Positions 1-64,000 of a stretch of DNA of 64,000 nucleotides are shown in pieces. How positions within the stretch are numbered: position 1 is the first letter of the stretch; each line of letters starts with the position of its first letter. The notes below the pieces were generated by a model. It did no database searches. It saw nothing but the letters and a program-made list of their open reading frames with translations, and was not told the DNA's origin. This DNA is from Halanaerobium hydrogeniformans (GTDB taxonomy: Bacteria; Bacillota; Halanaerobiia; Halanaerobiales; Halanaerobiaceae): the NCBI RefSeq assembly GCF_000166415.1, contig NC_014654.1:496001-560000 (forward strand). The letters run 5' to 3'. The position numbers were made by a program, and so were the translations under genes.

Positions 1-356
1 GATAATATTTTTCTCCTCTCATAGTGACATTTTATCAAGATAATTTCACTATGACATTATCACAAGATAATCACATGGACAAAAAAATCCTATTGCCAAA
101 TATTTTAAACGGTGATATAATTTCGAATCATGGAGTTAAATTTTTAAAACTGGATTATATTCTCTTGGCTAGTTTACGTAGGAAAGGAGGTGCCCCCGAT
201 ACGTCTGCTGAGAGTTATAGTAGTTCTAAAACTTAGATTTGAATATTGGACAGATGAAGAGGAAACTAGGTTACTCGCTCTGATGTCCTCTGAGATTATT
301 TAAGTATTTTAGAACTTAAATAGATCAATTAGAAAAATCAAGGGGGATAAATAATA
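1..356. other. Gene-free leader region with 27-bp direct repeats and an inverted repeat
   Basis: No convincing gene is seen in these 356 bases. Two ~20-bp direct repeats beginning TGACAT and ending AAGATAAT lie at 25-44 and 52-71 (27-bp period), and the window itself opens with GATAAT, which could be the end of a third copy. Multiple short end repeats of this kind occur at the tips of some insertion sequences, for example IS21-like ones, so this may be an element end cut by the window; that is inference. Further on, AGTTCTAAAACTTA (222-235) is nearly complementary to 301-317, so the leader of the following porin gene could fold into a long stem. A 70-codon reading frame at 24-236 has no ribosome binding site and is not called. 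Confidence 0.4.
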
Positions 357-2219
357 ATGAAAAAATTAATAATAACAATCGCTTTAATCCTGGTAGTTGC
401 ATTGGCGGTTCCAGCATTTGCTTCTTTTTCTGATGTACCTGCAAATCACTGGGCATATGATGCAATTAACTCACTTGTTGCTGCTGGTGTAATTGAAGGT
501 TACCCAGATGGAGAGTACAAAGGTCAGCAGTCAATGACACGTTATGAAATGGCTGTAATGGTTAGTCGTGCTTTAGACAATATTATTGCAGAACAGGAAG
601 CAATGGCTGAAGGTCTAACTGAAGGTCAGGCAGCAGATGTAACAGCAATAGTTGAGTCTTTAATGGCAAGAAATATGGCTGATAGTTTAACAGAACAACA
701 GGCTTCAGAAGTTGCTGATATCGTAGAAGCTCTTACATTCGAATTAAGAGCAGAGTTAAGAGTTCTTGGTGCAGACCTGGATGCTCTTTTTGAAGATGTA
801 GAGGTTTTAGCGGCTAAAGTAGATGCTATGGATGTTCCAGAAGATAACATCGAATTTGCAGTAACAGTAAAAACTATCTTCGAAGTTGCAGACTATGGTG
901 ACAATGTAGGAGCAGCTATGAGATTATGGGCTGATGGAGATGCTTTAGATTTAGATCTTCCAACATGGGATCCAGCAGCTTCATTAGAAGATGCATTAGA
1001 TGCAACAAATAATGATTTATCTGAAGAAAGTATTGCAAATGCACTTGGAATAACTCCTGAAGAAGTTAATTTAGACTGGGAAGATGCAGATGACCTTCCT
1101 TCTGAAAAGAGATTCTGGCAGGAAATCGGTTTCGATGTCTATGGTAATGTTGGAGATGCTAACTTCCATCTAGAAATGGATACCTTAGTTAATGTCTTTA
1201 CTGCAGAGAAAAGTGCTTTTGGTTATACAGAAAATGATGATAATAATTTTGTGATGGATACCGCACTTTTAACTGTTGAATATGCTGATACCACAATCAA
1301 ATTAGGTGACTTATTGGATTATGGTATAGCTAGATATTTTGTAGATGAAGAAGATCTTCAGGGTTTAGTAGTTCATAAAGATTATTTGGATATAGACTGG
1401 ATATTCTTAGTTGCTGGTTATGGTGATGATAGTGAGATAGATCTTTATGGAGTAACAGCAGCAAAAGACATGGATTTCGGTACTGTTACCGGTAGAGCTT
1501 ATCAGGCTCGATTAGCTGATGACCAACTAAATGTACTTGGTTTAGCGGTTTCTGATATTGCTTTAACAGATACTGTAGTACTTGGTGGAGAAGTTGCATT
1601 TACCGATAGTACAGATGCTCCATTTAACAATGATAGTGACTTCCTGTTTGCTGTAGATGGTAAATTTATGGCTAGTGATGATCTAACAGTAACAGCTATG
1701 TTCGAAATGGTTGGCGAAGACTTCTCTTTCTGGCAGGATGATCTAGAAACTGATCAAGAATACTACAAAGTTGAAGTTGGAGCTGTATTTGCTTTAGATG
1801 CAAATAATAGTATCAGTGGTTCCTACAAATTTGTAGATGCAGATGTACAGCCTGAAGACGAAATGACAGCAAAAGTAAGATTAGATAACCTCTATGGTGA
1901 TTTCAATAACTATGCTTCAATCGAGTATGTTATGAATGATGGTTTTACTGCAGATAGAGATGTTAGAGTAATCGAACTTGGTACAGAATATGCCTGGGAT
2001 GAAGTTACAACTTTAGGTGCAGCCTGGGTTAACAAAAATGATGAAACTGATGGTACAAACAACATTAACTACAACTACCTTAAAGGTCACATGAACAGAG
2101 AACTTTCAGAAAACACTGTCTGGAATGTTGAAGGTAAATGGATCAAAGGTGATGTTGGTTCAGAAGAAGTTACTGGAGAAAGCAGTGCTTTAACTACTTC
2201 TCTAACAGTTAAATTCTAA
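357..2219 (+). CDS. SLH-domain outer-membrane porin (OmpM-like), copy 1
   Basis: 620 residues. A signal peptide (about 1-22, cleavage after AFA) is followed directly by one S-layer homology domain (about 23-75, SFSDVPANHWAYDAI and later TRYEMAVMV), a helical, probably coiled-coil region (about 75-165) and a long acidic beta-strand-rich region ending in Phe, as expected of an outer-membrane barrel. This is the OmpM architecture known from diderm Firmicutes, in which the SLH domain holds the outer membrane to the cell wall and the barrel acts as a pore. AGGGGG lies 10 bases before the ATG and a strong terminator follows. Paralogues lie at 5194 and 13175 and share blocks such as LPSEKRFWQE and FVDEEDLQG. 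Pore function is inferred from architecture. Confidence 0.88.
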   Translation: MKKLIITIALILVVALAVPAFASFSDVPANHWAYDAINSLVAAGVIEGYPDGEYKGQQSMTRYEMAVMVSRALDNIIAEQEAMAEGLTEGQAADVTAIVESLMARNMADSLTEQQASEVADIVEALTFELRAELRVLGADLDALFEDVEVLAAKVDAMDVPEDNIEFAVTVKTIFEVADYGDNVGAAMRLWADGDALDLDLPTWDPAASLEDALDATNNDLSEESIANALGITPEEVNLDWEDADDLPSEKRFWQEIGFDVYGNVGDANFHLEMDTLVNVFTAEKSAFGYTENDDNNFVMDTALLTVEYADTTIKLGDLLDYGIARYFVDEEDLQGLVVHKDYLDIDWIFLVAGYGDDSEIDLYGVTAAKDMDFGTVTGRAYQARLADDQLNVLGLAVSDIALTDTVVLGGEVAFTDSTDAPFNNDSDFLFAVDGKFMASDDLTVTAMFEMVGEDFSFWQDDLETDQEYYKVEVGAVFALDANNSISGSYKFVDADVQPEDEMTAKVRLDNLYGDFNNYASIEYVMNDGFTADRDVRVIELGTEYAWDEVTTLGAAWVNKNDETDGTNNINYNYLKGHMNRELSENTVWNVEGKWIKGDVGSEEVTGESSALTTSLTVKF

Positions 2220-2244
2220 ATAAAAGAATTATATATAAACAATC

Positions 2245-2276
2245 AACCGGGAGTATTATACTTCCGGTTTTTCTTT
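2245..2276 (+). terminator. Intrinsic terminator after porin 1
   Basis: An 11-bp stem (AACCGGGAGTA pairing with TACTTCCGGTT, one G-T pair) with a three-base loop is followed by TTTCTTTT. It closes the monocistronic porin gene. Confidence 0.88.
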
Positions 2277-2358
2277 TGCCTTAAAAACAGGAAAATTGTA
2301 GTTGATATTGAACTATATTAATACAGAAAGATTGATATATTTTACTGGGGGAATCTAG

Positions 2359-3054
2359 ATGAAAACTATTGCTTTAATTGGTGGGATGAGCTGGGAGTCA
2401 TCACTTGAATATTATAGGATGCTCAATCAATTCGTTAAAAAAGAGCTTGGAGAGCCGCATTCTGCAGAAATTATTATGTATTCTGTTGATTTTGCTGAAT
2501 TTGAAAAGCTTCAGCATCAGGGCCAGTGGGAGCTTTTAACCGAAAAGATGATAGAGATAGCCCTTAAATTAGAAAAAGCAGGTGGAGATATACTTTTAAT
2601 CTGCACAAATACCATGCACAAGATGGCAGCTGAGGTTGAAGCTGCAATCAATATTCCTCTCCTGCATATTGCTGATAGTGCTGGTGAGAGTATAAAAGAA
2701 ATGGGCCTTAATAAGGTTGCCCTGCTGGGAACTAAATTTACCATGGAAGAAGATTTTTATAAAAAACGTTTAAAAGACAATTATCAGCTGGAGGTATTGA
2801 TACCTGAGGCAGAAGAAAGAGAGATAATCCATAATGTTATCTATCAGGAATTGATTTCTGGAATCATTAAAGAGCAATCAAGGACTAAATTTAAAAAAAT
2901 AATCGAGGCTCTTAAAACTCGGGGTGCAGAAGGTGTTGTTTTAGGTTGTACAGAAATACCACTTTTGATAAAAGATGAGGATGTTAGCATTCCTGTTTTT
3001 GCTACTTCCCAATTACATGCTAAAAAAGCTGTTGACTTTGCCTTAAAAAGTTAA
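2359..3054 (+). CDS. Aspartate/glutamate racemase family protein
   Basis: 231 residues, the usual length for the cofactor-independent Asp/Glu racemase family (YgeA/RacD-like). The N-terminus IALIGGMSWESS and the two catalytic-cysteine motifs CTNTMHK (Cys82) and GCTEIPLL (Cys197) are all present, so an active two-cysteine racemase is expected. It would interconvert L- and D-forms of aspartate, glutamate or a related amino acid in the cytoplasm. Exact substrate cannot be read from the sequence. TGGGGGAAT precedes the ATG. The VOC gene follows after 25 bases, so the two are probably cotranscribed up to the terminator near 3460-3506. Confidence 0.88.
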   Translation: MKTIALIGGMSWESSLEYYRMLNQFVKKELGEPHSAEIIMYSVDFAEFEKLQHQGQWELLTEKMIEIALKLEKAGGDILLICTNTMHKMAAEVEAAINIPLLHIADSAGESIKEMGLNKVALLGTKFTMEEDFYKKRLKDNYQLEVLIPEAEEREIIHNVIYQELISGIIKEQSRTKFKKIIEALKTRGAEGVVLGCTEIPLLIKDEDVSIPVFATSQLHAKKAVDFALKS

Positions 3055-3079
3055 TCAATCTATTAGGGGGGATTCTTGC

Positions 3080-3451
3080 ATGAGATTTAAATTTGCCACG
3101 ATAGAAGTCAAGGACCTTGAGAAATCTTTTAAGTTTTACACAGATGTATTAGACCTTTCACTTGTGAGAAGATTTAGTCCCAGAGAAGGAGTAGAGATCA
3201 TCTTTTTAGAAGACCGCAATGGTAACCAGCTGGAACTTATTGAAGACCAAAATGTTAGAGACTATATTGAAGAAAGAGCTTCTAAAGTTCAGCTTAGTTA
3301 TGAGGTAGATAGTCTGCAAAAAACGATGCGTTTTTTAGCTTCACAATCGGTAGAAATAGTTGGAGGTCCTGTTGATATTCAAACAGGTAGATTTATTATA
3401 ATCGAAGACCCGGATGGCGTTAGAATAGGACTTTTTGAAGAGAACAAATAG
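3080..3451 (+). CDS. VOC/glyoxalase superfamily protein
   Basis: 123 residues forming one vicinal-oxygen-chelate fold: the first beta-alpha-beta-beta-beta module (FATIEVKDLEKSFKFYTDVL, then NQLELIE) and a second ending in EDPDGVRIGLFE. Family members include lactoylglutathione lyase, methylmalonyl-CoA epimerase, dioxygenases and antibiotic-binding proteins. Possible metal ligands are Glu residues near NQLELIE and the C-terminal GLFEE. The substrate is not predictable. TAGGGGGGATT precedes the ATG, and it is the second gene of a probable two-gene unit with the racemase. A hairpin terminator follows immediately. Confidence 0.8.
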   Translation: MRFKFATIEVKDLEKSFKFYTDVLDLSLVRRFSPREGVEIIFLEDRNGNQLELIEDQNVRDYIEERASKVQLSYEVDSLQKTMRFLASQSVEIVGGPVDIQTGRFIIIEDPDGVRIGLFEENK

Positions 3452-3459
3452 TATTAAGC

Positions 3460-3506
3460 TTAAGGGGCTTCACTTCTATTCTAGCTGTGGAGCCCTTTTA
3501 AGATTT
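3460..3506 (+). terminator. Intrinsic terminator after the racemase-VOC unit
   Basis: AAGGGGCTTCAC (3462-3473) pairs with GTGGAGCCCTTTT (3487-3499) around a 13-base loop; a short T-rich tract follows near 3504. Confidence 0.7.
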
Positions 3507-3526
3507 TGATTTCAGGAGGAAAGTAA

Positions 3527-5023
3527 ATGATCAAGTCAAGCCGAGTGAATGCAATATTTTACTATTTAAGTTATCTGCTTTTTATATTAGCAATTATTTT
3601 ATTATTTCCTCTTGCTTTGGCATTTATTTATAGGGAGGGTAATAATCTTTATCAGGCTTATTATTATACTATTATATTGTCTGCTTTCACTGCCATAATT
3701 TTAAAGGTATTGAGTGATAAAGATAACAAGAACATAAATTTAACTACAGCCATGCAGCTTTGTGCAATTAGCTGGATTGTAATATCTTTTTTTGGTGCTT
3801 TTCCTTTCATATTCGCTTTAGAAAAATCACTGATTGATGCTGTTTTTGAGTCAACAGCTGGTTTTACATCTGCCGGTTTAACAGTTTTTATCGGGCTTGA
3901 TTTTATGCCGAAATCTATTATTTTCTGGCGGAGTTTAATGCAGTTTTTGGGAGGGCTTGGAATCTTAACTTTCTTTTTATTAATTTCAACCAGGGCTGGT
4001 GGAGAAAGCTGGCATTTTTTCAGTGCTGAAGGACATAAATATAATTTATCAAGACCGGTGCCCAATATTTACCGTACGGTTAAAATTTTATGGTCAATCT
4101 ATATTGTATTTGTTATTGCACAGACTATAATTTTAAATTTATTGGGGCTTTCTTTTTTTGATGCTTTAAATATCAGCTTTACCACCATTTCCACCGGTGG
4201 ATTTACACATTATGACCAGAGTATAGCTCATTTTGCTGCTAGTGGCTATCAGTACTTTAGATTAATAGAATATGTTATTATCTTTTTTATGTTTTTAGGT
4301 GGGGTTAACTTTCTGCTGCATTTTCGCTTTTTTACTAAAGATTTTGCAGAAATTAAGAATAACTCTGAATTTCAAACCCTGCTCAAAATAATATTCTATG
4401 GAACACTTTTTCTTTTTGTAACAATTGTGCTTTTAAATACCGCAGTCGATAGTTCCATAGAGGAGATATTTCGAAAAAGTCTTTTTCAGATTACTGCCAT
4501 AGTTACTACCACTGGTTTCAGTACAGAAAGTATAAATTCTTCATTTTTCCCGGTGGCAGCCAGACAGCTATTTTTATTATTGATGCTTATCGGAGGAAGT
4601 GTTGGTTCTACCTCTGGTGGTATAAAAATTATGAGGCTTAATATCTTAAGAAGCCTATTTAAAAGAGATATTAAAAAGATATATTATCCCAGACATGCTG
4701 TTTTACCGGTAACTGTAGATAAACAAATATTATCTAAAGATGAAATCTATAAGTTGACCGGTCTTGTGACCTTCTGGTTAATTTTGATAGTGATCGGTGG
4801 GATTATAACTGCACTTTTTTCTGATTTAAATGGATTAGAAGCTTATTCTACCATGTTTTCTGCCCTGGGTAATATCGGGCCATCTTTTATTTCAACCGAA
4901 AGAATGCTTTCTTTATCACCGGTAATCAAGTTCACCTATATTATTGGTATGCTGGCCGGTAGGTTAGAAATATTACCACTGATTATTCTTTTTTCCAGAA
5001 AAGCCTGGAAATCTCAGGCTTAA
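3527..5023 (+). CDS. TrkH/KtrB-family potassium uptake membrane protein
   Basis: 498 residues, strongly hydrophobic, with the fourfold M1-P-M2 arrangement of the SKT (TrkH/KtrB) family. Four pore-loop filter motifs are visible: TAGFTSAGLT, TISTGGFTHYD, TTTGFSTES and SALGNIGPSF. The protein forms the membrane pore for K+ entry and normally works with a cytoplasmic NAD(H)/nucleotide-binding TrkA/KtrA subunit; no such gene lies beside it here. Potassium uptake suits a salt-stressed organism. The start has a good site (TTCAGGAGGAAAGTAA). TrkH and KtrB cannot be separated confidently by eye. Confidence 0.9.
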   Translation: MIKSSRVNAIFYYLSYLLFILAIILLFPLALAFIYREGNNLYQAYYYTIILSAFTAIILKVLSDKDNKNINLTTAMQLCAISWIVISFFGAFPFIFALEKSLIDAVFESTAGFTSAGLTVFIGLDFMPKSIIFWRSLMQFLGGLGILTFFLLISTRAGGESWHFFSAEGHKYNLSRPVPNIYRTVKILWSIYIVFVIAQTIILNLLGLSFFDALNISFTTISTGGFTHYDQSIAHFAASGYQYFRLIEYVIIFFMFLGGVNFLLHFRFFTKDFAEIKNNSEFQTLLKIIFYGTLFLFVTIVLLNTAVDSSIEEIFRKSLFQITAIVTTTGFSTESINSSFFPVAARQLFLLLMLIGGSVGSTSGGIKIMRLNILRSLFKRDIKKIYYPRHAVLPVTVDKQILSKDEIYKLTGLVTFWLILIVIGGIITALFSDLNGLEAYSTMFSALGNIGPSFISTERMLSLSPVIKFTYIIGMLAGRLEILPLIILFSRKAWKSQA

Positions 5024-5025
5024 TT

Positions 5026-5054
5026 TTGATATCTTAAAATATAAATGATATAAT
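5026..5054 (+). promoter_or_regulatory. Sigma-A-type promoter for porin 2
   Basis: TTGATA (5026-5031), a 17-base spacer and TATAAT (5049-5054). The predicted start near 5061 would leave a leader of about 130 bases before the porin start codon. The -35 box overlaps the region just after the trkH stop codon. Confidence 0.65.
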
Positions 5055-5193
5055 GAAATTTAGTAATTGGATTATATTTCTTAATTGTTTAGGAATTAGC
5101 ATTTTAAGAAAAGGAGGTAGATATTAGTTCATTTTGATTATATTAAATATTTAAGTTTGACCTAGATAAAAAATAATTGGAGGTTAAAAAAAG

Positions 5194-7032
5194 ATGAAGA
5201 AATTAACGCTGATAACCGCTTTATTTTTAATATTTGCTTTAGCTTTACCAGTATCAGCATCTTTTTCTGATGTGCCTGATGGTCACTGGGCATATGATGC
5301 TATCGATTCCCTTGTTGCTGCTGGGGTAGTAGAAGGATATCCAGATGGGGAATACAAAGGCCAGGAAGCCATGACTCGTTACGAAATGGCTGTCATGGTA
5401 AATAGGGCCTTAGATAATATGATGGCTGAGCTGGAAGATAGAGATGATGGTTTAAGCTATCAACAGGCTCAGGAAATTTATGCAATGGTAGAAGCACATA
5501 TGGAAGCCAATCTACCGGAAGAATTTACAGATGAACAGGTAGAAGAAGTAACAGAAATTACCGAGGTTTTAGTTTATGAGCTGAGAAATGAATTAAGGCT
5601 TTTAGGGGTAGATATAGATGCTTTAGTAGAAGATCTTGAGGCTTTAGAAGCTAGAGTAGATGCTATGGATGTTCCTGAAGATAACATAGAATTTGCTGTA
5701 ACAGTAGAAACCATCTTTGAGGTTGCTGACTATCCAGATGAAGATGAAGAAATCGGAGCAGCAATGAAATTATGGGCTGATGATGATGCCTTAGATTTAG
5801 ATCTGCCAACTTATGATGGAGATATAGTTACTCCTGAAGATGGAAACTTTGATCCTACAGCAGATGATTTCGACTGGGGAGACGCAGATGATCTTCCATC
5901 TGAAAAAAGATTCTGGCAGGAAATAGGTTTCGATGTTTATGGTAATTTAGGTAGAGCTGATTTTCATTTAGAATTAGATACAATAGTAAATGTATTTAGC
6001 GAAGAAAAAAGTGCATTTGACTACAGAGAAAATAATCAGGAAGATTTTTTAATGGATACAGCCCTATTAAGCGTTGATTATGAGGGAGAGCTATTTAATA
6101 CCCTACAGGCTGGAGATCTTTTGGATTACAGCATAGCTACCTATTTTGTAGATGAAGAAGATCTACAGGGAGTAGAAGTAACCACAGATTATTATGGTCT
6201 TGATTGGACTTTCTTAACTGCCGGTTTTGGTGATGATGAAGTAGATGATATCTATGGAATCAGTGCAGCTACTGAAGTTGATTTTGCCCTGGTTACAGGT
6301 AGTGTATATCACCTTAGAGGTACAGATGGTAAAACCACTAACTTCTCTTTAGCACTTGAAGAGATAGCTTTAACAGATGCTGTAACTTTAGGTGGAGAGC
6401 TGGTCTTTAATGATTCTGAAGACGAAGATGATATTCTCTTCAATCTAAGCGGAGAATTTGCTGCAAGTGATGAATTAACAGTATTTGCCGGTTTTGAAAC
6501 CGTAGGTGAAGACTTCTACGCTTTTAAAGATGATCTAGCAGGTGCTGAAGAAGGAAATAATGTTGACTATGATAAGTTCAATCTGGGAGCAGAATTTCTT
6601 TTAGATGCAAACAATACTATAACAGCTAATTATAGTCTGGTTCAGCCAGGTGATAATTATACTGTTAATGATGAAGATGAAATGGCTGTAGAACTTAGAT
6701 TGGATAATCTTTATGGTGACTTCACAAACCATGCCTTAGTTGAGTATACTATGGATGATGGTTTTGCAGCAGATAGAGATGTTAGATTTATCGAAGTTGG
6801 TACAGAATATGCCATGGATGAAGTTACAACTCTAGGTGCAAGCTGGGTAAATAAAGATATTGATACCGATACAGGCACTGAGCTTAACTATAATTATCTC
6901 AAAGGTCATCTGAATAGAGAACTTTCAGAAAATACGGTTTGGAATGTAGAAGCTAAGTGGATTGATGGAGAATATGAAGATGAAGATGCAGATTCAAGTT
7001 CACTTACTACATCTCTAGCAGTTAGCTTTTAA
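5194..7032 (+). CDS. SLH-domain outer-membrane porin (OmpM-like), copy 2
   Basis: 612 residues with the same layout as the gene at 357: signal peptide (about 1-23, cleavage after SASA or VSA), one SLH domain (SFSDVPDGHWAYDAI to TRYEMAVMV), a helical linker to about residue 165, then an acidic beta-barrel region ending in Phe. The blocks LPSEKRFWQEIGFDVYGN, FVDEEDLQG, LDNLYGDF and SENTVWNVE are almost identical to copy 1, so the two are recent paralogues. TTGGAGGTT precedes the ATG. It has its own promoter and terminator. The role proposed is general diffusion pore plus outer-membrane tether to the wall. Confidence 0.88.
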   Translation: MKKLTLITALFLIFALALPVSASFSDVPDGHWAYDAIDSLVAAGVVEGYPDGEYKGQEAMTRYEMAVMVNRALDNMMAELEDRDDGLSYQQAQEIYAMVEAHMEANLPEEFTDEQVEEVTEITEVLVYELRNELRLLGVDIDALVEDLEALEARVDAMDVPEDNIEFAVTVETIFEVADYPDEDEEIGAAMKLWADDDALDLDLPTYDGDIVTPEDGNFDPTADDFDWGDADDLPSEKRFWQEIGFDVYGNLGRADFHLELDTIVNVFSEEKSAFDYRENNQEDFLMDTALLSVDYEGELFNTLQAGDLLDYSIATYFVDEEDLQGVEVTTDYYGLDWTFLTAGFGDDEVDDIYGISAATEVDFALVTGSVYHLRGTDGKTTNFSLALEEIALTDAVTLGGELVFNDSEDEDDILFNLSGEFAASDELTVFAGFETVGEDFYAFKDDLAGAEEGNNVDYDKFNLGAEFLLDANNTITANYSLVQPGDNYTVNDEDEMAVELRLDNLYGDFTNHALVEYTMDDGFAADRDVRFIEVGTEYAMDEVTTLGASWVNKDIDTDTGTELNYNYLKGHLNRELSENTVWNVEAKWIDGEYEDEDADSSSLTTSLAVSF

Positions 7033-7054
7033 TTAAAGCAATCAAGCAAAAACT

Positions 7055-7088
7055 AACCACCTGGAAATTAAAACCCGGGTGGTTTTTA
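7055..7088 (+). terminator. Intrinsic terminator after porin 2
   Basis: AACCACCTGG pairs with CCGGGTGGTT (one G-T pair) and a run of five T follows. It lies between convergent genes and could also reduce read-through from the minus strand. Confidence 0.85.
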
Positions 7089-7149
7089 TATATCTAATAT
7101 GGTCCCAAAAGTTAATATCATAACATAAAATCTTCTTAATTAGATAAAT

Positions 7150-10100
7150 TTAAGAATTTTTTTGCATCATTGCAGTAAATTCTAATGCTAATTCTGGATC
7201 AAACTGACTGCCCGCACATTTTTTGATTTCTGCTAATGCTTGCTCTTTGGTTATAGCCTTACTGTATGGTCTCTCATTGGTCATTACATCATAAGCATCT
7301 ATAATTGATATTATCCTAGCTAAATATGGTATTTCTTTTCCTTTGATTTGGCGGGGATATCCGCTTCCATCCCATCTTTCATGATGTGTATATATTTCTT
7401 CTGCTATGACAAAGAAGTCTTTTGAAGAGTTTGCAATTTTATATCCTGTTTCAGGGTGTGACTTCATTATTGCCCATTCTTTTTTTGTTAAAGGATCTGC
7501 TTTATTTAACAATTCTTCATCTATAGTTATTTTGCCAATATCATGTAAGCTGGCAAGCAGTGATAATCTGTTTGATTCTAGATTAGTTAAACCTAACCTT
7601 TTAGCAAATTTTGCGGCTAACTTCTTCATCCTTAAGGTATGCTCTTTTGTTTCATTACTTTTTACCTCTAGACTATTTAACAGCCCTTTAACTATTTTAC
7701 TTTTGGTACTGCGGCTTTCTAATAATTTATTTTGATACATATTATCATCAGCTTTTTTTAAAACACTATTTATATCCTGGCCTGCCTTAGTTTTTGAGGC
7801 TGTACCTAATGCTATTGAAACCGTTAATTCATCTTCTGCAGTTTCTTCAGTTTTTTCTTTGATCCTATCTACTATTTTTTGAGCAGTTTTATTTTTTGTT
7901 TTAGCTAATAATATTATAAACTCATCTCCACCATAACGAGCTATTATATCTTCATCTTGTATTTCTTCTTGCAACAATTTAGCACTTTTGATAAGCAGTT
8001 GATCTCCTTTTTTATGGCCTAAAGAGTCATTGATAAGTTTTAAGCCATTGATATCTGCCATGATAAAGCTGATCGGCAGCTGTCTTTTGGTATCAAGTCT
8101 TTCTAATTCTGCTTCAAAAAAACGCCTGTTATAAACACCAGTTAAACTATCATTAAAGCTCAGCTCAATTATTCTTTTATTGTTTATGTTTTTGGCAAAG
8201 GCATTTTTAAGAACATTAGTAAATATTTTTAAAGAACTAATATTTTCTTTATTAAATTTGATATTTTCAATTTTATAATCGAAACCAAAACAACCAAAAA
8301 AGTTGTTATCGATAAACATGGGTAAAACAATTAATGAATCAAAAGCATAAGTTTCTAATAATTCTTTTTCTGCTTCAGCACAAGCTGGCATATCAGATAT
8401 ATCTTCAATATTTATAACCTCATCATTTGCTAGCTCTTTGGTCCAGCAGGGGAAATCATCTATAGCCAAACTTTGTTTAAAATTTTTAAAAGATTCGATA
8501 TCATCAGCACACCATTCATGACTATAATACATACGTTTTTCTGCTTTTGAAAACTGAAATATAAAGCCTCTATCTACATTGAAAAACTTTGCTATCTTTT
8601 CTAAAGCTTTATTTAATTTCCTGTCTATATTTGCAGAATTTACTTCAAATAATAAGCTTGAAATTTCAGCAAGGGTCTTTTGAAACTTAAGTTGAAAATT
8701 CAATTTTTTACTCTGCTTTATCTTCGCGGTTATATCTCTTTCTATTCCAATATGAGCATATATTTCTCCTTCTTCATTTCTTATTGGTGTTATTTTAAGT
8801 TCACAGATAAATGTTGAACCATCTTTGCGTCTGTTTAAAAGCTGTTCTGTATGTATTTTGCCTTCTGATATTTTCTCATACATTTCTTGCTGGATTTTTT
8901 CTGATAGTGGCTCAGCATTAAAGATCCCTGGCGTTTTATTTTCCAATTCATTCAAACTATAGCCAAAGAGCTCTTCAGCAGCTTGATTGATATATTTTAT
9001 TTTAAAGTTATTATCGGTTAAAACAACTGAATCTGAAACATTTTTTAATGCATTAGCTAAAAAAGCAATTTCTTTTTCCTTTTCTTTTCTTTCGGTAATG
9101 TCCAGCCCAATAGATTGAAATTCTTTTAAATTACCCTCTTCATCATAGATTGGATAGTCAGTCCATTCATGCCAAATCTTATTACCGTTTGCAGACAAAA
9201 TTTTGTGTTGATAAGTTATTTCTTCTTCGTTTTCGGTAAGTTTTTCAAGGTGTTTTAATATCATTTCATGCCTATTCTCAGGGATAAAGCTAAGAAATTT
9301 TTTGCCTAAGAGTTCTTTTCTGCTTTTACCCATATTTCTGCAGTAGGCATCATTAACAAATGTTAAAGTGGTGTCAGGTAAAAATCTGCAAATCATTTCT
9401 TTTTGTGTTTTAACAATATTTTCATACATTTCTTTAGTAGAGATTAGTTCTTCTTTTAATTTTTTACTATCGCTAATATCCATTATGAAACCTACTATTT
9501 TATTACCACTTTTATTTTTCACTAAACCTGCTAGTTCTTTTACCCAGCTGATTGTCCCATCTTTTTTTATTATTCTGTGTTCATATTTAAGTTCTACATC
9601 TTTTTTAAGATCAAATATAGGCTGGTTTTCTTTAATCACATAATCTCTATCATCAGGATGTATTCTCTGCAAAAAAGCAGCAAATGTACCTTCAAATTCA
9701 CCTTCTTCAAGCCCAAAAACTGCTTCACATTCTTTAGACCAATACAATGAACCACTATTAATATCATATTCCCAAAGCCCGGCATTGGCAAAGTTTAGTG
9801 CTTGGACAAACCTTTTTTGATAAGTTTTAAGTTTGTTTTCAATCAGCTTATAATCTGTTATCTCATCTATGATTATTTGGGCACCAGTAATTTCTTCTTT
9901 TTCTTCTATAGCTGTAATAAAAACCTTGCTCCAGAAATGTTCTCCCCAAAGAGATTCATATTCCATTTCAAAACTTCTTGTATCACCAGTTTTTAAACAC
10001 TGCTTAAGTTCTGCAGAAAACTGAGTGTTTTTTAATAGATCAAAATCCAATAGATTTATTTTTTTACTTTCTTCTCTGCCCGGAGAACCAAGAAGTAATA

Positions 10101-10194
10101 ACATATGGTCATTGAGATAATTCACATTACCTTTTAAATCACAGGTTATTATACCAACTGGGCTTTTTTCGGTTAATAATTGATATTTGCTCAT
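7150..10194 (-). CDS. PAS-GAF-GGDEF-HD-GYP signalling protein (c-di-GMP synthesis/turnover)
   Basis: 1014 residues with no signal peptide or membrane segment, so a cytoplasmic sensor. In order: four PAS domains (about 1-125, 130-255, 258-380, 385-505), a GAF domain (about 515-680), a GGDEF domain (about 690-845, intact RYGGDEF) and an HD-GYP domain (about 850-1010, with HDIGK, HPETGY and HHERWDGSGYP). GGDEF domains make cyclic di-GMP and HD-GYP domains hydrolyse it; both look catalytically complete. The usual inhibitory RxxD site before GGDEF is replaced by QDED, so product inhibition is probably lost. It is transcribed alone, opposite to its neighbours, with GGTGGTGA before the ATG. The two adjacent pilin-like genes make surface behaviour a plausible output, which is inference. 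Confidence 0.9.
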   Translation of the reverse strand: MSKYQLLTEKSPVGIITCDLKGNVNYLNDHMLLLLGSPGREESKKINLLDFDLLKNTQFSAELKQCLKTGDTRSFEMEYESLWGEHFWSKVFITAIEEKEEITGAQIIIDEITDYKLIENKLKTYQKRFVQALNFANAGLWEYDINSGSLYWSKECEAVFGLEEGEFEGTFAAFLQRIHPDDRDYVIKENQPIFDLKKDVELKYEHRIIKKDGTISWVKELAGLVKNKSGNKIVGFIMDISDSKKLKEELISTKEMYENIVKTQKEMICRFLPDTTLTFVNDAYCRNMGKSRKELLGKKFLSFIPENRHEMILKHLEKLTENEEEITYQHKILSANGNKIWHEWTDYPIYDEEGNLKEFQSIGLDITERKEKEKEIAFLANALKNVSDSVVLTDNNFKIKYINQAAEELFGYSLNELENKTPGIFNAEPLSEKIQQEMYEKISEGKIHTEQLLNRRKDGSTFICELKITPIRNEEGEIYAHIGIERDITAKIKQSKKLNFQLKFQKTLAEISSLLFEVNSANIDRKLNKALEKIAKFFNVDRGFIFQFSKAEKRMYYSHEWCADDIESFKNFKQSLAIDDFPCWTKELANDEVINIEDISDMPACAEAEKELLETYAFDSLIVLPMFIDNNFFGCFGFDYKIENIKFNKENISSLKIFTNVLKNAFAKNINNKRIIELSFNDSLTGVYNRRFFEAELERLDTKRQLPISFIMADINGLKLINDSLGHKKGDQLLIKSAKLLQEEIQDEDIIARYGGDEFIILLAKTKNKTAQKIVDRIKEKTEETAEDELTVSIALGTASKTKAGQDINSVLKKADDNMYQNKLLESRSTKSKIVKGLLNSLEVKSNETKEHTLRMKKLAAKFAKRLGLTNLESNRLSLLASLHDIGKITIDEELLNKADPLTKKEWAIMKSHPETGYKIANSSKDFFVIAEEIYTHHERWDGSGYPRQIKGKEIPYLARIISIIDAYDVMTNERPYSKAITKEQALAEIKKCAGSQFDPELALEFTAMMQKNS

Positions 10195-10441
10195 TTTAGC
10201 AGATCACCACCAATGAAAATAAATATTATTAGATAACTTAATTTTTATAATTCTATGAAAGGTGCAATATTCCTTTAATAATTATAAAAATTTTATTTAT
10301 TTGACAAAATAAGACATTTTATATAAAAAAATTTAGTTATGAAAGAGTCTCCTTAAAAAAATAAATAAAGGAATTAATTAAGTTATAGTGAATATAATAA
10401 TATTAATATAAGATATTAAACATTAAAGATAGGTGAATTTT

Positions 10442-11329
10442 ATGCTAAAAAATATTTATTTTTTAAAAAAAGACAACTCTGCTTTCACAATGATTGAACT
10501 TTTAGTAGTTATAGCAGTTTTAGGTATTTTAGCTTCTATTGCTCTGCCAAGGATGTCAGGAGTAATCGAACGGGCAAAATTTGCTTCTGATCAAGCGGCA
10601 GCAAGAAATCTGAATAGTGTAACTTCAGTTTATAGGTCATCTATATCTTCAGATCCATTTAGCGATCAATCGAATACAAATCAATCTCTGCTGCAGATAT
10701 TAGCAGATAATGATTATATTTCAGATGATTTTGAACCTCAAAGTGAAAATATTGAGTTTGCCTGGCTCTTTGCAGAAGAGAGATGGTCTTTGTCATTTGA
10801 AGATAAATTTTATGTTGTTTCTGCAAATGACGGCTTAGAAATTCATAATAATGGAATGTTAGGTGCTTGGAGTGGTAATGATCATATTTACTCTGGGATT
10901 GGGGAAAATATATTTATACCTTTTTCAATAAATGACACTACTTTAGAAAATATTGGGCGTTATGCTTTTTATAATGTCGGTTTAAATAATTTGGAATTTG
11001 AAGAGGGAAGCCAAATAAAAAAGATACACACTGATGCTTTTCATAATAATAATCTTTCAACTATTAATTTACCTGATTCAATACAAGAAATTGATATGAG
11101 ATCTTTTAGAAATAATAATTTAACCGAAATCCATCTACCAGCGAGTTTAAATAAAATTGAACAAGGAGCATTTGAGGGTAATGAACTGAATAAAATAACT
11201 ATAGATTCATCAGAAGTAGATATTGGAGAAGATGCTTTTGGAGCAAATACAGAACAATTCAAAAATGCTTATGCTGATAATGGTGCAGGAACTTACATTT
11301 GGGATGGGGAGAATTGGATAAAACAATAA
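10442..11329 (+). CDS. Type IV pilin-like protein with BspA-like leucine-rich repeats, copy 1
   Basis: About 295 residues. The N-terminus is a class III (prepilin) signal: a short basic leader, then Ala-Phe-Thr-Met-Ile-Glu and a hydrophobic helix (LLVVIAVLGILASIALP), cut by a prepilin peptidase before Phe, with the pilin Glu5 present. The pseudopilin head (about 30-140) leads into repeats of the BspA/LRR_5 type (about 165-275: IGRYAFYNVGLNNL, IHTDAFHNNNLSTI, IDMRSFRNNNLTEI, IEQGAFEGNELNKI). The ATG at 10442 is chosen because AGGTG sits six bases upstream; the in-frame GTG at 10433 overlaps that site. A second gene of the same design follows. Export by a type II/IV pilus machine and a binding role are inferred. 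Confidence 0.82.
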   Translation: MLKNIYFLKKDNSAFTMIELLVVIAVLGILASIALPRMSGVIERAKFASDQAAARNLNSVTSVYRSSISSDPFSDQSNTNQSLLQILADNDYISDDFEPQSENIEFAWLFAEERWSLSFEDKFYVVSANDGLEIHNNGMLGAWSGNDHIYSGIGENIFIPFSINDTTLENIGRYAFYNVGLNNLEFEEGSQIKKIHTDAFHNNNLSTINLPDSIQEIDMRSFRNNNLTEIHLPASLNKIEQGAFEGNELNKITIDSSEVDIGEDAFGANTEQFKNAYADNGAGTYIWDGENWIKQ

Positions 11330-11387
11330 TAGATTCACTACTTGATGCCTTTTAAATTTACTAAGATCACATAGGGACGTGATTCTG

Positions 11388-12212
11388 ATGCGAAAGCTTA
11401 ATAACACAAAAGGATTTACTCTAATAGAATTAATTGTTGTAATAGCTATACTTGGTATACTTGCAGCTATTGCAGTACCTAGGTTTTCTGGTGTTATTAA
11501 GCGTGCCCACATTTCTGCTGATCAAACTAAGGTAAGGGCATTGAACAGTGTGACTTCGGTAGCTAGAATGGCACTGCTTTCAGAGGACCCCTTTATTGAT
11601 AATAATGAAACAGATCAGCAATTAATTGCTTTTTTACAGGGGAGGGGCTACTTAGATGATGGGCCGATTGAGCCTCAGACTAGAGATGCAGAATTTAAAT
11701 GGTCCTTTGATGATGAGAAGTGGTATCTTATGATAGGGGATTCTTTAACACATTATTTGCTCACTACAGATGACTATGAATCTTCAGAGGATAATGTTAC
11801 TACTCTATTTTCATTAAATAATATAGAGCATATCGGAAAGTATATTCAGATCCCAGAAGGAATAAAAGCCATTCACGGTGGAAGTGATGACGCAGCTTTT
11901 TGGCAAAAAGGCCTTGAATCTGTTATTCTACCTGATTCATTGGAAGAAATTCGCGCCCATACATTTCAGGGAAACAACTTAAAAGAAATTTTGATACCTA
12001 ATAATGTGCAAAACATTGGAAACAATTCCTTTTATAATAATCCGATAACAAAAGTTACTATAAGTGGTGATCAGGTGAATATAGAAGACCGAGCTTTTGG
12101 AACAGGGTGGTCAGAGGCAAAAGAACAAACAGATGCTTTTAGAGAGGCTTATTCAGAAGGTGGTGCTGGTACTTATGAATGGACCGGTGATAAGTGGATT
12201 AAGACTAGGTAA
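11388..12212 (+). CDS. Type IV pilin-like protein with BspA-like leucine-rich repeats, copy 2
   Basis: 274 residues. Leader MRKLNNTKG is followed by FTLIELIVVIAILGILAAIAVP, a textbook type III signal with cleavage between Gly and Phe and Glu5 present. The region to about residue 140 parallels copy 1 (ALNSVTSV; a DxxFxW/EKWYL-like block), then come fewer BspA-like repeats (VILPDSLEEIRAHTFQGNNLKEI, split over about 180-235) and the same C-terminal signature GAGTYEWTGDKWIK. The start is taken at 11388, ten bases after AGGGA. It lies 58 bases after copy 1, so the pair is probably one transcript ending at the hairpin near 12245. No assembly ATPase or prepilin peptidase gene is in the window. Confidence 0.82.
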   Translation: MRKLNNTKGFTLIELIVVIAILGILAAIAVPRFSGVIKRAHISADQTKVRALNSVTSVARMALLSEDPFIDNNETDQQLIAFLQGRGYLDDGPIEPQTRDAEFKWSFDDEKWYLMIGDSLTHYLLTTDDYESSEDNVTTLFSLNNIEHIGKYIQIPEGIKAIHGGSDDAAFWQKGLESVILPDSLEEIRAHTFQGNNLKEILIPNNVQNIGNNSFYNNPITKVTISGDQVNIEDRAFGTGWSEAKEQTDAFREAYSEGGAGTYEWTGDKWIKTR

Positions 12213-12244
12213 TAATTTTAAAAAGAAAGATAACATCACAAAAA

Positions 12245-12278
12245 AAGCACAGAAGAGATGGGTTTCTCTTCTATGCTT
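12245..12278. terminator. Hairpin terminator between convergent genes
   Basis: AAGCACAGAAGAGA pairs with TCTCTTCTATGCTT (one mismatch-type pair) around a six-base loop. A-rich DNA precedes it and ATTTTA follows, so it could stop transcripts from the pilin pair and from the minus-strand barrel gene. Confidence 0.65.
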
Positions 12279-12311
12279 CAATTTTAAGAAAAGTATTTTT
12301 CCTTAAATAAT

Positions 12312-12956
12312 TTAAAACTTCATTCCAAGACTCAAGGTGAATTTAGAATATCCAAGATCTAAGTCAATATCATCATTTGTATCTGATATAGTTATATTAA
12401 CATCACCTTTATTAACTGAATACAAGCCTTCAATCACATAGTTTCGACCAATATTATATCCTAAACCCACTCCATAATATAGGCCGCCATTTACATCAAC
12501 ATCTTCTACATTAAATGTATCAGTAATACCTGATATGTCTGCATCTATAATACTATAACCCAATTTACCGACAAGATAAATTGGTTCATTTGCAAGATCG
12601 TACTGTAATAGAGCATATAAAGCAGTAGAACTAAAATCAACATCGATCGTATCAGAGCTAGAAGATTCATATAACAAATTAATAAAACCTGTTTCTAAAT
12701 CCCTATTTAGTTGATATGTAATGCCTGCACCTAAGCTCCACTGACTATCCTCCAGAGGAACCTTATATTCTCCAATTAAAGAAAAATCAGTTGCTACATC
12801 TACAGCTGGTAAATTTAAACCTTCATAATTTAATTCTAATTCGCCAAAAAAATCTGCACCTAACCTTGCTTCAAAATAACCTGAACTTTCAGCCATGACC
12901 GTACTACTAAAGATTAACATTAATACAATTAAGACTCCTAGAACAATTTTTTTCAT
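12312..12956 (-). CDS. Small outer-membrane beta-barrel protein
   Basis: 214 residues. A signal peptide (about 1-22, ending VMA) is followed by alternating amphipathic strands (GYFEARLGADFF, WSLGAGITYQL, LVGKLGYSII, YYGVGLGYNIG) and a C-terminal strand ending in MKF. The length and pattern fit an eight-stranded OmpA/OmpW-type barrel in the outer membrane; there is no peptidoglycan-binding domain. The ATG at 12956 is preferred over the TTG three bases further out because AGGAGGG lies seven bases upstream of it. A good promoter faces this gene (13015-13043). The specific role is unknown. Confidence 0.78.
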   Translation of the reverse strand: MKKIVLGVLIVLMLIFSSTVMAESSGYFEARLGADFFGELELNYEGLNLPAVDVATDFSLIGEYKVPLEDSQWSLGAGITYQLNRDLETGFINLLYESSSSDTIDVDFSSTALYALLQYDLANEPIYLVGKLGYSIIDADISGITDTFNVEDVDVNGGLYYGVGLGYNIGRNYVIEGLYSVNKGDVNITISDTNDDIDLDLGYSKFTLSLGMKF

Positions 12957-13014
12957 CAACTTTCCCTCCTGTATATATATTATTATATTGAATTATATTG
13001 GTAATTAAACATAA

Positions 13015-13043
13015 ATTATAAAAATCCTTTATTTTTTTGTAAA
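13015..13043 (-). promoter_or_regulatory. Promoter for the small barrel gene
   Basis: On the minus strand TTTACA (13043-13038), a 17-base spacer and a perfect TATAAT (13020-13015) lie about 59 bases before the ATG. It is divergent from the porin 3 promoter in the same gap. Confidence 0.6.
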
Positions 13044-13103
13044 AATTATAAAAATATTCTTTTAAGATTGTAATTAAATTCTTTTTTGTTTTTCGTATTC
13101 TTC

Positions 13104-13132
13104 TGGATATAAAAGACTATTACTGATATAAT
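13104..13132 (+). promoter_or_regulatory. Candidate promoter for porin 3
   Basis: TGGATA (13104-13109, four of six consensus bases), a 17-base spacer and TATAAT (13127-13132). A perfect inverted repeat begins three bases after the -10 box. Confidence 0.5.
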
Positions 13133-13134
13133 TA

Positions 13135-13158
13135 AGTTAAATATTGTCATATTTAACT
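13135..13158 (+). repeat. Perfect inverted repeat at the predicted porin 3 transcript start
   Basis: AGTTAAATAT (13135-13144), loop TGTC, ATATTTAACT (13149-13158). It overlaps the predicted transcription start and precedes the ribosome binding site, so it may be an operator or a 5'-end stem-loop protecting the mRNA. Confidence 0.6.
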
Positions 13159-13174
13159 ACAAGGGGGAAATTAT

Positions 13175-15112
13175 GTGCTTAAAAAATTAACTTTAGCAGT
13201 AGCTATTGTTTTGATTTTAGCTTTAACCATGCCGGCTTTAAGTCTTTCTTTAACTGATGTGCCTGCAGATCACTGGGCATATTCAGCAATTGAAGAACTG
13301 ATTGAGTCAGGGATAGTAGAAGGATATCCTGATGGAGAGTATAAGGGCCAGCGGACAATGAACCGCTATGAGATGGCTATTATGGTCAATAGAGCTTTAG
13401 ATAAGATAGCTGCTGAACAGGAAGAACTTGCTGAAGGTTTGAAAATGGGACAGGCAGAAGATACAGCTGCCATAGTTCAATCTTTATTGGAAAAGAATTT
13501 AGGCCAGGGACTTACATATGAACAGGCTTCTGAAGTTGCAGATCTGGTAGAAGCGCTGACTGCTGAGTTTGAAGAAGAACTTGCAGTTATAGGAGCGGAT
13601 TTGGATCTTATCTCTGAGGATTTAGCAGCCCTGCAGAGGGAAGTAAATGCTTTAGATCTACCAGAGGATAACTTGGAATTTTCTCTGGATATAGCTACAT
13701 ATTTTGAAGCTGCAGCTTATGATGATGATGAATTAGAGAGAATATTGGCTGCTTTTATCTGGGCTGACGAAGATGTTTTAGATATCGATGATATTAATGA
13801 CATTGATGAATTACCATCTAAAAAGAGATTCTGGCAGGAGCTGGATTTTGTAATCAATGCTGAAATTGGTGATGCAGCCTTTAAACTGGAAATGGATACT
13901 TTAACAAATGTATTTACTCAAGAAAAAAGCGCATTTGATTATCAGGAAGAAGATCAGCCTGACTTTAAAATGGATCAAGCTCTTTTAACTTTTGATTACA
14001 GAGAAGTACAGTTAAGAATGGGAGATTTTGAAGACTATAATATAGCTCGTTATTTTGTAGATGAAGAAGATCTTCAGGGTGTAGAATTAAGCACCAACCA
14101 GCTTGATATGGATCTCAAATTTCTGGTAGCAGGTTATGGTGATGACTCTGACTTTGATGTCTTTGCTATTGAAGGTAGAAGTGAAACTGATTATGGAGTG
14201 CTAACAACTAAAATTAATCAGGTTCGTAGAGATGCTGATACCTGGAATATAGAATTAATAGATTTCTATTTTGATACTATATTTGTTGATTTTGTGGTAC
14301 CTGCTGAAAGACTGACTAATGTTTCTTTAGCCATCGATGATTATTACTTTAACGATAATCTGCTCTTTGGTGGAGAATATGTTTATAATGAATATAAATA
14401 TGGTGATGAAAGTCAGGATGACTATTTACTTAACTTTTATGCAGATCTTTTTGCTTCTGATCAGTTAAAATTAAGTGCAGTATATGAAAGTGTTGGTGAT
14501 GAGTTTTTTGCCTATCAGCATGATTTAGAAGCTGCCTTAGCTTATGATCTTTATAAAATTGGAGCTGCCTATGATTTCAATGAAAATAGCTCTGTAATAG
14601 GTAGCTATACTCTGGTTAAACCGGGTAGCATCTGGGATGATTGGTTTGGTGATGATTTAACTGCTGAAGATAAAGATAAATATGAGATAGTATTTGAAAA
14701 TGATATGAATGGATTCAATAATTCAGCTAAAGTGGAAGTTGTTAAAAATGAGTTGTTTTTTGACAATTTTGACGAGAGAACAGTTACCTTAAAAACTGCT
14801 TATGACTGGAATGAAAAAACTACCTTGGGAGCTAAGTTTGTAAATAAAAACATTTCCTGGGCTGGAGAAGTTAATGATGATGGGACTCTCAGAGAAATTG
14901 ACCTGGATTTGGACTATAAATACTTAGAGGCATTTATGGAAAAGGCTTTAAGAGAGAACCTGAGCTGGAATATTACCGGTCGCTATATTATGGGTGACGT
15001 AGAATATACTGATTCTGTAGGCTTTGAGTTCATTGATGGTCAGACATACAATAGTTTTGATCTTGATACAAAATCTTCGATGATCAAAACAGGCTTAATA
15101 ATCAGCTTCTAG
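13175..15112 (+). CDS. SLH-domain outer-membrane porin (OmpM-like), copy 3
   Basis: 645 residues with signal peptide (about 1-24), a single SLH domain (LTDVPADHWAYSAIEEL to NRYEMAIMV), a helical linker and a long beta-rich part ending in Phe. It shares LPSKKRFWQE, FVDEEDLQG and VFTQEKSAFDYQE with the copies at 357 and 5194 but is more diverged and has extra loops. The start is GTG at 13175; an ATG two bases earlier is out of frame and stops after five codons, and AAGGGGG fits the GTG. It is transcribed alone, between its own promoter and terminator. Selectivity may differ from copies 1 and 2. Confidence 0.88.
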   Translation: MLKKLTLAVAIVLILALTMPALSLSLTDVPADHWAYSAIEELIESGIVEGYPDGEYKGQRTMNRYEMAIMVNRALDKIAAEQEELAEGLKMGQAEDTAAIVQSLLEKNLGQGLTYEQASEVADLVEALTAEFEEELAVIGADLDLISEDLAALQREVNALDLPEDNLEFSLDIATYFEAAAYDDDELERILAAFIWADEDVLDIDDINDIDELPSKKRFWQELDFVINAEIGDAAFKLEMDTLTNVFTQEKSAFDYQEEDQPDFKMDQALLTFDYREVQLRMGDFEDYNIARYFVDEEDLQGVELSTNQLDMDLKFLVAGYGDDSDFDVFAIEGRSETDYGVLTTKINQVRRDADTWNIELIDFYFDTIFVDFVVPAERLTNVSLAIDDYYFNDNLLFGGEYVYNEYKYGDESQDDYLLNFYADLFASDQLKLSAVYESVGDEFFAYQHDLEAALAYDLYKIGAAYDFNENSSVIGSYTLVKPGSIWDDWFGDDLTAEDKDKYEIVFENDMNGFNNSAKVEVVKNELFFDNFDERTVTLKTAYDWNEKTTLGAKFVNKNISWAGEVNDDGTLREIDLDLDYKYLEAFMEKALRENLSWNITGRYIMGDVEYTDSVGFEFIDGQTYNSFDLDTKSSMIKTGLIISF

Positions 15113-15145
15113 AAAACCTTAAAAGCTGAAAATAAGGCAAACATA

Positions 15146-15180
15146 AAAAACCCGGGGGATTTTTTATTTCCCGGGTTTTA
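15146..15180. terminator. Intrinsic terminator after porin 3
   Basis: AAAACCCGGG pairs perfectly with CCCGGGTTTT around a T-rich loop. The near-symmetrical sequence could serve both porin 3 and the convergent ccdA remnant. Confidence 0.82.
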
Positions 15181-15190
15181 ACAATCTGTT

Positions 15191-15222
15191 ATTCTATTAA
15201 AGTAACATTCTATTAAAGTAAC
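15191..15222. repeat. 16-bp tandem duplication at the ccdA 3' end
   Basis: ATTCTATTAAAGTAAC occurs twice in tandem (15191-15206 and 15207-15222), followed by a third partial ATTCTATT. The inner copy contains the stop codon of the ccdA fragment. Confidence 0.75.
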
Positions 15223-15570
15223 ATTCTATTGATAACCTCGATATAGCCTGTTAGTAATAATATACCAAAAATTATCAGTAAGACTCCAGCCGTTTTATTG
15301 ACAAGAGGCAGGTATTTGTTGAACTTTTTGTATTTGGGCAGCAGTTGATCCATGAAAACTGCTGTCAGCAAAAAGGGAATACCTAAACCGATTGAATAGA
15401 TCAAAAGTAGATAGGCACCTTCAAGAAGATTTGTCCTTGTTGCAGCTGCTGCCAGGATAGAGCTTAAGATAGGGCCGATACAGGGAGTCCAGCCTAAGGC
15501 TAAAATGACTCCCATTGTAAAGGCCCGCATATTGCCCTGCAGGGAATATGGTAAAGATAATTTCTTTTCT
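15213..15570 (-). pseudogene. ccdA: ccdA, 3' fragment (interrupted by an IS200/IS605-type element)
   Basis: The minus-strand frame from about 15570 gives a short basic stretch (REKKLSLPYSLQG) and then MRAFTMGVILALGWTPCIGPILSS-type sequence with the second conserved CcdA cysteine motif, followed by three membrane segments. This is the C-terminal half of CcdA, the membrane protein that passes electrons from thioredoxin to extracytoplasmic thiol proteins. It has no start of its own; an internal ATG at 15530 has no ribosome site. The N-terminal half is at 17210-17410. Compared with intact CcdA proteins, roughly 45 residues (the third membrane segment region) are absent from both pieces, so excision of the element alone would not restore the gene. 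Confidence 0.8.
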
Positions 15571-15580
15571 CTGTGAACCT

Positions 15581-15614
15581 CTCCACCTAAATCAAAACCA
15601 AGATTTAGAGGGAG
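15581..15614 (-). repeat. Right-end hairpin of the IS200/IS605-type element
   Basis: CTCCACCTAAATC and GATTTAGAGGGAG pair across an eight-base loop with a two-base mismatch. In TnpB systems the RNA guide scaffold extends through this end on the tnpB strand, so positions about 15575-15720 are the candidate omega-RNA region, and ccdA sequence just outside would be the guide. Confidence 0.55.
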
Positions 15615-15704
15615 CTTCTAACTGCTTCATATAGATTAAAGTTCAACCTATATTACTAGGTCAGTTTACAAGATGTTTGGCTTTTAAGTTTTGCTCCTAA
15701 TAGT

Positions 15705-16958
15705 TTAGGATACCCTTAATCTTGAAGGATTGTCCACAAATCCATTATCTCTCGCCTCTTTGATGGGTCTGAGAATACATTTATCCTTATGATATTTACG
15801 AAGTATATTAAAGCTACCATTCTGATCAGCATTAATTAATAGGCCCTCGTTAGTTTTAAAGAGACCTCTAGTAATTCTTCTGGATTTATCATAGTTACTT
15901 TTATTTATTTTTTCCAGATCTACTGAACTACATCCAGAAGTATAGCTTTCATCAATTTCAACAACTTTGATACCTTTTAGTTTAGCTTTGTATTCAATTA
16001 ATTTTTTTAATCTCTGGATCGGTATTTGGACAAAAGATTTAAGCTTGCTGCATTGTTTAATATTTTTTATATCTCCGATTACAATAGTTTCTACTTGATT
16101 TTCAATTGCTAAATCAACTATTTTGCAACTAGCTTTATGGAGATAATTGCTAATATAATTTCTTCTCTTTAATCTCAGATATTTTATTCGTTTAGTATCT
16201 CTAATTTTACTGGTAGCTAACTGCCTCATTCTAATGCTTTGTAGTCTGGCAATTTCTTTATTAAAATAAGAATTTTTGGATTTAATAGTTTTACCATTGA
16301 TAATATAACACTCAGAATTGTTTTTAAATGTTAAAGTAGCCAAATTATCAAGACCTAGATCTACTGCCATTATGTTAGGGTTATTATTTTCTTTTATTTC
16401 CTCGGTCTTATAGATGATTAGTAGATACCATCTTTTAGAAATACGGTCCTGCTTAATCTTTATCTGCTGGACAGCATCTAAATCTATAATGCTTTGAACT
16501 GCTTCAGGCAGCTCAAAATTAAGGCTTTTCACATTATATTTAGATTGTATCTTTTTAGATAAGGATAAGAGTAATTTGTTATCTTTAATTCTAACAGCTA
16601 AATTGGTAAAAATTATTTCACAGGGATTACTGTTCATATGTTTAAAATTAGGTGACCCTGGCTGCCCCTTATATTTTTGAGGATTCTTTTTATAATCTTT
16701 GAGAGAATTAAAAAAACTTTTCCAGTCCTGAGCTAACTGCTTTAATGCCTGCTGTCTGTTATGGGAGTGAAGGTAGTCATTATGCCAGTTATTTTTATAT
16801 CTAGTTTCTAATTCAGTATAGACAGCTTTTACATCTTTATTATTTTTAATCTGATAATTGACTATATTATATAATTTAGAGCAATGCCAGGCTAATTCAT
16901 TAATTATTACTAATTGCTTATGGCTTAATTTAGGGTTGAATTTAAATGATAATCGCAT
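15705..16958 (-). CDS. tnpB: TnpB RNA-guided nuclease of an IS200/IS605-type element
   Basis: 417 residues, full length for the family. The N-terminal helical/WED-like part (about 1-190) is followed by a RuvC nuclease fold: RuvC-I Asp200 in AVDLGLDN and RuvC-III Asp378 in INADQNGSFNI. At the RuvC-II position the sequence is IVIGDIKNI, with Gly where most TnpB have the catalytic Glu; this variant is common in one TnpB branch and Glu337 in IDESYTS may substitute. The zinc-finger cysteines between RuvC-II and III are mostly missing (one Cys in SGCSSVD). TnpB proteins cut DNA at target sites using an RNA from the element end, favouring element retention. GGAGGTG precedes the ATG. Activity is not proven by sequence. 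Confidence 0.88.
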   Translation of the reverse strand: MRLSFKFNPKLSHKQLVIINELAWHCSKLYNIVNYQIKNNKDVKAVYTELETRYKNNWHNDYLHSHNRQQALKQLAQDWKSFFNSLKDYKKNPQKYKGQPGSPNFKHMNSNPCEIIFTNLAVRIKDNKLLLSLSKKIQSKYNVKSLNFELPEAVQSIIDLDAVQQIKIKQDRISKRWYLLIIYKTEEIKENNNPNIMAVDLGLDNLATLTFKNNSECYIINGKTIKSKNSYFNKEIARLQSIRMRQLATSKIRDTKRIKYLRLKRRNYISNYLHKASCKIVDLAIENQVETIVIGDIKNIKQCSKLKSFVQIPIQRLKKLIEYKAKLKGIKVVEIDESYTSGCSSVDLEKINKSNYDKSRRITRGLFKTNEGLLINADQNGSFNILRKYHKDKCILRPIKEARDNGFVDNPSRLRVS

Positions 16959-17037
16959 TGATTTTTCACCTCCATCCTACTATAATTATATCATACATAT
17001 GTTTGCTTGTAAAAGAAAAAATGGAGGTTTGATCTTT

Positions 17038-17158
17038 ATGAATAGAGACTTAAATAACAATTATCATTCTGTTTATAGTCTACAATATCATTATTGTATC
17101 TTCTGGTGGTGCTACTATTGAGACAATTAAAAAGTATATTGAAAATCAGAATAAATAG
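17038..17158 (+). pseudogene. tnpA: tnpA (Y1 transposase) remnant with a large internal deletion
   Basis: An ATG at 17038 with GGAGG upstream starts MNRDLNNNYHSVYSLQYH, the typical IS200 TnpA N-terminus. After about 20 codons the reading frame stops (17119-17121), but the next frame gives VSSGGATIETIKKYIENQ and a stop at 17156-17158, the typical TnpA C-terminus. About 100 codons, including the catalytic His-hydrophobe-His and Tyr motifs, are gone, with the ends joined out of frame near 17090. It cannot encode an active transposase. Confidence 0.82.
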
Positions 17159-17167
17159 CCAATTCAT

Positions 17168-17195
17168 CTCCACCTAATGCATAGCTTGGATGGAG
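17168..17195 (+). repeat. Left-end hairpin of the IS200/IS605-type element
   Basis: CTCCACC (17168-17174) pairs with GGATGGAG (17188-17195) with one bulged A. It starts with the same ten bases (CTCCACCTAA) as the right-end hairpin at 15581. Confidence 0.55.
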
Positions 17196-17209
17196 TTTTC
17201 TTGGCAGTT

Positions 17210-17410
17210 TTAGATAAAAATAACTGTAAAGCCAGCTATAAAGCTGATAGCTCTGATTGCTGCAGAAAAATTATTTTCTTTTTCTTTAGCTTTAGCATAA
17301 TCTCCCAGCATATATGAGAGATAACTGGGGATCAGAGGTAAGATACATGGTGAAAAAAAAGAAAGCAACCCTGCAGTCAGTGCTGCAATAAAACTAATAT
17401 CTGCTGTCAT
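17210..17410 (-). pseudogene. ccdA: ccdA, 5' fragment
   Basis: The ATG at 17410 is preceded by GGAGAGGTG and opens a 66-codon frame with AALTAGLLSFFSPCILPLIPSYLSYM, containing the first catalytic cysteine motif of CcdA (FSPCxLPLIP), then a second hydrophobic segment ending FIAGFTVIFI. The frame then enters the mobile element and stops. Together with 15213-15570 it is one interrupted gene. Loss of CcdA would impair thiol delivery to extracytoplasmic proteins unless another copy exists. Confidence 0.85.
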
Positions 17411-17466
17411 TGCTTCACCTCTCCATATTTATTTGCTAATTCCCTTAAATTATATCATTTATGCTC

Positions 17467-17495
17467 TAGATAATTCAAGCTTTTTCTGTTATAAT
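17467..17495 (+). promoter_or_regulatory. Candidate promoter for the barrel gene at 17537
   Basis: TAGATA (17467-17472, four of six consensus bases), a 17-base spacer and TATAAT (17490-17495), about 42 bases before the start codon. Confidence 0.5.
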
Positions 17496-17536
17496 GATAT
17501 TGTGTAACTAAATTAAAGCAAAGGGGGCAGGCAAAG

Positions 17537-18493
17537 ATGAAAAAAACATTAATATTGGCTTTGGTTTTTCTTCTGGTCTTTACATTTAACGTGGCAGCAG
17601 AAGATGCTGTACAGTTAGATCAAAGCATGGAAGAAAATATAGAAGATCTTGACCTGTCTCAAGAAAGAGGCTTTTCTGAAGAAGCTCGAGAAGAATTGAT
17701 GGGTATAGCCTCCCAGTTCGATAGTCAGACTGGAATAGATAATATAGAAATAGATAGTGCAGTTTTCAATTTAACAGGTAATGGAGTAGATGAAGTCCCT
17801 GGAATGAGGCTTTTATCTGATCTCTTTTTAAATGCAGATTATTCTCAAAAGATGGTTGATGACAAACTGCAGACAGAAACAGACTTACAGCTTGAATATT
17901 TTTTAAATTCTCGTTCCTTGATTAGAGCAGGTTACAGTCTTGCCAATCGTGAATGGTGGGAAAGACAGCACAATCCAAATCTGGAAACCATGGACTTTAG
18001 CGAAAACTCAACCGGTGCCAGGGGTACAGATACAGTTTTTAGAGAAGAAAGTGAAGTTAGTCGTAATATCGGTCTTGCCTACAGAACCAGTGATCATTTG
18101 ACAGTTTCGGCTGACTATATAGAAAATACTGATTTTAGAGATTATACAGGCAATCTAGACTATTATGGAGATTCTACGGTTTTTGGGATGCAGTATGATA
18201 ACCCAATGGGTACGATCAGGGCCAGTTATCAGATGAACCTCAATGATCAGATAACCCAGAGGATTACCGGGGTAGAATTAGAATTTAACAATCTGGCTAC
18301 TTTCAGTGCTTCCTATAAACTGCTTGATCCAGAAGAACTAGAGTCAGCTTTTAATTCGCAGACAGCCTGGGATCTTGGACTTGGCTTTAACATTAATGAT
18401 ACTTATGGTTTATCACTTGGTTATGAGATTATAGAAAGTGATGATGAAGAAGATGAAAGAAACATTAGTGCATCTTTTGAATTTAAATTTTAA
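17537..18493 (+). CDS. Predicted outer-membrane beta-barrel protein of unknown function
   Basis: 318 residues. A signal peptide (about 1-21, ending VAA) leads to an acidic, probably helical segment (about 22-75) and then repeated amphipathic strands (LFLNADYSQKM, LIRAGYSLANREWW, IGLAYRTSDHLTVSADYIE, LGLGFNINDTYGLSLGYEI) ending in FEFKF. That C-terminal Phe pattern fits insertion into the outer membrane by the BAM machinery. No named family was recognised. A run of G (AAGGGGGCAGG) precedes the ATG. It has its own candidate promoter and terminator. Confidence 0.72.
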   Translation: MKKTLILALVFLLVFTFNVAAEDAVQLDQSMEENIEDLDLSQERGFSEEAREELMGIASQFDSQTGIDNIEIDSAVFNLTGNGVDEVPGMRLLSDLFLNADYSQKMVDDKLQTETDLQLEYFLNSRSLIRAGYSLANREWWERQHNPNLETMDFSENSTGARGTDTVFREESEVSRNIGLAYRTSDHLTVSADYIENTDFRDYTGNLDYYGDSTVFGMQYDNPMGTIRASYQMNLNDQITQRITGVELEFNNLATFSASYKLLDPEELESAFNSQTAWDLGLGFNINDTYGLSLGYEIIESDDEEDERNISASFEFKF

Positions 18494-18522
18494 TAAAGCT
18501 AAAAAAATATTATATTAATCTA

Positions 18523-18552
18523 AAAAACCTGCCTTGAAGGGCGGGTTTTTTA
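18523..18552 (+). terminator. Intrinsic terminator
   Basis: AAAACCTGCC pairs with GGGCGGGTTTT (G-T pairs allowed) around a short loop, followed by a T run that continues to 18552. Confidence 0.82.
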
Positions 18553-18571
18553 ATAGCTAGGAGTTATAATT

Positions 18572-20236
18572 GTGTTGAAAATCAATAATTTAAATTGGCA
18601 AAAATTAAAATACATTGTTCTGACCTGCTGTTTTCTTTTGCTTTTCAGTGGAGCTGTTTCTGCCCGATATACTCTGGAGGCAGATGAAATAATATTTAGG
18701 GAAGCTGATTCGCTGATCCTTTTTGAGGGTAATGCTTCTTTTAGAGCTGAAGAATATACCATTCAGGCTGATAAGCTGCTTTTAGATACAGAGGCAAGGC
18801 TGCTTAAAGGTGAGTCGAATATCATAATCTCCTCTGATAAAGAAGAACTTTATGGGGAAAGTTTAGAGTATAATTATGAAGAACAGAGCGGAAGTCTTTA
18901 CAGGGCAGAAGGAAGTTTAGAAGAAATCTATTTTTCCGGGGCCAGACTTGAGATAATAGCAGCCTCTCCCTTTGAAGGTAAGCTGACAGAAGCAGAGTTT
19001 ACCCCCTGTAAACGTGAAGATCCCCATTATCATTTTAAGGCCAGGGAGATCAGGATCAATCCCGATAATACCCTTTCAATTTATCATATAGTACCTCATG
19101 TGGCTGGAATACCGGTCTTTTATCTCCCTTACTATTCAGTTACCTATGATCCTGAGGGAGAAGCAGGAGAAACTTTAAGTGATACCATTCCCTTTCCTCA
19201 ATTTGGTTATGAACAGGGAACAGGAATAACTGTAGAGATGTCTTATCCCTATCAGATAAGTGACAGCAACAGTGGTAAGATCTATTATTACCGGGCTGGA
19301 GATGAAGAAGAAAGAAGGGAATTCAGCAATGTGCACCGCTTAACAGATAATTTAAATTTGATCAACCGTTATAACTATCTTTATGAATATGATAGTGATG
19401 CAGATGTGATCGATGAAGAGGAAGAAGAATATACTTTATCACTTGAGTACAGCATTCCGGGTTTTTCTGTAGAAGGTGGTTATTTAAGAAATCTACTGGT
19501 TGAAGATAACCGGGACCGTTACTATATTACTTCAAGTTATTTACATAAAAGTGGGGTCAATACATATTTTCGTCAGGAATATGACAGTGAAGAATTGATC
19601 AAAGAAAACTATCGTTTAAGCTATAATCGGGGACCGGTTCCCTGGAATCTGCGTTATGTAGATGGAGAAAGCTATAATTATTATCCCTACCTTCATCTCA
19701 ATTTACCGCGAGTTTTAAATTTCAATCCCTATCTGGCCTTTGGTCGGGTGGAAAATGCCGGAATTGAATTAAATAAATATAGAGCCGGCTTAAACTTCAG
19801 CTATAACTTTGATCTGACAGATAGTGTGCGCTATCACTTCCGTCACAATTACCGCCTTGATCACTATAAGAGTGGTTTTGATCAAAATTATCATTACTTT
19901 AACCTGAGAACCGGTTTGAGCTATCGCGGTAATCCAGCTGAGCGTTTGAGTGTGAACAGCTCATTGTTTTATGAAGAAAAACTAAGTTCAGGCAGTTCAC
20001 CTTTGCCTGATGATCGGGAAGATGATGAAAGGCTGCTTAAACCTGCTTTGAGTTTCGAACTAGCCGGAGAGCTGCCGGAATCAGCCTGGGCCATCGATGC
20101 TGACGGAAGCTATAATCTGGATACTGAAGAGTGGGATGAGATAAACTTAAGGATCCGTAAAAAAGAGGATTGTTTTGACTTTTTCATCGGATATGAATTT
20201 ATCGATGAAGCCCTGATCTTTGGTTTAGAACTTTAA
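18572..20236 (+). CDS. LptD/OstA-like outer-membrane LPS assembly protein
   Basis: 554 residues. A signal peptide (about 1-32, ending VSA) precedes an OstA/LptA-type beta-jellyroll (about 33-150: TLEADEIIF, GNASFRAEEYTIQADKLLL, GESLEYNYEEQSGSL). The LptD junction motif follows (CKREDPHYHFKAREIRI, then AGIPVFYLPYYSV), then strands rich in Tyr typical of the C-terminal barrel. E. coli LptD is near 780 residues, so this is a short form, and only one Cys of the usual disulphide pairs is obvious. It would insert LPS into the outer leaflet. GTG at 18572 is used (GGAG eight bases upstream). A second LptD-like domain occurs in the fusion at 39256; which one is the main LPS exporter is unclear. Confidence 0.78.
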   Translation: MLKINNLNWQKLKYIVLTCCFLLLFSGAVSARYTLEADEIIFREADSLILFEGNASFRAEEYTIQADKLLLDTEARLLKGESNIIISSDKEELYGESLEYNYEEQSGSLYRAEGSLEEIYFSGARLEIIAASPFEGKLTEAEFTPCKREDPHYHFKAREIRINPDNTLSIYHIVPHVAGIPVFYLPYYSVTYDPEGEAGETLSDTIPFPQFGYEQGTGITVEMSYPYQISDSNSGKIYYYRAGDEEERREFSNVHRLTDNLNLINRYNYLYEYDSDADVIDEEEEEYTLSLEYSIPGFSVEGGYLRNLLVEDNRDRYYITSSYLHKSGVNTYFRQEYDSEELIKENYRLSYNRGPVPWNLRYVDGESYNYYPYLHLNLPRVLNFNPYLAFGRVENAGIELNKYRAGLNFSYNFDLTDSVRYHFRHNYRLDHYKSGFDQNYHYFNLRTGLSYRGNPAERLSVNSSLFYEEKLSSGSSPLPDDREDDERLLKPALSFELAGELPESAWAIDADGSYNLDTEEWDEINLRIRKKEDCFDFFIGYEFIDEALIFGLEL

Positions 20237-20351
20237 TCAGCAGGCTTAAGTTTAAAATAGCTTAAAATACAATAATTAATTGTAAATAATTTCTAAAATT
20301 TGCAGGAATTATCCAACCTGTCGTGAATTATAAAATAAAAGGGTGATTTCT

Positions 20352-21047
20352 GTGAAAAAATCTGTTAATCTTTGGCTGAGATTATTAGTCTGCTGTATTT
20401 TTTTCCTTTTTTTGAGTTGCTTTTCAAGTCAACGAGTTCTGGCCAGAAGTTATCAACCTGTAATATCCGGGAGTATAGAAAGTGGAGATAGGCTTTATAC
20501 TGATCCCGGTGATGATGGAGAAGAACCGGTAGATTACTATAGTTATGACAGGATGTGGCTTCGTTACCGCCAGCAGCTGGCAGTAGGAGAATATTATTAC
20601 CTTAAGTTTCAGCATCAGCAGAGGATCTATGAGCACAGTGATAGTTACGATAATTTGACCAGAGAACTTGAGGGTAATTATACCTTTTATTTGAGCGAAA
20701 AGCTCCGCAATAGAATAGTACTGCTGCTCAGGGATAAAGATTATCTGCAAGCTGACTATGATTATAAGTCATATCAGACCTATAGAATCCAGTATACCCT
20801 GCAGTACGATTTAAGTGATCAACATGACTGGGAAGTGGTTATGCAGAGACAGCAGAACAAATATGATCCCATATTAAATAGAGATTATTTTTTAGATAGG
20901 CTGGGCCTTAACTGGACCTGGGATATCAGTGATAATCTGCGAATTCAGAGCAGATTTCAGGTTGACCGTCAGTTGAATGAGAAGGGCTCAGACAGCACTG
21001 ATAAATATGGACGCAGGCTAACTTTTAATTTTAGATATAGAATCTAA
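20352..21047 (+). CDS. Predicted outer-membrane/periplasmic beta-strand protein, unknown
   Basis: 231 residues. A long hydrophobic signal sequence (about 1-31, ending VLA) is followed by strongly alternating Tyr- and Arg-rich strands (YSYDRMWLRYRQQLAVGEYYYLKFQHQQRI-type pattern, split here only by turns) ending FNFRYRI. This fits a ten- to twelve-stranded barrel. GTG at 20352 is preferred because AAAGGG lies eight bases upstream; the GTG at 20343 overlaps that site. It follows the LptD-like gene after 115 bases and resembles it in strand style, so an LPS- or lipid-related partner role is possible but unproven. Confidence 0.65.
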   Translation: MKKSVNLWLRLLVCCIFFLFLSCFSSQRVLARSYQPVISGSIESGDRLYTDPGDDGEEPVDYYSYDRMWLRYRQQLAVGEYYYLKFQHQQRIYEHSDSYDNLTRELEGNYTFYLSEKLRNRIVLLLRDKDYLQADYDYKSYQTYRIQYTLQYDLSDQHDWEVVMQRQQNKYDPILNRDYFLDRLGLNWTWDISDNLRIQSRFQVDRQLNEKGSDSTDKYGRRLTFNFRYRI

Positions 21048-21192
21048 ATATAGTTTAAAATATTAAAATGGAATAATTTTGCTCACGCTTTATTATAAAA
21101 ATTATTTGTGATATAATACTTTTTATAAGAATGATAAAAATCAAGGATGATAAAAATTATTGAGAGTTTATCAACAAAGGAGTTGATCAATT

Positions 21193-22938
21193 TTGAATTA
21201 TATGTCCAGATATCGAGATTGGCTTATGAGTGATTATTTTGATGAAGAAACAAAAGAAGAACTTGAAGCCATCAAAGAGGATGAAGCAGAGATTGAGGAT
21301 CGATTTTATAAAAATCTTGAATTTGGAACCGGTGGAATGAGAGGGATAATGGGTGCAGGCACAAATAGGATTAACAAATATATCGTTAGAAAAGCTACTC
21401 AGGGTTTAGCTAATTATATAATTAATTACAGTGAAGATGGTCAGGACAAAGGGATAGTAATCGCCTATGATTCCAGACATAATTCACCAGAATTTTCACT
21501 TGAGGCAGCACTTGTACTTGCTGCTAATGGGATAAAAACATATTTGTTTGATGGGATGAGAACAACACCTGAACTTTCTTTTGCGGTTAGAGAACTTGAT
21601 GCTATCGGAGGAATAGTTATAACAGCAAGCCATAATCCTCCAGAATACAATGGTTACAAGCTTTACTGGGAAGATGGTGGTCAGGTTGTACCAGCTCAGG
21701 CAAGGGATATAATTGCCGAAATAGAAGAGATCGACGATTTTTCTATTGTTAACATAATTGATGAAGATGAAGCTCTTGATCAGGATTTATTGGAATACAT
21801 CGGTAGTGAAATAGATGAAAAATATCAGGATACTGTGGTTGATCTTTTAATCGATACAGATCTAGCTGAGGAAAAAGGCAAAGATTTATCAATAGTCTAT
21901 ACTCCACTCCATGGAACAGGCAGCACAGCAGTTCCTCAGGTTTTAGAAAAGCTAGGTTTTACTAATCTGGCTGTGGTAGAAGAACAGGCAGATGGAGATT
22001 CAGACTTTTCAACAGTGAAAAGTCCAAATCCGGAAGAAAGAACAGCCTTTGAACTGGCTTTTGAGCTGGGCAAAGAAAAAAATGCCGATTTAGTTTTAGC
22101 AACTGATCCTGATTGTGACCGTCTGGCACCTGCTGTTAAAGACGGTGATGGTAACTACCAGACTTTAAATGGAAATGAACTCGGGGTATTATTTGCCGAC
22201 TATTTACTTAAAAGTATTAGTGAAAGTGGAGAACTGCCAGATAATGGAGTTATTATCAAATCGATTGTTTCCACAGATATGGTAAGAGAAATCGCTGCAG
22301 ATTATGATATAGAAGTACTAGATGTTTTAACAGGCTTTAAATTTATCGGGGAAAAGATCACAGAATTTGAAGAAACAGGAGATAAAGACTTTATTCTCGG
22401 CTTTGAAGAAAGTCTCGGCTATTTAGTTGGTAAACATGCTAGAGATAAGGATGCTGTTGTCGCAGCCGCTCTGGCAGCCATAATGACCTTAAAGTACAAA
22501 GAAGAAGATAAAACATTACTACAGAGACTGGCTGAACTGCGTGAACAGTATGGATATTATTTAGAAGATCTGGAATCTATCAGGTTAGAAGGTAAAGAGG
22601 GCCAGGAAGTTATAGAAAAAACGATTGCTTCTTTAAGAGAAAAGAGTCCGGAAAAAATTGCCGGTCGCAAAGTGCTGCTTGCTAAAGATTATAAGGAGTC
22701 TAAGGTAGTCTATATAGAAGAAGAGCGGGAAGAAGAATTAAAGCTTCCTCAATCTAATGTACTGCAGTATCTATTAGAAGGTGATGCTAAATTAACGATC
22801 AGACCTTCAGGTACAGAACCGAAACTTAAGTTCTACTTTGCAATTAAAGCAGCAGATAAAGAGGCTGCTGAGGCAGGCATAGCAGAGTTTAAAGAAAAAG
22901 TTATGTCAGAAATGGATACGGTTATGAAAAGTGTTTAA
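21193..22938 (+). CDS. Phosphoglucomutase/phosphomannomutase (PgcA-type)
   Basis: 581 residues, matching the long alpha-phosphohexomutases of Firmicutes (PgcA). The four domains are visible by their signatures: the phosphoserine loop TASHNPPEYNGYKLYW, the Mg2+ loop DPDCDRLA, the sugar-binding loop GFEESLGYL and the phosphate-binding loop RPSGTEPKLKFY. It converts glucose 6-phosphate and glucose 1-phosphate, feeding GalU (at 24964) and so UDP-glucose for glycans and LPS. The start is TTG at 21193, with AAAGGAG ten bases upstream; an ATG nine bases later would be too far from the site. A terminator follows. Preference for glucose over mannose or glucosamine is inferred from length and motif type. 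Confidence 0.92.
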   Translation: MNYMSRYRDWLMSDYFDEETKEELEAIKEDEAEIEDRFYKNLEFGTGGMRGIMGAGTNRINKYIVRKATQGLANYIINYSEDGQDKGIVIAYDSRHNSPEFSLEAALVLAANGIKTYLFDGMRTTPELSFAVRELDAIGGIVITASHNPPEYNGYKLYWEDGGQVVPAQARDIIAEIEEIDDFSIVNIIDEDEALDQDLLEYIGSEIDEKYQDTVVDLLIDTDLAEEKGKDLSIVYTPLHGTGSTAVPQVLEKLGFTNLAVVEEQADGDSDFSTVKSPNPEERTAFELAFELGKEKNADLVLATDPDCDRLAPAVKDGDGNYQTLNGNELGVLFADYLLKSISESGELPDNGVIIKSIVSTDMVREIAADYDIEVLDVLTGFKFIGEKITEFEETGDKDFILGFEESLGYLVGKHARDKDAVVAAALAAIMTLKYKEEDKTLLQRLAELREQYGYYLEDLESIRLEGKEGQEVIEKTIASLREKSPEKIAGRKVLLAKDYKESKVVYIEEEREEELKLPQSNVLQYLLEGDAKLTIRPSGTEPKLKFYFAIKAADKEAAEAGIAEFKEKVMSEMDTVMKSV

Positions 22939-22965
22939 AAAGCTAATAATTAAATAAAAAAAATT

Positions 22966-22998
22966 GAATAAGGGGGCTTTTGCTCCCTTATTTTGTCT
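22966..22998 (+). terminator. Intrinsic terminator after the phosphohexomutase
   Basis: AATAAGGGGGC faces TCCCTTATT around a TTTTGC-containing loop, followed by TTTTGTCTT. Confidence 0.82.
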
Positions 22999-23062
22999 TA
23001 AGTTTAAATTGGCGAATATTTAGTCAGCTTTGTTTAAAGTGATTTTAGAGGAAGTGATTTGT

Positions 23063-24937
23063 TTGAAAAAAATTCTTATGGCCTTTATGTTTGTTATAAT
23101 TTTCACTATTTCTTTTCAGGCTGCTGCAGCTGATGTTGATGAGCAGCTGCTTTTAAGTGATGATGCTCAAGAAATAGAATTTGGGGGCGAAATATATATT
23201 GTTCAGGATTTAAAGGGCTTTCAGGAGAGATTGAGAGTTGATGATAGACCTGTTGTTGGGCTGGCCCTTGCCGGGGGAGGAGCTAGAGCTATTTCCAATC
23301 TGGGAGTGATTAAAGCCCTGGTAGAACATGATATTCCCATAGATTTAATTGTAGGGACGAGTATGGGTTCTATTATCGGTAACCTCTACAGCAGTGGTCT
23401 TTCCGTAGAACAGTTAGAAGAAATTATGACAGATACACCCTTTTCTGACCTCTTTCAATTTGGTGGGGGTAGAGCTCTGCTTGAAACTAAAAAGTTAAAT
23501 CTATTTGCCGAGAGAGTGGCACCAAATAAAAGTTTAGAAGAATTTTTGATTCCAACGGCTCAGCTAAGTTTTGACCTTAAAGAAGGCAGGAAATATTTAC
23601 TGACCAGGGGAAAAATTTCTGAGGTGCTTCAGGCTGCTTATTCTATTCCCGGTTATTTTCCCATTCATGAATTTAATGACCGCTATTTTATGGATGCCGG
23701 GGTTGTTGAATCATCACCTGCCAAGTCGGCTGCTCTATTGGGAGCAGATTATGTGATCGCTACTCATATGCCAACAGATGAAGAGGATGAAGATTATGGT
23801 GGTATATTAGCCTCTAGTGGTCGCTTCATTCAGATTCTCCAGGATAAATATACAAGTGAAATCTTATCTGAATATGCAGATTTTGAGATTTCAATCGATG
23901 TTGGTAATTATACCTTTATGGATTTTAATTATGCGGCTCGGCTGGTTGAGCTTGGTTATCAACAGACCTTAGAAAATATAGATGAAATCAAATCTGAGCT
24001 TGCTGTAAGGAATATTCCTCTCCAAAAAACAGAAGCAAGAGAATACTATGATGTGGATCAGACCTTAAGGGATTTAGAATTTGACAGGCTGGTTACAGAA
24101 GCACGTGGTATTAGTCCTTTAATTCATTATGGAAGGGATTATTCATTTTTCCAACCTGAACTTTTCCGCAGTCCTTTAAATGAATTTCAGCTGGGGCTGG
24201 AAGCCTATCACAATAGATTGAATTTCTCTCTTTTAGGGCCTGGTTCATCCAGCTGGACCGAAAATTATGAGGCCTCTTTTAGGTTTAAAAAGCTAACAGA
24301 TAGCCTCGATTATAATCTTCTCTATGGTAGAAATGAGGAGCAAGCTGATGATTATGAGAGTAGACTGAAATTTTTTGGTCAGCGCTTTAATCTTTCAGCC
24401 GGTTTTGGCCGTAGAAAAGAAGAAGAATATTATCTACTGGGGAGTAATTTCCGCTATATGGGAGATGATCTACAGTGGAGATCAGAAAACAGTCTTTTTT
24501 ATCGTAAAGAAGCAAGTGGGTTTGGGGTTTTGAGTTCCCATCTGATTAATTATGATTTAAGTCCTGCCTGGGGAATTGGTTTAAAATCTGTTTACAATAA
24601 TACCGAGATTGCCAGATCACCTCTGATCTATAAGGGGCAGGAATTAGATGATTATCAGCCTAAATTTCAGGCTGCTTTAAATTTAAATTATAATTATGAG
24701 CTTTTGATTCCCTATCAGATTTCTAATTTCTTTCAGATGACCGATATTGGCGGTTACTTTTTTATCGATTATTTTCACGAAGAAAGTTGGGGGGATGGCA
24801 GTTTTGCTATCGGCCCGGCCCTGAATGCAAAACTCTATTTGCTCGGTTTAAAACCACTCGAATTAGATCTTTATGCAGCTCACGATTTTGAAGAAAATGA
24901 TCAGCGTTATGGGATTCAGATAAGTTATAGTTTTTGA
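23063..24937 (+). CDS. Patatin-like phospholipase fused to an outer-membrane beta-barrel (type Vd-like)
   Basis: About 624 residues from TTG 23063. The signal peptide (MKKILMAFMFVIIF, ending AAAA) is followed by a patatin domain (about 60-310): oxyanion loop GGGARAISNLG, nucleophile GTSMGS and the DAG motif with catalytic Asp (FMDAGVVESS). The C-terminal part (about 385-624) is rich in amphipathic strands and ends ISYSF. Patatin plus barrel is the plan of PlpD/FplA (type Vd secretion), though a clear POTRA domain between them is not obvious. Lipid hydrolysis at the cell surface or periplasm is expected. TTG at 23063 is chosen because GAGG lies 11 bases upstream and the signal peptide then starts with KK. 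galU follows after 26 bases. Confidence 0.85.
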   Translation: MKKILMAFMFVIIFTISFQAAAADVDEQLLLSDDAQEIEFGGEIYIVQDLKGFQERLRVDDRPVVGLALAGGGARAISNLGVIKALVEHDIPIDLIVGTSMGSIIGNLYSSGLSVEQLEEIMTDTPFSDLFQFGGGRALLETKKLNLFAERVAPNKSLEEFLIPTAQLSFDLKEGRKYLLTRGKISEVLQAAYSIPGYFPIHEFNDRYFMDAGVVESSPAKSAALLGADYVIATHMPTDEEDEDYGGILASSGRFIQILQDKYTSEILSEYADFEISIDVGNYTFMDFNYAARLVELGYQQTLENIDEIKSELAVRNIPLQKTEAREYYDVDQTLRDLEFDRLVTEARGISPLIHYGRDYSFFQPELFRSPLNEFQLGLEAYHNRLNFSLLGPGSSSWTENYEASFRFKKLTDSLDYNLLYGRNEEQADDYESRLKFFGQRFNLSAGFGRRKEEEYYLLGSNFRYMGDDLQWRSENSLFYRKEASGFGVLSSHLINYDLSPAWGIGLKSVYNNTEIARSPLIYKGQELDDYQPKFQAALNLNYNYELLIPYQISNFFQMTDIGGYFFIDYFHEESWGDGSFAIGPALNAKLYLLGLKPLELDLYAAHDFEENDQRYGIQISYSF

Positions 24938-24963
24938 TTAAAAAATCAATAGGAGGTCAAAGG

Positions 24964-25833
24964 ATGAAGGTAAAAAAAGCAGTGATTCCGGCAGCAGGCT
25001 GGGGAACCCGTATGCTACCGGCGACAAAGGCACAGCCAAAGGAAATGATTCCTATAGTAGATAAACCTACTATTCAATATATAGTTGAAGAAGCGGTAGA
25101 GGCAGGAATCGAAGATATTTTAATCATAACCTCTAAAGACAAACAGAGTATTGAAGATCATTTTGATAAATCAACCGCTTTAGAAAAAGCCCTAAAAGAA
25201 AAGGGTAAAACAGAAATGTTAGAAACTGTCCAGAATATTTCTGATATGATCACCATCCATTCTGTAAGACAGAAAGAACAGAAGGGTTTAGGCCATGCAA
25301 TCTTATGTGCTAAGACCTTTGTTGGTGATGATCCTTTTGCGGTTCTTTTGGGGGATGATATTATCAGATCAGATAAAGCGGTTATCAAACAGATGATAGA
25401 GATCTATGAAGCCAAAGAAACAGCTGTTTTAGGCTGTCAGACAGTTGCTGAAGAAGATGTCAGCAAATATGGAATTGTTAAATACAGCAGCAGGGAAGAT
25501 GATATTTATGTGGTAGAAGATATGGTAGAAAAACCGGCTTTAGATGAAGCTCCATCAAGGCTTGGGATTCTGGGCCGCTATATTATTACACCTGATATTT
25601 TTGAGATCCTAGAAAAAACACCTCCAGGTAAGGGAGGAGAAATCCAGCTTACAGATGCTTTAAGGACTTTGTTGGAGCAAAGAACTGTTTATGCTTATGA
25701 TTTTGAGGGTAAGCGATATGATGTTGGTAATAAGTTTGGCTTTTTACAGACAACGGTAGAATTTGCTCTGGCCAGAGATGATCTTGGTGAAGATTTTAAA
25801 GAATATTTAGTAGAGTTAATGGAAGAACTTTAA
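24964..25833 (+). CDS. galU: UTP--glucose-1-phosphate uridylyltransferase
   Basis: 289 residues, normal length. The nucleotidyltransferase signature AAGWGTRMLPATKAQPKEM opens the protein, with the UTP-binding loop and LGDDII metal site near residue 125 and the C-terminal KRYDVGNKFGFLQTTVE block. It makes UDP-glucose from UTP and glucose 1-phosphate, the next step after the phosphohexomutase at 21193. The start at 24964 has AGGAGG eight to nine bases upstream and gives the standard N-terminus; an in-frame extension to 24934 overlaps the previous gene and is not needed. Probably cotranscribed with the patatin-barrel gene. Confidence 0.95.
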   Translation: MKVKKAVIPAAGWGTRMLPATKAQPKEMIPIVDKPTIQYIVEEAVEAGIEDILIITSKDKQSIEDHFDKSTALEKALKEKGKTEMLETVQNISDMITIHSVRQKEQKGLGHAILCAKTFVGDDPFAVLLGDDIIRSDKAVIKQMIEIYEAKETAVLGCQTVAEEDVSKYGIVKYSSREDDIYVVEDMVEKPALDEAPSRLGILGRYIITPDIFEILEKTPPGKGGEIQLTDALRTLLEQRTVYAYDFEGKRYDVGNKFGFLQTTVEFALARDDLGEDFKEYLVELMEEL

Positions 25834-25849
25834 ATTTAAAGAAGAAAAT

Positions 25850-25880
25850 GCTCAGCTGCTGATCTTAAAAGCGGCTGAGC
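25850..25880. terminator. Hairpin between convergent galU and radical SAM genes
   Basis: GCTCAGCTGC pairs with GCGGCTGAGC (one G-T pair). There is no good T run on the plus strand, so termination strength is uncertain. Confidence 0.45.
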
Positions 25881-25916
25881 TGCTTAATATAATCTACCTG
25901 GTGAAGAAAGTGGGTT

Positions 25917-27554
25917 TTAAAAGCGGGAAAATTCCTCTAATTGCTTAAAGTTAAAACTTTCTCCCAGTATTTTTTTAAGTTCCTTTTTAGATTGCGGTTG
26001 TTCAACTATTATTTTGGCCGCTCTTTTGGCACCGATGCCGGGCAGGGCTTCCAGTTCTTTTTGTTTTAAATCGCTAAATTTCTGTGGCCACTTAAGGGCG
26101 GTAATCGATCGATAACCATGGTCGATGACCTTTACCTCTTTAAAGAAATCATCATTTTTTCCGATCACAGCAGTTAGAATCGGATAGGTTCCCAGCTGTC
26201 TGCAGTAATTTAAAGAACCCTTTTGTTTTTCAGAATAGAGGTCTTTAAGGATTACCCCCTTCGGGAAAACCTGCTGCAGCATTTTTTGGTTTATATTTTT
26301 ATTGATCTTCTGTTTATACTTTTTAAACTGGCCCTGACTGTATTTGACTTCAGGGTAGCTGCCTAAACGGACAACCTGTCTGATATTGATCCTTCTTAAA
26401 AGCAGACCATCTTCAAGCAGCTTTTTTAAGAACTGATAGTTGTGATCAAAAGTTTTTTCGCTTTCACCGATAAGTCCATGGATAAAGTTGATTCCAGGCA
26501 GTAATTTGGGGATACCTTCTTCCCGCTGCCCGCCGATCTCATTAAGCATTTTGATGGCAAAGTAGTTTTCTTCTACAGTACTGTCGATATTGTTTTTATT
26601 GAGGACCACCGGATCTGCTGATTCCAGGCCGAAGGCGGCTGTATCACCGGGGGTATTATAGCTGCTGATGGTTTCGATGATTTCTGCAGCAGTTTCTGGA
26701 TTTTTGGCTATCTGGGCCGGGTTCATATTATCCATATGCAGTACCTTTAGCTGAGGGTCAGCTTTTCTGATCCCCTGATAAAGATCTTTTATCTGAGCCG
26801 GGTTTAAATTAAAACTGCCATTTTTAAGTTCAGCTCCATAGAGGAGGATATCTGTTTGGGCACCCAATCGATAATGGTGAACACCTTCTTCAGCCATTGC
26901 TTTAACTTCTCTGCTGATCTCCTCTGGAGAACGGCTATAACTTATTTTTTTTAATCTTTCACTACAGAAGGCACAGTGTTTGGGCCTGGGACAGCCCCTG
27001 AAAGTTTCTAATTCTGCGAGCAGATGGGGATAATTGGGATGCTCTTTGACAAGTTTTGCCCCTTTGATAGCCCAGTCACTTATTTTTTCTGCTATCATTT
27101 CTTGAGGGATTTCCTTTTTTAGCAGCCGCTGGTAGATATCAAATGCGGCAACTTCTGAGCTTAAAATATCAAAATCATTTTTAAATTTTTCTCTCATTTT
27201 CTCAATCAGGGTGATGGGACCACCTAAAACCTTGGTCGGATAAAACAATTTCTGACCGATTTCTTTAATCTCTGCTGCAGAGGCAGGTTGGCCACCAAGA
27301 TAATGACCGGGCACAGTTGTTCCCGCAATCAAAATGACAATATCTTCTGCTTCAAGTTGATTGAGATGATTTTCTTTATCCTGGCGCAGGGAGTCGATCG
27401 TTAAATAGCTGAGCCTGTCTGTTTCGATTCCCGCTTCCAGGAGGGCACCCCAGAGATAACGCACATGGGGTGAAATATATGGTGGTACACCAAGACAGGA
27501 TGGTTCATCTAAATATCCATCTATGATGCTAACTTTTAATCTGGAATTTTCCAT
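25917..27554 (-). CDS. COG1031-like radical SAM protein with C-terminal helix-hairpin-helix
   Basis: 545 residues. The N-terminal 130 residues form a Rossmann-like (B12-binding-like) region. A cysteine motif at about 190 reads RGCPRPKHCAFCSE, a C-x5-C-x2-C spacing instead of the usual C-x3-C-x2-C, followed by radical SAM barrel features (HYRLGAQTDI, AAFGLESADP, FIHGLIGES). The last 60 residues carry LEALPGIGAKRAAKII, a helix-hairpin-helix that usually binds DNA or RNA. This arrangement matches the uncharacterised Fe-S oxidoreductases of COG1031, common in archaea. A nucleic-acid modification role is suggested by the HhH but not established. Transcribed alone on the minus strand; the ribosome site is weak (GAAAGGATTTAATT). 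Confidence 0.82.
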   Translation of the reverse strand: MENSRLKVSIIDGYLDEPSCLGVPPYISPHVRYLWGALLEAGIETDRLSYLTIDSLRQDKENHLNQLEAEDIVILIAGTTVPGHYLGGQPASAAEIKEIGQKLFYPTKVLGGPITLIEKMREKFKNDFDILSSEVAAFDIYQRLLKKEIPQEMIAEKISDWAIKGAKLVKEHPNYPHLLAELETFRGCPRPKHCAFCSERLKKISYSRSPEEISREVKAMAEEGVHHYRLGAQTDILLYGAELKNGSFNLNPAQIKDLYQGIRKADPQLKVLHMDNMNPAQIAKNPETAAEIIETISSYNTPGDTAAFGLESADPVVLNKNNIDSTVEENYFAIKMLNEIGGQREEGIPKLLPGINFIHGLIGESEKTFDHNYQFLKKLLEDGLLLRRINIRQVVRLGSYPEVKYSQGQFKKYKQKINKNINQKMLQQVFPKGVILKDLYSEKQKGSLNYCRQLGTYPILTAVIGKNDDFFKEVKVIDHGYRSITALKWPQKFSDLKQKELEALPGIGAKRAAKIIVEQPQSKKELKKILGESFNFKQLEEFSRF

Positions 27555-27838
27555 AATTAAATCCTTTCTGAAAAATATTGCCTGCAGTTTGTATTTCTTT
27601 TGCTTTTAGTTCTTATCAATCATTATATTATATGAGGCCTGTTGATTAAAGAGAAAATTGGTGAGGGGCGTAAATTCAGTATTTTTTTAGGTATTTTTTG
27701 AGAATATTTTTTAATTTGGGCAGGATTTAGACCTTTAAGATGAAATATATATAAGTAGGGAAATAATATTAATTAATATTATTAATAAGAGCTGGTTTAC
27801 CGCAAACCTGCTTAAAATTCAATTCTGGGGATGAAATT
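27555..27838 (+). other. Gene-free gap with a 22-bp palindrome and a leader hairpin
   Basis: No gene is seen. A perfect palindrome AATAATATTAA/TTAATATTATT lies at 27762-27783, and just after it AGCTGGTTT (27790-27798) pairs with AAACCTGCT (27804-27812). Both precede the next gene by 30-80 bases and may act on its expression. No confident -35/-10 pair was found. Confidence 0.5.
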
Positions 27839-29938
27839 ATGCAAAAGCTAAAAAACCTTAAAAAAATTGGTAAATACCTGTTTCTTTGCTTAGCTTTACT
27901 CTTGCTTTTCAGTCTGCAGGCAGAGGCAAATTTTTTTGAAAATGGTCTGCAGCACTATATTAATAGTAATCACTGGCTTTCCATACCTGTTTTCCAGCCT
28001 GCAGATAGAATTGAGATCAGGGCAGAAAAAGATACAGTTTTAAGGGCTTCCGGACAGGAAGAATTTGAGCTGGAAAAGGGTAGATCATATTTCATCACCC
28101 AGGCAGCTCAGAGTAAAGCTGATGGTTGGGCCATTCAACTTTATGCGACCGCAGAGGAAGAAAACGCCCTGCAGATGCAGGAAGAACTTGCTGTACAGTT
28201 TGCCGAGGAGATTACTATTGAAAAAGAAGATGAACTTTACAAGGTTTTAATCGGTAATTTTGCCGAACGGGCTGAGGTAGATGAGTTCAGGGAAGATTTA
28301 AGGGCCGAAGGTTATGAAGGCTGGCCCAGGTTGATTGATTCAGAAGCAGAGCAGATCAGCAGTGGAGAACTGGGATTTTATACAGCCCTGGGAGAAAGGC
28401 TGATGACAGCCTCAATTTTTGAAATAGAGGGCTCTTTTGATGCTAGAGCCAATAAGCTTGAAGGCAAATATTCTTTTAGTCTTTTAGATGATCAGGTTTC
28501 TATCCGCCGGCAGACAGATTTAGAAGGCTTAACAGCTTCTCTACTGCAGAATTTTCTCTCAGCTGATGATCCACCAGAAGCTTTAAAGGCCCAGGCAGTC
28601 TTATATAGGACTTCCCTCTTATATCAGATTGAAACTCAAGGCACCCAAATGCAGGGGATTAATAATATCGTTTTAAGAGAAGCTGACCCCGTATTTAAAG
28701 AGGCTGCAGCAGCAACTAAAGATCTTGTTTTGATCAGAAATGATAGCTTTTTCTATGATGCAGATTTAAGCCTGAGGGAAATCAGAAAACCTAGAGCTGG
28801 TATAGTACCTCTGGCAGATGCAGCTTACAATTATCAGGAGATCATCAACTACTATTATGGTCGGGCAGAGATCGCCAATTTAAATGATTTAATGGACAGG
28901 GAAAGCAGATTCAAGACCAATATCAGCTATGGTTTAAGCTTTGAAGAAATCAGGGAGATGAGCTGGGAAGGCCCCCGGTTTTTAACCATTATGGAATTGA
29001 ATCTTAACCTGGATCGGATGCAGTTAAAACCCGTTCTGGCCAGAGATATAGTACAGGGTAGAGAAGATTTAAGCGATCTGGTAGGAAGATATTCTGCTCT
29101 GGCAGGTATCAATGGTGGCTTTTTTGACCATACAGGAAGACCTCTTGGTCTGGTATATTTAGATGGTCAACTTGCCAGTGAGCCTCTTCACAGTAGGACC
29201 GCTCTCTTGATAGATGAGTCTGGAAAAGCGATGATAGAACCGGTGGACTGGCAGGGGAAAGTTCTTATACCGGAGCTGGAAGCAGAGATCAGCCTGGATG
29301 GAGTTAACAGAAAAGCTGAATCAGGTGAGGCTGTAATTTTTAACCGCTATTTTGGTGATCGCATGCCTGAGTTAGAAGACGATTATTATGACATTGTGGT
29401 TCGTTCAGATAAAATACTGGGGGTTGAAAATAATTCTAGAAGCAGGACTCCTATTGCACCAAACGGATATATTATCAGGGTTCACAGGGATAAAGAAGCC
29501 GTGCTGGCTTTGATTCCTGAACTAAAGGATAAAGAGATCGACCTGGAAATGAAATTTCAGCCTGATTTTGAGCTAAATAATATTCGCTATGGATTAGGAG
29601 GAGGACCCCAGCTGCTCAGGGATGGTGAAATAGAAATTACTGGTGAAGCAGAAAGATTCCAGTCTGATATTTTAAATTACAGGGCTCCTAGAACAGCCCT
29701 TGGTATTACAGAAAATCAGCGTTTAATAATGCTGACAGTTGATGGTAGACAGCAGGACACGAGTATCGGGATGACCTTAGAAGAACTGGCAGAATTTCTA
29801 CAGGAACTTGGCGTCAAAGATGCCATGAACCTGGATGGAGGTGGCTCATCTAGAATGGTCGTCCGTGGTTTTACGATGAGTCGTCCCAGTGAACAGCGTT
29901 TAATAAGCAATGGAATCATAATTGAAAGTACAAATTAA
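27839..29938 (+). CDS. Secreted SPOR/SpoIID-like/phosphodiester glycosidase (NAGPA) protein
   Basis: 699 residues. A signal peptide (about 1-30, ending AEA) is followed by a SPOR-like segment (about 90-180: YKVLIGNFAERAEVDEF), a degenerate SpoIID-like region (about 190-345, recognisable by PPEALKAQAVLYRTSL) and a C-terminal NAGPA/DUF2233 domain (about 370-699: LAGINGGFFD, RTALGITENQRLIMLTVDGR, NLDGGGSSRMV). SPOR domains bind denuded peptidoglycan, SpoIID proteins cut glycan strands and NAGPA domains cleave sugar phosphodiesters, so the protein probably trims or remodels wall or wall-polymer glycans outside the membrane. The SpoIID part seems to lack a clear catalytic Glu region and may be structural. 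ATG follows TGGGGATGAAATT. Confidence 0.85.
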   Translation: MQKLKNLKKIGKYLFLCLALLLLFSLQAEANFFENGLQHYINSNHWLSIPVFQPADRIEIRAEKDTVLRASGQEEFELEKGRSYFITQAAQSKADGWAIQLYATAEEENALQMQEELAVQFAEEITIEKEDELYKVLIGNFAERAEVDEFREDLRAEGYEGWPRLIDSEAEQISSGELGFYTALGERLMTASIFEIEGSFDARANKLEGKYSFSLLDDQVSIRRQTDLEGLTASLLQNFLSADDPPEALKAQAVLYRTSLLYQIETQGTQMQGINNIVLREADPVFKEAAAATKDLVLIRNDSFFYDADLSLREIRKPRAGIVPLADAAYNYQEIINYYYGRAEIANLNDLMDRESRFKTNISYGLSFEEIREMSWEGPRFLTIMELNLNLDRMQLKPVLARDIVQGREDLSDLVGRYSALAGINGGFFDHTGRPLGLVYLDGQLASEPLHSRTALLIDESGKAMIEPVDWQGKVLIPELEAEISLDGVNRKAESGEAVIFNRYFGDRMPELEDDYYDIVVRSDKILGVENNSRSRTPIAPNGYIIRVHRDKEAVLALIPELKDKEIDLEMKFQPDFELNNIRYGLGGGPQLLRDGEIEITGEAERFQSDILNYRAPRTALGITENQRLIMLTVDGRQQDTSIGMTLEELAEFLQELGVKDAMNLDGGGSSRMVVRGFTMSRPSEQRLISNGIIIESTN

Positions 29939-29951
29939 ATTCAAGATATTA

Positions 29952-29981
29952 TTGCTTTAATAGGCTATAATTAGGTATAAT
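29952..29981 (+). promoter_or_regulatory. Candidate promoter for the small secreted barrel gene
   Basis: TTGCTT (29952-29957), an 18-base spacer and TATAAT (29976-29981). The -35 box is weak. Confidence 0.4.
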
Positions 29982-30012
29982 AAAAATACAAAGAGATAAA
30001 GGAGAATCAAGT

Positions 30013-30540
30013 ATGAAAAAAAAGCTAATTACTTTAATTTTAACCCTATCATTAATTTTAAGCCTCTCAGCAGCAGTTGGGGCAGCAGAACTGGATTCGG
30101 TAAACTACATATTGTCAGGTGATTCTTTTGATGTAGATGCGATTCAGATCGAACCTGAATTCCTACTTGACAGCGGGCACTCGATAAAAACCAACTTTGC
30201 CTTTGATGGTGATGATTTTTATCTTGGTGCTGATATGGGAATCAATTTATTTAGAGAAGAAGAGTTTAAATTGGATCTTCATCTGATGGTTACCAATGAT
30301 GTAGATGGTCAAAGTTTTGGTAAGGCCATCGGTGCTTCTGCTAGAACCTTAAATCCTGATGTTAATTTTTACTGGCACACCTACTATTTTATCGATAGTG
30401 ACCTCGATAACCATGCATATTACAGAGGTGGAGTGGATTATCCGATCAGTGATACGGTTAATTTAGATGTCAGTGTGGGTAATTTTTACTGGGATTTAGA
30501 TTCAACTGTGCTCAATTTAGGTTTAAAATTTAAATTATAG
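30013..30540 (+). CDS. Small secreted beta-barrel-like protein, unknown
   Basis: 175 residues. A signal peptide (about 1-25, ending VGA) precedes acidic alternating strands (SIKTNFAFDGDDFYLGADMGI, split by turns; LDLHLMVTND; VNLDVSVGNFYWDL) and a final LNLGLKFKL, which fits an eight-stranded outer-membrane barrel without the usual terminal Phe (Leu instead). No family recognised. AAAGGAG precedes the ATG. rfaE1 follows after 14 bases, suggesting cotranscription with the heptose genes. Confidence 0.68.
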   Translation: MKKKLITLILTLSLILSLSAAVGAAELDSVNYILSGDSFDVDAIQIEPEFLLDSGHSIKTNFAFDGDDFYLGADMGINLFREEEFKLDLHLMVTNDVDGQSFGKAIGASARTLNPDVNFYWHTYYFIDSDLDNHAYYRGGVDYPISDTVNLDVSVGNFYWDLDSTVLNLGLKFKL

Positions 30541-30554
30541 TTCAGGAGGATTCC

Positions 30555-31565
30555 ATGCAGAAATATGCTTCAGAAGATCTGATTAAATATATAAAGCGTT
30601 TTAACGAGAAAAAGATTATGGTTTTAGGTGATGTAATTGCTGACCGTTTTGTGATTGCCGATCCTGACCGCCTTTCCCGGGAAGCCCCGGTTTTAATACT
30701 GCGCCACAAAAAAGAAAAAGTACTTGCAGGTGGTGGTGCAAATGCTGCCGCTAATATTGCCAGTCTGGGTGCAGAGGTAGATTTATTGGGGATCAGAGGA
30801 GATGATGCCTCAGGTAGAGCATTGATTAAAGAACTGCAGGGGAAGAATATTATAACAGAGGGGATCTTTGTTGATGGTTCCCGTCCTACTGCCGAAAAAA
30901 CGAGGATTTTGGCCGGAGGAGAACAGATTGTAAGACAGCAGGTCGTCAGGGTTGATAAGCTTGAAAGTTCGGCAATATCTTCAAAACTGCAGTCTTATCT
31001 GCTCAAATATTTTAAGGAAAATATTAAAAGAGCAGATGCAGTGCTGTTTTCTGATTATGGTAACGGAATATTTTCTAAAAAAACTTGCAGCAGGTTTATC
31101 GATGAGGCAGCAGCTAATGAAAAAATAACTGCTGTTGACTCCCGCTATCAGCTTGATGCTTTTAAGGGGGCGGTAATAGCTACTCCCAACTTAGAAGAGG
31201 CTTCTCAGGTTTATGGTAAAGAGATAAAAACTCAGGCTGAGGTAGAAGAGGCTGGAGTTGAGATGAGAAAAAGGCTTAATTTAAAGTATCTGCTGATAAC
31301 TCAGGGTGGAGCTGGGATGACACTTTTTGCTCCAGATTCTAAAATAGAGCATATTCCGGCTGCTAATTTTTCTGAAGTTTTTGATGTGACAGGTGCGGGT
31401 GATACTGTTGTTGGGACATTGATTCTGGCTTTAGCAGCTAAAGCCCCGGTTGAGATCGCGATCAGGCTGGCAAATTATGCTGCTGGAATAGTGGTTCGCA
31501 AAAGTGGAGTTGCGGTTGTTAGTGAAGAAGAATTGATAAAAGAAGTGATTAAAAATGGCAGCTAA
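30555..31565 (+). CDS. rfaE1: D-glycero-beta-D-manno-heptose 7-phosphate kinase (RfaE1/HldE N-domain)
   Basis: 336 residues of the PfkB/ribokinase family. The N-terminal GDVIADRFV and GGGANAAANIASLG substrate loop and the C-terminal DVTGAGDTVVG anion-hole motif with catalytic Asp are intact. RfaE1 phosphorylates heptose 7-phosphate at C1 on the route to ADP-heptose. In many proteobacteria the kinase and adenylyltransferase are one protein (HldE); here they are two overlapping genes. AGGAGGATTCC precedes the ATG. Presence of heptose activation supports an LPS core or heptosylated glycan. Confidence 0.92.
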   Translation: MQKYASEDLIKYIKRFNEKKIMVLGDVIADRFVIADPDRLSREAPVLILRHKKEKVLAGGGANAAANIASLGAEVDLLGIRGDDASGRALIKELQGKNIITEGIFVDGSRPTAEKTRILAGGEQIVRQQVVRVDKLESSAISSKLQSYLLKYFKENIKRADAVLFSDYGNGIFSKKTCSRFIDEAAANEKITAVDSRYQLDAFKGAVIATPNLEEASQVYGKEIKTQAEVEEAGVEMRKRLNLKYLLITQGGAGMTLFAPDSKIEHIPAANFSEVFDVTGAGDTVVGTLILALAAKAPVEIAIRLANYAAGIVVRKSGVAVVSEEELIKEVIKNGS

Positions 31566-32034
31566 AATTATGGAACTTGCAGAATTAAAAAAAGAGATCA
31601 GGGCAAAAAAGGCGGCAGGTGAGTTGATAGTTTTCACAAATGGATGTTTTGATATCCTTCATGTAGGCCATATCCGTTATTTAAAAAAGGCTGCATCTTT
31701 GGGAGACAAACTTGTACTTGCAGTTAATAGTGACAGTTCGGTAAAAGAGATCAAATCAAAGAACAGGCCCTTTGTACCAGAAGAAGAGAGAATGGAGATT
31801 TTGGCCGCTCTTGAGATGATCGATTATTTAATACTTTTTTCTGAGCCCAACTGTAAAAAGCTCCTGGGTGCGTTAAAGCCACAGATCTATGTTAAAGGTG
31901 GAGATTACAGGATCGAGGATCTACCTGAGGCAGAAACAGTTTTTGCTTATGGTGCTAAGATCGTTCTGATTACTGAGGTTAAGGGTCGTTCAACAACTAA
32001 TTTAATAAAAAAAATCAGGGAGAGCAGTGATTGA
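31555..32034 (+). CDS. rfaE2: D-glycero-beta-D-manno-heptose 1-phosphate adenylyltransferase (RfaE2)
   Basis: 159 residues, a single nucleotidyltransferase domain with the HxGH motif in NGCFDILHVGHIRYL and a C-terminal EVKGRSTTNLIKKI block that corresponds to the family ISxTxxxxRI signature. It transfers AMP to heptose 1-phosphate, giving ADP-heptose precursor. The gene overlaps rfaE1 by 11 bases, so the two are translationally coupled. A later ATG at 31570 is a possible alternative start. The next steps (GmhB phosphatase, GmhA isomerase) are not in the window. Confidence 0.93.
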   Translation: MAAKIMELAELKKEIRAKKAAGELIVFTNGCFDILHVGHIRYLKKAASLGDKLVLAVNSDSSVKEIKSKNRPFVPEEERMEILAALEMIDYLILFSEPNCKKLLGALKPQIYVKGGDYRIEDLPEAETVFAYGAKIVLITEVKGRSTTNLIKKIRESSD

Positions 32035-32035
32035 G

Positions 32036-32140
32036 ATGAAATTTATTAAACTGCAGCTTATGATTGTCCTGGTTTTAGCATTACTTGCTGCTGCAGTGCT
32101 GGAATTGGGGATCAGTTTTCGGGAACTAATTACTTTTTAA
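32036..32140 (+). CDS. Tiny single-membrane-segment protein (34 residues)
   Basis: The ATG at 32036 lies two bases after the rfaE2 stop. The 34-codon frame encodes MKFIKLQL, about 20 hydrophobic residues (MIVLVLALLAAAVLELGI) and a short tail. The size and shape are like the small lipopolysaccharide-assembly-domain type membrane peptides, but no family can be claimed. The ribosome site is weak (GGGAGAGC, about 14 bases upstream), though coupling to rfaE2 could substitute. Confidence 0.4.
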   Translation: MKFIKLQLMIVLVLALLAAAVLELGISFRELITF

Positions 32141-32202
32141 AAGCAAAAGGTAAAAGCAAAAGCAAGTTTAGATTTATTGTTGACCAGATGGGGGGGATTT
32201 TC

Positions 32203-32829
32203 TTGTTTAAAGAGAAGGAAGAAGAAGAGATTATTGAGATGGCCCAGGCTGGCAATGACTTTGCCATTGAGTATTTAATAGACCAGAACATGGATATCGT
32301 TTATGCAAAAGCCAGGTTCTTTTTTATCAAAGGTTTAGACAGAGACGATGTTATTCAAGAGGGAAGAGTGGGTTTATATAAGGCAATCCGTGATTACCGG
32401 GAAGGAAAAGGAGCTTCTTTTCGAGGTTTTTCACAGCTATGTGTACACAGGCAGCTGGTATCAGCTATTAAAAAAGCTAATAGACAAAAACATATGCCTT
32501 TAAATACCTCTGCTTCACTTGATAAAAGTCTTGATTATGGTAATGAAACAGGGAGAACTTTTAATGAAATTTTGCCTGATGAGGGAGAAAATTTAGAAAG
32601 AAAATTTATCTGTCAGGAAACCCTAACCACAATCGTTAAGGAACTTTCCAGGGATCTTACAGATCTTGAATGGAATGTATTCATGCTTTATCTGGACAGC
32701 AGGTCTTATCAGGAGATTTCAGATCAACTTGATATCAATGTTAAAACCGTGGATAATGCTCTGCAGAGGGCAAGAAAGAAAATTGAGGATCTGCGAGAAC
32801 ATTATAATCTTAAAGGAGTAGTGGGCTAA
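32203..32829 (+). CDS. sigH: RNA polymerase sigma factor, sigma-H (Spo0H)-like
   Basis: About 208 residues from TTG 32203. Region 2 contains DDVIQEGRVGLYKAIRDYREGKGASF and CVHRQLVSAIKKANRQKHMPLN, closely following Spo0H; region 4 has SYQEISDQLDINVKTVDNALQRARKKI, the -35-binding helix-turn-helix. The TTG is preferred over the ATG at 32188 because a G run (GGGGGG, 32190-32195) lies six to seven bases before it and overlaps the ATG codon. In Bacillus sigH sits near secE-nusG; here it precedes comFC and hpf. In spore formers it drives early sporulation and competence genes; in this organism its regulon is unknown. Confidence 0.88.
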   Translation: MFKEKEEEEIIEMAQAGNDFAIEYLIDQNMDIVYAKARFFFIKGLDRDDVIQEGRVGLYKAIRDYREGKGASFRGFSQLCVHRQLVSAIKKANRQKHMPLNTSASLDKSLDYGNETGRTFNEILPDEGENLERKFICQETLTTIVKELSRDLTDLEWNVFMLYLDSRSYQEISDQLDINVKTVDNALQRARKKIEDLREHYNLKGVVG

Positions 32830-32830
32830 T

Positions 32831-33571
32831 TTGTTAGAGTTTTTAAAAGATCTTTTTTATCCAGAAAAAAAAGTCTGTCTTGCCTGTGAGCGCAGGTATG
32901 ACCATTCCGAAATCGAGGGGATGTGTGACCGCTGTTTATCGCGCTTTAGTTTTATCAATCATTTTTGTTCGGTCTGTGGTCGGGAGGTCATTCCTGCTAC
33001 ATTGATCGGTGATCACCCATGTCCTGAGTGTCAGGAAAAGAGGCCACCTTATAATTTTGCCAGAAGTGTATTTACCTATGCAGGTTATCCTAGAGAAGTA
33101 TTGCTGGAATTCAAATATGGTCATCGACCTGATTTAGCGAAACCTTTTGCTCATATGCTGAGGCTCTATTATCTGGAGTATTTTTCTGATCAAGATATTG
33201 ATTTTATTATTCCGGTTCCGATGCATGCAGATCGCAAGAGCTACCGGGGCTATAATCAGACAGAAAGGCTGGCTGAAGAGCTGGCAAAACTGCTGAAAAT
33301 AGAGTACAAGGATGTGTTAAACAGGATAAAAAACAGTTTACCCCTTTATACCCTGGCCAAAGAAGATCGGAAAATAGAATTAGAAGGGGCATTTCAGCTT
33401 AAAATTAATCGTGATCCTGAGCTTTTTGCAGATAAAAATATTTTGGTTGTAGATGATATTATCACCACCGGAACAACAGCTTCAGAAATCTCTCACTTTA
33501 TACTGGATGAACTAAAAGCAAAAAATGTTTATTTCATGACTCTATCTTCTGTACCCGTTCATGTGGAGTAG
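32831..33571 (+). CDS. comFC: ComFC-like phosphoribosyltransferase
   Basis: 246 residues. An N-terminal zinc region with two cysteine clusters (CLACERRY, CDRCLSRF, CSVCGREV, CPECQ) precedes a phosphoribosyltransferase fold with the PRPP-binding loop VVDDIITTGTT near residue 215. ComFC/GntX proteins take part in DNA uptake during competence in several bacteria, with an unsettled biochemical role. The TTG start at 32831 has AAAGGAG 11 bases upstream, inside the sigH-like gene, and the two genes are one base apart. hpf follows, an order seen in other Firmicutes. Confidence 0.9.
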   Translation: MLEFLKDLFYPEKKVCLACERRYDHSEIEGMCDRCLSRFSFINHFCSVCGREVIPATLIGDHPCPECQEKRPPYNFARSVFTYAGYPREVLLEFKYGHRPDLAKPFAHMLRLYYLEYFSDQDIDFIIPVPMHADRKSYRGYNQTERLAEELAKLLKIEYKDVLNRIKNSLPLYTLAKEDRKIELEGAFQLKINRDPELFADKNILVVDDIITTGTTASEISHFILDELKAKNVYFMTLSSVPVHVE

Positions 33572-33672
33572 ACATTATTGCATTTTTAAGCAGGAATTGA
33601 TTATAATTTGTAGAATATAATATATAACAGGTGAATAGTATACAATACTAGATGTGAGAGGATGTGATTTTG

Positions 33673-34263
33673 ATGAAAATTATGACCTATGGTAAAAACA
33701 TCGACGTAACACCTTCATTAAAAGAACACGCAGAGGAAAAGGTAAGGAAACTGCAGAAGTATTTCAATGGAGCCAGAGAACCACTAGAGTTTAACATTAC
33801 CATGGAGGTAGAAAAAGAGCGCCACATCGTTGAGGTTACAGGTTATGTACACGGACTTATTTTACGGGCAGAAGAGTCCACAGGTGACATGTATGCTTCT
33901 ATTGATGGTGTTATGGACAAATTAGAAAGACAGCTTAAAAAATATAAAACAAAGATTAATGATAAATTGATAGAGCGCAAACAGGAATACAAGGAAGAAT
34001 ATAAGGAAGAAAGAAAAGAACAGATTCTTAATAAGGGTATGGAGGCAGAAGAAGAAAGAATCGATACCGAGGTCTTTGAACCCCAGGTTGTAAAAACTAA
34101 AAGCTTTCCAATGAAACCAATGAATGTCGAAGAAGCCTGTATGCAGATGGATCTGATAGGCCACGACTTCTTTGTTTTCTATAATGGTGATACAGAAGAA
34201 ACCAATGTTGTCTACAAGCGTAATGATGGCAATTATGGCTTGATAGAACCAACAATTGGTTAA
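33673..34263 (+). CDS. hpf: Ribosome hibernation promoting factor, long form
   Basis: 196 residues. The N-terminal S30AE domain (about 1-100: MKIMTYGKNIDVTPSLKEHAEEKV, divided by the first strand and helix) binds the small ribosomal subunit; a charged linker (KEEYKEERKEQ) leads to the C-terminal dimerisation domain (about 140-196: KSFPMKPMNVEEACMQMDLIGHDFFVF pattern). Long HPF pairs 70S ribosomes into inactive 100S dimers in starvation. ATG at 33673 is used since it gives the standard N-terminus; an in-frame GTG at 33664 lies too near the AGAGG site. A terminator follows, whereas in many Firmicutes secA is the next gene. Confidence 0.95.
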   Translation: MKIMTYGKNIDVTPSLKEHAEEKVRKLQKYFNGAREPLEFNITMEVEKERHIVEVTGYVHGLILRAEESTGDMYASIDGVMDKLERQLKKYKTKINDKLIERKQEYKEEYKEERKEQILNKGMEAEEERIDTEVFEPQVVKTKSFPMKPMNVEEACMQMDLIGHDFFVFYNGDTEETNVVYKRNDGNYGLIEPTIG

Positions 34264-34308
34264 AAGTATCATAATAGAATTTAATCATTAACTGAATAGC
34301 TTGACTTT

Positions 34309-34338
34309 AAAGCCGTCCTTTAAAAGGGCGGTTTTTTT
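34309..34338 (+). terminator. Intrinsic terminator after hpf
   Basis: AAAGCCGTCC pairs with GGGCGGTTTT-side bases around TTTAAAA, followed by eight T. Confidence 0.88.
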
Positions 34339-34452
34339 TATGCTGTGTACTTAAAAAACAGAAGAAGTGTTTATTCAGTAGAGATATATTTTCTATTAAT
34401 TGTAAAATAAAGAATATATTTTTTTAAAAAATAAATTTTTGCAGGGATTTAT

Positions 34453-34484
34453 TATATTGTATAGAATGTTTATATTGTATAGAA
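34453..34484 (+). repeat. Tandem 18-bp repeat upstream of the beta-helix gene
   Basis: TATATTGTATAGAA occurs at 34453-34466 and 34471-34484, a period of 18 bases, close to two DNA turns. It might be a paired regulator site. Confidence 0.55.
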
Positions 34485-34614
34485 CAAAAAATTATTTAGT
34501 TAGATGAAAGCCTTTTTTACTTCTAACATAAGTTTAAAAAAATTCAAAAAAGAGGGTGATCGAAAAAACTGCAAGTAGTTTGACGTAAGTTAAATCAAAT
34601 TGGGAGGAAATAGT

Positions 34615-36915
34615 ATGAATTTTAAGAAAATAACAATAATTACAATAACGATCTTATTTATTATGTTTACAATTATGACAGCAGTTTCTGCAGCAGATGT
34701 TCAGCGTTCTCCAAGGTTTAACTTAAGAGGAATTACAGGAGATGACTTTATCGGTCAGGCAGGGATTCTTTATCCTTTTAGAAACAAAGAAGATTCGCTT
34801 TGGTATACTGATTTTAGGTATAGAATAAGTGATGATGATGCTGATGAGTGGAATTTAGGGATCGGCTATAGATATAAGTTGGATAATGTTGATGATCATA
34901 TTGCAGGTGTATATCTTTTCAGAGATAAAAGAGAGGAATATGATTATGATTGGGGTATGTGGACAATTGGTGGAGAGATTTTAACTGATCAGTGGGATTT
35001 AAGGCTCAACGCCTATATCTCAGATGATGATGTTCTTTCAGCTCCTGAACTTGATGAAGTAGTAGTCAAAGACAGAAGACTGTTATATCAACAGGGAGCC
35101 TATGCGAGTATGCATGGCTTAGATTTTGAAGTGGGAAAAAGATTTACTGATACAGAAGGTATTTTTAATGATGTAGGTATTTATGCAAAGGCTTTTAGAT
35201 TTTTTGAAAGCAGTACAGAAACTATGACAGGAAAACAACTCCGAGTAGATAAACAGTTTGGTGATCGAGATAAAACCACCTGGAAGCTCGGTTTGCAGTG
35301 GCGCGATGATAACATTAGAGGTAGTGATACAGAAGCAACCTTTGCTGTTTCAATCCCATTTGGTGGTAGTTCTGATCTAGAAGAAAGAGCAGGCCAGAAC
35401 GAAGGGTACAACAGTGAAGATATTTTAGAAGCAAGGATGACAGAACTACCAGAAAGAGACCTTGATATAATAGTTGGAGAATCAGATGCACTTCAGTCAA
35501 ATAATGATGAAGAAAATACTGCCTTTGATTTTTCAGGTGGAGTAAGACTGGGAACAGTTTGGTATGTTACTGCTGATGGTGATAGTGAAGGTGATGGTTC
35601 AAGAGAAGATCCGATCGGTATTGCTAATATAAGTGGAACACAATTGGCAGTTGCTGAATCCAGTAATTCCCCTGGAGAAAATGATGTGATTATTTTACTT
35701 GGTGATGATGGCTCTATGGAATTAAATGATGCTACTATAAATCTTCAGTCTGGACAAAAACTTCTCTCACCTGGAGGCTTTCTTACTGTAGCAGCAGATG
35801 CTGAAGGCAGCAGGAAAACCCAGTTTAGACCAGAGGGTGAAAGGGCAAAGCTGGAAAATTTAAGTATTCGGTCTGAAGAAGTGGAATCTCAGAGGGTCTC
35901 TGGAAATTTAATTGTTTTAGCTGATAATACTACAGTTTCTGGATTGGAAATTAATGTTCCAGGATATACTGGATCTATTATAGGTGGCTCAGGAATAAGT
36001 GGAGAAATAAATGTCACCAATAATATTATATCTGGTAGTTATAGCAGTGAATCAATTTTTGAAGAAAATGAAAGTGTTGTATTTAAAGATTATAATGCTA
36101 TTTCAATTTTACTGCAGCAGGACAAAAATGCTGATATAAATATCGCTGGAAATGAGATTTCTAATTTTTCAAAAGGCATTGAAGTTAATTCGCCAGAAAT
36201 TCAAGAAAGAGGAGTTAATACTAATCAAATAGATATTAATATTTCTGATAATAAATTAAAGGATATTTTTGCTGTTAACTTTATTAAAGGCGATAATTAT
36301 ATTCTTAATGAATTCAATGCAAATGCAATAGGAATAGCTGTAGATATAAGTAGTAATAATTCAAATGTCAATATTTCTGATAATGAATTAAAGGGGATAA
36401 TTGCAGCGAACCTTGCTCCTAATATTAATGAAAATGGTATTCTTGTTATTGCAGAAGTAAATGCAGACTCAAATGCAGTTGCAAAAGGTATAGATTTAGA
36501 TGTTAGCAGTGATAATTCAACTATAAATATTGCTAATAATGAATTAGAGAATATATTTGCTGCTAACTTAATAGAAGGTGATATTAATGCTGATGTAAAA
36601 TTCAATGCAGTTGCAATAGGTATTGTAGATATAAACAGTGAAAATTCAACTGTAAATATTACCGATAATAAATTAGAGAATATATTTGCTGCTAACTTAA
36701 TAGAAGGAGATATTAATGCTCCAACAGACTTAATTGCAGTCGCAATAGGTATTATAGATATAAAAAGTGACAATTCAAATGTAAATATTACTGATAATGA
36801 ATTAAAAGAAATCATAGCTATTAATGCAATTGAAGGTGATAAAAACAATGATACTTCTAAAAAGGATTTTGTAGCAGATATGACATCATCTATTCCAAAC
36901 ATATTTGGCAATTAA
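34615..36915 (+). CDS. Inverse-autotransporter-like barrel with right-handed beta-helix repeats (prematurely stopped)
   Basis: 766 residues to the first stop. A signal peptide (about 1-28, ending VSA) is followed by a barrel like the inverse autotransporter (intimin/invasin) beta-domain (about 30-255: LWYTDFRYRI, WNLGIGYRYKLDN, YASMHGLDFEVGKRF). A linker and a pectate-lyase-like beta-helix (about 315-766) follow, beginning TVWYVTADGDSEGDGSREDPIGI and ending with at least four repeats of about 43 residues built on NVNITDNELKxI and VAIGIxDIxSxNS. Two repeats (36541 and 36670) are nearly identical over 50 bases. GGGAGGA precedes the ATG at 34615. The stop at 36913-36915 is in frame with a further 52 codons of the same protein type, so the gene is probably truncated. 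A surface adhesin role is inferred. Confidence 0.75.
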   Translation: MNFKKITIITITILFIMFTIMTAVSAADVQRSPRFNLRGITGDDFIGQAGILYPFRNKEDSLWYTDFRYRISDDDADEWNLGIGYRYKLDNVDDHIAGVYLFRDKREEYDYDWGMWTIGGEILTDQWDLRLNAYISDDDVLSAPELDEVVVKDRRLLYQQGAYASMHGLDFEVGKRFTDTEGIFNDVGIYAKAFRFFESSTETMTGKQLRVDKQFGDRDKTTWKLGLQWRDDNIRGSDTEATFAVSIPFGGSSDLEERAGQNEGYNSEDILEARMTELPERDLDIIVGESDALQSNNDEENTAFDFSGGVRLGTVWYVTADGDSEGDGSREDPIGIANISGTQLAVAESSNSPGENDVIILLGDDGSMELNDATINLQSGQKLLSPGGFLTVAADAEGSRKTQFRPEGERAKLENLSIRSEEVESQRVSGNLIVLADNTTVSGLEINVPGYTGSIIGGSGISGEINVTNNIISGSYSSESIFEENESVVFKDYNAISILLQQDKNADINIAGNEISNFSKGIEVNSPEIQERGVNTNQIDINISDNKLKDIFAVNFIKGDNYILNEFNANAIGIAVDISSNNSNVNISDNELKGIIAANLAPNINENGILVIAEVNADSNAVAKGIDLDVSSDNSTINIANNELENIFAANLIEGDINADVKFNAVAIGIVDINSENSTVNITDNKLENIFAANLIEGDINAPTDLIAVAIGIIDIKSDNSNVNITDNELKEIIAINAIEGDKNNDTSKKDFVADMTSSIPNIFGN
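36541..36720 (+). repeat. Near-identical 129-bp coding repeats in the beta-helix gene
   Basis: The segment beginning at 36541 (AATTAGAGAATATATTTGCT) recurs at 36670 with only one or two changes over about 50 bases. The 129-base spacing equals 43 codons, so repeat number can change by slippage or recombination without shifting the frame. Confidence 0.7.
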
Positions 36916-37074
36916 AAAATACTTACTCTGCAGGATAATGAATTGAGAGATATGGATTATGGTGTGTGGTTTACAAATATTCAATCAAATGAAAATCTTA
37001 GAAATAAAATTATAGAATCCAATATCTTAGATGAAATAAAAGAAAATAAAGTAAGATTTAAAACATTCGAATAA
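36916..37074 (+). pseudogene. In-frame C-terminal remnant of the beta-helix protein
   Basis: Directly after the TAA at 36913-36915 the same frame stays open for 52 codons (LQDNELRDMDYGVWFTNI and on to KVRFKTFE) and then ends in TAA at 37072-37074, before a strong terminator. The DNELRDMDYGVWF block is another beta-helix rung. It has no start or ribosome site, so it looks like the separated end of the upstream gene. Confidence 0.72.
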
Positions 37075-37111
37075 AGTAATTTTCAAAACTAGGCTATATA
37101 TAAAAGTAAAG

Positions 37112-37141
37112 AGCCGCATTTTTTAAGAGTGCGGTTTTTTT
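37112..37141 (+). terminator. Intrinsic terminator after the beta-helix gene
   Basis: GAGCCGCA pairs with TGCGGTTT around an AT-rich loop and ends in seven T. Its position after 37074 supports that as the original gene end. Confidence 0.8.
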
Positions 37142-37278
37142 GCTTTGATGAAAAATGTATTTTATAACTATTTACACTTCATTTCTCCAATAATCTAGGT
37201 TTAAATCTTCTATTTTGAGAAATTTAATTATTTCATTTTCCAATTTAAGAAAATAATTGAAATTTTAATCAGGAATCA

Positions 37279-37308
37279 TTGCTAGAATTAAATCACCTGT
37301 GTTATAAT
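37279..37308 (+). promoter_or_regulatory. Candidate promoter for the S8 protease-lpt-lnt operon
   Basis: TTGCTA (37279-37284, four of six consensus bases), an 18-base spacer and TATAAT (37303-37308), about 57 bases before the protease start. Confidence 0.5.
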
Positions 37309-37364
37309 TAAATTAATATTAGATTAAAGATTGCAATTCAATTCTGCAGTAAAAGGAGATAACT

Positions 37365-39224
37365 ATGAAGCTGAAATCCATTCATTCAAAATACATATTA
37401 TTATTCTTTCTCATCTTAGCAGCACTTTTATTAATCAGTGGTTGTGATAGGGGTTCAGGTTCTAGCTCCATTTCCGAAACTGCTGTTGTTGTATCATCTG
37501 ATATAGAATCAGTACAGAGCTTTTATGCTCCACTGGGCTTAAGTGCTGCAGAGATTATTGAAAATTATCTACCTAAAAAGGCAGAGATAACTTTAAGTGA
37601 TGACAGTACTCAAACTGTTGAACTGCACTGGGAGGCTCCTGAGAACTATGATAGTCAGACAGAAGGAGCCTATTTTTTTAATGGTTATTATTATTTACCC
37701 GATGATAGTATTAAAGAAATTACTGCTGAGGTGATTTTAAAAGAAGATATTGCTTCTGTTTCAGGCCGACTGAGCTTTGACTTTGCCTTTGCTTATTCTA
37801 CTTCAGCTGCTAGCTTTAGTACTTCTACTACTTCTCTCAATAGTGATTCATTGCTCAGCAGCAATGAAGAGGAGTATATCATTGCCTTCAAATCTGGAAC
37901 TAAGCGTGAAGAAAGAGAAAAAATCATCAGGTCTCAAGGGGCAGAACTAATAAAAGAGCTGCCTTCATTAAATGCTGCGGTAGTAAAATTCCCTCCTTTT
38001 GCTGTGAATGCAGAGATGAGTCTCGCAGCTGACAGCAGTGTAAGCTATATTGAGCCTAACTATCAGGTACATATTTTAAGTTATGAAGAACCAAATGATC
38101 CCCGGTTTGCTCAGCAGTGGAATTTAGATATGATAGATCTGCCTTATGCCTGGTCATCTCAAAAGGGCAAGAGCAATATTAGAGTGGCTGTAATAGATAC
38201 CGGAATTGAGCTTGAACACGAGGATTTGGCTGCCAGAATAGATAGAGAATATGCCTATAATTTTATTAGTCAAAATTCTAATGTTAGTGATGGTCATGGT
38301 CACGGCACCCATGTTAGTGGTACCATTGGGGCTTTAACAGATAATTCTTTAGGTGTTGCCGGGGTTAGCTGGGCGGGAGAGATACTTCCTTTAAAAGCAT
38401 TAAATGACAGAGGTTCTGGTAATGTTAGTGATCTTGCAGCTGCCATTTTATATGCGGCAGGACTTGATGATAGAGCTGGCAATATGGAGCCGGTTGATAT
38501 TATTAATCTTTCTCTGGGAACTAGTAGTGACTCAAGTACCTTAAGAAATGCAATTAATGATGCTGCTGCAGAAGGTGTTATCTTGGTAGCTGCTGCCGGG
38601 AATAATCAGGGTAGGATTAATTATCCAGCTGCTTATGAAAATGTCATTGCTGTGGGAGCAGCAGATCAAACTGGGGAGTTGGCATATTATTCAAGTTATG
38701 GCCCGGAACTGGACTTTATTGCTCCAGGAGGTAATGACAGCAATTTTGGGATATTGAGTACATATAAAAATAATAGTTATCAAGAATCATCGGGTACTTC
38801 GATGGCAGCTCCTCATATTTCTGGACTGATAGCTCTACTGCTATCTGATAATAATTCAGCTTCTGAAGTCAAAGAGATTTTAGAACAGGCCAGTATTCAT
38901 CTCGGTTTTGAAGAGGAGAGCGATAAAATTGGCTATGGTTTGGTTAATGCCAATTTTGCACTTAATAGGATTGATAAAATAAAAATTATTGTTGGTGAGC
39001 GCAGTGGAGATAGTATTGAAGCTGCAGCAGAAACCGAGATATCCATAAAGGGTGGAGATTATTTTATTGGTGATATACCTATAGGTGAGTATTCCCTATT
39101 TGCCTGGATAGATATCAGAGATAATGGTCTCATTGAAGCAGGAGATTATCTATTGGAAATATCAGAACTTGATTTCAGCCAGGAAATTAACATTGAGCAG
39201 GATCTAAGACTGGTTTTTGATTAA
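37365..39224 (+). CDS. Subtilisin-like (S8) serine protease lipoprotein
   Basis: 619 residues. A lipoprotein signal ends in LISGC (Cys about 27). A poorly conserved N-terminal domain (about 45-155) and an inhibitor-I9-like propeptide (about 170-235: YIIAFKSGTKREEREKII) precede the subtilisin domain (about 245-520) with its triad: Asp in VAVIDTGIE (about 278), His in GHGTHVSGTIG (about 312) and Ser in SGTSMAAPHISG (about 477). A C-terminal beta-sandwich-like tail (about 535-619) remains unassigned. It should act outside the cytoplasmic membrane on envelope or secreted proteins. AAAGGAG precedes the ATG. The LptF-LptD gene follows after 31 bases, so it probably heads this operon. Confidence 0.9.
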   Translation: MKLKSIHSKYILLFFLILAALLLISGCDRGSGSSSISETAVVVSSDIESVQSFYAPLGLSAAEIIENYLPKKAEITLSDDSTQTVELHWEAPENYDSQTEGAYFFNGYYYLPDDSIKEITAEVILKEDIASVSGRLSFDFAFAYSTSAASFSTSTTSLNSDSLLSSNEEEYIIAFKSGTKREEREKIIRSQGAELIKELPSLNAAVVKFPPFAVNAEMSLAADSSVSYIEPNYQVHILSYEEPNDPRFAQQWNLDMIDLPYAWSSQKGKSNIRVAVIDTGIELEHEDLAARIDREYAYNFISQNSNVSDGHGHGTHVSGTIGALTDNSLGVAGVSWAGEILPLKALNDRGSGNVSDLAAAILYAAGLDDRAGNMEPVDIINLSLGTSSDSSTLRNAINDAAAEGVILVAAAGNNQGRINYPAAYENVIAVGAADQTGELAYYSSYGPELDFIAPGGNDSNFGILSTYKNNSYQESSGTSMAAPHISGLIALLLSDNNSASEVKEILEQASIHLGFEEESDKIGYGLVNANFALNRIDKIKIIVGERSGDSIEAAAETEISIKGGDYFIGDIPIGEYSLFAWIDIRDNGLIEAGDYLLEISELDFSQEINIEQDLRLVFD

Positions 39225-39255
39225 AAGAGCTTTATCAGGGTAGAGGGGTATGTTT

Positions 39256-42200
39256 ATGGACGTTAAATTAATGGATAAATACATCTTAAAAGAAGTAAGC
39301 TATCCTTTTTTGCTGGGAGTTTTTATCATAACCATTATCTTAGTTGGCAGCTATTTTTTTCATCTGGCTGATTTAATCATAGTGAAAAATGTGCCCTTTT
39401 CCCTTGTGTTCAGACTGCTTTTATACAGGCTGCCGGGGGTGATGGTAGAAACCTTTCCCATCGCTGTTCTCTTTGCAACTATGACTGCTATTAATCGCTT
39501 AAATAGAGAAAATGAAATAACAGCCCTGAGGATGGGTGGGGTCAGTATTTTTCGTTTGGTGCTTCCCCTTTTTATACTTGGACTTCTAATAAGTTCATTC
39601 ACCTTTTTGCTTAATGAGAACATAGTGCCCTGGACCAACCACCAGGCTCAGAATATTATCAGACAGACAATTCTGAAAGATGCGATGCCTGATCCGGAAT
39701 CAGAGGTCTTTTTTCAGGGGCCTCGAGGCAGGCTTTTTTATGTGAGCAGCTACAATCAAAGCAGTGGAGAATTAAAAAATATAGTTATCTATCAGCTGGC
39801 ATCTGAAGCTGAGTTTCCGGAGGTGATAACTGCTGTTGATGGTTTGGTAGAGGATAATGCCTGGCTGCTTAACACGGGAATAATCCACCAGTATAATCAG
39901 GGTGGAGAAATAATTTTAGAAAGCAAATTTAATCAGATGGAAATAGAGCTGACTGATCAGATGCGGGAGGTTATGGGGACCCAAAAGAGTACGGCCGAGA
40001 TGAGTCGTGGAGAACTGGGTAGGAGGATTGAGCTTTTTAGAAGAAGTGGGATTGGAGTTAACTCCTTACTGGTCGATTATCATCTTAAACTGGCAGAACC
40101 ACTGGCAGCTCTACTGTTTATTTTAATCAGTCTTCCGCTGAGTTTAAGTTCTAAAGAAAGCAGTACCTGGAATTTTATTTTAACTATTATAATAGTCTTT
40201 TTATATTATGTTGTGCTTTCATTTAGCCGTTCATTTGGGCGAAATGAGGTTTTGTCACCACTGCTTGCTGCCTGGCTGCCAAATCTAATCTTTCTTTTCC
40301 TGGCTTTAATCTTAATGTTATGGCGTGATTTCTGGCAGAGAATATTAAATAAAAGTCTGGCTGTGTTTGGGATTACTGCTGTGGTAGCTTTTCTAATCCT
40401 TTTGCCTGGTAGTGTTAGGGCTGAAGAGCTGTTTTTAAGTGGAGAAAGTTTAAGTTATGATCAGGCTAATAATCTGCTGGAGATCAGCACAAATATCAGT
40501 GGTAGGTACGGGAAATATCATATTCGTTCAGACAGAATTGAGATTCAGCTCAAAGATGGAGAGAGGCAATTATTAGATCAGATCGCAAAGGCGGAACTGG
40601 AACCGGGGATTATTTCTGGCTGTGATTTTGATCAACCACATTATTTTTTTGATGCAAAGCGGGTGATAATTAAGCCCGGTGATTATATTAAATTATATGG
40701 GGTCAGCTTTAAAGAATTAAATGGGAGGCTGCCCCTTTTTTACTGGCCCTATTTATATATTCCTCTGGATAGAGAACAGCAAAACTTTTTTCCAGCGGTG
40801 GGATATCATCAAAGACGGGGCTGGTTTGTTAAAACTAAATATTTTTATAATACCCGCTTTAATCTGCCTGGCAACCTCTATTTAGATCGTTACAGTATTT
40901 CTGGTTATGGTGGTGGTATCAAACAGTATGTTATTTATGAAGCCGATCAGCAGGCTTACCTCTATTACTATACTCAGGAAAACAGGACAGATCTCAGCGG
41001 GCTTTTTAACTGGGAAGCCGAATATAATCATCTCTATCAAAGTGATAACTGGGATGCAGAATTTAATTATCTTTATCAGGATTATGATGAAAAAACAGAA
41101 ATAGAAGCAGAGCTTGATTTAAGACGTAGAAAAGATAGAAGCTACAGCAGGATTGAGCTTGATTATGATAAAATAGATTATTTTGAGGCTGATTTTCGTG
41201 ATTCAGAAGAATACGGGCTTGATTTCTATCAGCGGGATGTTATTTTGGGAGGCTTAAATTATATTATTGATTATCAGCTTGACTTTGATAAAGACCCGGA
41301 ACTCGGACTATCCAGAGAGGAGAATCGAAGGCTTGATCTTGGCTATAGGTTTGAGAGCGGCTGGAATCTGGGTCTGGAATATTATGATGGAGAAAAAGAA
41401 AGTCCTGAGCAGCCATTTTTGAGCCGCTGGGGAGGAGAAGTTTCAGCAGAGAAACTTTTTGGTGATTTTAGGCTCGATATTTTAGTGGAAAGGTATGCTC
41501 CTTCTTTTGCTGAAGAAGATGAGGATGAGGTTCGTTTTTCTCGTCTGCCTGAAATAGAGCTCAGCTATAATCCCCGGGGTAGCTTTGATTACCTTTTAGC
41601 CTATGGTAATTATTATGAAGATATCAGTGATACTGAAGCTCAGCGTTTTAAGGCTCAGGGCCGTTATAGGAACACCCTTAATGTTTTTTCTAATACATAT
41701 TTTCGGCAAAATCATCTTTTAGCAGCCAATACATATCTAGTAGAGGGTTTTGATGGCTATAAAAATCAGATCTACAGTGAGAATAATCTGCGTCTGGTCA
41801 ATAATCTGACGGATAAGTTGCGGTTGACCAATGTTTATCAATATGATCAGCTCTGGTATGAAAGCCCTTTTCGTTTTGACAGTAAAGAAGAAAAAGACTT
41901 ACTGCAAAGTAGTTTGCGCTATAGTCTTCGTGATAACTATGATTTTAGATTTTCTTCTGGCTATGATTTTTTAACAGAATTATATTCACCGCTTGAAGCC
42001 AGACTGGAATACTATCCGGTTAAGAATTGGCAGCTTAATCTTGCCACAAGTTATGACTTGAATGAAAAGCTATATGATGATAATTTAATACTAAGAAGTA
42101 TTTATCAGTCAAAACGTTTTGAACATAAATTAGGAATGCGTTATGATCTAAATAATTCAGAGTTAAAAAGACTTGACAACAGGCTGGTCTTTGAAATAAG

Positions 42201-42447
42201 TGGTGATTATGGCTGGTATATTGAGGCAAATCTTAGCCTTGATTATGATTATGAAGAGTGGATTAGGGAGGGGAATATTCAGCTCAAAAAGAATTTTCAC
42301 TGTCGTGAACTTGCTTTCAGTTATGATTATGTTAGAGAGGAGTTTACCCTACAGTATTCGATAAACCTTTTCCCTTCTCAACCAATTGGTATTACAAAAA
42401 GTGATGATGATATGATTTTTGATCTCGGTATAGAAGAACTTTTATAA
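39256..42447 (+). CDS. Fusion of an LptF/LptG-type permease with an LptD/OstA-type outer-membrane protein
   Basis: 1063 residues from ATG 39256 (AGGGG seven bases upstream). Residues about 1-360 are an LptF/LptG (YjgP/YjgQ) permease: three N-terminal membrane helices, the coupling segment RLNRENEITALRMGG, a periplasmic jellyroll and three C-terminal helices. Residues about 370-393 form a seventh hydrophobic stretch ending PGSVRA/EE, which looks like a signal peptide. After it come an OstA-like segment (ESLSYDQANNLLEIS), an LptD junction (GCDFDQPHYFFDAKRVIIKP, PLFYWPYLYIP) and a Tyr-rich barrel-like region to the end. LptF sits in the inner membrane and LptD in the outer, so one chain would need cleavage at the internal site or an unusual span. 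The frame is continuous, with no internal ribosome site seen. An LptA-like gene and lnt follow. Confidence 0.85.
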   Translation: MDVKLMDKYILKEVSYPFLLGVFIITIILVGSYFFHLADLIIVKNVPFSLVFRLLLYRLPGVMVETFPIAVLFATMTAINRLNRENEITALRMGGVSIFRLVLPLFILGLLISSFTFLLNENIVPWTNHQAQNIIRQTILKDAMPDPESEVFFQGPRGRLFYVSSYNQSSGELKNIVIYQLASEAEFPEVITAVDGLVEDNAWLLNTGIIHQYNQGGEIILESKFNQMEIELTDQMREVMGTQKSTAEMSRGELGRRIELFRRSGIGVNSLLVDYHLKLAEPLAALLFILISLPLSLSSKESSTWNFILTIIIVFLYYVVLSFSRSFGRNEVLSPLLAAWLPNLIFLFLALILMLWRDFWQRILNKSLAVFGITAVVAFLILLPGSVRAEELFLSGESLSYDQANNLLEISTNISGRYGKYHIRSDRIEIQLKDGERQLLDQIAKAELEPGIISGCDFDQPHYFFDAKRVIIKPGDYIKLYGVSFKELNGRLPLFYWPYLYIPLDREQQNFFPAVGYHQRRGWFVKTKYFYNTRFNLPGNLYLDRYSISGYGGGIKQYVIYEADQQAYLYYYTQENRTDLSGLFNWEAEYNHLYQSDNWDAEFNYLYQDYDEKTEIEAELDLRRRKDRSYSRIELDYDKIDYFEADFRDSEEYGLDFYQRDVILGGLNYIIDYQLDFDKDPELGLSREENRRLDLGYRFESGWNLGLEYYDGEKESPEQPFLSRWGGEVSAEKLFGDFRLDILVERYAPSFAEEDEDEVRFSRLPEIELSYNPRGSFDYLLAYGNYYEDISDTEAQRFKAQGRYRNTLNVFSNTYFRQNHLLAANTYLVEGFDGYKNQIYSENNLRLVNNLTDKLRLTNVYQYDQLWYESPFRFDSKEEKDLLQSSLRYSLRDNYDFRFSSGYDFLTELYSPLEARLEYYPVKNWQLNLATSYDLNEKLYDDNLILRSIYQSKRFEHKLGMRYDLNNSELKRLDNRLVFEISGDYGWYIEANLSLDYDYEEWIREGNIQLKKNFHCRELAFSYDYVREEFTLQYSINLFPSQPIGITKSDDDMIFDLGIEELL

Positions 42448-42468
42448 TCTGGCTAGGAGGTGCCATAA

Positions 42469-43116
42469 TTGCATCAAAGCAAAAGGGTTTTATATATTTT
42501 AATTATTCTAGTTATTTTTTCACTTTCAATTGGGGCTGAAGAAGTGGTTGAGCCTAGAGAAAGTCAGAGTGTGTATATCAATGCAGAAAGTCTGAGCTAT
42601 CAAGAAGAAAAGACCATTTTAAGCGGTGGAGTAAGAATCAGAAAAGCTGACACCCTGATAACAGCCCTTACTGGAGATCTTTTTCGTTCAGAACAGCGGA
42701 TTTTTTTAGAAGATGATATCAGGGCAGAATATCCAGATGGTATTGTAACAGCGAGTTTTTTAAATGCATTCTTAAATGAAGAAGAATATATATTCGAAGA
42801 AACAGTCCTTTTAAATTATCGGCTATCTGCAGAAAAAGATATTTTAGTCTTAACAAGTCAGTATCTCAAACTATTTGGGAGTGATAATTCTTTTACAGCA
42901 GAAAAAGATGTTGAGATAGATTATGAGGGCCAGAATTTTAGGGGAGATAGGGCAGATTATGATGGTCAGACAGAGATCCTTTTGTTAAGCGGTAATGTAG
43001 AAATTGAAGAAGATGGTGACTGGATAAAAAGTGATCGGGCCAGCTTTAATTTAGCAGAAGGAGAAGAAGGTTATACTGCTGAAGGTAATGTGGAATTGAT
43101 GATCAGGATCGATTAA
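42469..43116 (+). CDS. LptA/OstA-like periplasmic LPS transport protein
   Basis: 215 residues. A signal or membrane-anchor helix (about 5-24) is followed by an OstA beta-jellyroll that repeats twice: SVYINAESLSYQEEKTILSGGVRI-type strands (about 35-110) and FRGDRADYDGQTEILLLSGNV (about 155-215). LptA bridges the periplasm between LptC/F/G and LptD. Since the N-terminal helix may stay uncleaved, an LptC-LptA type role is possible. The TTG start has AGGAGGTG seven bases upstream and sits 21 bases after the LptF-LptD fusion gene. Confidence 0.78.
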   Translation: MHQSKRVLYILIILVIFSLSIGAEEVVEPRESQSVYINAESLSYQEEKTILSGGVRIRKADTLITALTGDLFRSEQRIFLEDDIRAEYPDGIVTASFLNAFLNEEEYIFEETVLLNYRLSAEKDILVLTSQYLKLFGSDNSFTAEKDVEIDYEGQNFRGDRADYDGQTEILLLSGNVEIEEDGDWIKSDRASFNLAEGEEGYTAEGNVELMIRID

Positions 43117-43140
43117 TACTTTTTAGATAGGGGTAATTCG

Positions 43141-44610
43141 ATGAGTTATTTGCTTTTAATAATATCTGCACTTTTATTAAATATTCCCAATTATTTTCCA
43201 GGGCTATATTTTTCTGTCTGGTTGGGTTTTATACCATTATTTTATGTTTTTGATAATCATCGAAGCAGGGTGTTTTTTAAAGGCTGGTTGTTTGGCTTTG
43301 TTTATCTCACAGCTGCAGCATTCTTTTTAGTAAATCCAGTCAAAATATATACAGAATTAAATATTATGATCATCATTTTAATGCTGCTTATAGTATTTGC
43401 AGGATTGGGATTGATCTTTGGACTCTTTTTCAAAGCTTACTTTAGTATTTTTAAGGCTAAAATTAATCCTTTTTATTTTGCTTTAGCCTGGCTAGTTTTT
43501 GTTTTTTTAAGATTCAGGCTGCTTTACTTTTTCCCGATTGCTTATCTTGCTCCTACTCAAGCGGAGTTTTCAAGCTTTATTCAGCTGGCAGATATTGGTG
43601 GATTCTGGCTTCTGAGCTTTGTCCTGGTTTTTCTCAGTGGATTGCTCTACAGAGTAATTTTTGAGCGTAAGTTAAAAGATTTTTTTCTCTTTGTCTTGAT
43701 TTTTTTATTAATTTTTGGCTATGGGCAGTTTAGACTAAGACAGTTTAATGACTTTGCAGATCAGATTCAGCTGACAACGATAATTACTAATCTTAGCCAG
43801 GACGAGAAATGGGAGGCTGAAGATCAGGGTTCAGATATTGATTTTTTGTTGGATGCGGCCGATTATTCAGAACAAAGCAGGGTTGTAATTACTCCTGAAA
43901 GCAGTTTAACTTTTGATTTTTATCGGCATCGACGCGGAAGTGATTTATTAAAATCTGTTGCAGAAGAGTTTGAGACCAAAATTCAGCTTGCTTCACTGGC
44001 CTCCCATTCTGATTATGAAAATAGGCTTAACAGTTCTTTTCTCATTTCAGCTGAGGGTGAAATACTGGATAGGTATAATAAAACTAGGCTGGTTTATTTT
44101 GGTGAAATATATCCTCTGCAGAATTTATTGAATACCATAACTTCGTATCAATTTTCTTCCCTGGAAGCTGGAGAAGAAATAAGAATCTTTTCTGATGATG
44201 GTTTAAGCTGGCAGACATTAATCTGTTCAGAGGTTCTTTACACTGATCTTCTTTACTCAGAAATGCAGGAAGTTGACTTTTTAATTAATCAGTCAAATGA
44301 AGCCTGGTTTGATAACAGTTTAGCTTTAAAAAACTTGATGTGGAATTCAGCAGTATTGAGGGCTGTAGAAAGCAGAAGACCACTTGTTAAGGCCGGTAAC
44401 CTTGCTTTTAGCGGCAAAGTTGAGGCTTCTGGTCTTTATCAAAAAACAGAGTTAAACAGCAATTATCATAACTTAAACATAACTTTAAGTGAAAAAGATT
44501 CTTTTTACAGCAGTTATTATAGCTTAATTGAGATCTTTCTTTATTTATTGACAGGGCTATTTATTATAATGTTGTTATTGGTACCAGGTACCAATAACTT
44601 TGATCTGTAG
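43141..44610 (+). CDS. lnt: Apolipoprotein N-acyltransferase (Lnt-like)
   Basis: 489 residues. Six N-terminal membrane segments (about 1-205) precede a nitrilase/carbon-nitrogen hydrolase domain with the catalytic triad visible as Glu in VVITPESS, Lys in YNKTRLVYFGE and Cys in LICSEVLY; one more membrane segment closes the protein. Lnt adds the third acyl chain to lipoproteins, a step typical of diderms. ATAGGGG precedes the ATG, 24 bases after the LptA-like gene. The last residues (VPGTNNFDL) and the stop codon are supplied by a copy of the GGTACC repeat, so the original C-terminus may have been altered by that repeat. Confidence 0.88.
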   Translation: MSYLLLIISALLLNIPNYFPGLYFSVWLGFIPLFYVFDNHRSRVFFKGWLFGFVYLTAAAFFLVNPVKIYTELNIMIIILMLLIVFAGLGLIFGLFFKAYFSIFKAKINPFYFALAWLVFVFLRFRLLYFFPIAYLAPTQAEFSSFIQLADIGGFWLLSFVLVFLSGLLYRVIFERKLKDFFLFVLIFLLIFGYGQFRLRQFNDFADQIQLTTIITNLSQDEKWEAEDQGSDIDFLLDAADYSEQSRVVITPESSLTFDFYRHRRGSDLLKSVAEEFETKIQLASLASHSDYENRLNSSFLISAEGEILDRYNKTRLVYFGEIYPLQNLLNTITSYQFSSLEAGEEIRIFSDDGLSWQTLICSEVLYTDLLYSEMQEVDFLINQSNEAWFDNSLALKNLMWNSAVLRAVESRRPLVKAGNLAFSGKVEASGLYQKTELNSNYHNLNITLSEKDSFYSSYYSLIEIFLYLLTGLFIIMLLLVPGTNNFDL

Positions 44611-44660
44611 TTAAGCTTAGCGGCAGCTCAAGGATTTAACTTTTAGTACCAGGTACTAAT
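44577..44660 (+). repeat. GGTACC-bordered short repeat, copy A
   Basis: The unit starts with the perfect small palindrome ATTGGTACC-A-GGTACCAAT and ends with TAGTACC-A-GGTACTA, with AACTTTGATCTGTAGTT and CGGCAGCTCAAGGATT between. Copy B at 45454-45530 matches it at most positions. It overlaps the 3' end of lnt. Confidence 0.8.
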
Positions 44661-44681
44661 CATTAAAAGGAGCTGATTTAA

Positions 44682-45434
44682 ATGGCTAAAGAGAAGAGTT
44701 TAAAAGAGAAATTAGAAAAGAAAATGTTGACTAAGTCTGACATACCGATTATTGTTCTATTAACAGTTCTTTTTAGTTTTTTTGTTATCTGGCGGTTGAG
44801 GGTATATAGTCCTGATCTTTCTCTTAATCTTTTTTCAGAACTGATTGGTGTTGCTTTCACCCTCTTTATTATTGACACTCTGCTTGTGAGATCTAAAAAC
44901 AAGCTCTGGAAGCTGGTTCATAAAGATATTGATTATTTAATCAGTCGGAATGTTAACAGATTGAGAGATGGAATTGCAACACGAGTCTTTAAGTTTGAGC
45001 CAGATCTAGATTCTCAAGTTTCATTTAATGAAAAGATAGAAGCTCTCAGCAAAGAAAGAGCAGACTTTTTGGCTGAAATGGATGAGCTGGACAAAGATGA
45101 GCTCATTATTAAAATCAAAGAAAATGATTTCTTCAATCAAGAAAATTATGATTATTTTGATGAGAAAGCAGAAGACTTTTGGGAGATATTAAATATGAAG
45201 TATTCTGAGTATTTGGCACCTGAATTGGTTTCAGAGCTGATTGAACTTCATACTGGACTTAAAGATCTCTGCAGTGCAATTAGACAGCATGCTAAAAGTG
45301 ATATCCTGAAGGAAAACAAAGACTATTATCGCAGTCTTGGTGTGGAATCTGCAGCCCAAAGTTTGGTTGTTATAATTGAAAATTTAAACCAGCTGAAAGC
45401 AGCCGGCTATTCAGAAAACGCAAAAGTCAGCTAA
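44682..45434 (+). CDS. Unknown protein with two N-terminal membrane helices
   Basis: 250 residues. A charged start (KEKSLKEKLEKKML) is followed by two membrane helices (about 20-38, IVLLTVLFSFFVIW, and about 48-68, ELIGVAFTLFIIDTLLV), then a long acidic helical cytoplasmic or periplasmic region with coiled-coil character (LSKERADFLAEMDELDKDEL) and a C-terminal helical bundle (HTGLKDLCSAIRQHAKSDIL). No family recognised. AAAAGGAGCTG precedes the ATG. The gene is flanked on both sides by copies of the GGTACC repeat, so gene and repeats may have arrived or been duplicated together. Confidence 0.7.
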   Translation: MAKEKSLKEKLEKKMLTKSDIPIIVLLTVLFSFFVIWRLRVYSPDLSLNLFSELIGVAFTLFIIDTLLVRSKNKLWKLVHKDIDYLISRNVNRLRDGIATRVFKFEPDLDSQVSFNEKIEALSKERADFLAEMDELDKDELIIKIKENDFFNQENYDYFDEKAEDFWEILNMKYSEYLAPELVSELIELHTGLKDLCSAIRQHAKSDILKENKDYYRSLGVESAAQSLVVIIENLNQLKAAGYSENAKVS

Positions 45435-45453
45435 TATAGTAGGTACCTGAGTA

Positions 45454-45530
45454 GGTACCTGGTACCAATAACTTTGATCTGTAGTTGAACTTGCCGGCAG
45501 CTCAAGGATTAGAGTTTTGGTACCTGGTAC
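45454..45530 (+). repeat. GGTACC-bordered short repeat, copy B
   Basis: It begins GGTACCTGGTACCAATAACT and ends GGTACCTGGTAC, with the same core (TTTGATCTGTAGTT, GGCAGCTCAAGGATT) as copy A. An extra GGTACC lies just before it (45441-45447). It occupies the gap between two unknown genes. Confidence 0.8.
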
Positions 45531-45559
45531 ATAAAGTGATGTAAAGAGGAGTGGTAAAA

Positions 45560-46222
45560 ATGGATATTTTAGCAAATAATAATCTATATGAGGTTGAAAA
45601 GATAAAGGGGGAGAAGATATTTTTAACTGCGATTTTGGGAGATAAAGAGCAGAAGAAAGAGTTAAACTCAAATGATTATAAAAAAGAGGTTGTTATAGGT
45701 GATCTGTTTTTTCTAAGTTCAGATAATAATGGAGATCAGGCAGAACATTATGCCGTTCAAAAAGTTAAGGGAAGATATTCAGAACTTAAAGAGTATATTT
45801 ATTTAAAAATGAGGATAATGCTGGATTTTTATCGCTATAATTATGCTAAGGCTATTTTTCATGCTGAAGAAAAGCCGGCAGCTTATCAAGAATTCGAAAA
45901 AATATTGGCTGAGAACAAAGAAAAAATCGATAACTTCACCACCTATAACAGTGATGAAAAGGTTAAGGCTTTTAACCATACAAACTATGAGCTAACAGAG
46001 ATCTTAGAATCTGAACTTATTTTTGAACAGGAGGAAGGAATACCTTTTGACTGGCAGTGGAATCTAATGCGAATCTATAAATTGGCTGAAGATCAGTATG
46101 TCAGCTTTAAGCAGAGCAGTATTTTTAAAGAAAGACAGCGGGGAGAATATTTTAAGATAGAGAAAAAATATGTTGATACCATGCGAAATTTAGAAGAGGA
46201 TAAGGATTACTTTCTTGATTAA
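45560..46222 (+). CDS. Unknown cytoplasmic protein
   Basis: 220 residues, no signal peptide or membrane segment. The first 65 residues look like a small beta domain (LYEVEKIKGEKIFLTAIL, then VVIGDLFFLSS), the rest is mainly helical and charged (ELKEYIYLKMRIMLDFYRYNY; YRNLEEDK-like end). No family recognised. ATG 45560 is chosen, with AAGAGGAGTGG upstream, over GTG 45551 which lies inside the site. It is 125 bases after the two-helix protein and carries copy B of the GGTACC repeat in its leader. Confidence 0.65.
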   Translation: MDILANNNLYEVEKIKGEKIFLTAILGDKEQKKELNSNDYKKEVVIGDLFFLSSDNNGDQAEHYAVQKVKGRYSELKEYIYLKMRIMLDFYRYNYAKAIFHAEEKPAAYQEFEKILAENKEKIDNFTTYNSDEKVKAFNHTNYELTEILESELIFEQEEGIPFDWQWNLMRIYKLAEDQYVSFKQSSIFKERQRGEYFKIEKKYVDTMRNLEEDKDYFLD

Positions 46223-46242
46223 TCTCCCAGCTAATCATTTTC

Positions 46243-46272
46243 TTGACAAAACTTCTTCTACTGAGATATAAT
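46243..46272 (+). promoter_or_regulatory. Strong sigma-A-type promoter upstream of nhaC
   Basis: Perfect TTGACA (46243-46248), an 18-base spacer and perfect TATAAT (46267-46272). The predicted start near 46279-46280 coincides with the first base of a terminator-like hairpin. Confidence 0.72.
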
Positions 46273-46279
46273 TTTCTTG

Positions 46280-46307
46280 AACGTCCATAATATTAGGACG
46301 TTTTTTT
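46280..46307 (+). terminator. Terminator-like hairpin at the nhaC transcript start
   Basis: AACGTCC (46280-46286) pairs with GGACGTT (46296-46302), followed by TTTTT. It may end the upstream unknown gene, or act as an attenuator or 5' stem-loop for the nhaC transcript that starts here. Confidence 0.7.
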
Positions 46308-46370
46308 GTGTAAATATATTAAATCATAGCTTTAAATAAAACAGAGATAAATCAAGGAGAGATAATAAAA

Positions 46371-47792
46371 ATGACTACTAAAAACACCAGAGAAATTTCA
46401 TTTCAAATGGCTTTACTGCCGGTTTTTGTGCTACTTTTAGCTGGAGCTTTATCGGTTTTTGTCTGGGAAGTCGGGATGTTGATTCCTTTAATAAGTGGTG
46501 TAGTTGCAGCTGCATTACTGGGAATGTATTATGGGAAAAGCTGGAACGAACTTGAAAACGGACTTAAAAATGGGGTCAGCCAGGCATTACAGCCGGTTTT
46601 TATTTTGATTATTGTTGGTTCTATTATTGGGACCTGGATTTTAAGTGGTATCATACCAGCCTTAATATATTATGGCTTACAGATTATTAATCCGGCTATA
46701 TTTTTACCTCTAGCAGCTTTAATAACTGCTGTAGTTTCTACCAGTACAGGGACTTCATTTACTTCAATCGCCACAGTTGGTATTGCCTTAATGGCGGTTG
46801 GTAATGGGATGGGATTTGCATCTGCAGTTACTGCAGCTGCTATAATTTCTGGAGCTTTTTTTGGAGATAAAATTTCTCCATTATCTGATACAACAAACAT
46901 AGCACCAGCTATCGTGGGGTGCGAACTTTTTGAACATATTCAACATATGCTCTGGGATACCATACCAGCTTTTTTAATCTCCCTTGTTTTATACTATTTT
47001 GTTGGGATAAATCAGCTGGTTAGTGCTTCAGCTGGAACTGAAGAGATCGCCAGTTTAATTCAGGGCTTAGAAGGAATTTTTAATATAACACCAATTTTAA
47101 TTTTGGTACCTATTTTAACAATAGTACTTGCCTTAAAGAAAGTTCCTGCCTTACCAGCTCTAGTCTCGGTTTCATTTATCGGTGGATTATTTGCTTTTAT
47201 TTTTCAGGGTTCAACTTTAAGGGAGATATTTGAGGCCTTTAGTTTTGGTTACAGTATTGATTCAGGACAGCCGATGATCGATAATTTATTAAGTAGAGGT
47301 GGGATCACTTCTATGGGAAGTACTATAATATTGTTGATCACTGCAACTGCACTTGGAGGTATAATGAGGGAAGCAGGAATTCTGGATGCAATTTTAAATA
47401 AATTTATTTCATTGATAAAAAATCAGAAGATGCTTGGTTTAAGTGCGATTTTTTCAAGTATATTAATTGGTTTTAGTACAGGAGCCCAGATTTTAGCCAT
47501 AATTATACCTGGGAGTTTGTTTAAAGAATCATATAAAGAGTTTAATCTCCATACTAAAAATTTAAGTAGAGCTGTTGAAGCTGCAGGTACTGTTGGAATT
47601 ACCCTTGTCCCCTGGAGTGTACCGGCAGTTTTTGCTGCTAATATGCTGGATGTTGATCCATCAGCCTTTATCCCCTATTTGTTTTTCCCGATCCTGGTTA
47701 TTTTAATTAATGTTTTATATAGTATTACAGGTTTTACCATGGCTGAAGGAGAAAGTGAAGCAGATTTAAAAGGGAGTGAGATGGTTGGTTGA
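46371..47792 (+). CDS. nhaC: NhaC-family Na+/H+ antiporter
   Basis: 473 residues with about 11-12 membrane segments. Family features include SGTSTSF-like STSTGTSFTSIATVG, the motif FFGDKISPLSDTTNIAPAIVG and the C-terminal repeat SIGFSTGAQILAIIIPGSLF. NhaC antiporters expel Na+ in exchange for protons, fitting a salt-adapted cell; some family members exchange organic substrates (for example malate/lactate), so substrate is not certain. AAGGAGAG precedes the ATG. A PqqB-like gene overlaps its 3' end. Expression starts from a strong promoter with a hairpin at the start point. Confidence 0.88.
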   Translation: MTTKNTREISFQMALLPVFVLLLAGALSVFVWEVGMLIPLISGVVAAALLGMYYGKSWNELENGLKNGVSQALQPVFILIIVGSIIGTWILSGIIPALIYYGLQIINPAIFLPLAALITAVVSTSTGTSFTSIATVGIALMAVGNGMGFASAVTAAAIISGAFFGDKISPLSDTTNIAPAIVGCELFEHIQHMLWDTIPAFLISLVLYYFVGINQLVSASAGTEEIASLIQGLEGIFNITPILILVPILTIVLALKKVPALPALVSVSFIGGLFAFIFQGSTLREIFEAFSFGYSIDSGQPMIDNLLSRGGITSMGSTIILLITATALGGIMREAGILDAILNKFISLIKNQKMLGLSAIFSSILIGFSTGAQILAIIIPGSLFKESYKEFNLHTKNLSRAVEAAGTVGITLVPWSVPAVFAANMLDVDPSAFIPYLFFPILVILINVLYSITGFTMAEGESEADLKGSEMVG

Positions 47793-48672
47793 TAGAGCTT
47801 TAATTAAAGTTTTAGGAACTGCCCAGGATGCTGGTCATCCTCAGCTTAATTGTCAGTGTTCTCACTGCCAGGCTGCAAGGACTGATGCTTCATTAAAAAG
47901 GCTGCAGAGTTCTCTGGCCCTAATCGATAAAAAAGAGCAGAAATCCTTTGTTTTTGATGCAAGTCCTGCTTTTTCTGAGCAATTAGATAATTTAAATGAA
48001 CTTGTTCGTAAAAAAAATTATAGTGTTGATCACTTAAGCGGAATCTTACTTAGCCATGCCCACCTAGGTCACTATCTAGGTCTACTTTATCTAGGAAAAG
48101 AAGCATTAAACACCTCTCAATTACCGGTATATTTAAGCCAAAAAATGTTTGATTTCTTAAAGAATAATGCTCCCTGGTCAGACTTATTTAAAAATGGGAA
48201 TATCAAAGCTGAAGTTTTTGAATTTGAAAAAGAATATAATTTAACAAAAGAGATTAGATTTAAAGCAGTAGAAATAAAGCATAGAAATGAATATGCAGAT
48301 ACGGCAGCTTTTATAGTTAATACTCAAGAAAAAGCTTTTTTCTATCTGCCTGATCTCGATAGCTGGCAGGGCTTTGAGAGAAAATTTAGAGAAATTCTTG
48401 CTGAAGTAGATTATGTGTTTTTAGATGGTACTTTTTTCGATAAAAAAGAGCTGGGTGAACTGAGGGGAAGAGATTTAAAAGAAGTTCCTCATCCTCCAAT
48501 AATAGAGACGATTAAATTATTTTCTGATTTAAATAAAGCTGAGAGATCAAAAATTTATTTTACCCACTTTAATCATACTAATAGAATACTAGATTTAGAT
48601 GCTAATAAGTTTGAATATGTTAAAAGCAAGCATTTTAATTTGCTGGAAGAAGGTCAGGAATTCAACCTTTAA
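47785..48672 (+). CDS. PqqB-like metallo-beta-lactamase-fold hydrolase
   Basis: About 295 residues. The start MVDRALIKVLGTAQDAGHPQ and the cysteine pair CQCSHCQAA are characteristic of PqqB-type MBL-fold proteins. The HxHxxH-like motif reads SHAHLGHYLG, and a second metal ligand region is YFTHFNHTN near the end. The role in organisms without PQQ synthesis is not known; no other pqq gene is seen. TTG 47785 is chosen, with AGGGAG eight bases before it and a small overlap with nhaC (stop at 47792), implying coupling. Confidence 0.8.
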   Translation: MVDRALIKVLGTAQDAGHPQLNCQCSHCQAARTDASLKRLQSSLALIDKKEQKSFVFDASPAFSEQLDNLNELVRKKNYSVDHLSGILLSHAHLGHYLGLLYLGKEALNTSQLPVYLSQKMFDFLKNNAPWSDLFKNGNIKAEVFEFEKEYNLTKEIRFKAVEIKHRNEYADTAAFIVNTQEKAFFYLPDLDSWQGFERKFREILAEVDYVFLDGTFFDKKELGELRGRDLKEVPHPPIIETIKLFSDLNKAERSKIYFTHFNHTNRILDLDANKFEYVKSKHFNLLEEGQEFNL

Positions 48673-48675
48673 GCT

Positions 48676-48722
48676 AAAACTTCCTTTAGAAAAATAATAC
48701 TTTTAAGGGAAGTTTTTCTTTT
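48676..48722 (+). terminator. Intrinsic terminator after the nhaC unit
   Basis: AAAACTTCCTTTA pairs with TAAGGGAAGTTTT around an AT-rich loop, followed by TCTTTTT. The promoter of the next gene starts inside its tail. Confidence 0.75.
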
Positions 48723-48749
48723 TACAAAGCTGTTCTGATTGTTTATAAT
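48721..48749 (+). promoter_or_regulatory. Promoter for the diguanylate cyclase gene
   Basis: TTTACA (48721-48726), exactly 17 bases, TATAAT (48744-48749). The start near 48756 excludes an upstream ATG at 48739 and supports ATG 48784. Confidence 0.65.
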
Positions 48750-48783
48750 TATAATGATACCTTATCGAGAGAAGTTGATATTA

Positions 48784-50112
48784 ATGAAGAAAAATATTTT
48801 TAACAAAATTAAATATCTAACGGTCATTATAATAATTATGCTTATTTTCTTTTTCTACTTTTTTGTCTTTCAGCCCCTTAAAAGTGAGCTGGAATCCAGT
48901 TTAGATGAGAATTTCAAAAACTCTGTGTCGATTATTGAGCTCAATGTTGAAAATAAATTCAGCAGATTTAAAGAAGGTACAGAAAGCTTATCAAGCAGGA
49001 CAATGATTAAAAATGAATTATTAGCTTATCGAGATGGAGAGGTCACTTTTAAGGAACTGCAGGATTATACAGAAGATAAGTATGCAGATGGAGCAGGTGT
49101 TCTGGATAATGTTATGGCTGCTTTTAGAATTACAGAAGGAGAGCTTGTCACGGCCTGGGGAGATAAGGATTTTTCTAGTTATACTGGGTATTTCAATTAT
49201 GACAGCCAGGAAACTGAACTAACTGTAATTAGAGATCAGTGTCTGGTGCTTGTTAATTCTCCGATTTTTTGTGATGATAATCAGAAATTGGGCAATGATA
49301 TTGTATTATTTAATTTAAAAGATTTGATGGAAGAAATAAATCGGCAGGGTTTTGAATGTGTGATAGTTGAAAAAAGCGAACTAGAAAATCCGGGTTTTAT
49401 TACTAATGAAACAATTAGAGATCACAGAAGAATTTTGGACACAGATTATTATTTACAGGCTGAAATGTCCAAATCTCAACTTTATGAGAGGGTAAATAAT
49501 CTTTCCACTAGGATTATTGCTTCATTTTCTATTCTTTTATTATTAATTGCTTTAGCTTTTTATAAAGTTGTTAAGGATACTTCTAATGAGGTCATAACTG
49601 ACTTAGAGAATAAGGTAGCTAAAATAACCAAGATTTCTGAAACCGATGATATGCTGGGTATTTATAATCGCTCTAAATTTATAAACATCTTAGAAAAAGA
49701 GATTTACAGAAGTCGAAGATATGATAATGATCTTTCCCTTATCATGTATGATATAGACTGTTTTAAAGAAATCAATGACAATTACGGTCATCAGGTCGGT
49801 GATGAGATTTTAATAAAGGTGACTAAAATGATAAAAGATCAGATTAGAAAAATAGATTCTCTGGCCCGCTATGGGGGAGATGAGTTTATGATCATCAATC
49901 CTGAAACCAGTTTAGAAAAATCCTATCAGCTTGCTGAGCGTTTGCGAAAAGAAGTCAGCAAAATAGAAACAGAAAAAGTAGCTAGTATAAGCTGTAGTTT
50001 TGGTGTTGTGGAATTAGAAGCAGAAGATGATATTGACTCTCTGCTTAAAAGAGCAGATGACGCACTATATCAAGCCAAAGAAAACGGAAGAAACAAAGTC
50101 TGCAAATTATAG
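48784..50112 (+). CDS. Membrane-bound diguanylate cyclase (GGDEF)
   Basis: About 442 residues. Two membrane helices (about 10-30 and 240-260) enclose a periplasmic sensor region of about 210 residues that resembles the CHASE4/Cache-like type. The C-terminal GGDEF domain (about 290-440) has an intact RYGGDEFMI signature and an RKID inhibitory site five residues before it, so a feedback-regulated c-di-GMP synthase is expected. ATG 48784 is preferred: GAGAGAAG lies nine bases upstream and the promoter points to it. The stop codon lies inside the following terminator stem. Confidence 0.87.
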   Translation: MKKNIFNKIKYLTVIIIIMLIFFFYFFVFQPLKSELESSLDENFKNSVSIIELNVENKFSRFKEGTESLSSRTMIKNELLAYRDGEVTFKELQDYTEDKYADGAGVLDNVMAAFRITEGELVTAWGDKDFSSYTGYFNYDSQETELTVIRDQCLVLVNSPIFCDDNQKLGNDIVLFNLKDLMEEINRQGFECVIVEKSELENPGFITNETIRDHRRILDTDYYLQAEMSKSQLYERVNNLSTRIIASFSILLLLIALAFYKVVKDTSNEVITDLENKVAKITKISETDDMLGIYNRSKFINILEKEIYRSRRYDNDLSLIMYDIDCFKEINDNYGHQVGDEILIKVTKMIKDQIRKIDSLARYGGDEFMIINPETSLEKSYQLAERLRKEVSKIETEKVASISCSFGVVELEAEDDIDSLLKRADDALYQAKENGRNKVCKL

Positions 50113-50137
50113 GTACCTGGTACCTATAATTTTTTTT
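50104..50137 (+). terminator. Intrinsic terminator with a GGTACC core
   Basis: A 12-bp perfect stem AAATTATAGGTA/TACCTATAATTT with loop CCTGG ends in a T run. Its GGTACCTGGTACC core equals the ends of the repeats at 44577 and 45454. Confidence 0.88.
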
Positions 50138-50179
50138 GAATATTTAATTTAATTCTAATCAAAGCCTGGGCCAGATTGA

Positions 50180-50208
50180 TTGAGTTTTGACCCTTAAGAT
50201 GGTATAAT
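50180..50208 (+). promoter_or_regulatory. Promoter for secA
   Basis: TTGAGT (50180-50185), 17 bases, TATAAT (50203-50208). The start near 50215 fits the ATG at 50264 and rules out the longer frame from 50213. Confidence 0.6.
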
Positions 50209-50263
50209 TACTTTGATTGCAGGAATATTAAACTGTGATAAAACTTTAATAGGAGGAAATTCA

Positions 50264-52843
50264 ATGATTAAGTTCCTCAAGAACTTGTTTAAAGATAAGA
50301 ATGAGGTAGAATTAGAAAAATTACAACCAATTGTTGATGAAATTAATGAATTAGAACCAGAAATGCAGGCACTTTCAGATGAAGAATTGAAGGCGAAAAC
50401 AGATGAGTTTAAAAATAGACTTGCAGAAGGTGAGACTTTAGACGATCTTTTAACAGAAGCATTTGCAGTCGTAAGAGAGGCAGCTCAACGCTCAACCAAG
50501 GAAAAATTCCGTCATTATGATGTTCAGTTGATCGGTGGAATCGTACTTCACCAGGGAAAAATTGCAGAAATGAAAACCGGTGAAGGTAAAACTCTTGCTG
50601 CAACTCTGGCAGTTTATTTAAATGCCCTTACAGAAAAGGGAGTTCATGTTGTAACGGTTAATGATTACCTGGCCGAAAGAGATAGTGAATGGATGGGCCA
50701 GATTTATCGTTTTTTAGGGATGTCGGTCGGAGTTATTTTAAGTGGAATGTCACCTGCTGAAAGGCGGGAAGCCTATCAGTGTGATATCACCTATGGTACA
50801 AATAATGAATTCGGTTTTGATTATCTCAGGGATAACATGTCATATAAGGAAGAAGACTTAGTACAGCGCGAACACCATTATGCGATTTTAGATGAGGTAG
50901 ACAGTATTTTAATCGATGAGGCCAGAACCCCACTTATTATTTCTGGTCCGGTCCAGGAAAAAAGTTCAGATTACCGGAAATTCAACCGGGTAATCCCCTA
51001 TTTAAAAAAGGATGAACACTATGAAATGGATGAGAAAAACAAGCTGGTGACCCTGACCGAAGAAGGTGTTAAAAAGGTAGAATCAAAGCTAAATATAGAT
51101 AACCTTTATTCAGAAGAAAATTTCAAATTGAACCATCAGCTCAATCAGGCTTTAAAAGCCCATACCTTAATGAAAAAAGACCGCGACTATATTGTTAAAG
51201 ATGGAATGGTAAAAATAGTTGACGAATTTACCGGTCGGGTAATGGAAGGTCGCCGCTATAGTGAGGGTCTTCATCAGGCTATAGAGGCTAAAGAAGGGGT
51301 AGAAGTTCAAAAAGGAAGTCAGACCTTTGCTAAAATTACCCTGCAGAACTATTTTAGAATGTATGATAAGCTGGCCGGTATGACGGGTACAGCTGAAACC
51401 GAAGAAGAAGAGTTTATCAAAATATATGATATGCCGGTAGTGGTAATTCCTACCAACAAGCCTCTGGTAAGAGATAATATGCCGGATCTGGTCTTTACTT
51501 CAAAAGAGGCCAAATATAATGCGGTAATTAAAGAGATCAAAAGACTTTATGAAAAAGGACAGCCTGTACTGGTCGGTACAGCTGATATAGAAAACTCAGA
51601 GACTTTAAGTAGAGCTTTAAAAAGGGAGCATATTCCCCATCAGGTTTTAAATGCTAAAAACCATGAACGTGAGGCAGAGATCATCAAAGATGCGGGCCAG
51701 AAAAAAAGTGTCACCATCGCTACTAATATGGCCGGTCGTGGTACAGATATCGTACTAGGTGAAGGAGTTAAAGAACTTGGTGGACTGCATGTCTTAGGTA
51801 CAGAAAGACACGAAAGCCGTAGAATCGATAACCAGCTTCGTGGCCGTTCTGGAAGACAGGGAGATCCAGGCTCATCTCAGTTCTATGTTTCTTTAGAAGA
51901 TGATCTATTACGTCTCTTTGGCTCAGATAAAATTAATGGTCTGCTTGATAAAATCGGTGTTGATGAAGATCAGCCTGTAGAACACAAGTTGATCACCAAC
52001 TCCATAGAAAGAGCTCAACAGAAGGTAGAATCACGCAACTTTGATACCAGAAAAGCTATTCTGGAATATGATGATATCCTAAATAAACAGAGGGAAGTTA
52101 TTTATGCTCAAAGACGCAAGCTTTTAGAAACAGATGAGCTGCAGGAAAAAATCAATGGAATGCTCAAACAATTAGTTGATGATGTACTGGAGATGTTTAT
52201 GTCAGATGACCTTCACCCTGATGAATGGGATTTAGAAGGGATGCTGGAATATCTGCACGGAAACGGTCTTGCTAAAGGAGTTGAAGCAACTAATTTAGTT
52301 GGTAAATCCAGGGAAGAAATAAAAGAAAAGATCATCATCAATTCTCTGGCTTCCTATCAGGAAAAAAGAGAAAAAGTAGATACAGAGCGTTTTGACAGGA
52401 TTATTAAATTCCTGGCTTTACGGGTTATTGACAGAAAATGGATGAGCCATCTTGATAATATGGATGAATTAAGACAGGGAATTGGACTTAGAGCCTATGG
52501 GCAAAAAGATCCCCTGACAGAATATAAATTCGAATCATTTGATATGTTCAATGAATTAACAGCTTCGATCAGAGAAGATATAGTAGAAACTACCTTTAAA
52601 GTCGAAGTAAGAGAAGAAAAAGAAGTGGACAGAGAAAAATTCAATCAGGCACAGCTTAATTATTCTTCACCTGATGCAGCCCTTAGCGGCAATAAAGCAG
52701 CGGGTTCAAGTTCAGCCCAGGCCAGCAGAGGTGGGGATGGCAGTGTCGGTCAGCAGACAATCGTTAAAGAAGAAGAACCAGGACGTAATGATCCCTGTCC
52801 CTGTGGCAGTGGTAAGAAATATAAAAAATGTTGTGGGAGATGA
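50264..52843 (+). CDS. secA: Preprotein translocase ATPase SecA
   Basis: 859 residues, normal length. Walker A is in [15 protein letters not shown], the DEAD-like Walker B in [16 protein letters not shown], with the preprotein cross-linking and helical scaffold domains after them and a C-terminal zinc-binding SEC-C motif ([17 protein letters not shown]). SecA drives export through SecYEG and would carry all the signal-peptide proteins in this window. ATG 50264 has AGGAGG nine bases upstream; the frame continues to 50213 but starts before the promoter-predicted transcript. prfB follows after five bases, a conserved pair. Confidence 0.97.
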
Positions 52844-52848
52844 TAACT

Positions 52849-53947
52849 ATGGCAGATAGCTTTGAAGATAGATTAGAAGATCTAAAATCCAGGTTTAAGG
52901 ATTTGAGTGATTTACTTTGACAAGGATGAACTGGAATCTGAAAAAGCAGCGATAGAAAAAGAAATGGCCCAGAGTGGTTTCTGGGATGATAAAGAAAATG
53001 CTCGCCACAAATCTCAGCGTTTAGATAAATTGAAAAAAAGGCTTAAGGTGATTTCTGAACTGGAAGAGAAATTTGATGAAATAGAGATCTATCAGCAATT
53101 AGCTGCCGAGGAAGGTGAAAACCTAAGAGAAGAACTGGAACAAAGTTTTTCTCAACTGGAAAAAAAACTGGATAACTTAGAGCTAAAACTGCGTTTAAAT
53201 GAACCATATGATGACCATAATGCGATTCTCTCTATTCATCCGGGAGCCGGTGGTACTGAATCTCAAGATTGGGCAGAGATGCTGCTCAGGATGTACAGAC
53301 GCTGGGCTGAAAGTAGTGGTTATCAACTGGAAACACTGGAGTTTTCTGCTGGTGATGAAGCAGGGGTCAAGAGTGTTACCCTGCTGATATCTGGTGACTA
53401 TGCCTTCGGTTATCTCAAAGGAGAAAGAGGGGTTCACCGGCTGGTCAGAATTTCTCCCTTCGATTCATCTGGAAGAAGACACACATCTTTTGCCTCGGTT
53501 GATGTTTTACCTGAGCTTGATGATGAGCTTGAGGTAGATATTGATGAAAATGATTTAAGAATAGAAACCTATCGAGCTAGTGGTGCCGGTGGTCAGCATG
53601 TTAATAAAACTGATTCGGCTGTTCGGATAACCCATCAGCCCACAGGGGTTGTTGTTCAGTGTCAGAGCCAGCGCTCCCAGCATAAAAACAAAAATGTAGC
53701 GATGAAAATTCTTAGTTCCAAACTGCTGGAATTAAAAGAAGAGGCTCAGGCTGAAAAAATTGAAGATTTAAGAGGGGAACACAAAGAAATTGCCTGGGGG
53801 AGCCAGATCCGCTCCTATGTTCTCCATCCCTATAATATGATTAAAGATCATCGGACAGATTTTGAAGAAGGTAATGTGGATAAGGTTTTAGATGGATATC
53901 TGGATGAATTTATCGAGGAATATTTAAAATATAAATCAAGACAATAA
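52849..53947 (+). CDS. prfB: Peptide chain release factor 2, with programmed +1 frameshift
   Basis: The ATG at 52849 (GGGAGATG upstream) opens 23 codons ending CTT TGA (TGA at 52918-52920), followed by C. Shifting +1 at CTT-TGA-C reads on in the frame to 53947, giving about 365 residues, the normal RF2 length. The body has the GGQ motif (ASGAGGQHVNKTDSAV) and the SPF-type anticodon region (RISPFDSSGRRHTSF). RF2 ends translation at UGA and UAA; low RF2 makes the ribosome shift past its own UGA, an autoregulatory loop. A strong Shine-Dalgarno-like stimulator directly before CTTTGA, present in E. coli, is weak here. Confidence 0.94.
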
Positions 53948-53965
53948 ATGAAATAGGTGAATTAC

Positions 53966-55939
53966 TTGAAAAAGCTATTAATCGCCATAATTTTAATTAC
54001 AGTTATTGCTGCCGGATTTTCTTTAAGCGGTAGAATAAGAGATATAGATCAGACCGATCAGGTAGAGATAGTTCTGGATGGTGAGGGATATCAGGAATTA
54101 AAATCCCTGCTTCCAGAACTTAAATTATCTGAGTTGAAAGAGAATGGAGTAAGTGCTCTGGCGGTTTATCAGCAGAGCATCGAAGATTTAATTGAGATCG
54201 GCAGTTTAAGAAGGCTGAAAAATATTGATCTGGCCATGCTTGATAGTGAACTGCGGTCTGAACTGGCAGCTGAGGGAATTGAAAACAACACTTTAAGTGG
54301 AGGAGCTCTCTTCGTTCTTCTTTCTGATAGTCTGACAACCCAGGTAGAAAATCTTGGCTCACATTTAAATGAAGACTTTGCCGCTGAAATATTTAAGGCT
54401 GGCGATTACAGTTTTCTATATTTTCCCAACTGGAGTGAAAGTTTGCTTGAGCTGAACCTTGCCTTTAATAATCAACACCTCGAAGCTGCCAGAGAGGCAG
54501 GCCTTGAGGTTGTTTACAGAAGTGGAAACAAGGTTAATGCAGCAGCTGCTTTGGAGAAAAATCTGCAGCTTATTAACCCTAAACTGATCCTTTTTTCTGG
54601 AGAAGAGGTGAGCGGTTTTCCTGCTGAGCTGGTTTCTACTGCCAGGGTAATGCAGGAACAGCAGATCAGCTTTGCTTTTGTAGAACCATTTATAGTCAAT
54701 CAGGCGGGCTCCAGAGAATTAGCAGAGCTCAATAATTATAATCTTTTAAGAACTCACAGTATGCAGCAGGATGAGGTCGAAAAAGCTTCTCCTCAGCTGA
54801 TAGTAGACCGTTATTTAAGATCCATCAGAGAGCGAAATGTAAAGGTGATTCTTCACCGCCCTTATTTAGAAGGTACTAATCTTTTTGAGAGGAATTTAAA
54901 TCTTCTCACTTCATTAACTACTGATTTAGAAAGAGCAGGTTACAGAATCTCGGGAGCTGAAGCCAGCCCCTATTTTACCGGCTCACTTTATAAACTACTT
55001 TTAGCTCTGCTTGGTGTAACAGCAGCCGGTATTTTAATGCTAAATTATTTTAGTAAATTTAAATATCAAAAGTTTTTAAATATATTCTTCCTTATTTCAG
55101 CAGCCGCTTCCCTTGTTTTAATCCAGGGTGGCCAGATTGTCTTACTCAGACAGATAACAGCCTTAGGAGCTGCGATTATTTTTCCTACTTTAGCTATTAT
55201 GGTTTTTTTGTTAAATGATCAGCCAGGTGGAGAAGAACTGAGTAGAACTTCTGCTTTACTGCAGATAACAAAACGGTTTACAGCTGCTGTATTAACAGCC
55301 CTGCTGGGGGGAATATTTATCAGTACAGCTTTAAATAGCAGTGATTTTATTTTTCAGGTTGAAAAATTTAGAGGAGTTAAACTGACCTTTTTAATGCCCC
55401 TGATTTTAATTTCATTTTATTATCTTTTTAAACTGGGAGAAAGCGAACTGAAAACGGAACTTCCAAGGTTTTTGGAAACAGCAATTAAGGTTAAACACCT
55501 TGTTTTAGCTGCTATTTTAGCTCTAATAGCAATTGTCTATATCGGTAGAACCGGGAACTTCCCCCTTTTACCTGTACCAGCCTGGGAACTAACCTTCCGC
55601 AGCTTGATCGAAAGAATACTTTATGTCAGGCCGCGTTTTAAGGAATTTTTAATCGGTCATCCTCTCTTAGTTTTAGCCCTCTGGCTTGGCAGAAAAAAGA
55701 GAAATCAGCTATATTTTTATCCCCTGCTTTTATTAGCATCTGTGGGAGTTATTACAACTGTTAATACTTTTTCTCATCTGCACACTCCGATCATGATTTC
55801 ACTTTTAAGGACCTTTCATTCCTATTGGCTTGGTCTGATCATCGGAGCTATTTTCGTGATTTTTTATCAGCTGATCCAGCATTTTTATAAAAAATATCAT
55901 TTAGATGAATATCTAAACTGGGGCTATGATAATGAATAA
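53966..55939 (+). CDS. DUF5693-like multi-pass membrane protein
   Basis: 657 residues. An N-terminal helix (about 5-20) precedes a large extracytoplasmic domain (about 25-340), and about eight membrane segments fill the rest (GVTAAGILMLNYF, FLISAAASLVLIQGG, LGAAIIFPTLAIMVFLL and on). This layout and its place directly before csaB match the uncharacterised DUF5693 family found with CsaB in Firmicutes. A wall-polymer assembly or export role is suggested by this context only. TTG 53966 is used, with ATAGGTG six bases upstream; the GTG at 53957 lies inside that site. Overlaps csaB by eight bases. Confidence 0.75.
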   Translation: MKKLLIAIILITVIAAGFSLSGRIRDIDQTDQVEIVLDGEGYQELKSLLPELKLSELKENGVSALAVYQQSIEDLIEIGSLRRLKNIDLAMLDSELRSELAAEGIENNTLSGGALFVLLSDSLTTQVENLGSHLNEDFAAEIFKAGDYSFLYFPNWSESLLELNLAFNNQHLEAAREAGLEVVYRSGNKVNAAAALEKNLQLINPKLILFSGEEVSGFPAELVSTARVMQEQQISFAFVEPFIVNQAGSRELAELNNYNLLRTHSMQQDEVEKASPQLIVDRYLRSIRERNVKVILHRPYLEGTNLFERNLNLLTSLTTDLERAGYRISGAEASPYFTGSLYKLLLALLGVTAAGILMLNYFSKFKYQKFLNIFFLISAAASLVLIQGGQIVLLRQITALGAAIIFPTLAIMVFLLNDQPGGEELSRTSALLQITKRFTAAVLTALLGGIFISTALNSSDFIFQVEKFRGVKLTFLMPLILISFYYLFKLGESELKTELPRFLETAIKVKHLVLAAILALIAIVYIGRTGNFPLLPVPAWELTFRSLIERILYVRPRFKEFLIGHPLLVLALWLGRKKRNQLYFYPLLLLASVGVITTVNTFSHLHTPIMISLLRTFHSYWLGLIIGAIFVIFYQLIQHFYKKYHLDEYLNWGYDNE

Positions 55940-56993
55940 AATTGTAATTTCAGGTTACTATGGATTTGATAATCTTGGTGATGAAGCAATACTGGCAGGG
56001 ATAATCTCCCTGCTTAAAAAAAAGAATAAAGAACTAAAAATAACTGTGCTTTCAGCTTCACCAGAGCAGAGTGCTCAACGTTATGGTGTAGAAGCTGTCA
56101 GTAGAACATCAATTCCAAAAATTCTTGCTCTGCTAAAAGAAGCTGATCTTTTCATTAGTGGAGGCGGAAGTTTGCTTCAAGATATAACAGGATCGGGCTC
56201 TGTGCCATATTATCTTGGTCTTTTCTGGCTGGCAAAGCTGCAGAATTGCAAAACAGCCTTTTATGCCCAGGGAGTAGGTCCATTAAATAAAAAGCGGAGC
56301 CGATTATTAACTGCTTTCAGTTTAAATAGATTTGATTTTATTGGGGTCAGGGATAAGGCTTCTCAACAGCTTTTAAAAGATATCGGGTTAAAAAAAGACA
56401 TAAAGCTGACTGTTGATCCGGTTTTCGCACTTTATAAGCGGGAAAACGTTGTTAGACAAAAGATCAAGGGAGAGCTTAAGATCGGGGTTTCTGTGCGCCC
56501 CTGGCCGACAAGCTATCTGAACGAGCTGGCTAAAGGTCTTAATGGTTTTGCTCAAAAATATAAGGTGGGTTATCAGCTTTTTCCGATGCACAAAGGCTCT
56601 GATGAAAAAACTTCTCAAGAGCTCAAGGAGCTGTTAGATGCTGACGGGGAAATAATTGATCTAGCAGCTGAGCCTGAAGCTGCCTTAAAAGAATTTTCAC
56701 TGCTTGATCTTTTCCTAGGGGTTAGACTTCACAGCCTGATCTTTGCTTTGATAAATCAGATCCCCTCACTTGCTTTAAGCTATGATCCTAAAATTGAAGG
56801 TTTGATTGATCCTATAGACTATTTACCCTTACTAAAACTGGAGGGATTGAAGGCAGAAGAAGTTGAGCAGAAACTTGAGCAGCTGCTTTCTGAGCGTTAT
56901 ACGGTCCGCAAAAAATTATGGGATTTTGCCCTTAAGAAAAAGGCTAAAGCCGAGGAATTTTTAGAACTCCTTTTTGAGGAGGTTTCACTTTGA
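55932..56993 (+). CDS. csaB: CsaB-like polysaccharide pyruvyltransferase
   Basis: 353 residues. The N-terminal ISGYYGFDNLGDEAILAGI and central ISGGGSLLQDITGSGSVPYYLG motifs are those of CsaB, a GT-B-like fold enzyme that puts ketal-linked pyruvate on secondary cell-wall polymer. The C-terminal VRLHSLIFALINQIPSLALSYDPK block also fits. Pyruvylated polymer is the known ligand of SLH domains in Gram-positives, and three SLH porins occur in this window, so the link is attractive. ATG 55932 has TGGGG eight bases upstream. tagA overlaps its stop codon. Confidence 0.92.
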   Translation: MNKIVISGYYGFDNLGDEAILAGIISLLKKKNKELKITVLSASPEQSAQRYGVEAVSRTSIPKILALLKEADLFISGGGSLLQDITGSGSVPYYLGLFWLAKLQNCKTAFYAQGVGPLNKKRSRLLTAFSLNRFDFIGVRDKASQQLLKDIGLKKDIKLTVDPVFALYKRENVVRQKIKGELKIGVSVRPWPTSYLNELAKGLNGFAQKYKVGYQLFPMHKGSDEKTSQELKELLDADGEIIDLAAEPEAALKEFSLLDLFLGVRLHSLIFALINQIPSLALSYDPKIEGLIDPIDYLPLLKLEGLKAEEVEQKLEQLLSERYTVRKKLWDFALKKKAKAEEFLELLFEEVSL

Positions 56994-57724
56994 GAGATTT
57001 TTTAACAATATTAAATGTAAAGATTGATAAGCTTGATCTGGATGGGGCAACAGCAAGAATTCGTTCTTTGCTTGGTGATGACAATTCCTCACTTGTGGTA
57101 ACTCCTAATTCTGAGATGATAGCTATGGCTGCAGAGGATTCGGAGCTTGCTGAGATACTAAATTCTGCAGCACTGGCAACCGCAGATGGAGCTGGAGTCG
57201 TTCTGGCTTCAATGATAATGGGAGATAAATTACCGGAAAGGGTAGCAGGATTTGATTTGATCAATCACCTTTTTTCAGATTTAGAGCAGGAAGACTATAA
57301 TTTCTATTTTTTGGGCAGTAAACCAGGGATCGTTGATAGAGCAGTGGTAAATCTAAAGCAGAAATATAAAAATTTGAATATTGCCGGTTATCACCATGGT
57401 TATTTAGATAAAGAGCTGCAGGAAGAAATAATAGCTGAGATAAATGCGAAGGAGATCGATCTTCTTTTAGTAGGAATGGGAGTTCCCCTTCAGGAAAGAT
57501 TTCTGGCCAACAACCTGGCTAAGCTCAAGGTCAAAGTTGCCATAACTGTGGGGGGAAGTTTTGATGTACTGGCAGGTGAAGTAAATCGGGCTCCACTCTG
57601 GATGCAAAAAGTTGGTCTTGAATGGTTTTACAGGCTTATCCAGGAACCATCGCGTTTTGCAAGGATGCTGGCCCTGCCGAAATTTATTTATCTTGTTACA
57701 AAAAAACGCTTTTTAAAAAACTGA
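56990..57724 (+). CDS. tagA: WecG/TagA/CpsF-family glycosyltransferase
   Basis: 244 residues. Family motifs are VTPNSEMIAMA, ATADGAGVVLASMIMG (with the catalytic Asp), YFLGSKPGIV and VGMGVPLQERFLANN, with the C-terminal GLEWFYRLIQEPSRFARM. TagA adds ManNAc to undecaprenyl-diphospho-GlcNAc, the early step of wall teichoic acid or secondary polymer synthesis. The TTG start overlaps the csaB stop (TTTGA) and has GAGGAGG upstream, so the genes are coupled. Together csaB and tagA point to a pyruvylated ManNAc-containing wall polymer. Confidence 0.92.
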   Translation: MRDFLTILNVKIDKLDLDGATARIRSLLGDDNSSLVVTPNSEMIAMAAEDSELAEILNSAALATADGAGVVLASMIMGDKLPERVAGFDLINHLFSDLEQEDYNFYFLGSKPGIVDRAVVNLKQKYKNLNIAGYHHGYLDKELQEEIIAEINAKEIDLLLVGMGVPLQERFLANNLAKLKVKVAITVGGSFDVLAGEVNRAPLWMQKVGLEWFYRLIQEPSRFARMLALPKFIYLVTKKRFLKN

Positions 57725-57802
57725 GATTATGATTAATGACTATGCTAAAATAGAGGCAGAAATTTGCTGAAAATAAGTAAATAAAAACAGGGGGAGCAGC
57801 AG

Positions 57803-58651
57803 ATGGTCAAAAGGAAAATTCTAGAATACATAGGGATGACAGTGGGAAGTTTTTTAATTGCAGTTGCTTTAACTGTTTTTTTAGTACCCAATAGAATTGC
57901 TGCTGGTGGAATAAGTGGGCTGGCAACAGTAATATATTATTTAACTTCTTTTCCAATCGGGATTACTATGCTGGTGATAAATATCCCTATCTTTTTAGCA
58001 AGTATGAAGATTATGGGCACTGGCTTTGGGATGAAAACAATTTATGGAATTATAACTTTTTCTCTTTTTACTGATCTTTTACAACCCAATGTGGTTGCTT
58101 TAACAGATGACCTTTTACTTGCCTCTATTTATGGAGGTGTCCTGGCAGGAATCGGGCTGGGAATAGTTTTTCGATCTCGGGGAACAACCGGTGGTACAGA
58201 TATGATTGCTACCCTGATCAATTATTTTACCGGGATTACAGTTGGGGAGGGTCTTTTGATCGCTGATGGGATAGTTGTTATCCTTGCCGGAATATTTTTT
58301 AACTTAGAGGCAGCTCTTTATGCAGCGGTGACCATTTTCATTACCTCTCAAACTATTGATGTTGTTCAGGAAGGTTTACACATTAAAAAAGCGGTGTTGA
58401 TAATTTCTGATCACTCTGAAGAGATCAATAAAAAAATTGTAAATGAGTTAAATAGAGGTACAACTAAATTCAAAGGTGAAGGTGGTTTTACCGGTCGGGA
58501 TAAAAGTGTACTTATGTCCATTATTTCCCGTTCTGAGGTATCAAGTTTAAAAAAGATTGTGGCTGAAATAGATAAAGAGGCCTTTGTGGTGATTAGTAAT
58601 GCTAATGAGGTTATTGGTGAAGGATTTGCAGACATTGCTGAGAAAATATAG
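57803..58651 (+). CDS. YitT-family membrane protein
   Basis: 282 residues. Five to six membrane segments (about 10-175, containing LVPNRIAAGGISGLATVIYY and RGTTGGTDMIATLI) are followed by a cytoplasmic DUF2179 domain (about 190-280, TKFKGEGGFTGRDKSVLMSII). The YitT family is widespread in Firmicutes and its transport substrate is not established. CAGGGGGAGC precedes the ATG. It stands between the wall-polymer genes and ctpA with gaps of 78 and 45 bases. Confidence 0.9.
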   Translation: MVKRKILEYIGMTVGSFLIAVALTVFLVPNRIAAGGISGLATVIYYLTSFPIGITMLVINIPIFLASMKIMGTGFGMKTIYGIITFSLFTDLLQPNVVALTDDLLLASIYGGVLAGIGLGIVFRSRGTTGGTDMIATLINYFTGITVGEGLLIADGIVVILAGIFFNLEAALYAAVTIFITSQTIDVVQEGLHIKKAVLIISDHSEEINKKIVNELNRGTTKFKGEGGFTGRDKSVLMSIISRSEVSSLKKIVAEIDKEAFVVISNANEVIGEGFADIAEKI

Positions 58652-58696
58652 ACCTTAAAAAATATCGATTTAAAATAATGGAAGAAGGTGGATAAA

Positions 58697-59911
58697 TTGA
58701 TAAGCAAAATAAGAGAAATTTATCAGAATAAATTTATTGTTTTTATGCTGGCCCTGTTTTTAATGGCAACTATACTGGGTGGAACACTATCAGCCCAGGA
58801 AGTAGAGCTGGATGAACCTGTAACTGAAGAGTCACTGGAAGAATCAGATTATACTAAGGCAAATGCTTTTCAGGATATAATGTTTTTGCTGCAGAACTAT
58901 TATGTAGAAGATGTAGAGCTTGATACTTTGATCGAAGGTGCTATCGAGGGGATGTTAAATAAGGTTGACCGTTATTCATATTTTATGACCCCCAAAGAAT
59001 TCGAAGAAATGCAGGAGGAATATGAAGGTAAATATGGTGGAATTGGAATCGTAATTACAACTCGTGATAATGAGCTGACAATTGTTTCTCCGATCAACAA
59101 TACTCCTGGAGAGAGGGCAGGCCTACAGTCTGGTGATGTGATTAAAGAGATTGATGGCCAGGATACTTCAGAAATGTCACAGATGAAGGCAGCTGATTTA
59201 ATGAGGGGTGAAGAAGGTACAGATGTTATTTTGAAGATTAAAAGAGGTCAGGAAGATCCCTTCGAAGTTGAGCTAACAAGAGAGGATATTGAAGTACCCT
59301 ATGTAGAATCTGAAATGAAAACAGATCAAATAGGATATATTAGTCTGGCCCAGTTCATAGAAAATGTTGGTAGTGATATAGAAAAAGAATTGGCCGAATT
59401 AAAAGAGGCTGGTGCTCAGGGAATAATTCTTGATCTGCGCAATAATCCGGGTGGTATTCTTTCTGAATCAATAGATGTAGCCTCTGTATTTTTAGAAGAG
59501 GGTGATATTGTTTCTGTAAGACAGAGAGACGAAACCGAAAGGATACTTGAAGTAAATCAGGAAATGAACTCTGACTCTGAGATTCCTTTGATTGTATTGA
59601 TCAATAGAGGATCTGCAAGTGGCTCAGAAATAGTTGCTGGAGCTTTTCAGGATTACGAAAGAGCAACTATTATGGGGACAACCAGTTTTGGTAAGGGAGT
59701 AGTTCAGTCTGTAATACCTCTGCAGGATGGTTCAGCAGTTAGCTTAACAACTGCCAGGTATTATACTCCTAAAGATAATTATATCCACGAATTAGGTATC
59801 GAACCTGATATTAAGGTTGAGTTTGATGCTGATGCTGCAGCTGAAGAAATTGATAATCAGCTGGAAGCAGCTATTGAAGAAATGCAGAGAATTTTAGCTG
59901 AAAGAGAATAA
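58697..59911 (+). CDS. ctpA: Carboxy-terminal processing protease (S41), CtpA-like
   Basis: 404 residues. A signal/anchor helix (about 10-35) precedes a PDZ domain (about 105-190, YGGIGIVITTRDNELTIVSPI pattern) and the S41 peptidase domain with the Ser of NRGSASGSE (about 308) and Lys of TSFGKGVVQ (about 331). Such proteases act outside the membrane on tails of wall enzymes and other proteins. TTG 58697 is preferred because AAGGTGG lies five bases upstream; the GTG at 58688 falls in that site. Position near uvrB follows a common Firmicutes order. Confidence 0.93.
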   Translation: MISKIREIYQNKFIVFMLALFLMATILGGTLSAQEVELDEPVTEESLEESDYTKANAFQDIMFLLQNYYVEDVELDTLIEGAIEGMLNKVDRYSYFMTPKEFEEMQEEYEGKYGGIGIVITTRDNELTIVSPINNTPGERAGLQSGDVIKEIDGQDTSEMSQMKAADLMRGEEGTDVILKIKRGQEDPFEVELTREDIEVPYVESEMKTDQIGYISLAQFIENVGSDIEKELAELKEAGAQGIILDLRNNPGGILSESIDVASVFLEEGDIVSVRQRDETERILEVNQEMNSDSEIPLIVLINRGSASGSEIVAGAFQDYERATIMGTTSFGKGVVQSVIPLQDGSAVSLTTARYYTPKDNYIHELGIEPDIKVEFDADAAAEEIDNQLEAAIEEMQRILAERE

Positions 59912-59927
59912 GTAGGAGCTGAAATAA

Positions 59928-60590
59928 ATGGGTATATTTGAAATTATGGGGCCGGCGATGATCGGCCCTTCAAGTTCTCATACTGCAGGTGCTGCCAGAA
60001 TAGGTAGGATGGCTGCCCTGCTTTTTGCAGAAAAAATAGATAAGGCTGTTGTTAAACTCCATGGTTCATTTGCTGATACGGCTGTTGGTCATGGTACAGA
60101 TAAGGCAATTATCGGTGGGCTTTTAGGATTTAAGCCTGATGATGAGCGGCTCAGAGACTCTTTTAGCCAGGCTGAAAAAAGCGGGATGGATTATTCAATT
60201 CAAGAAGTCAAGTTAAGAGATGTTCATCCCAATACAGCTTTAATTGAATTATATAATCAGGCAGCAGATAAATCTATTTCCGTTCTGGCTTCCTCTATCG
60301 GTGGAGGCAGCATAGAGGTCAGGGAGATCAATGGTAGTGCGGTTAAATTAACTGGTAGGCTGCCTACTCTCTGGATCAGGCATAAGGATAGACCGGGAGA
60401 AATTGCGTTGATAACCTCAGTTTTAGGAAAACATCAGATTAACATTGCTTTTATGCAGGTTTATAGGAATCGGAGAGGGGACATAGGGTCTTCGATTCTG
60501 GAATTAGACCAAAAACCTCCCCAGGCTGTGTTAGATGAATTAGAAAAGTGCAAAGATATCTATCAACTTAGATATCTGCCTGCACTGTAA
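59928..60590 (+). CDS. sdaAB: L-serine dehydratase, beta subunit
   Basis: 220 residues. The motif IMGPAMIGPSSSHTAGAARIG opens the protein (serine-binding SSSHT), and a C-terminal ACT domain (about 150-220, RPGEIALITSVLGKHQINIAFM) follows. With SdaAA it forms the iron-sulphur-dependent enzyme that turns L-serine into pyruvate and ammonia. GTAGGAGCTG precedes the ATG. sdaAA starts 12 bases later, so the two are one operon. Confidence 0.95.
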   Translation: MGIFEIMGPAMIGPSSSHTAGAARIGRMAALLFAEKIDKAVVKLHGSFADTAVGHGTDKAIIGGLLGFKPDDERLRDSFSQAEKSGMDYSIQEVKLRDVHPNTALIELYNQAADKSISVLASSIGGGSIEVREINGSAVKLTGRLPTLWIRHKDRPGEIALITSVLGKHQINIAFMQVYRNRRGDIGSSILELDQKPPQAVLDELEKCKDIYQLRYLPAL

Positions 60591-60602
60591 GGGGGATAGC
60601 AG

Positions 60603-61475
60603 ATGGAGTATAGAACAATAGAAGAACTTTTAAATTTAGCTGAAAAAGAAAATACTTCTCTCGCCGAAATAGTTTTACGGGTGGAGATGGAAGAAAGTGA
60701 ACTCAGCAGAGCCGAGATAGAAAAGATGATGGTGGATAATTTAAAGGTCATGCAGCAGTCAATAAAGAGAGGCTCTAATAATAAGATCAAAACAGGTGGA
60801 GGTCTGGTTGGTGATGAAGCCTTAAAGATGAAAAAATACTATCAAAATTCTCCTCAGGGTCTGGGGCTCTATAATAAGGTGATTACCTATGCTCTGGCAG
60901 TGGCTGAGGTAAATGCTGGGATGGGTAAGATTATTGCCGGACCAACCGCCGGGGCAAGTGGGATTGTTCCTGCAGTAGTAGTTGCCTTAGCTGAAGAATC
61001 GGAGCTTGATGATCATAAAGTAATTCAGGCCCTATTTACAGCTTCCGGACTTGGCTATGTTATCTCCAAAAAGGCTACTCTTTCCGGGGCAGCAGGAGGC
61101 TGTCAGGCTGAGTGTGGAGCAGCGGCTGCAATGGCAGCTGGGGCAGCTGTTGAGTTAAAGGGGGGTACTCCTAAAATGGTGGTTAATGCCTTTGCCCTGG
61201 CTTTAAAAAATATGCTGGGACTTGTTTGTGATCCGGTGGCAGGTTTGGTAGAAGTACCCTGTGTCAAAAGAAACGCCTTTTCAGCAGCTCATGCTTTAAC
61301 TGCGTCTTCGATAGCCCTGGCAGGTATAGAAAGTGTTATTCCTGCTGATGAGGTAATCAATGCCATGACCGATATTGGAGAGCAGATGCCAGGTTCATTA
61401 AAAGAAACTTCAAAGGGTGGGCTGGCTGTTTGTGAAACTGCTTTAAAAATTAAAGATCGACTATTCAATAACTAG
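60603..61475 (+). CDS. sdaAA: L-serine dehydratase, alpha subunit
   Basis: 290 residues. The catalytic and [4Fe-4S] ligand cysteines are visible in GCQAECGAAAAMAAGA, VCDPVAGLVEVPC, and the substrate loop TAGASGIVP. It is the catalytic partner of SdaAB. GGGGGAT precedes the ATG. The terminator at 61474-61499 overlaps its stop codon region and ends the operon. Serine deamination feeds pyruvate fermentation. Confidence 0.95.
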   Translation: MEYRTIEELLNLAEKENTSLAEIVLRVEMEESELSRAEIEKMMVDNLKVMQQSIKRGSNNKIKTGGGLVGDEALKMKKYYQNSPQGLGLYNKVITYALAVAEVNAGMGKIIAGPTAGASGIVPAVVVALAEESELDDHKVIQALFTASGLGYVISKKATLSGAAGGCQAECGAAAAMAAGAAVELKGGTPKMVVNAFALALKNMLGLVCDPVAGLVEVPCVKRNAFSAAHALTASSIALAGIESVIPADEVINAMTDIGEQMPGSLKETSKGGLAVCETALKIKDRLFNN

Positions 61476-61499
61476 GAGACTTGCGGGTCTTCTTTTTTT
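61474..61499 (+). terminator. Intrinsic terminator after sdaAA
   Basis: AGGAGAC pairs with GTCTTCT around TTGCGG, followed by seven T. Confidence 0.8.
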
Positions 61500-61612
61500 G
61501 TAAATATTTACTTGAATTATTGGGCTCAATCTCCTATACTATTAACACAAATTAAAAGCTGATCAGATTCACCCCTTATATTCTCTGGAGAAGATTTAAG
61601 GAGGAATAAATT

Positions 61613-62389
61613 ATGCTGAGGAAATTAAATGACCTTAAAGGATTTACGGTTCAGGGTAAAAAGAAAGAATTAGGTAAGGCCAGTGATTTTTACTTTGATC
61701 AAGATCATTTTGTGCTCCGCTACTTAGTTTTGGAAACTGATGGCTGGTTGAAACAGGAACAGACCTTGATTTCTACCGATGAAATTGAAGCTGTTGATTA
61801 CAATAAAAAAGAAATTAAAACAGCCATGACGGCAGAAGAATTAGAAAATGGCCCCAGCCTGGAGAAAAATAAGCCGATTTCTAAAATAATGGAGGAAAAG
61901 GTAGTAAAATATTATGACTGGCCCCTTTATTGGGCGAGTTCTACCCCGGGTGGAGTACCTACTATACCAGCTGGTACAAAAATGAGAGAAAAATTATTTG
62001 ATTTTGAAACCCTGACTGATGAAGAAAAACAGGAAAAAGAGGAAGAACTTGATTCGAATCTCAGAAGTTTAAATGAGATAAGTGGTTATGAAATTCAGGC
62101 TGTCGATAAGAGTTTTGCTAAGGTTAAAGACCTATTTGTCGATGAAGAAGATTGGCTGATCCGTTATTTATTAATTGATACTCGTAAAATATTGCCTGCC
62201 AAAAAAGTAATAATTGCCCCTGAATGGATTCGCCATATCAGCTGGGATAGAAAGCAGGTTTTTATTAAGAAAAGTAAAAAAGAAATTAAAAATGCCCCTA
62301 AATACAAAGAAGATGATGCTGAAAAACTAGTTGATAGAGAGTATGAAAAAGATCTTTATGATTATTATGATGAGCCTGAGTATTGGTGA
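61613..62389 (+). CDS. Protein with two PRC-barrel domains
   Basis: 258 residues, no signal peptide. Two PRC-barrel-like units are seen: about 1-75 (LKGFTVQGKKKELGKASDFYF, LRYLVLET) and about 150-225 (GYEIQAVDKSFAKVKDLFVDE, IRYLLIDTRK). The tail is highly charged and Tyr-rich (YEKDLYDYYDEPEYW). PRC-barrels occur in RNA processing, photosynthetic and stress proteins; the role here is unknown. AAGGAGGAAT precedes the ATG. Flanked by terminators, so monocistronic. Confidence 0.82.
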   Translation: MLRKLNDLKGFTVQGKKKELGKASDFYFDQDHFVLRYLVLETDGWLKQEQTLISTDEIEAVDYNKKEIKTAMTAEELENGPSLEKNKPISKIMEEKVVKYYDWPLYWASSTPGGVPTIPAGTKMREKLFDFETLTDEEKQEKEEELDSNLRSLNEISGYEIQAVDKSFAKVKDLFVDEEDWLIRYLLIDTRKILPAKKVIIAPEWIRHISWDRKQVFIKKSKKEIKNAPKYKEDDAEKLVDREYEKDLYDYYDEPEYW

Positions 62390-62422
62390 TGAATTTTAAA
62401 ATATATTATATTTTTAAAGATT

Positions 62423-62452
62423 AAGAATCCTTAATTGGATTCTTTTTCTTTT
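62423..62452 (+). terminator. Intrinsic terminator after the PRC-barrel gene
   Basis: AAGAATCC pairs with GGATTCTT around TTAATT, followed by TTTCTTTT. Confidence 0.85.
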
Positions 62453-62507
62453 GCAAAAATAGCAAATTAGCATTGAAATTGGACTTTAAATTAGTAATAA
62501 TTATTGA

Positions 62508-62543
62508 TATAATAGAAAAGTGACAAAACATACATTCACTTTT
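62508..62543 (+). promoter_or_regulatory. -10-like box and inverted repeat upstream of uvrB
   Basis: TATAAT (62508-62513) is followed at once by an 8-bp inverted repeat, AAAAGTGA (62516-62523) and TCACTTTT (62536-62543). A good -35 box is not obvious. A canonical LexA box (GAAC-N4-GTTC) was not found in the 266-base gap. Confidence 0.4.
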
Positions 62544-62655
62544 AATTGAATTTGTTAATAGCTTACGGAAAAAAACAATGATTTGAAGTATAATGATTGT
62601 TCACGATTTAAATAATTGTTTAAAATTTAATTCAAACTATTGGGGGAGATATTTT

Positions 62656-64000
62656 GTGAAAGACGGAGAATTTAAACTTAAAGCCCCTTTTGAAGCAAAA
62701 GGAGATCAGCCAGAGGCGATAAAAAATCTGGCTAGAGGAATAAACAAAGGCTATAAACATCAGACCCTGCTTGGGGCAACAGGTACAGGTAAAACATTTA
62801 CCATGGCCCGGTTAGTTGAAGAGGTCAATAAGCCAACCTTAGTTATTGCCCATAATAAAACACTGGCAGCTCAGCTGACCAGTGAATTCAAAGAGTTTTT
62901 TCCTGAGAATGCTGTTGAGTATTTTGTCAGTTATTATGACTATTATCAACCAGAAGCTTATGTGCCCCAGACTGATACCTATATAGAAAAAGATGCTTCC
63001 GTTAATGAGGAGATAGAGAAGCTTAGACTTTCAGCTACCACTTCACTTTTTGAGAGAAGAGATGTGTTAATTGTGGCAAGTGTTTCCTGTATTTACGGAC
63101 TTGGTTCACCTGATGATTATCTTGATCTCTCGCTTCATATTAAGGTGGGAAAAATAATGGAGCGGAAAGAGATTACCAGAAGTTTAACTTTTATGCAGTA
63201 CAGCCGCAATGATATGGATACCTCCCGCGGCCATTTTAGGGTTAAAGGAGATGTGATTGATATTTTTCCTGCTTACAGGGATGTGGCGATCAGGGTAGAA
63301 CTTTTCGGTGATGAGATCGAAAGGATCACTAGAATAAATACTGTAACAGGAGAGGTGCAGGCAGAAATTGATGAGATGACAATTTATCCTGCTTCTCACT
63401 TCGTAACACCAGAGGATAAAGTTAAAAGAGCTATCAAAACAATTTCTGCTGAGTTAGAAGAACGATTAGAAGAGCTCAGATCTGAAAATAGACTTGTAGA
63501 AGCCCAAAGGCTTGAGCAGAGAACCCGCTATGATTTAGAAATGCTTGAACAGATGGGTTTTTGTTCAGGAATAGAAAATTATGCCCGCCATCTGGCAGGT
63601 AGAGAAAAAGGTTCAAGACCGATGGCCCTCTTAGATTATTTTCCCGATGATTTTATGGTGATCATTGATGAATCACATATGACTGTTCCACAAATTGGCG
63701 GGATGTTTGCGGGGGACCGTTCTCGTAAAGAAAAACTTGTTGAATATGGTTTTCGGCTTCCTTCTGCTCTTGACAATAGACCATTAAATTTTGAAGAGTT
63801 TCAGGAGGTTGTACCTCAGGCGGTTTATGTATCTGCAACACCTGGCCCTTATGAGAAAAAACACAGCCAGCAGATTGTAGAACAGATAATTAGGCCGACA
63901 GGTCTGGTTGATCCTGAGGTCGATGTGAGGCCTACTAAAGGTCAGATTGATAATTTATTGGAAGAGATAAGACAGGTTGTTAAGGATGAAGAAAGGGTTC
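62656..64000 (+). CDS. uvrB: Excinuclease ABC subunit B (5' part, cut by the window end)
   Basis: The frame from GTG 62656 is open to the window end (448 codons). It starts [17 protein letters not shown] and has Walker A GATGTGKT (about 40-47), the beta-hairpin [12 protein letters not shown] (about 95-106) that clamps damaged DNA, and DESH-type Walker [12 protein letters not shown] near residue 335. UvrB takes damaged DNA from UvrA and positions UvrC for incision. TGGGGGAGAT precedes the GTG by about six bases. Family length is near 660 residues, so about 210 residues and probably uvrA lie beyond. Confidence 0.96.

Follow-up and report, generated by a model that had tools for sequence, protein, structure and literature searches.

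An LptF-type permease and an LptD-like protein in one reading frame, joined by a signal-peptide-like segment, in Halanaerobium hydrogeniformans

The window analyzed here is a 64,000-nucleotide stretch of the Halanaerobium hydrogeniformans genome (contig NC_014654.1, positions 496,001 to 560,000, forward strand). Its most unusual feature is lptF-lptD1, a single open frame in which a permease of the lipopolysaccharide (LPS) export family is followed by an internal signal-peptide-like segment and an LptD-like part (Table 1). Automatic annotation of this gene recognizes the permease only. The adjoining downstream gene, encoding an LptA/LptC-like periplasmic protein, follows the fusion in every locus of the order Halanaerobiales that is long enough to show it. 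Upstream lies a gene for a secreted S8 subtilase. It is a conserved neighbor, found next to most fused loci and close to some that are unfused, in either orientation relative to the locus. In addition, the window encodes a second, stand-alone LptD-like protein, LptD2, together with an inverse-autotransporter-like protein, a transposase, two repeat proteins with a pilin-like N-terminus, and three SLH-domain proteins; at least one further SLH-domain, OmpM-type porin-like protein is encoded just upstream of the window.

Table 1. Features of the window, numbered from its first nucleotide.
Feature	Position	Strand	Evidence or remark
lptF-lptD1 fused gene	39256..42447	+	Open frame, 1063 codons, from ATG 39256 or the alternative start ATG 39250 up to the stop at 42445-42447
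LptF/LptG permease part, residues 8-355	39277..40320	+	PF03739, E 2.1e-92; F-type branch of the LptF/G tree
Internal signal-peptide-like segment, residues 354-389	40315..40422	+	MLWRDFWQRILNK / SLAVFGITAVVAFLILL / PGSVRA
LptD1 part, residues 390-1063	40423..42444	+	PDB profile match 8h1r, Foldseek, AF2 model
Cys456 codon, SGCD..PHY motif	40621..40623	+	Aligns with a conserved cysteine of LptD 8h1r
Cys1016 codon, FHCREL motif	42301..42303	+	Candidate disulfide partner of Cys456
LptA/LptC-like periplasmic protein with signal peptide, next gene	42469..43116	+	PF03968, E 1.2e-8; PF06835, E 3.7e-6
Secreted S8 subtilase, lipoprotein-like signal	37365..39224	+	PF00082, E 4e-57
LptD2, stand-alone LptD-like protein with signal peptide, the genome's second	18572..20236	+	LptD1 profile, E 7.5e-15, profile positions 53-153
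Inverse-autotransporter beta domain, then a long run of NISDN/NITDN-type repeats	34600..36915	+	PF11924, E 5.6e-9
IS605 OrfB transposase, TnpB type	15705..16958	-	PF01385 and PF07282
Three SLH-domain porin-like proteins, OmpM type	357..2219, 5194..7032, 13175..15112	+
Two adjoining genes, type IV pilin-like N-terminus and C-terminal leucine-rich BspA-like repeats	10433..12212	+	Read by eye

The permease part consists of six helices and a periplasmic beta domain. Its Pfam match spans profile positions 1 to 352 of 353 and, at 310 bits, passes the gathering cut-off of 27.9, which bears out an earlier sequence-only reading of residues ~1 to 360 as a complete LptF/LptG permease. The full-length family match, the six helices, and the beta domain are shared with the LptF/LptG permeases of the LPS exporter LptB2FG. 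The fused protein differs from these in the in-frame internal signal segment and LptD that follow, and in falling under both NCBIfam equivalog cut-offs: the LptF and LptG models score it about equally, at 182 and 177 bits against cut-offs of 240 and 230. The label LptF is taken from the tree of LptF/G sequences, not from these models. In the LptF family the C-terminus lies in the cytoplasm, and LptF and LptD are normally located in different membranes and supplied separately.

No Pfam or NCBIfam LptD match was obtained for residues 390 to 1063, and the Pfam LptD family PF04453 has no match in the fused protein or anywhere in the genome. A search of solved structures with a profile of 24 relatives of this part finds LptD 8h1r (E 2.4e-5), and its other matches, up to an E value of 1, are LptA or LptD. 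An AlphaFold2 model computed with 24 sequences (pLDDT 76, pTM 0.58) shows a short N-terminal jellyroll followed by a large beta barrel; the model as a whole begins at the equivalent of about residue 115 of Escherichia coli LptD. When this model was queried with Foldseek, the 37 best matches were all LptD (E 1.5e-17 to 7.5e-6); VIA-align placed LptD among the top matches at Z 13 to 14, tied with other large barrels and not separated from them. Residues 390 to 1063 are LptD-like as judged by distant profile and fold only, in agreement with the initial assignment of residues ~395 to 1063 to OstA/LptD. The PHYxFxA and FYWPY motifs named in that assignment are present and conserved in relatives, and its barrel-like region holds at the level of the fold only.

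The mature LptD1 part contains just two cysteines, one (C456) in the N-terminal and one (C1016) in the C-terminal region. The former is kept in all 29 fusions examined, and the latter in 28 of the 29, the exception being locus L076. In E. coli LptD, the interdomain disulfides are formed between cysteines in the N-terminal domain and others at the C-terminal end. LptD1 has in common with LptD (OstA/Imp), the outer-membrane LPS translocon, the profile and Foldseek matches, the succession of jellyroll and barrel, and a pair of N- and C-terminal cysteines. It differs in that it has no Pfam match and a shorter N-terminal jellyroll, is encoded behind a permease, and has no identified LptE.

Among 38 Halanaerobiales genomes, 19 carry the fusion (counting that of the window) as frames of about 1040 to 1138 residues; one more genome (G032) has a fusion cut by a contig end. 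The same stop-free frame in the 18 other genomes confirms that the frame runs uninterrupted over the joint and rules out a sequencing error hiding a stop near 40400, as well as a chance frame. Named carriers include Halanaerobium saccharolyticum, H. kushneri, Fuchsiella alkaliacetigena, and Candidatus Frackibacter. Within the genus, 5 of 12 genomes have the fusion and 7 have neither LptF nor LptD1; it is absent from many close relatives. Some members of the order keep the two genes separate: in unfused Halobacteroidaceae metagenome-assembled genomes, the lptF stop is followed by 12 nt with AGGAGG, the lptD start, and a signal peptide (for example, VLRKVLPCIILILIFSFSTHA/ATR), and in two genomes (G001 and G024) a free-standing LptD1 gene lies at another place and likewise encodes a signal peptide. 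A survey of 398 sampled genomes of the phylum turned up fused frames in other classes as well, in families f71, f46, and f80, which look like an independent set; elsewhere lptF and lptD are separate neighbors. One locus (L129 in G213, 1582-4906) has two adjacent LptF-type genes and then an LptD frame split into two open frames, which may be a pseudogene or an assembly error.

When LptF domains are placed in a tree, the fusions form two groups. The pattern needs four changes, which we tentatively read as two fusions and two later separations; the well-supported branches force only two changes.

Past the sixth helix, the fusions carry a positive loop, a hydrophobic core (TM7), and a short stretch ending in small-x-Ala. 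This segment is homologous to the N-terminal signal peptides of unfused LptD1. In the window, the joint reads MLWRDFWQRILNKSLAVFGITAVVAFLILLPGSVRA/EE, with a predicted signal peptidase I site at A389/E390 (window 40422/40423), close to residue ~393, where the sequence-only reading had ended a signal-peptide-like stretch. The loop or n-region has a net charge of +1 to +7 in 28 of 28 fusions, and (V/A/G/S)xA was read by eye at the joint in 19 of 20 Halanaerobiia fusions. By a rule-based count, the (-3,-1) motif occurs at 27 of 28 TM7 exits, compared with 0/27, 8/29, and 12/29 at the periplasmic exits of helices 1, 3, and 5. Shuffling the same residues yields the motif in 21.9 of 28, modestly below the observed count, and this count alone is weak, since small residues abound here and the fusions are related to one another. 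One fusion (L036/L077) is without a clean cleavage site in the stretch scanned. The signal core stays hydrophobic, but its pairwise identity is only 20%, whereas the LptF helices reach ~65% and the first LptD segment 63%. It appears to evolve as signal peptides do, which is a stronger argument than the motif count.

We consider it probable that lptF-lptD1 is a natural fusion of adjacent lptF and lptD genes, inherited across the Halanaerobiia and cleaved internally. A single conserved frame holds both domains, and unfused relatives have a real signal peptide at the same place. From this we infer the cleavage, localization, disulfide, and stoichiometry of the two products. The six LptF helices would insert in the inner membrane and leave their C-terminus in the cytoplasm, and the former LptD signal peptide (residues ~354 to 389) would serve as an internal signal that carries the remaining chain across the membrane. 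Signal peptidase I, for which the genome has one gene, would cut at A389/E390, and the freed 674-residue LptD would fold into the outer membrane, its two domains linked by a C456-C1016 disulfide. A single gene would in this way supply the permease and the outer-membrane translocon at 1:1, and the LptA-like protein from the adjoining gene would work with both. There is precedent in the FbcH cytochrome b-c1 polyprotein of Bradyrhizobium, in which a polytopic inner-membrane protein is fused to one with its own signal peptide and the chain is cut at that internal signal. FbcH differs in belonging to a respiratory complex and in that both its products are kept at the inner membrane.

Of the two fates proposed from the sequence alone, a cut into two proteins or a covalent trans-envelope link, the first is the better supported and the second disfavored. 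A chain that stays whole would be a covalent bridge between the inner-membrane permease and the outer-membrane barrel, as proposed for the elongated MlaD of Veillonella parvula, where an inner-membrane part and an outer-membrane barrel likewise share one frame in a diderm Firmicute (PMC10665443). That protein is proposed to stay one chain, has no described internal signal peptidase site, and spans the distance with a helix of ~150 residues between its membrane parts (PMC10665443), whereas in a full-chain model of LptF-LptD1 the first LptD strand begins only about two residues after the signal site. In this model, which is of low confidence (pLDDT 65), the helix runs to residue 381 and a loop, itself modeled with low confidence, leads to the first LptD strand at 392, leaving no stretch able to cross the periplasm. 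The short jellyroll, the poor conservation of TM7, and the ordinary signal peptide of unfused relatives also argue against an intact bridge, which we regard as unlikely. Cleavage is probably the likeliest outcome, well ahead of a bridge, because in an intact chain the LptD jellyroll would be kept at the inner membrane for lack of a spacer. That the joint is cut by a protease other than signal peptidase I, such as the secreted subtilase whose gene adjoins most fused loci, is decidedly improbable: the joint carries signal-peptidase features, and the subtilase is also found near unfused lptF/lptD (L084 and L099) and is therefore not tied to the fusion. The chance that LptD is also made separately from a start codon within the end of lptF is slighter again. 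Residue 354 is a methionine that could open a good signal peptide, but in 27 of 28 fusions no internal start is preceded by a Shine-Dalgarno match of at least 5, and in three fusions the 35 codons ahead of the core contain no ATG, GTG, or TTG.

The genome encodes further Lpt components. A second, stand-alone permease of the G type is located ~7 kb upstream of the window (G000:C1:488720-489817), in a lipid A cluster with lpxC and an ABC ATPase that adjoins this lptG and is called LptB type by position. Both LpxC and LpxB, for lipid A synthesis, are present. LptD2 has no Pfam match, and phmmer finds no solved relative of it; the LptD1 profile and motifs suggest that it is LptD-like. By profile, LptD2 occurs in nearly every genome of the order, in several of them near the lipid A cluster. 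Seven Halanaerobium genomes have LptG and LptD2 without LptF/LptD1.

To relate permease type to lipid A, 80 genomes of the phylum were scored with a G-type profile, F and G being sorted by score. Both types were found in 51 genomes, only G in 13, and only F in 16. LpxC is present in all 13 G-only genomes and missing in 14 of the 16 F-only genomes, the exceptions belonging to family f101. Altogether, 63 of 64 genomes with the G type have LpxC, versus 2 of 16 without it (Fisher p 1e-12, not to be taken at face value since the genomes are related). A perfect LptG-LpxC rule fails for f101, which has LpxC with the LptF type only, and for G193 (85% complete), in which both types and no LpxC were found. 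In some families of the phylum whose genomes have no LpxC, no Lpt permease or LptD other than LptF/LptD1 was found, and no full LpxB match was obtained in the fusion-only families f46, f71, and f80. In four genomes without LpxC (G150, G184, G283, and G115), the fused gene is followed a few kb later by a gene for a ~420-residue protein that has weak, partial similarity to LpxB and is a candidate enzyme for the exported lipid. Family f64 (G137, G171, G099, G201, and G274) has a full-length LpxB-like gene near lptF-lptD, and no LpxC was found there, which may indicate a variant pathway of lipid A.

Because each type occurs alone and most F-only genomes have no LpxC, LptF/LptD1 and LptG/LptD2 can each stand alone, the former without need of lipid A, and the fused line may not be dedicated to LPS. 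Two arrangements come into consideration for the window genome. The LptF of the fusion could pair with LptG in one LptB2FG LPS exporter, not forming an LptB2F2 line of its own for another lipid. This matches the E. coli precedent, the lipid A synthesis of this genome, and the co-occurrence of both types in 51 of the 80 genomes, and we put it at slightly short of an even chance. Against it stand the seven Halanaerobium genomes with LptG and LptD2 only and the 16 genomes with LptF/LptD1 alone, 14 of them without LpxC. In the other arrangement, LptF-LptD1 would constitute a full export line of its own, made as a signal-peptidase-cleaved polyprotein and not dedicated to LPS, beside an LptG/LptD2 line for LPS; this is a possible reading that we hold tentatively.

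A 2016 survey reported Halanaerobiales and Negativicutes with a single LptF/G and no clear LptD (PMC5007114). The second LptF/G and the two LptD-like genes found here fill this gap. The parts belong to known families, and their fusion with a retained internal signal appears undescribed: no LptF-LptD fusion was found in the literature searched, a 2020 survey of diderm Firmicutes being outside that search. If the fused pair forms a separate line, LptF/LptD1 in families lacking LpxC would carry a different outer-membrane glycolipid. The tie of LptG to LpxC, which LptF/LptD1 do not share, makes the lipids carried by the Lpt machines of non-proteobacterial diderms a testable question. One chain yielding both LptF and LptD would fix their ratio and would offer a simple natural experiment on Lpt assembly.
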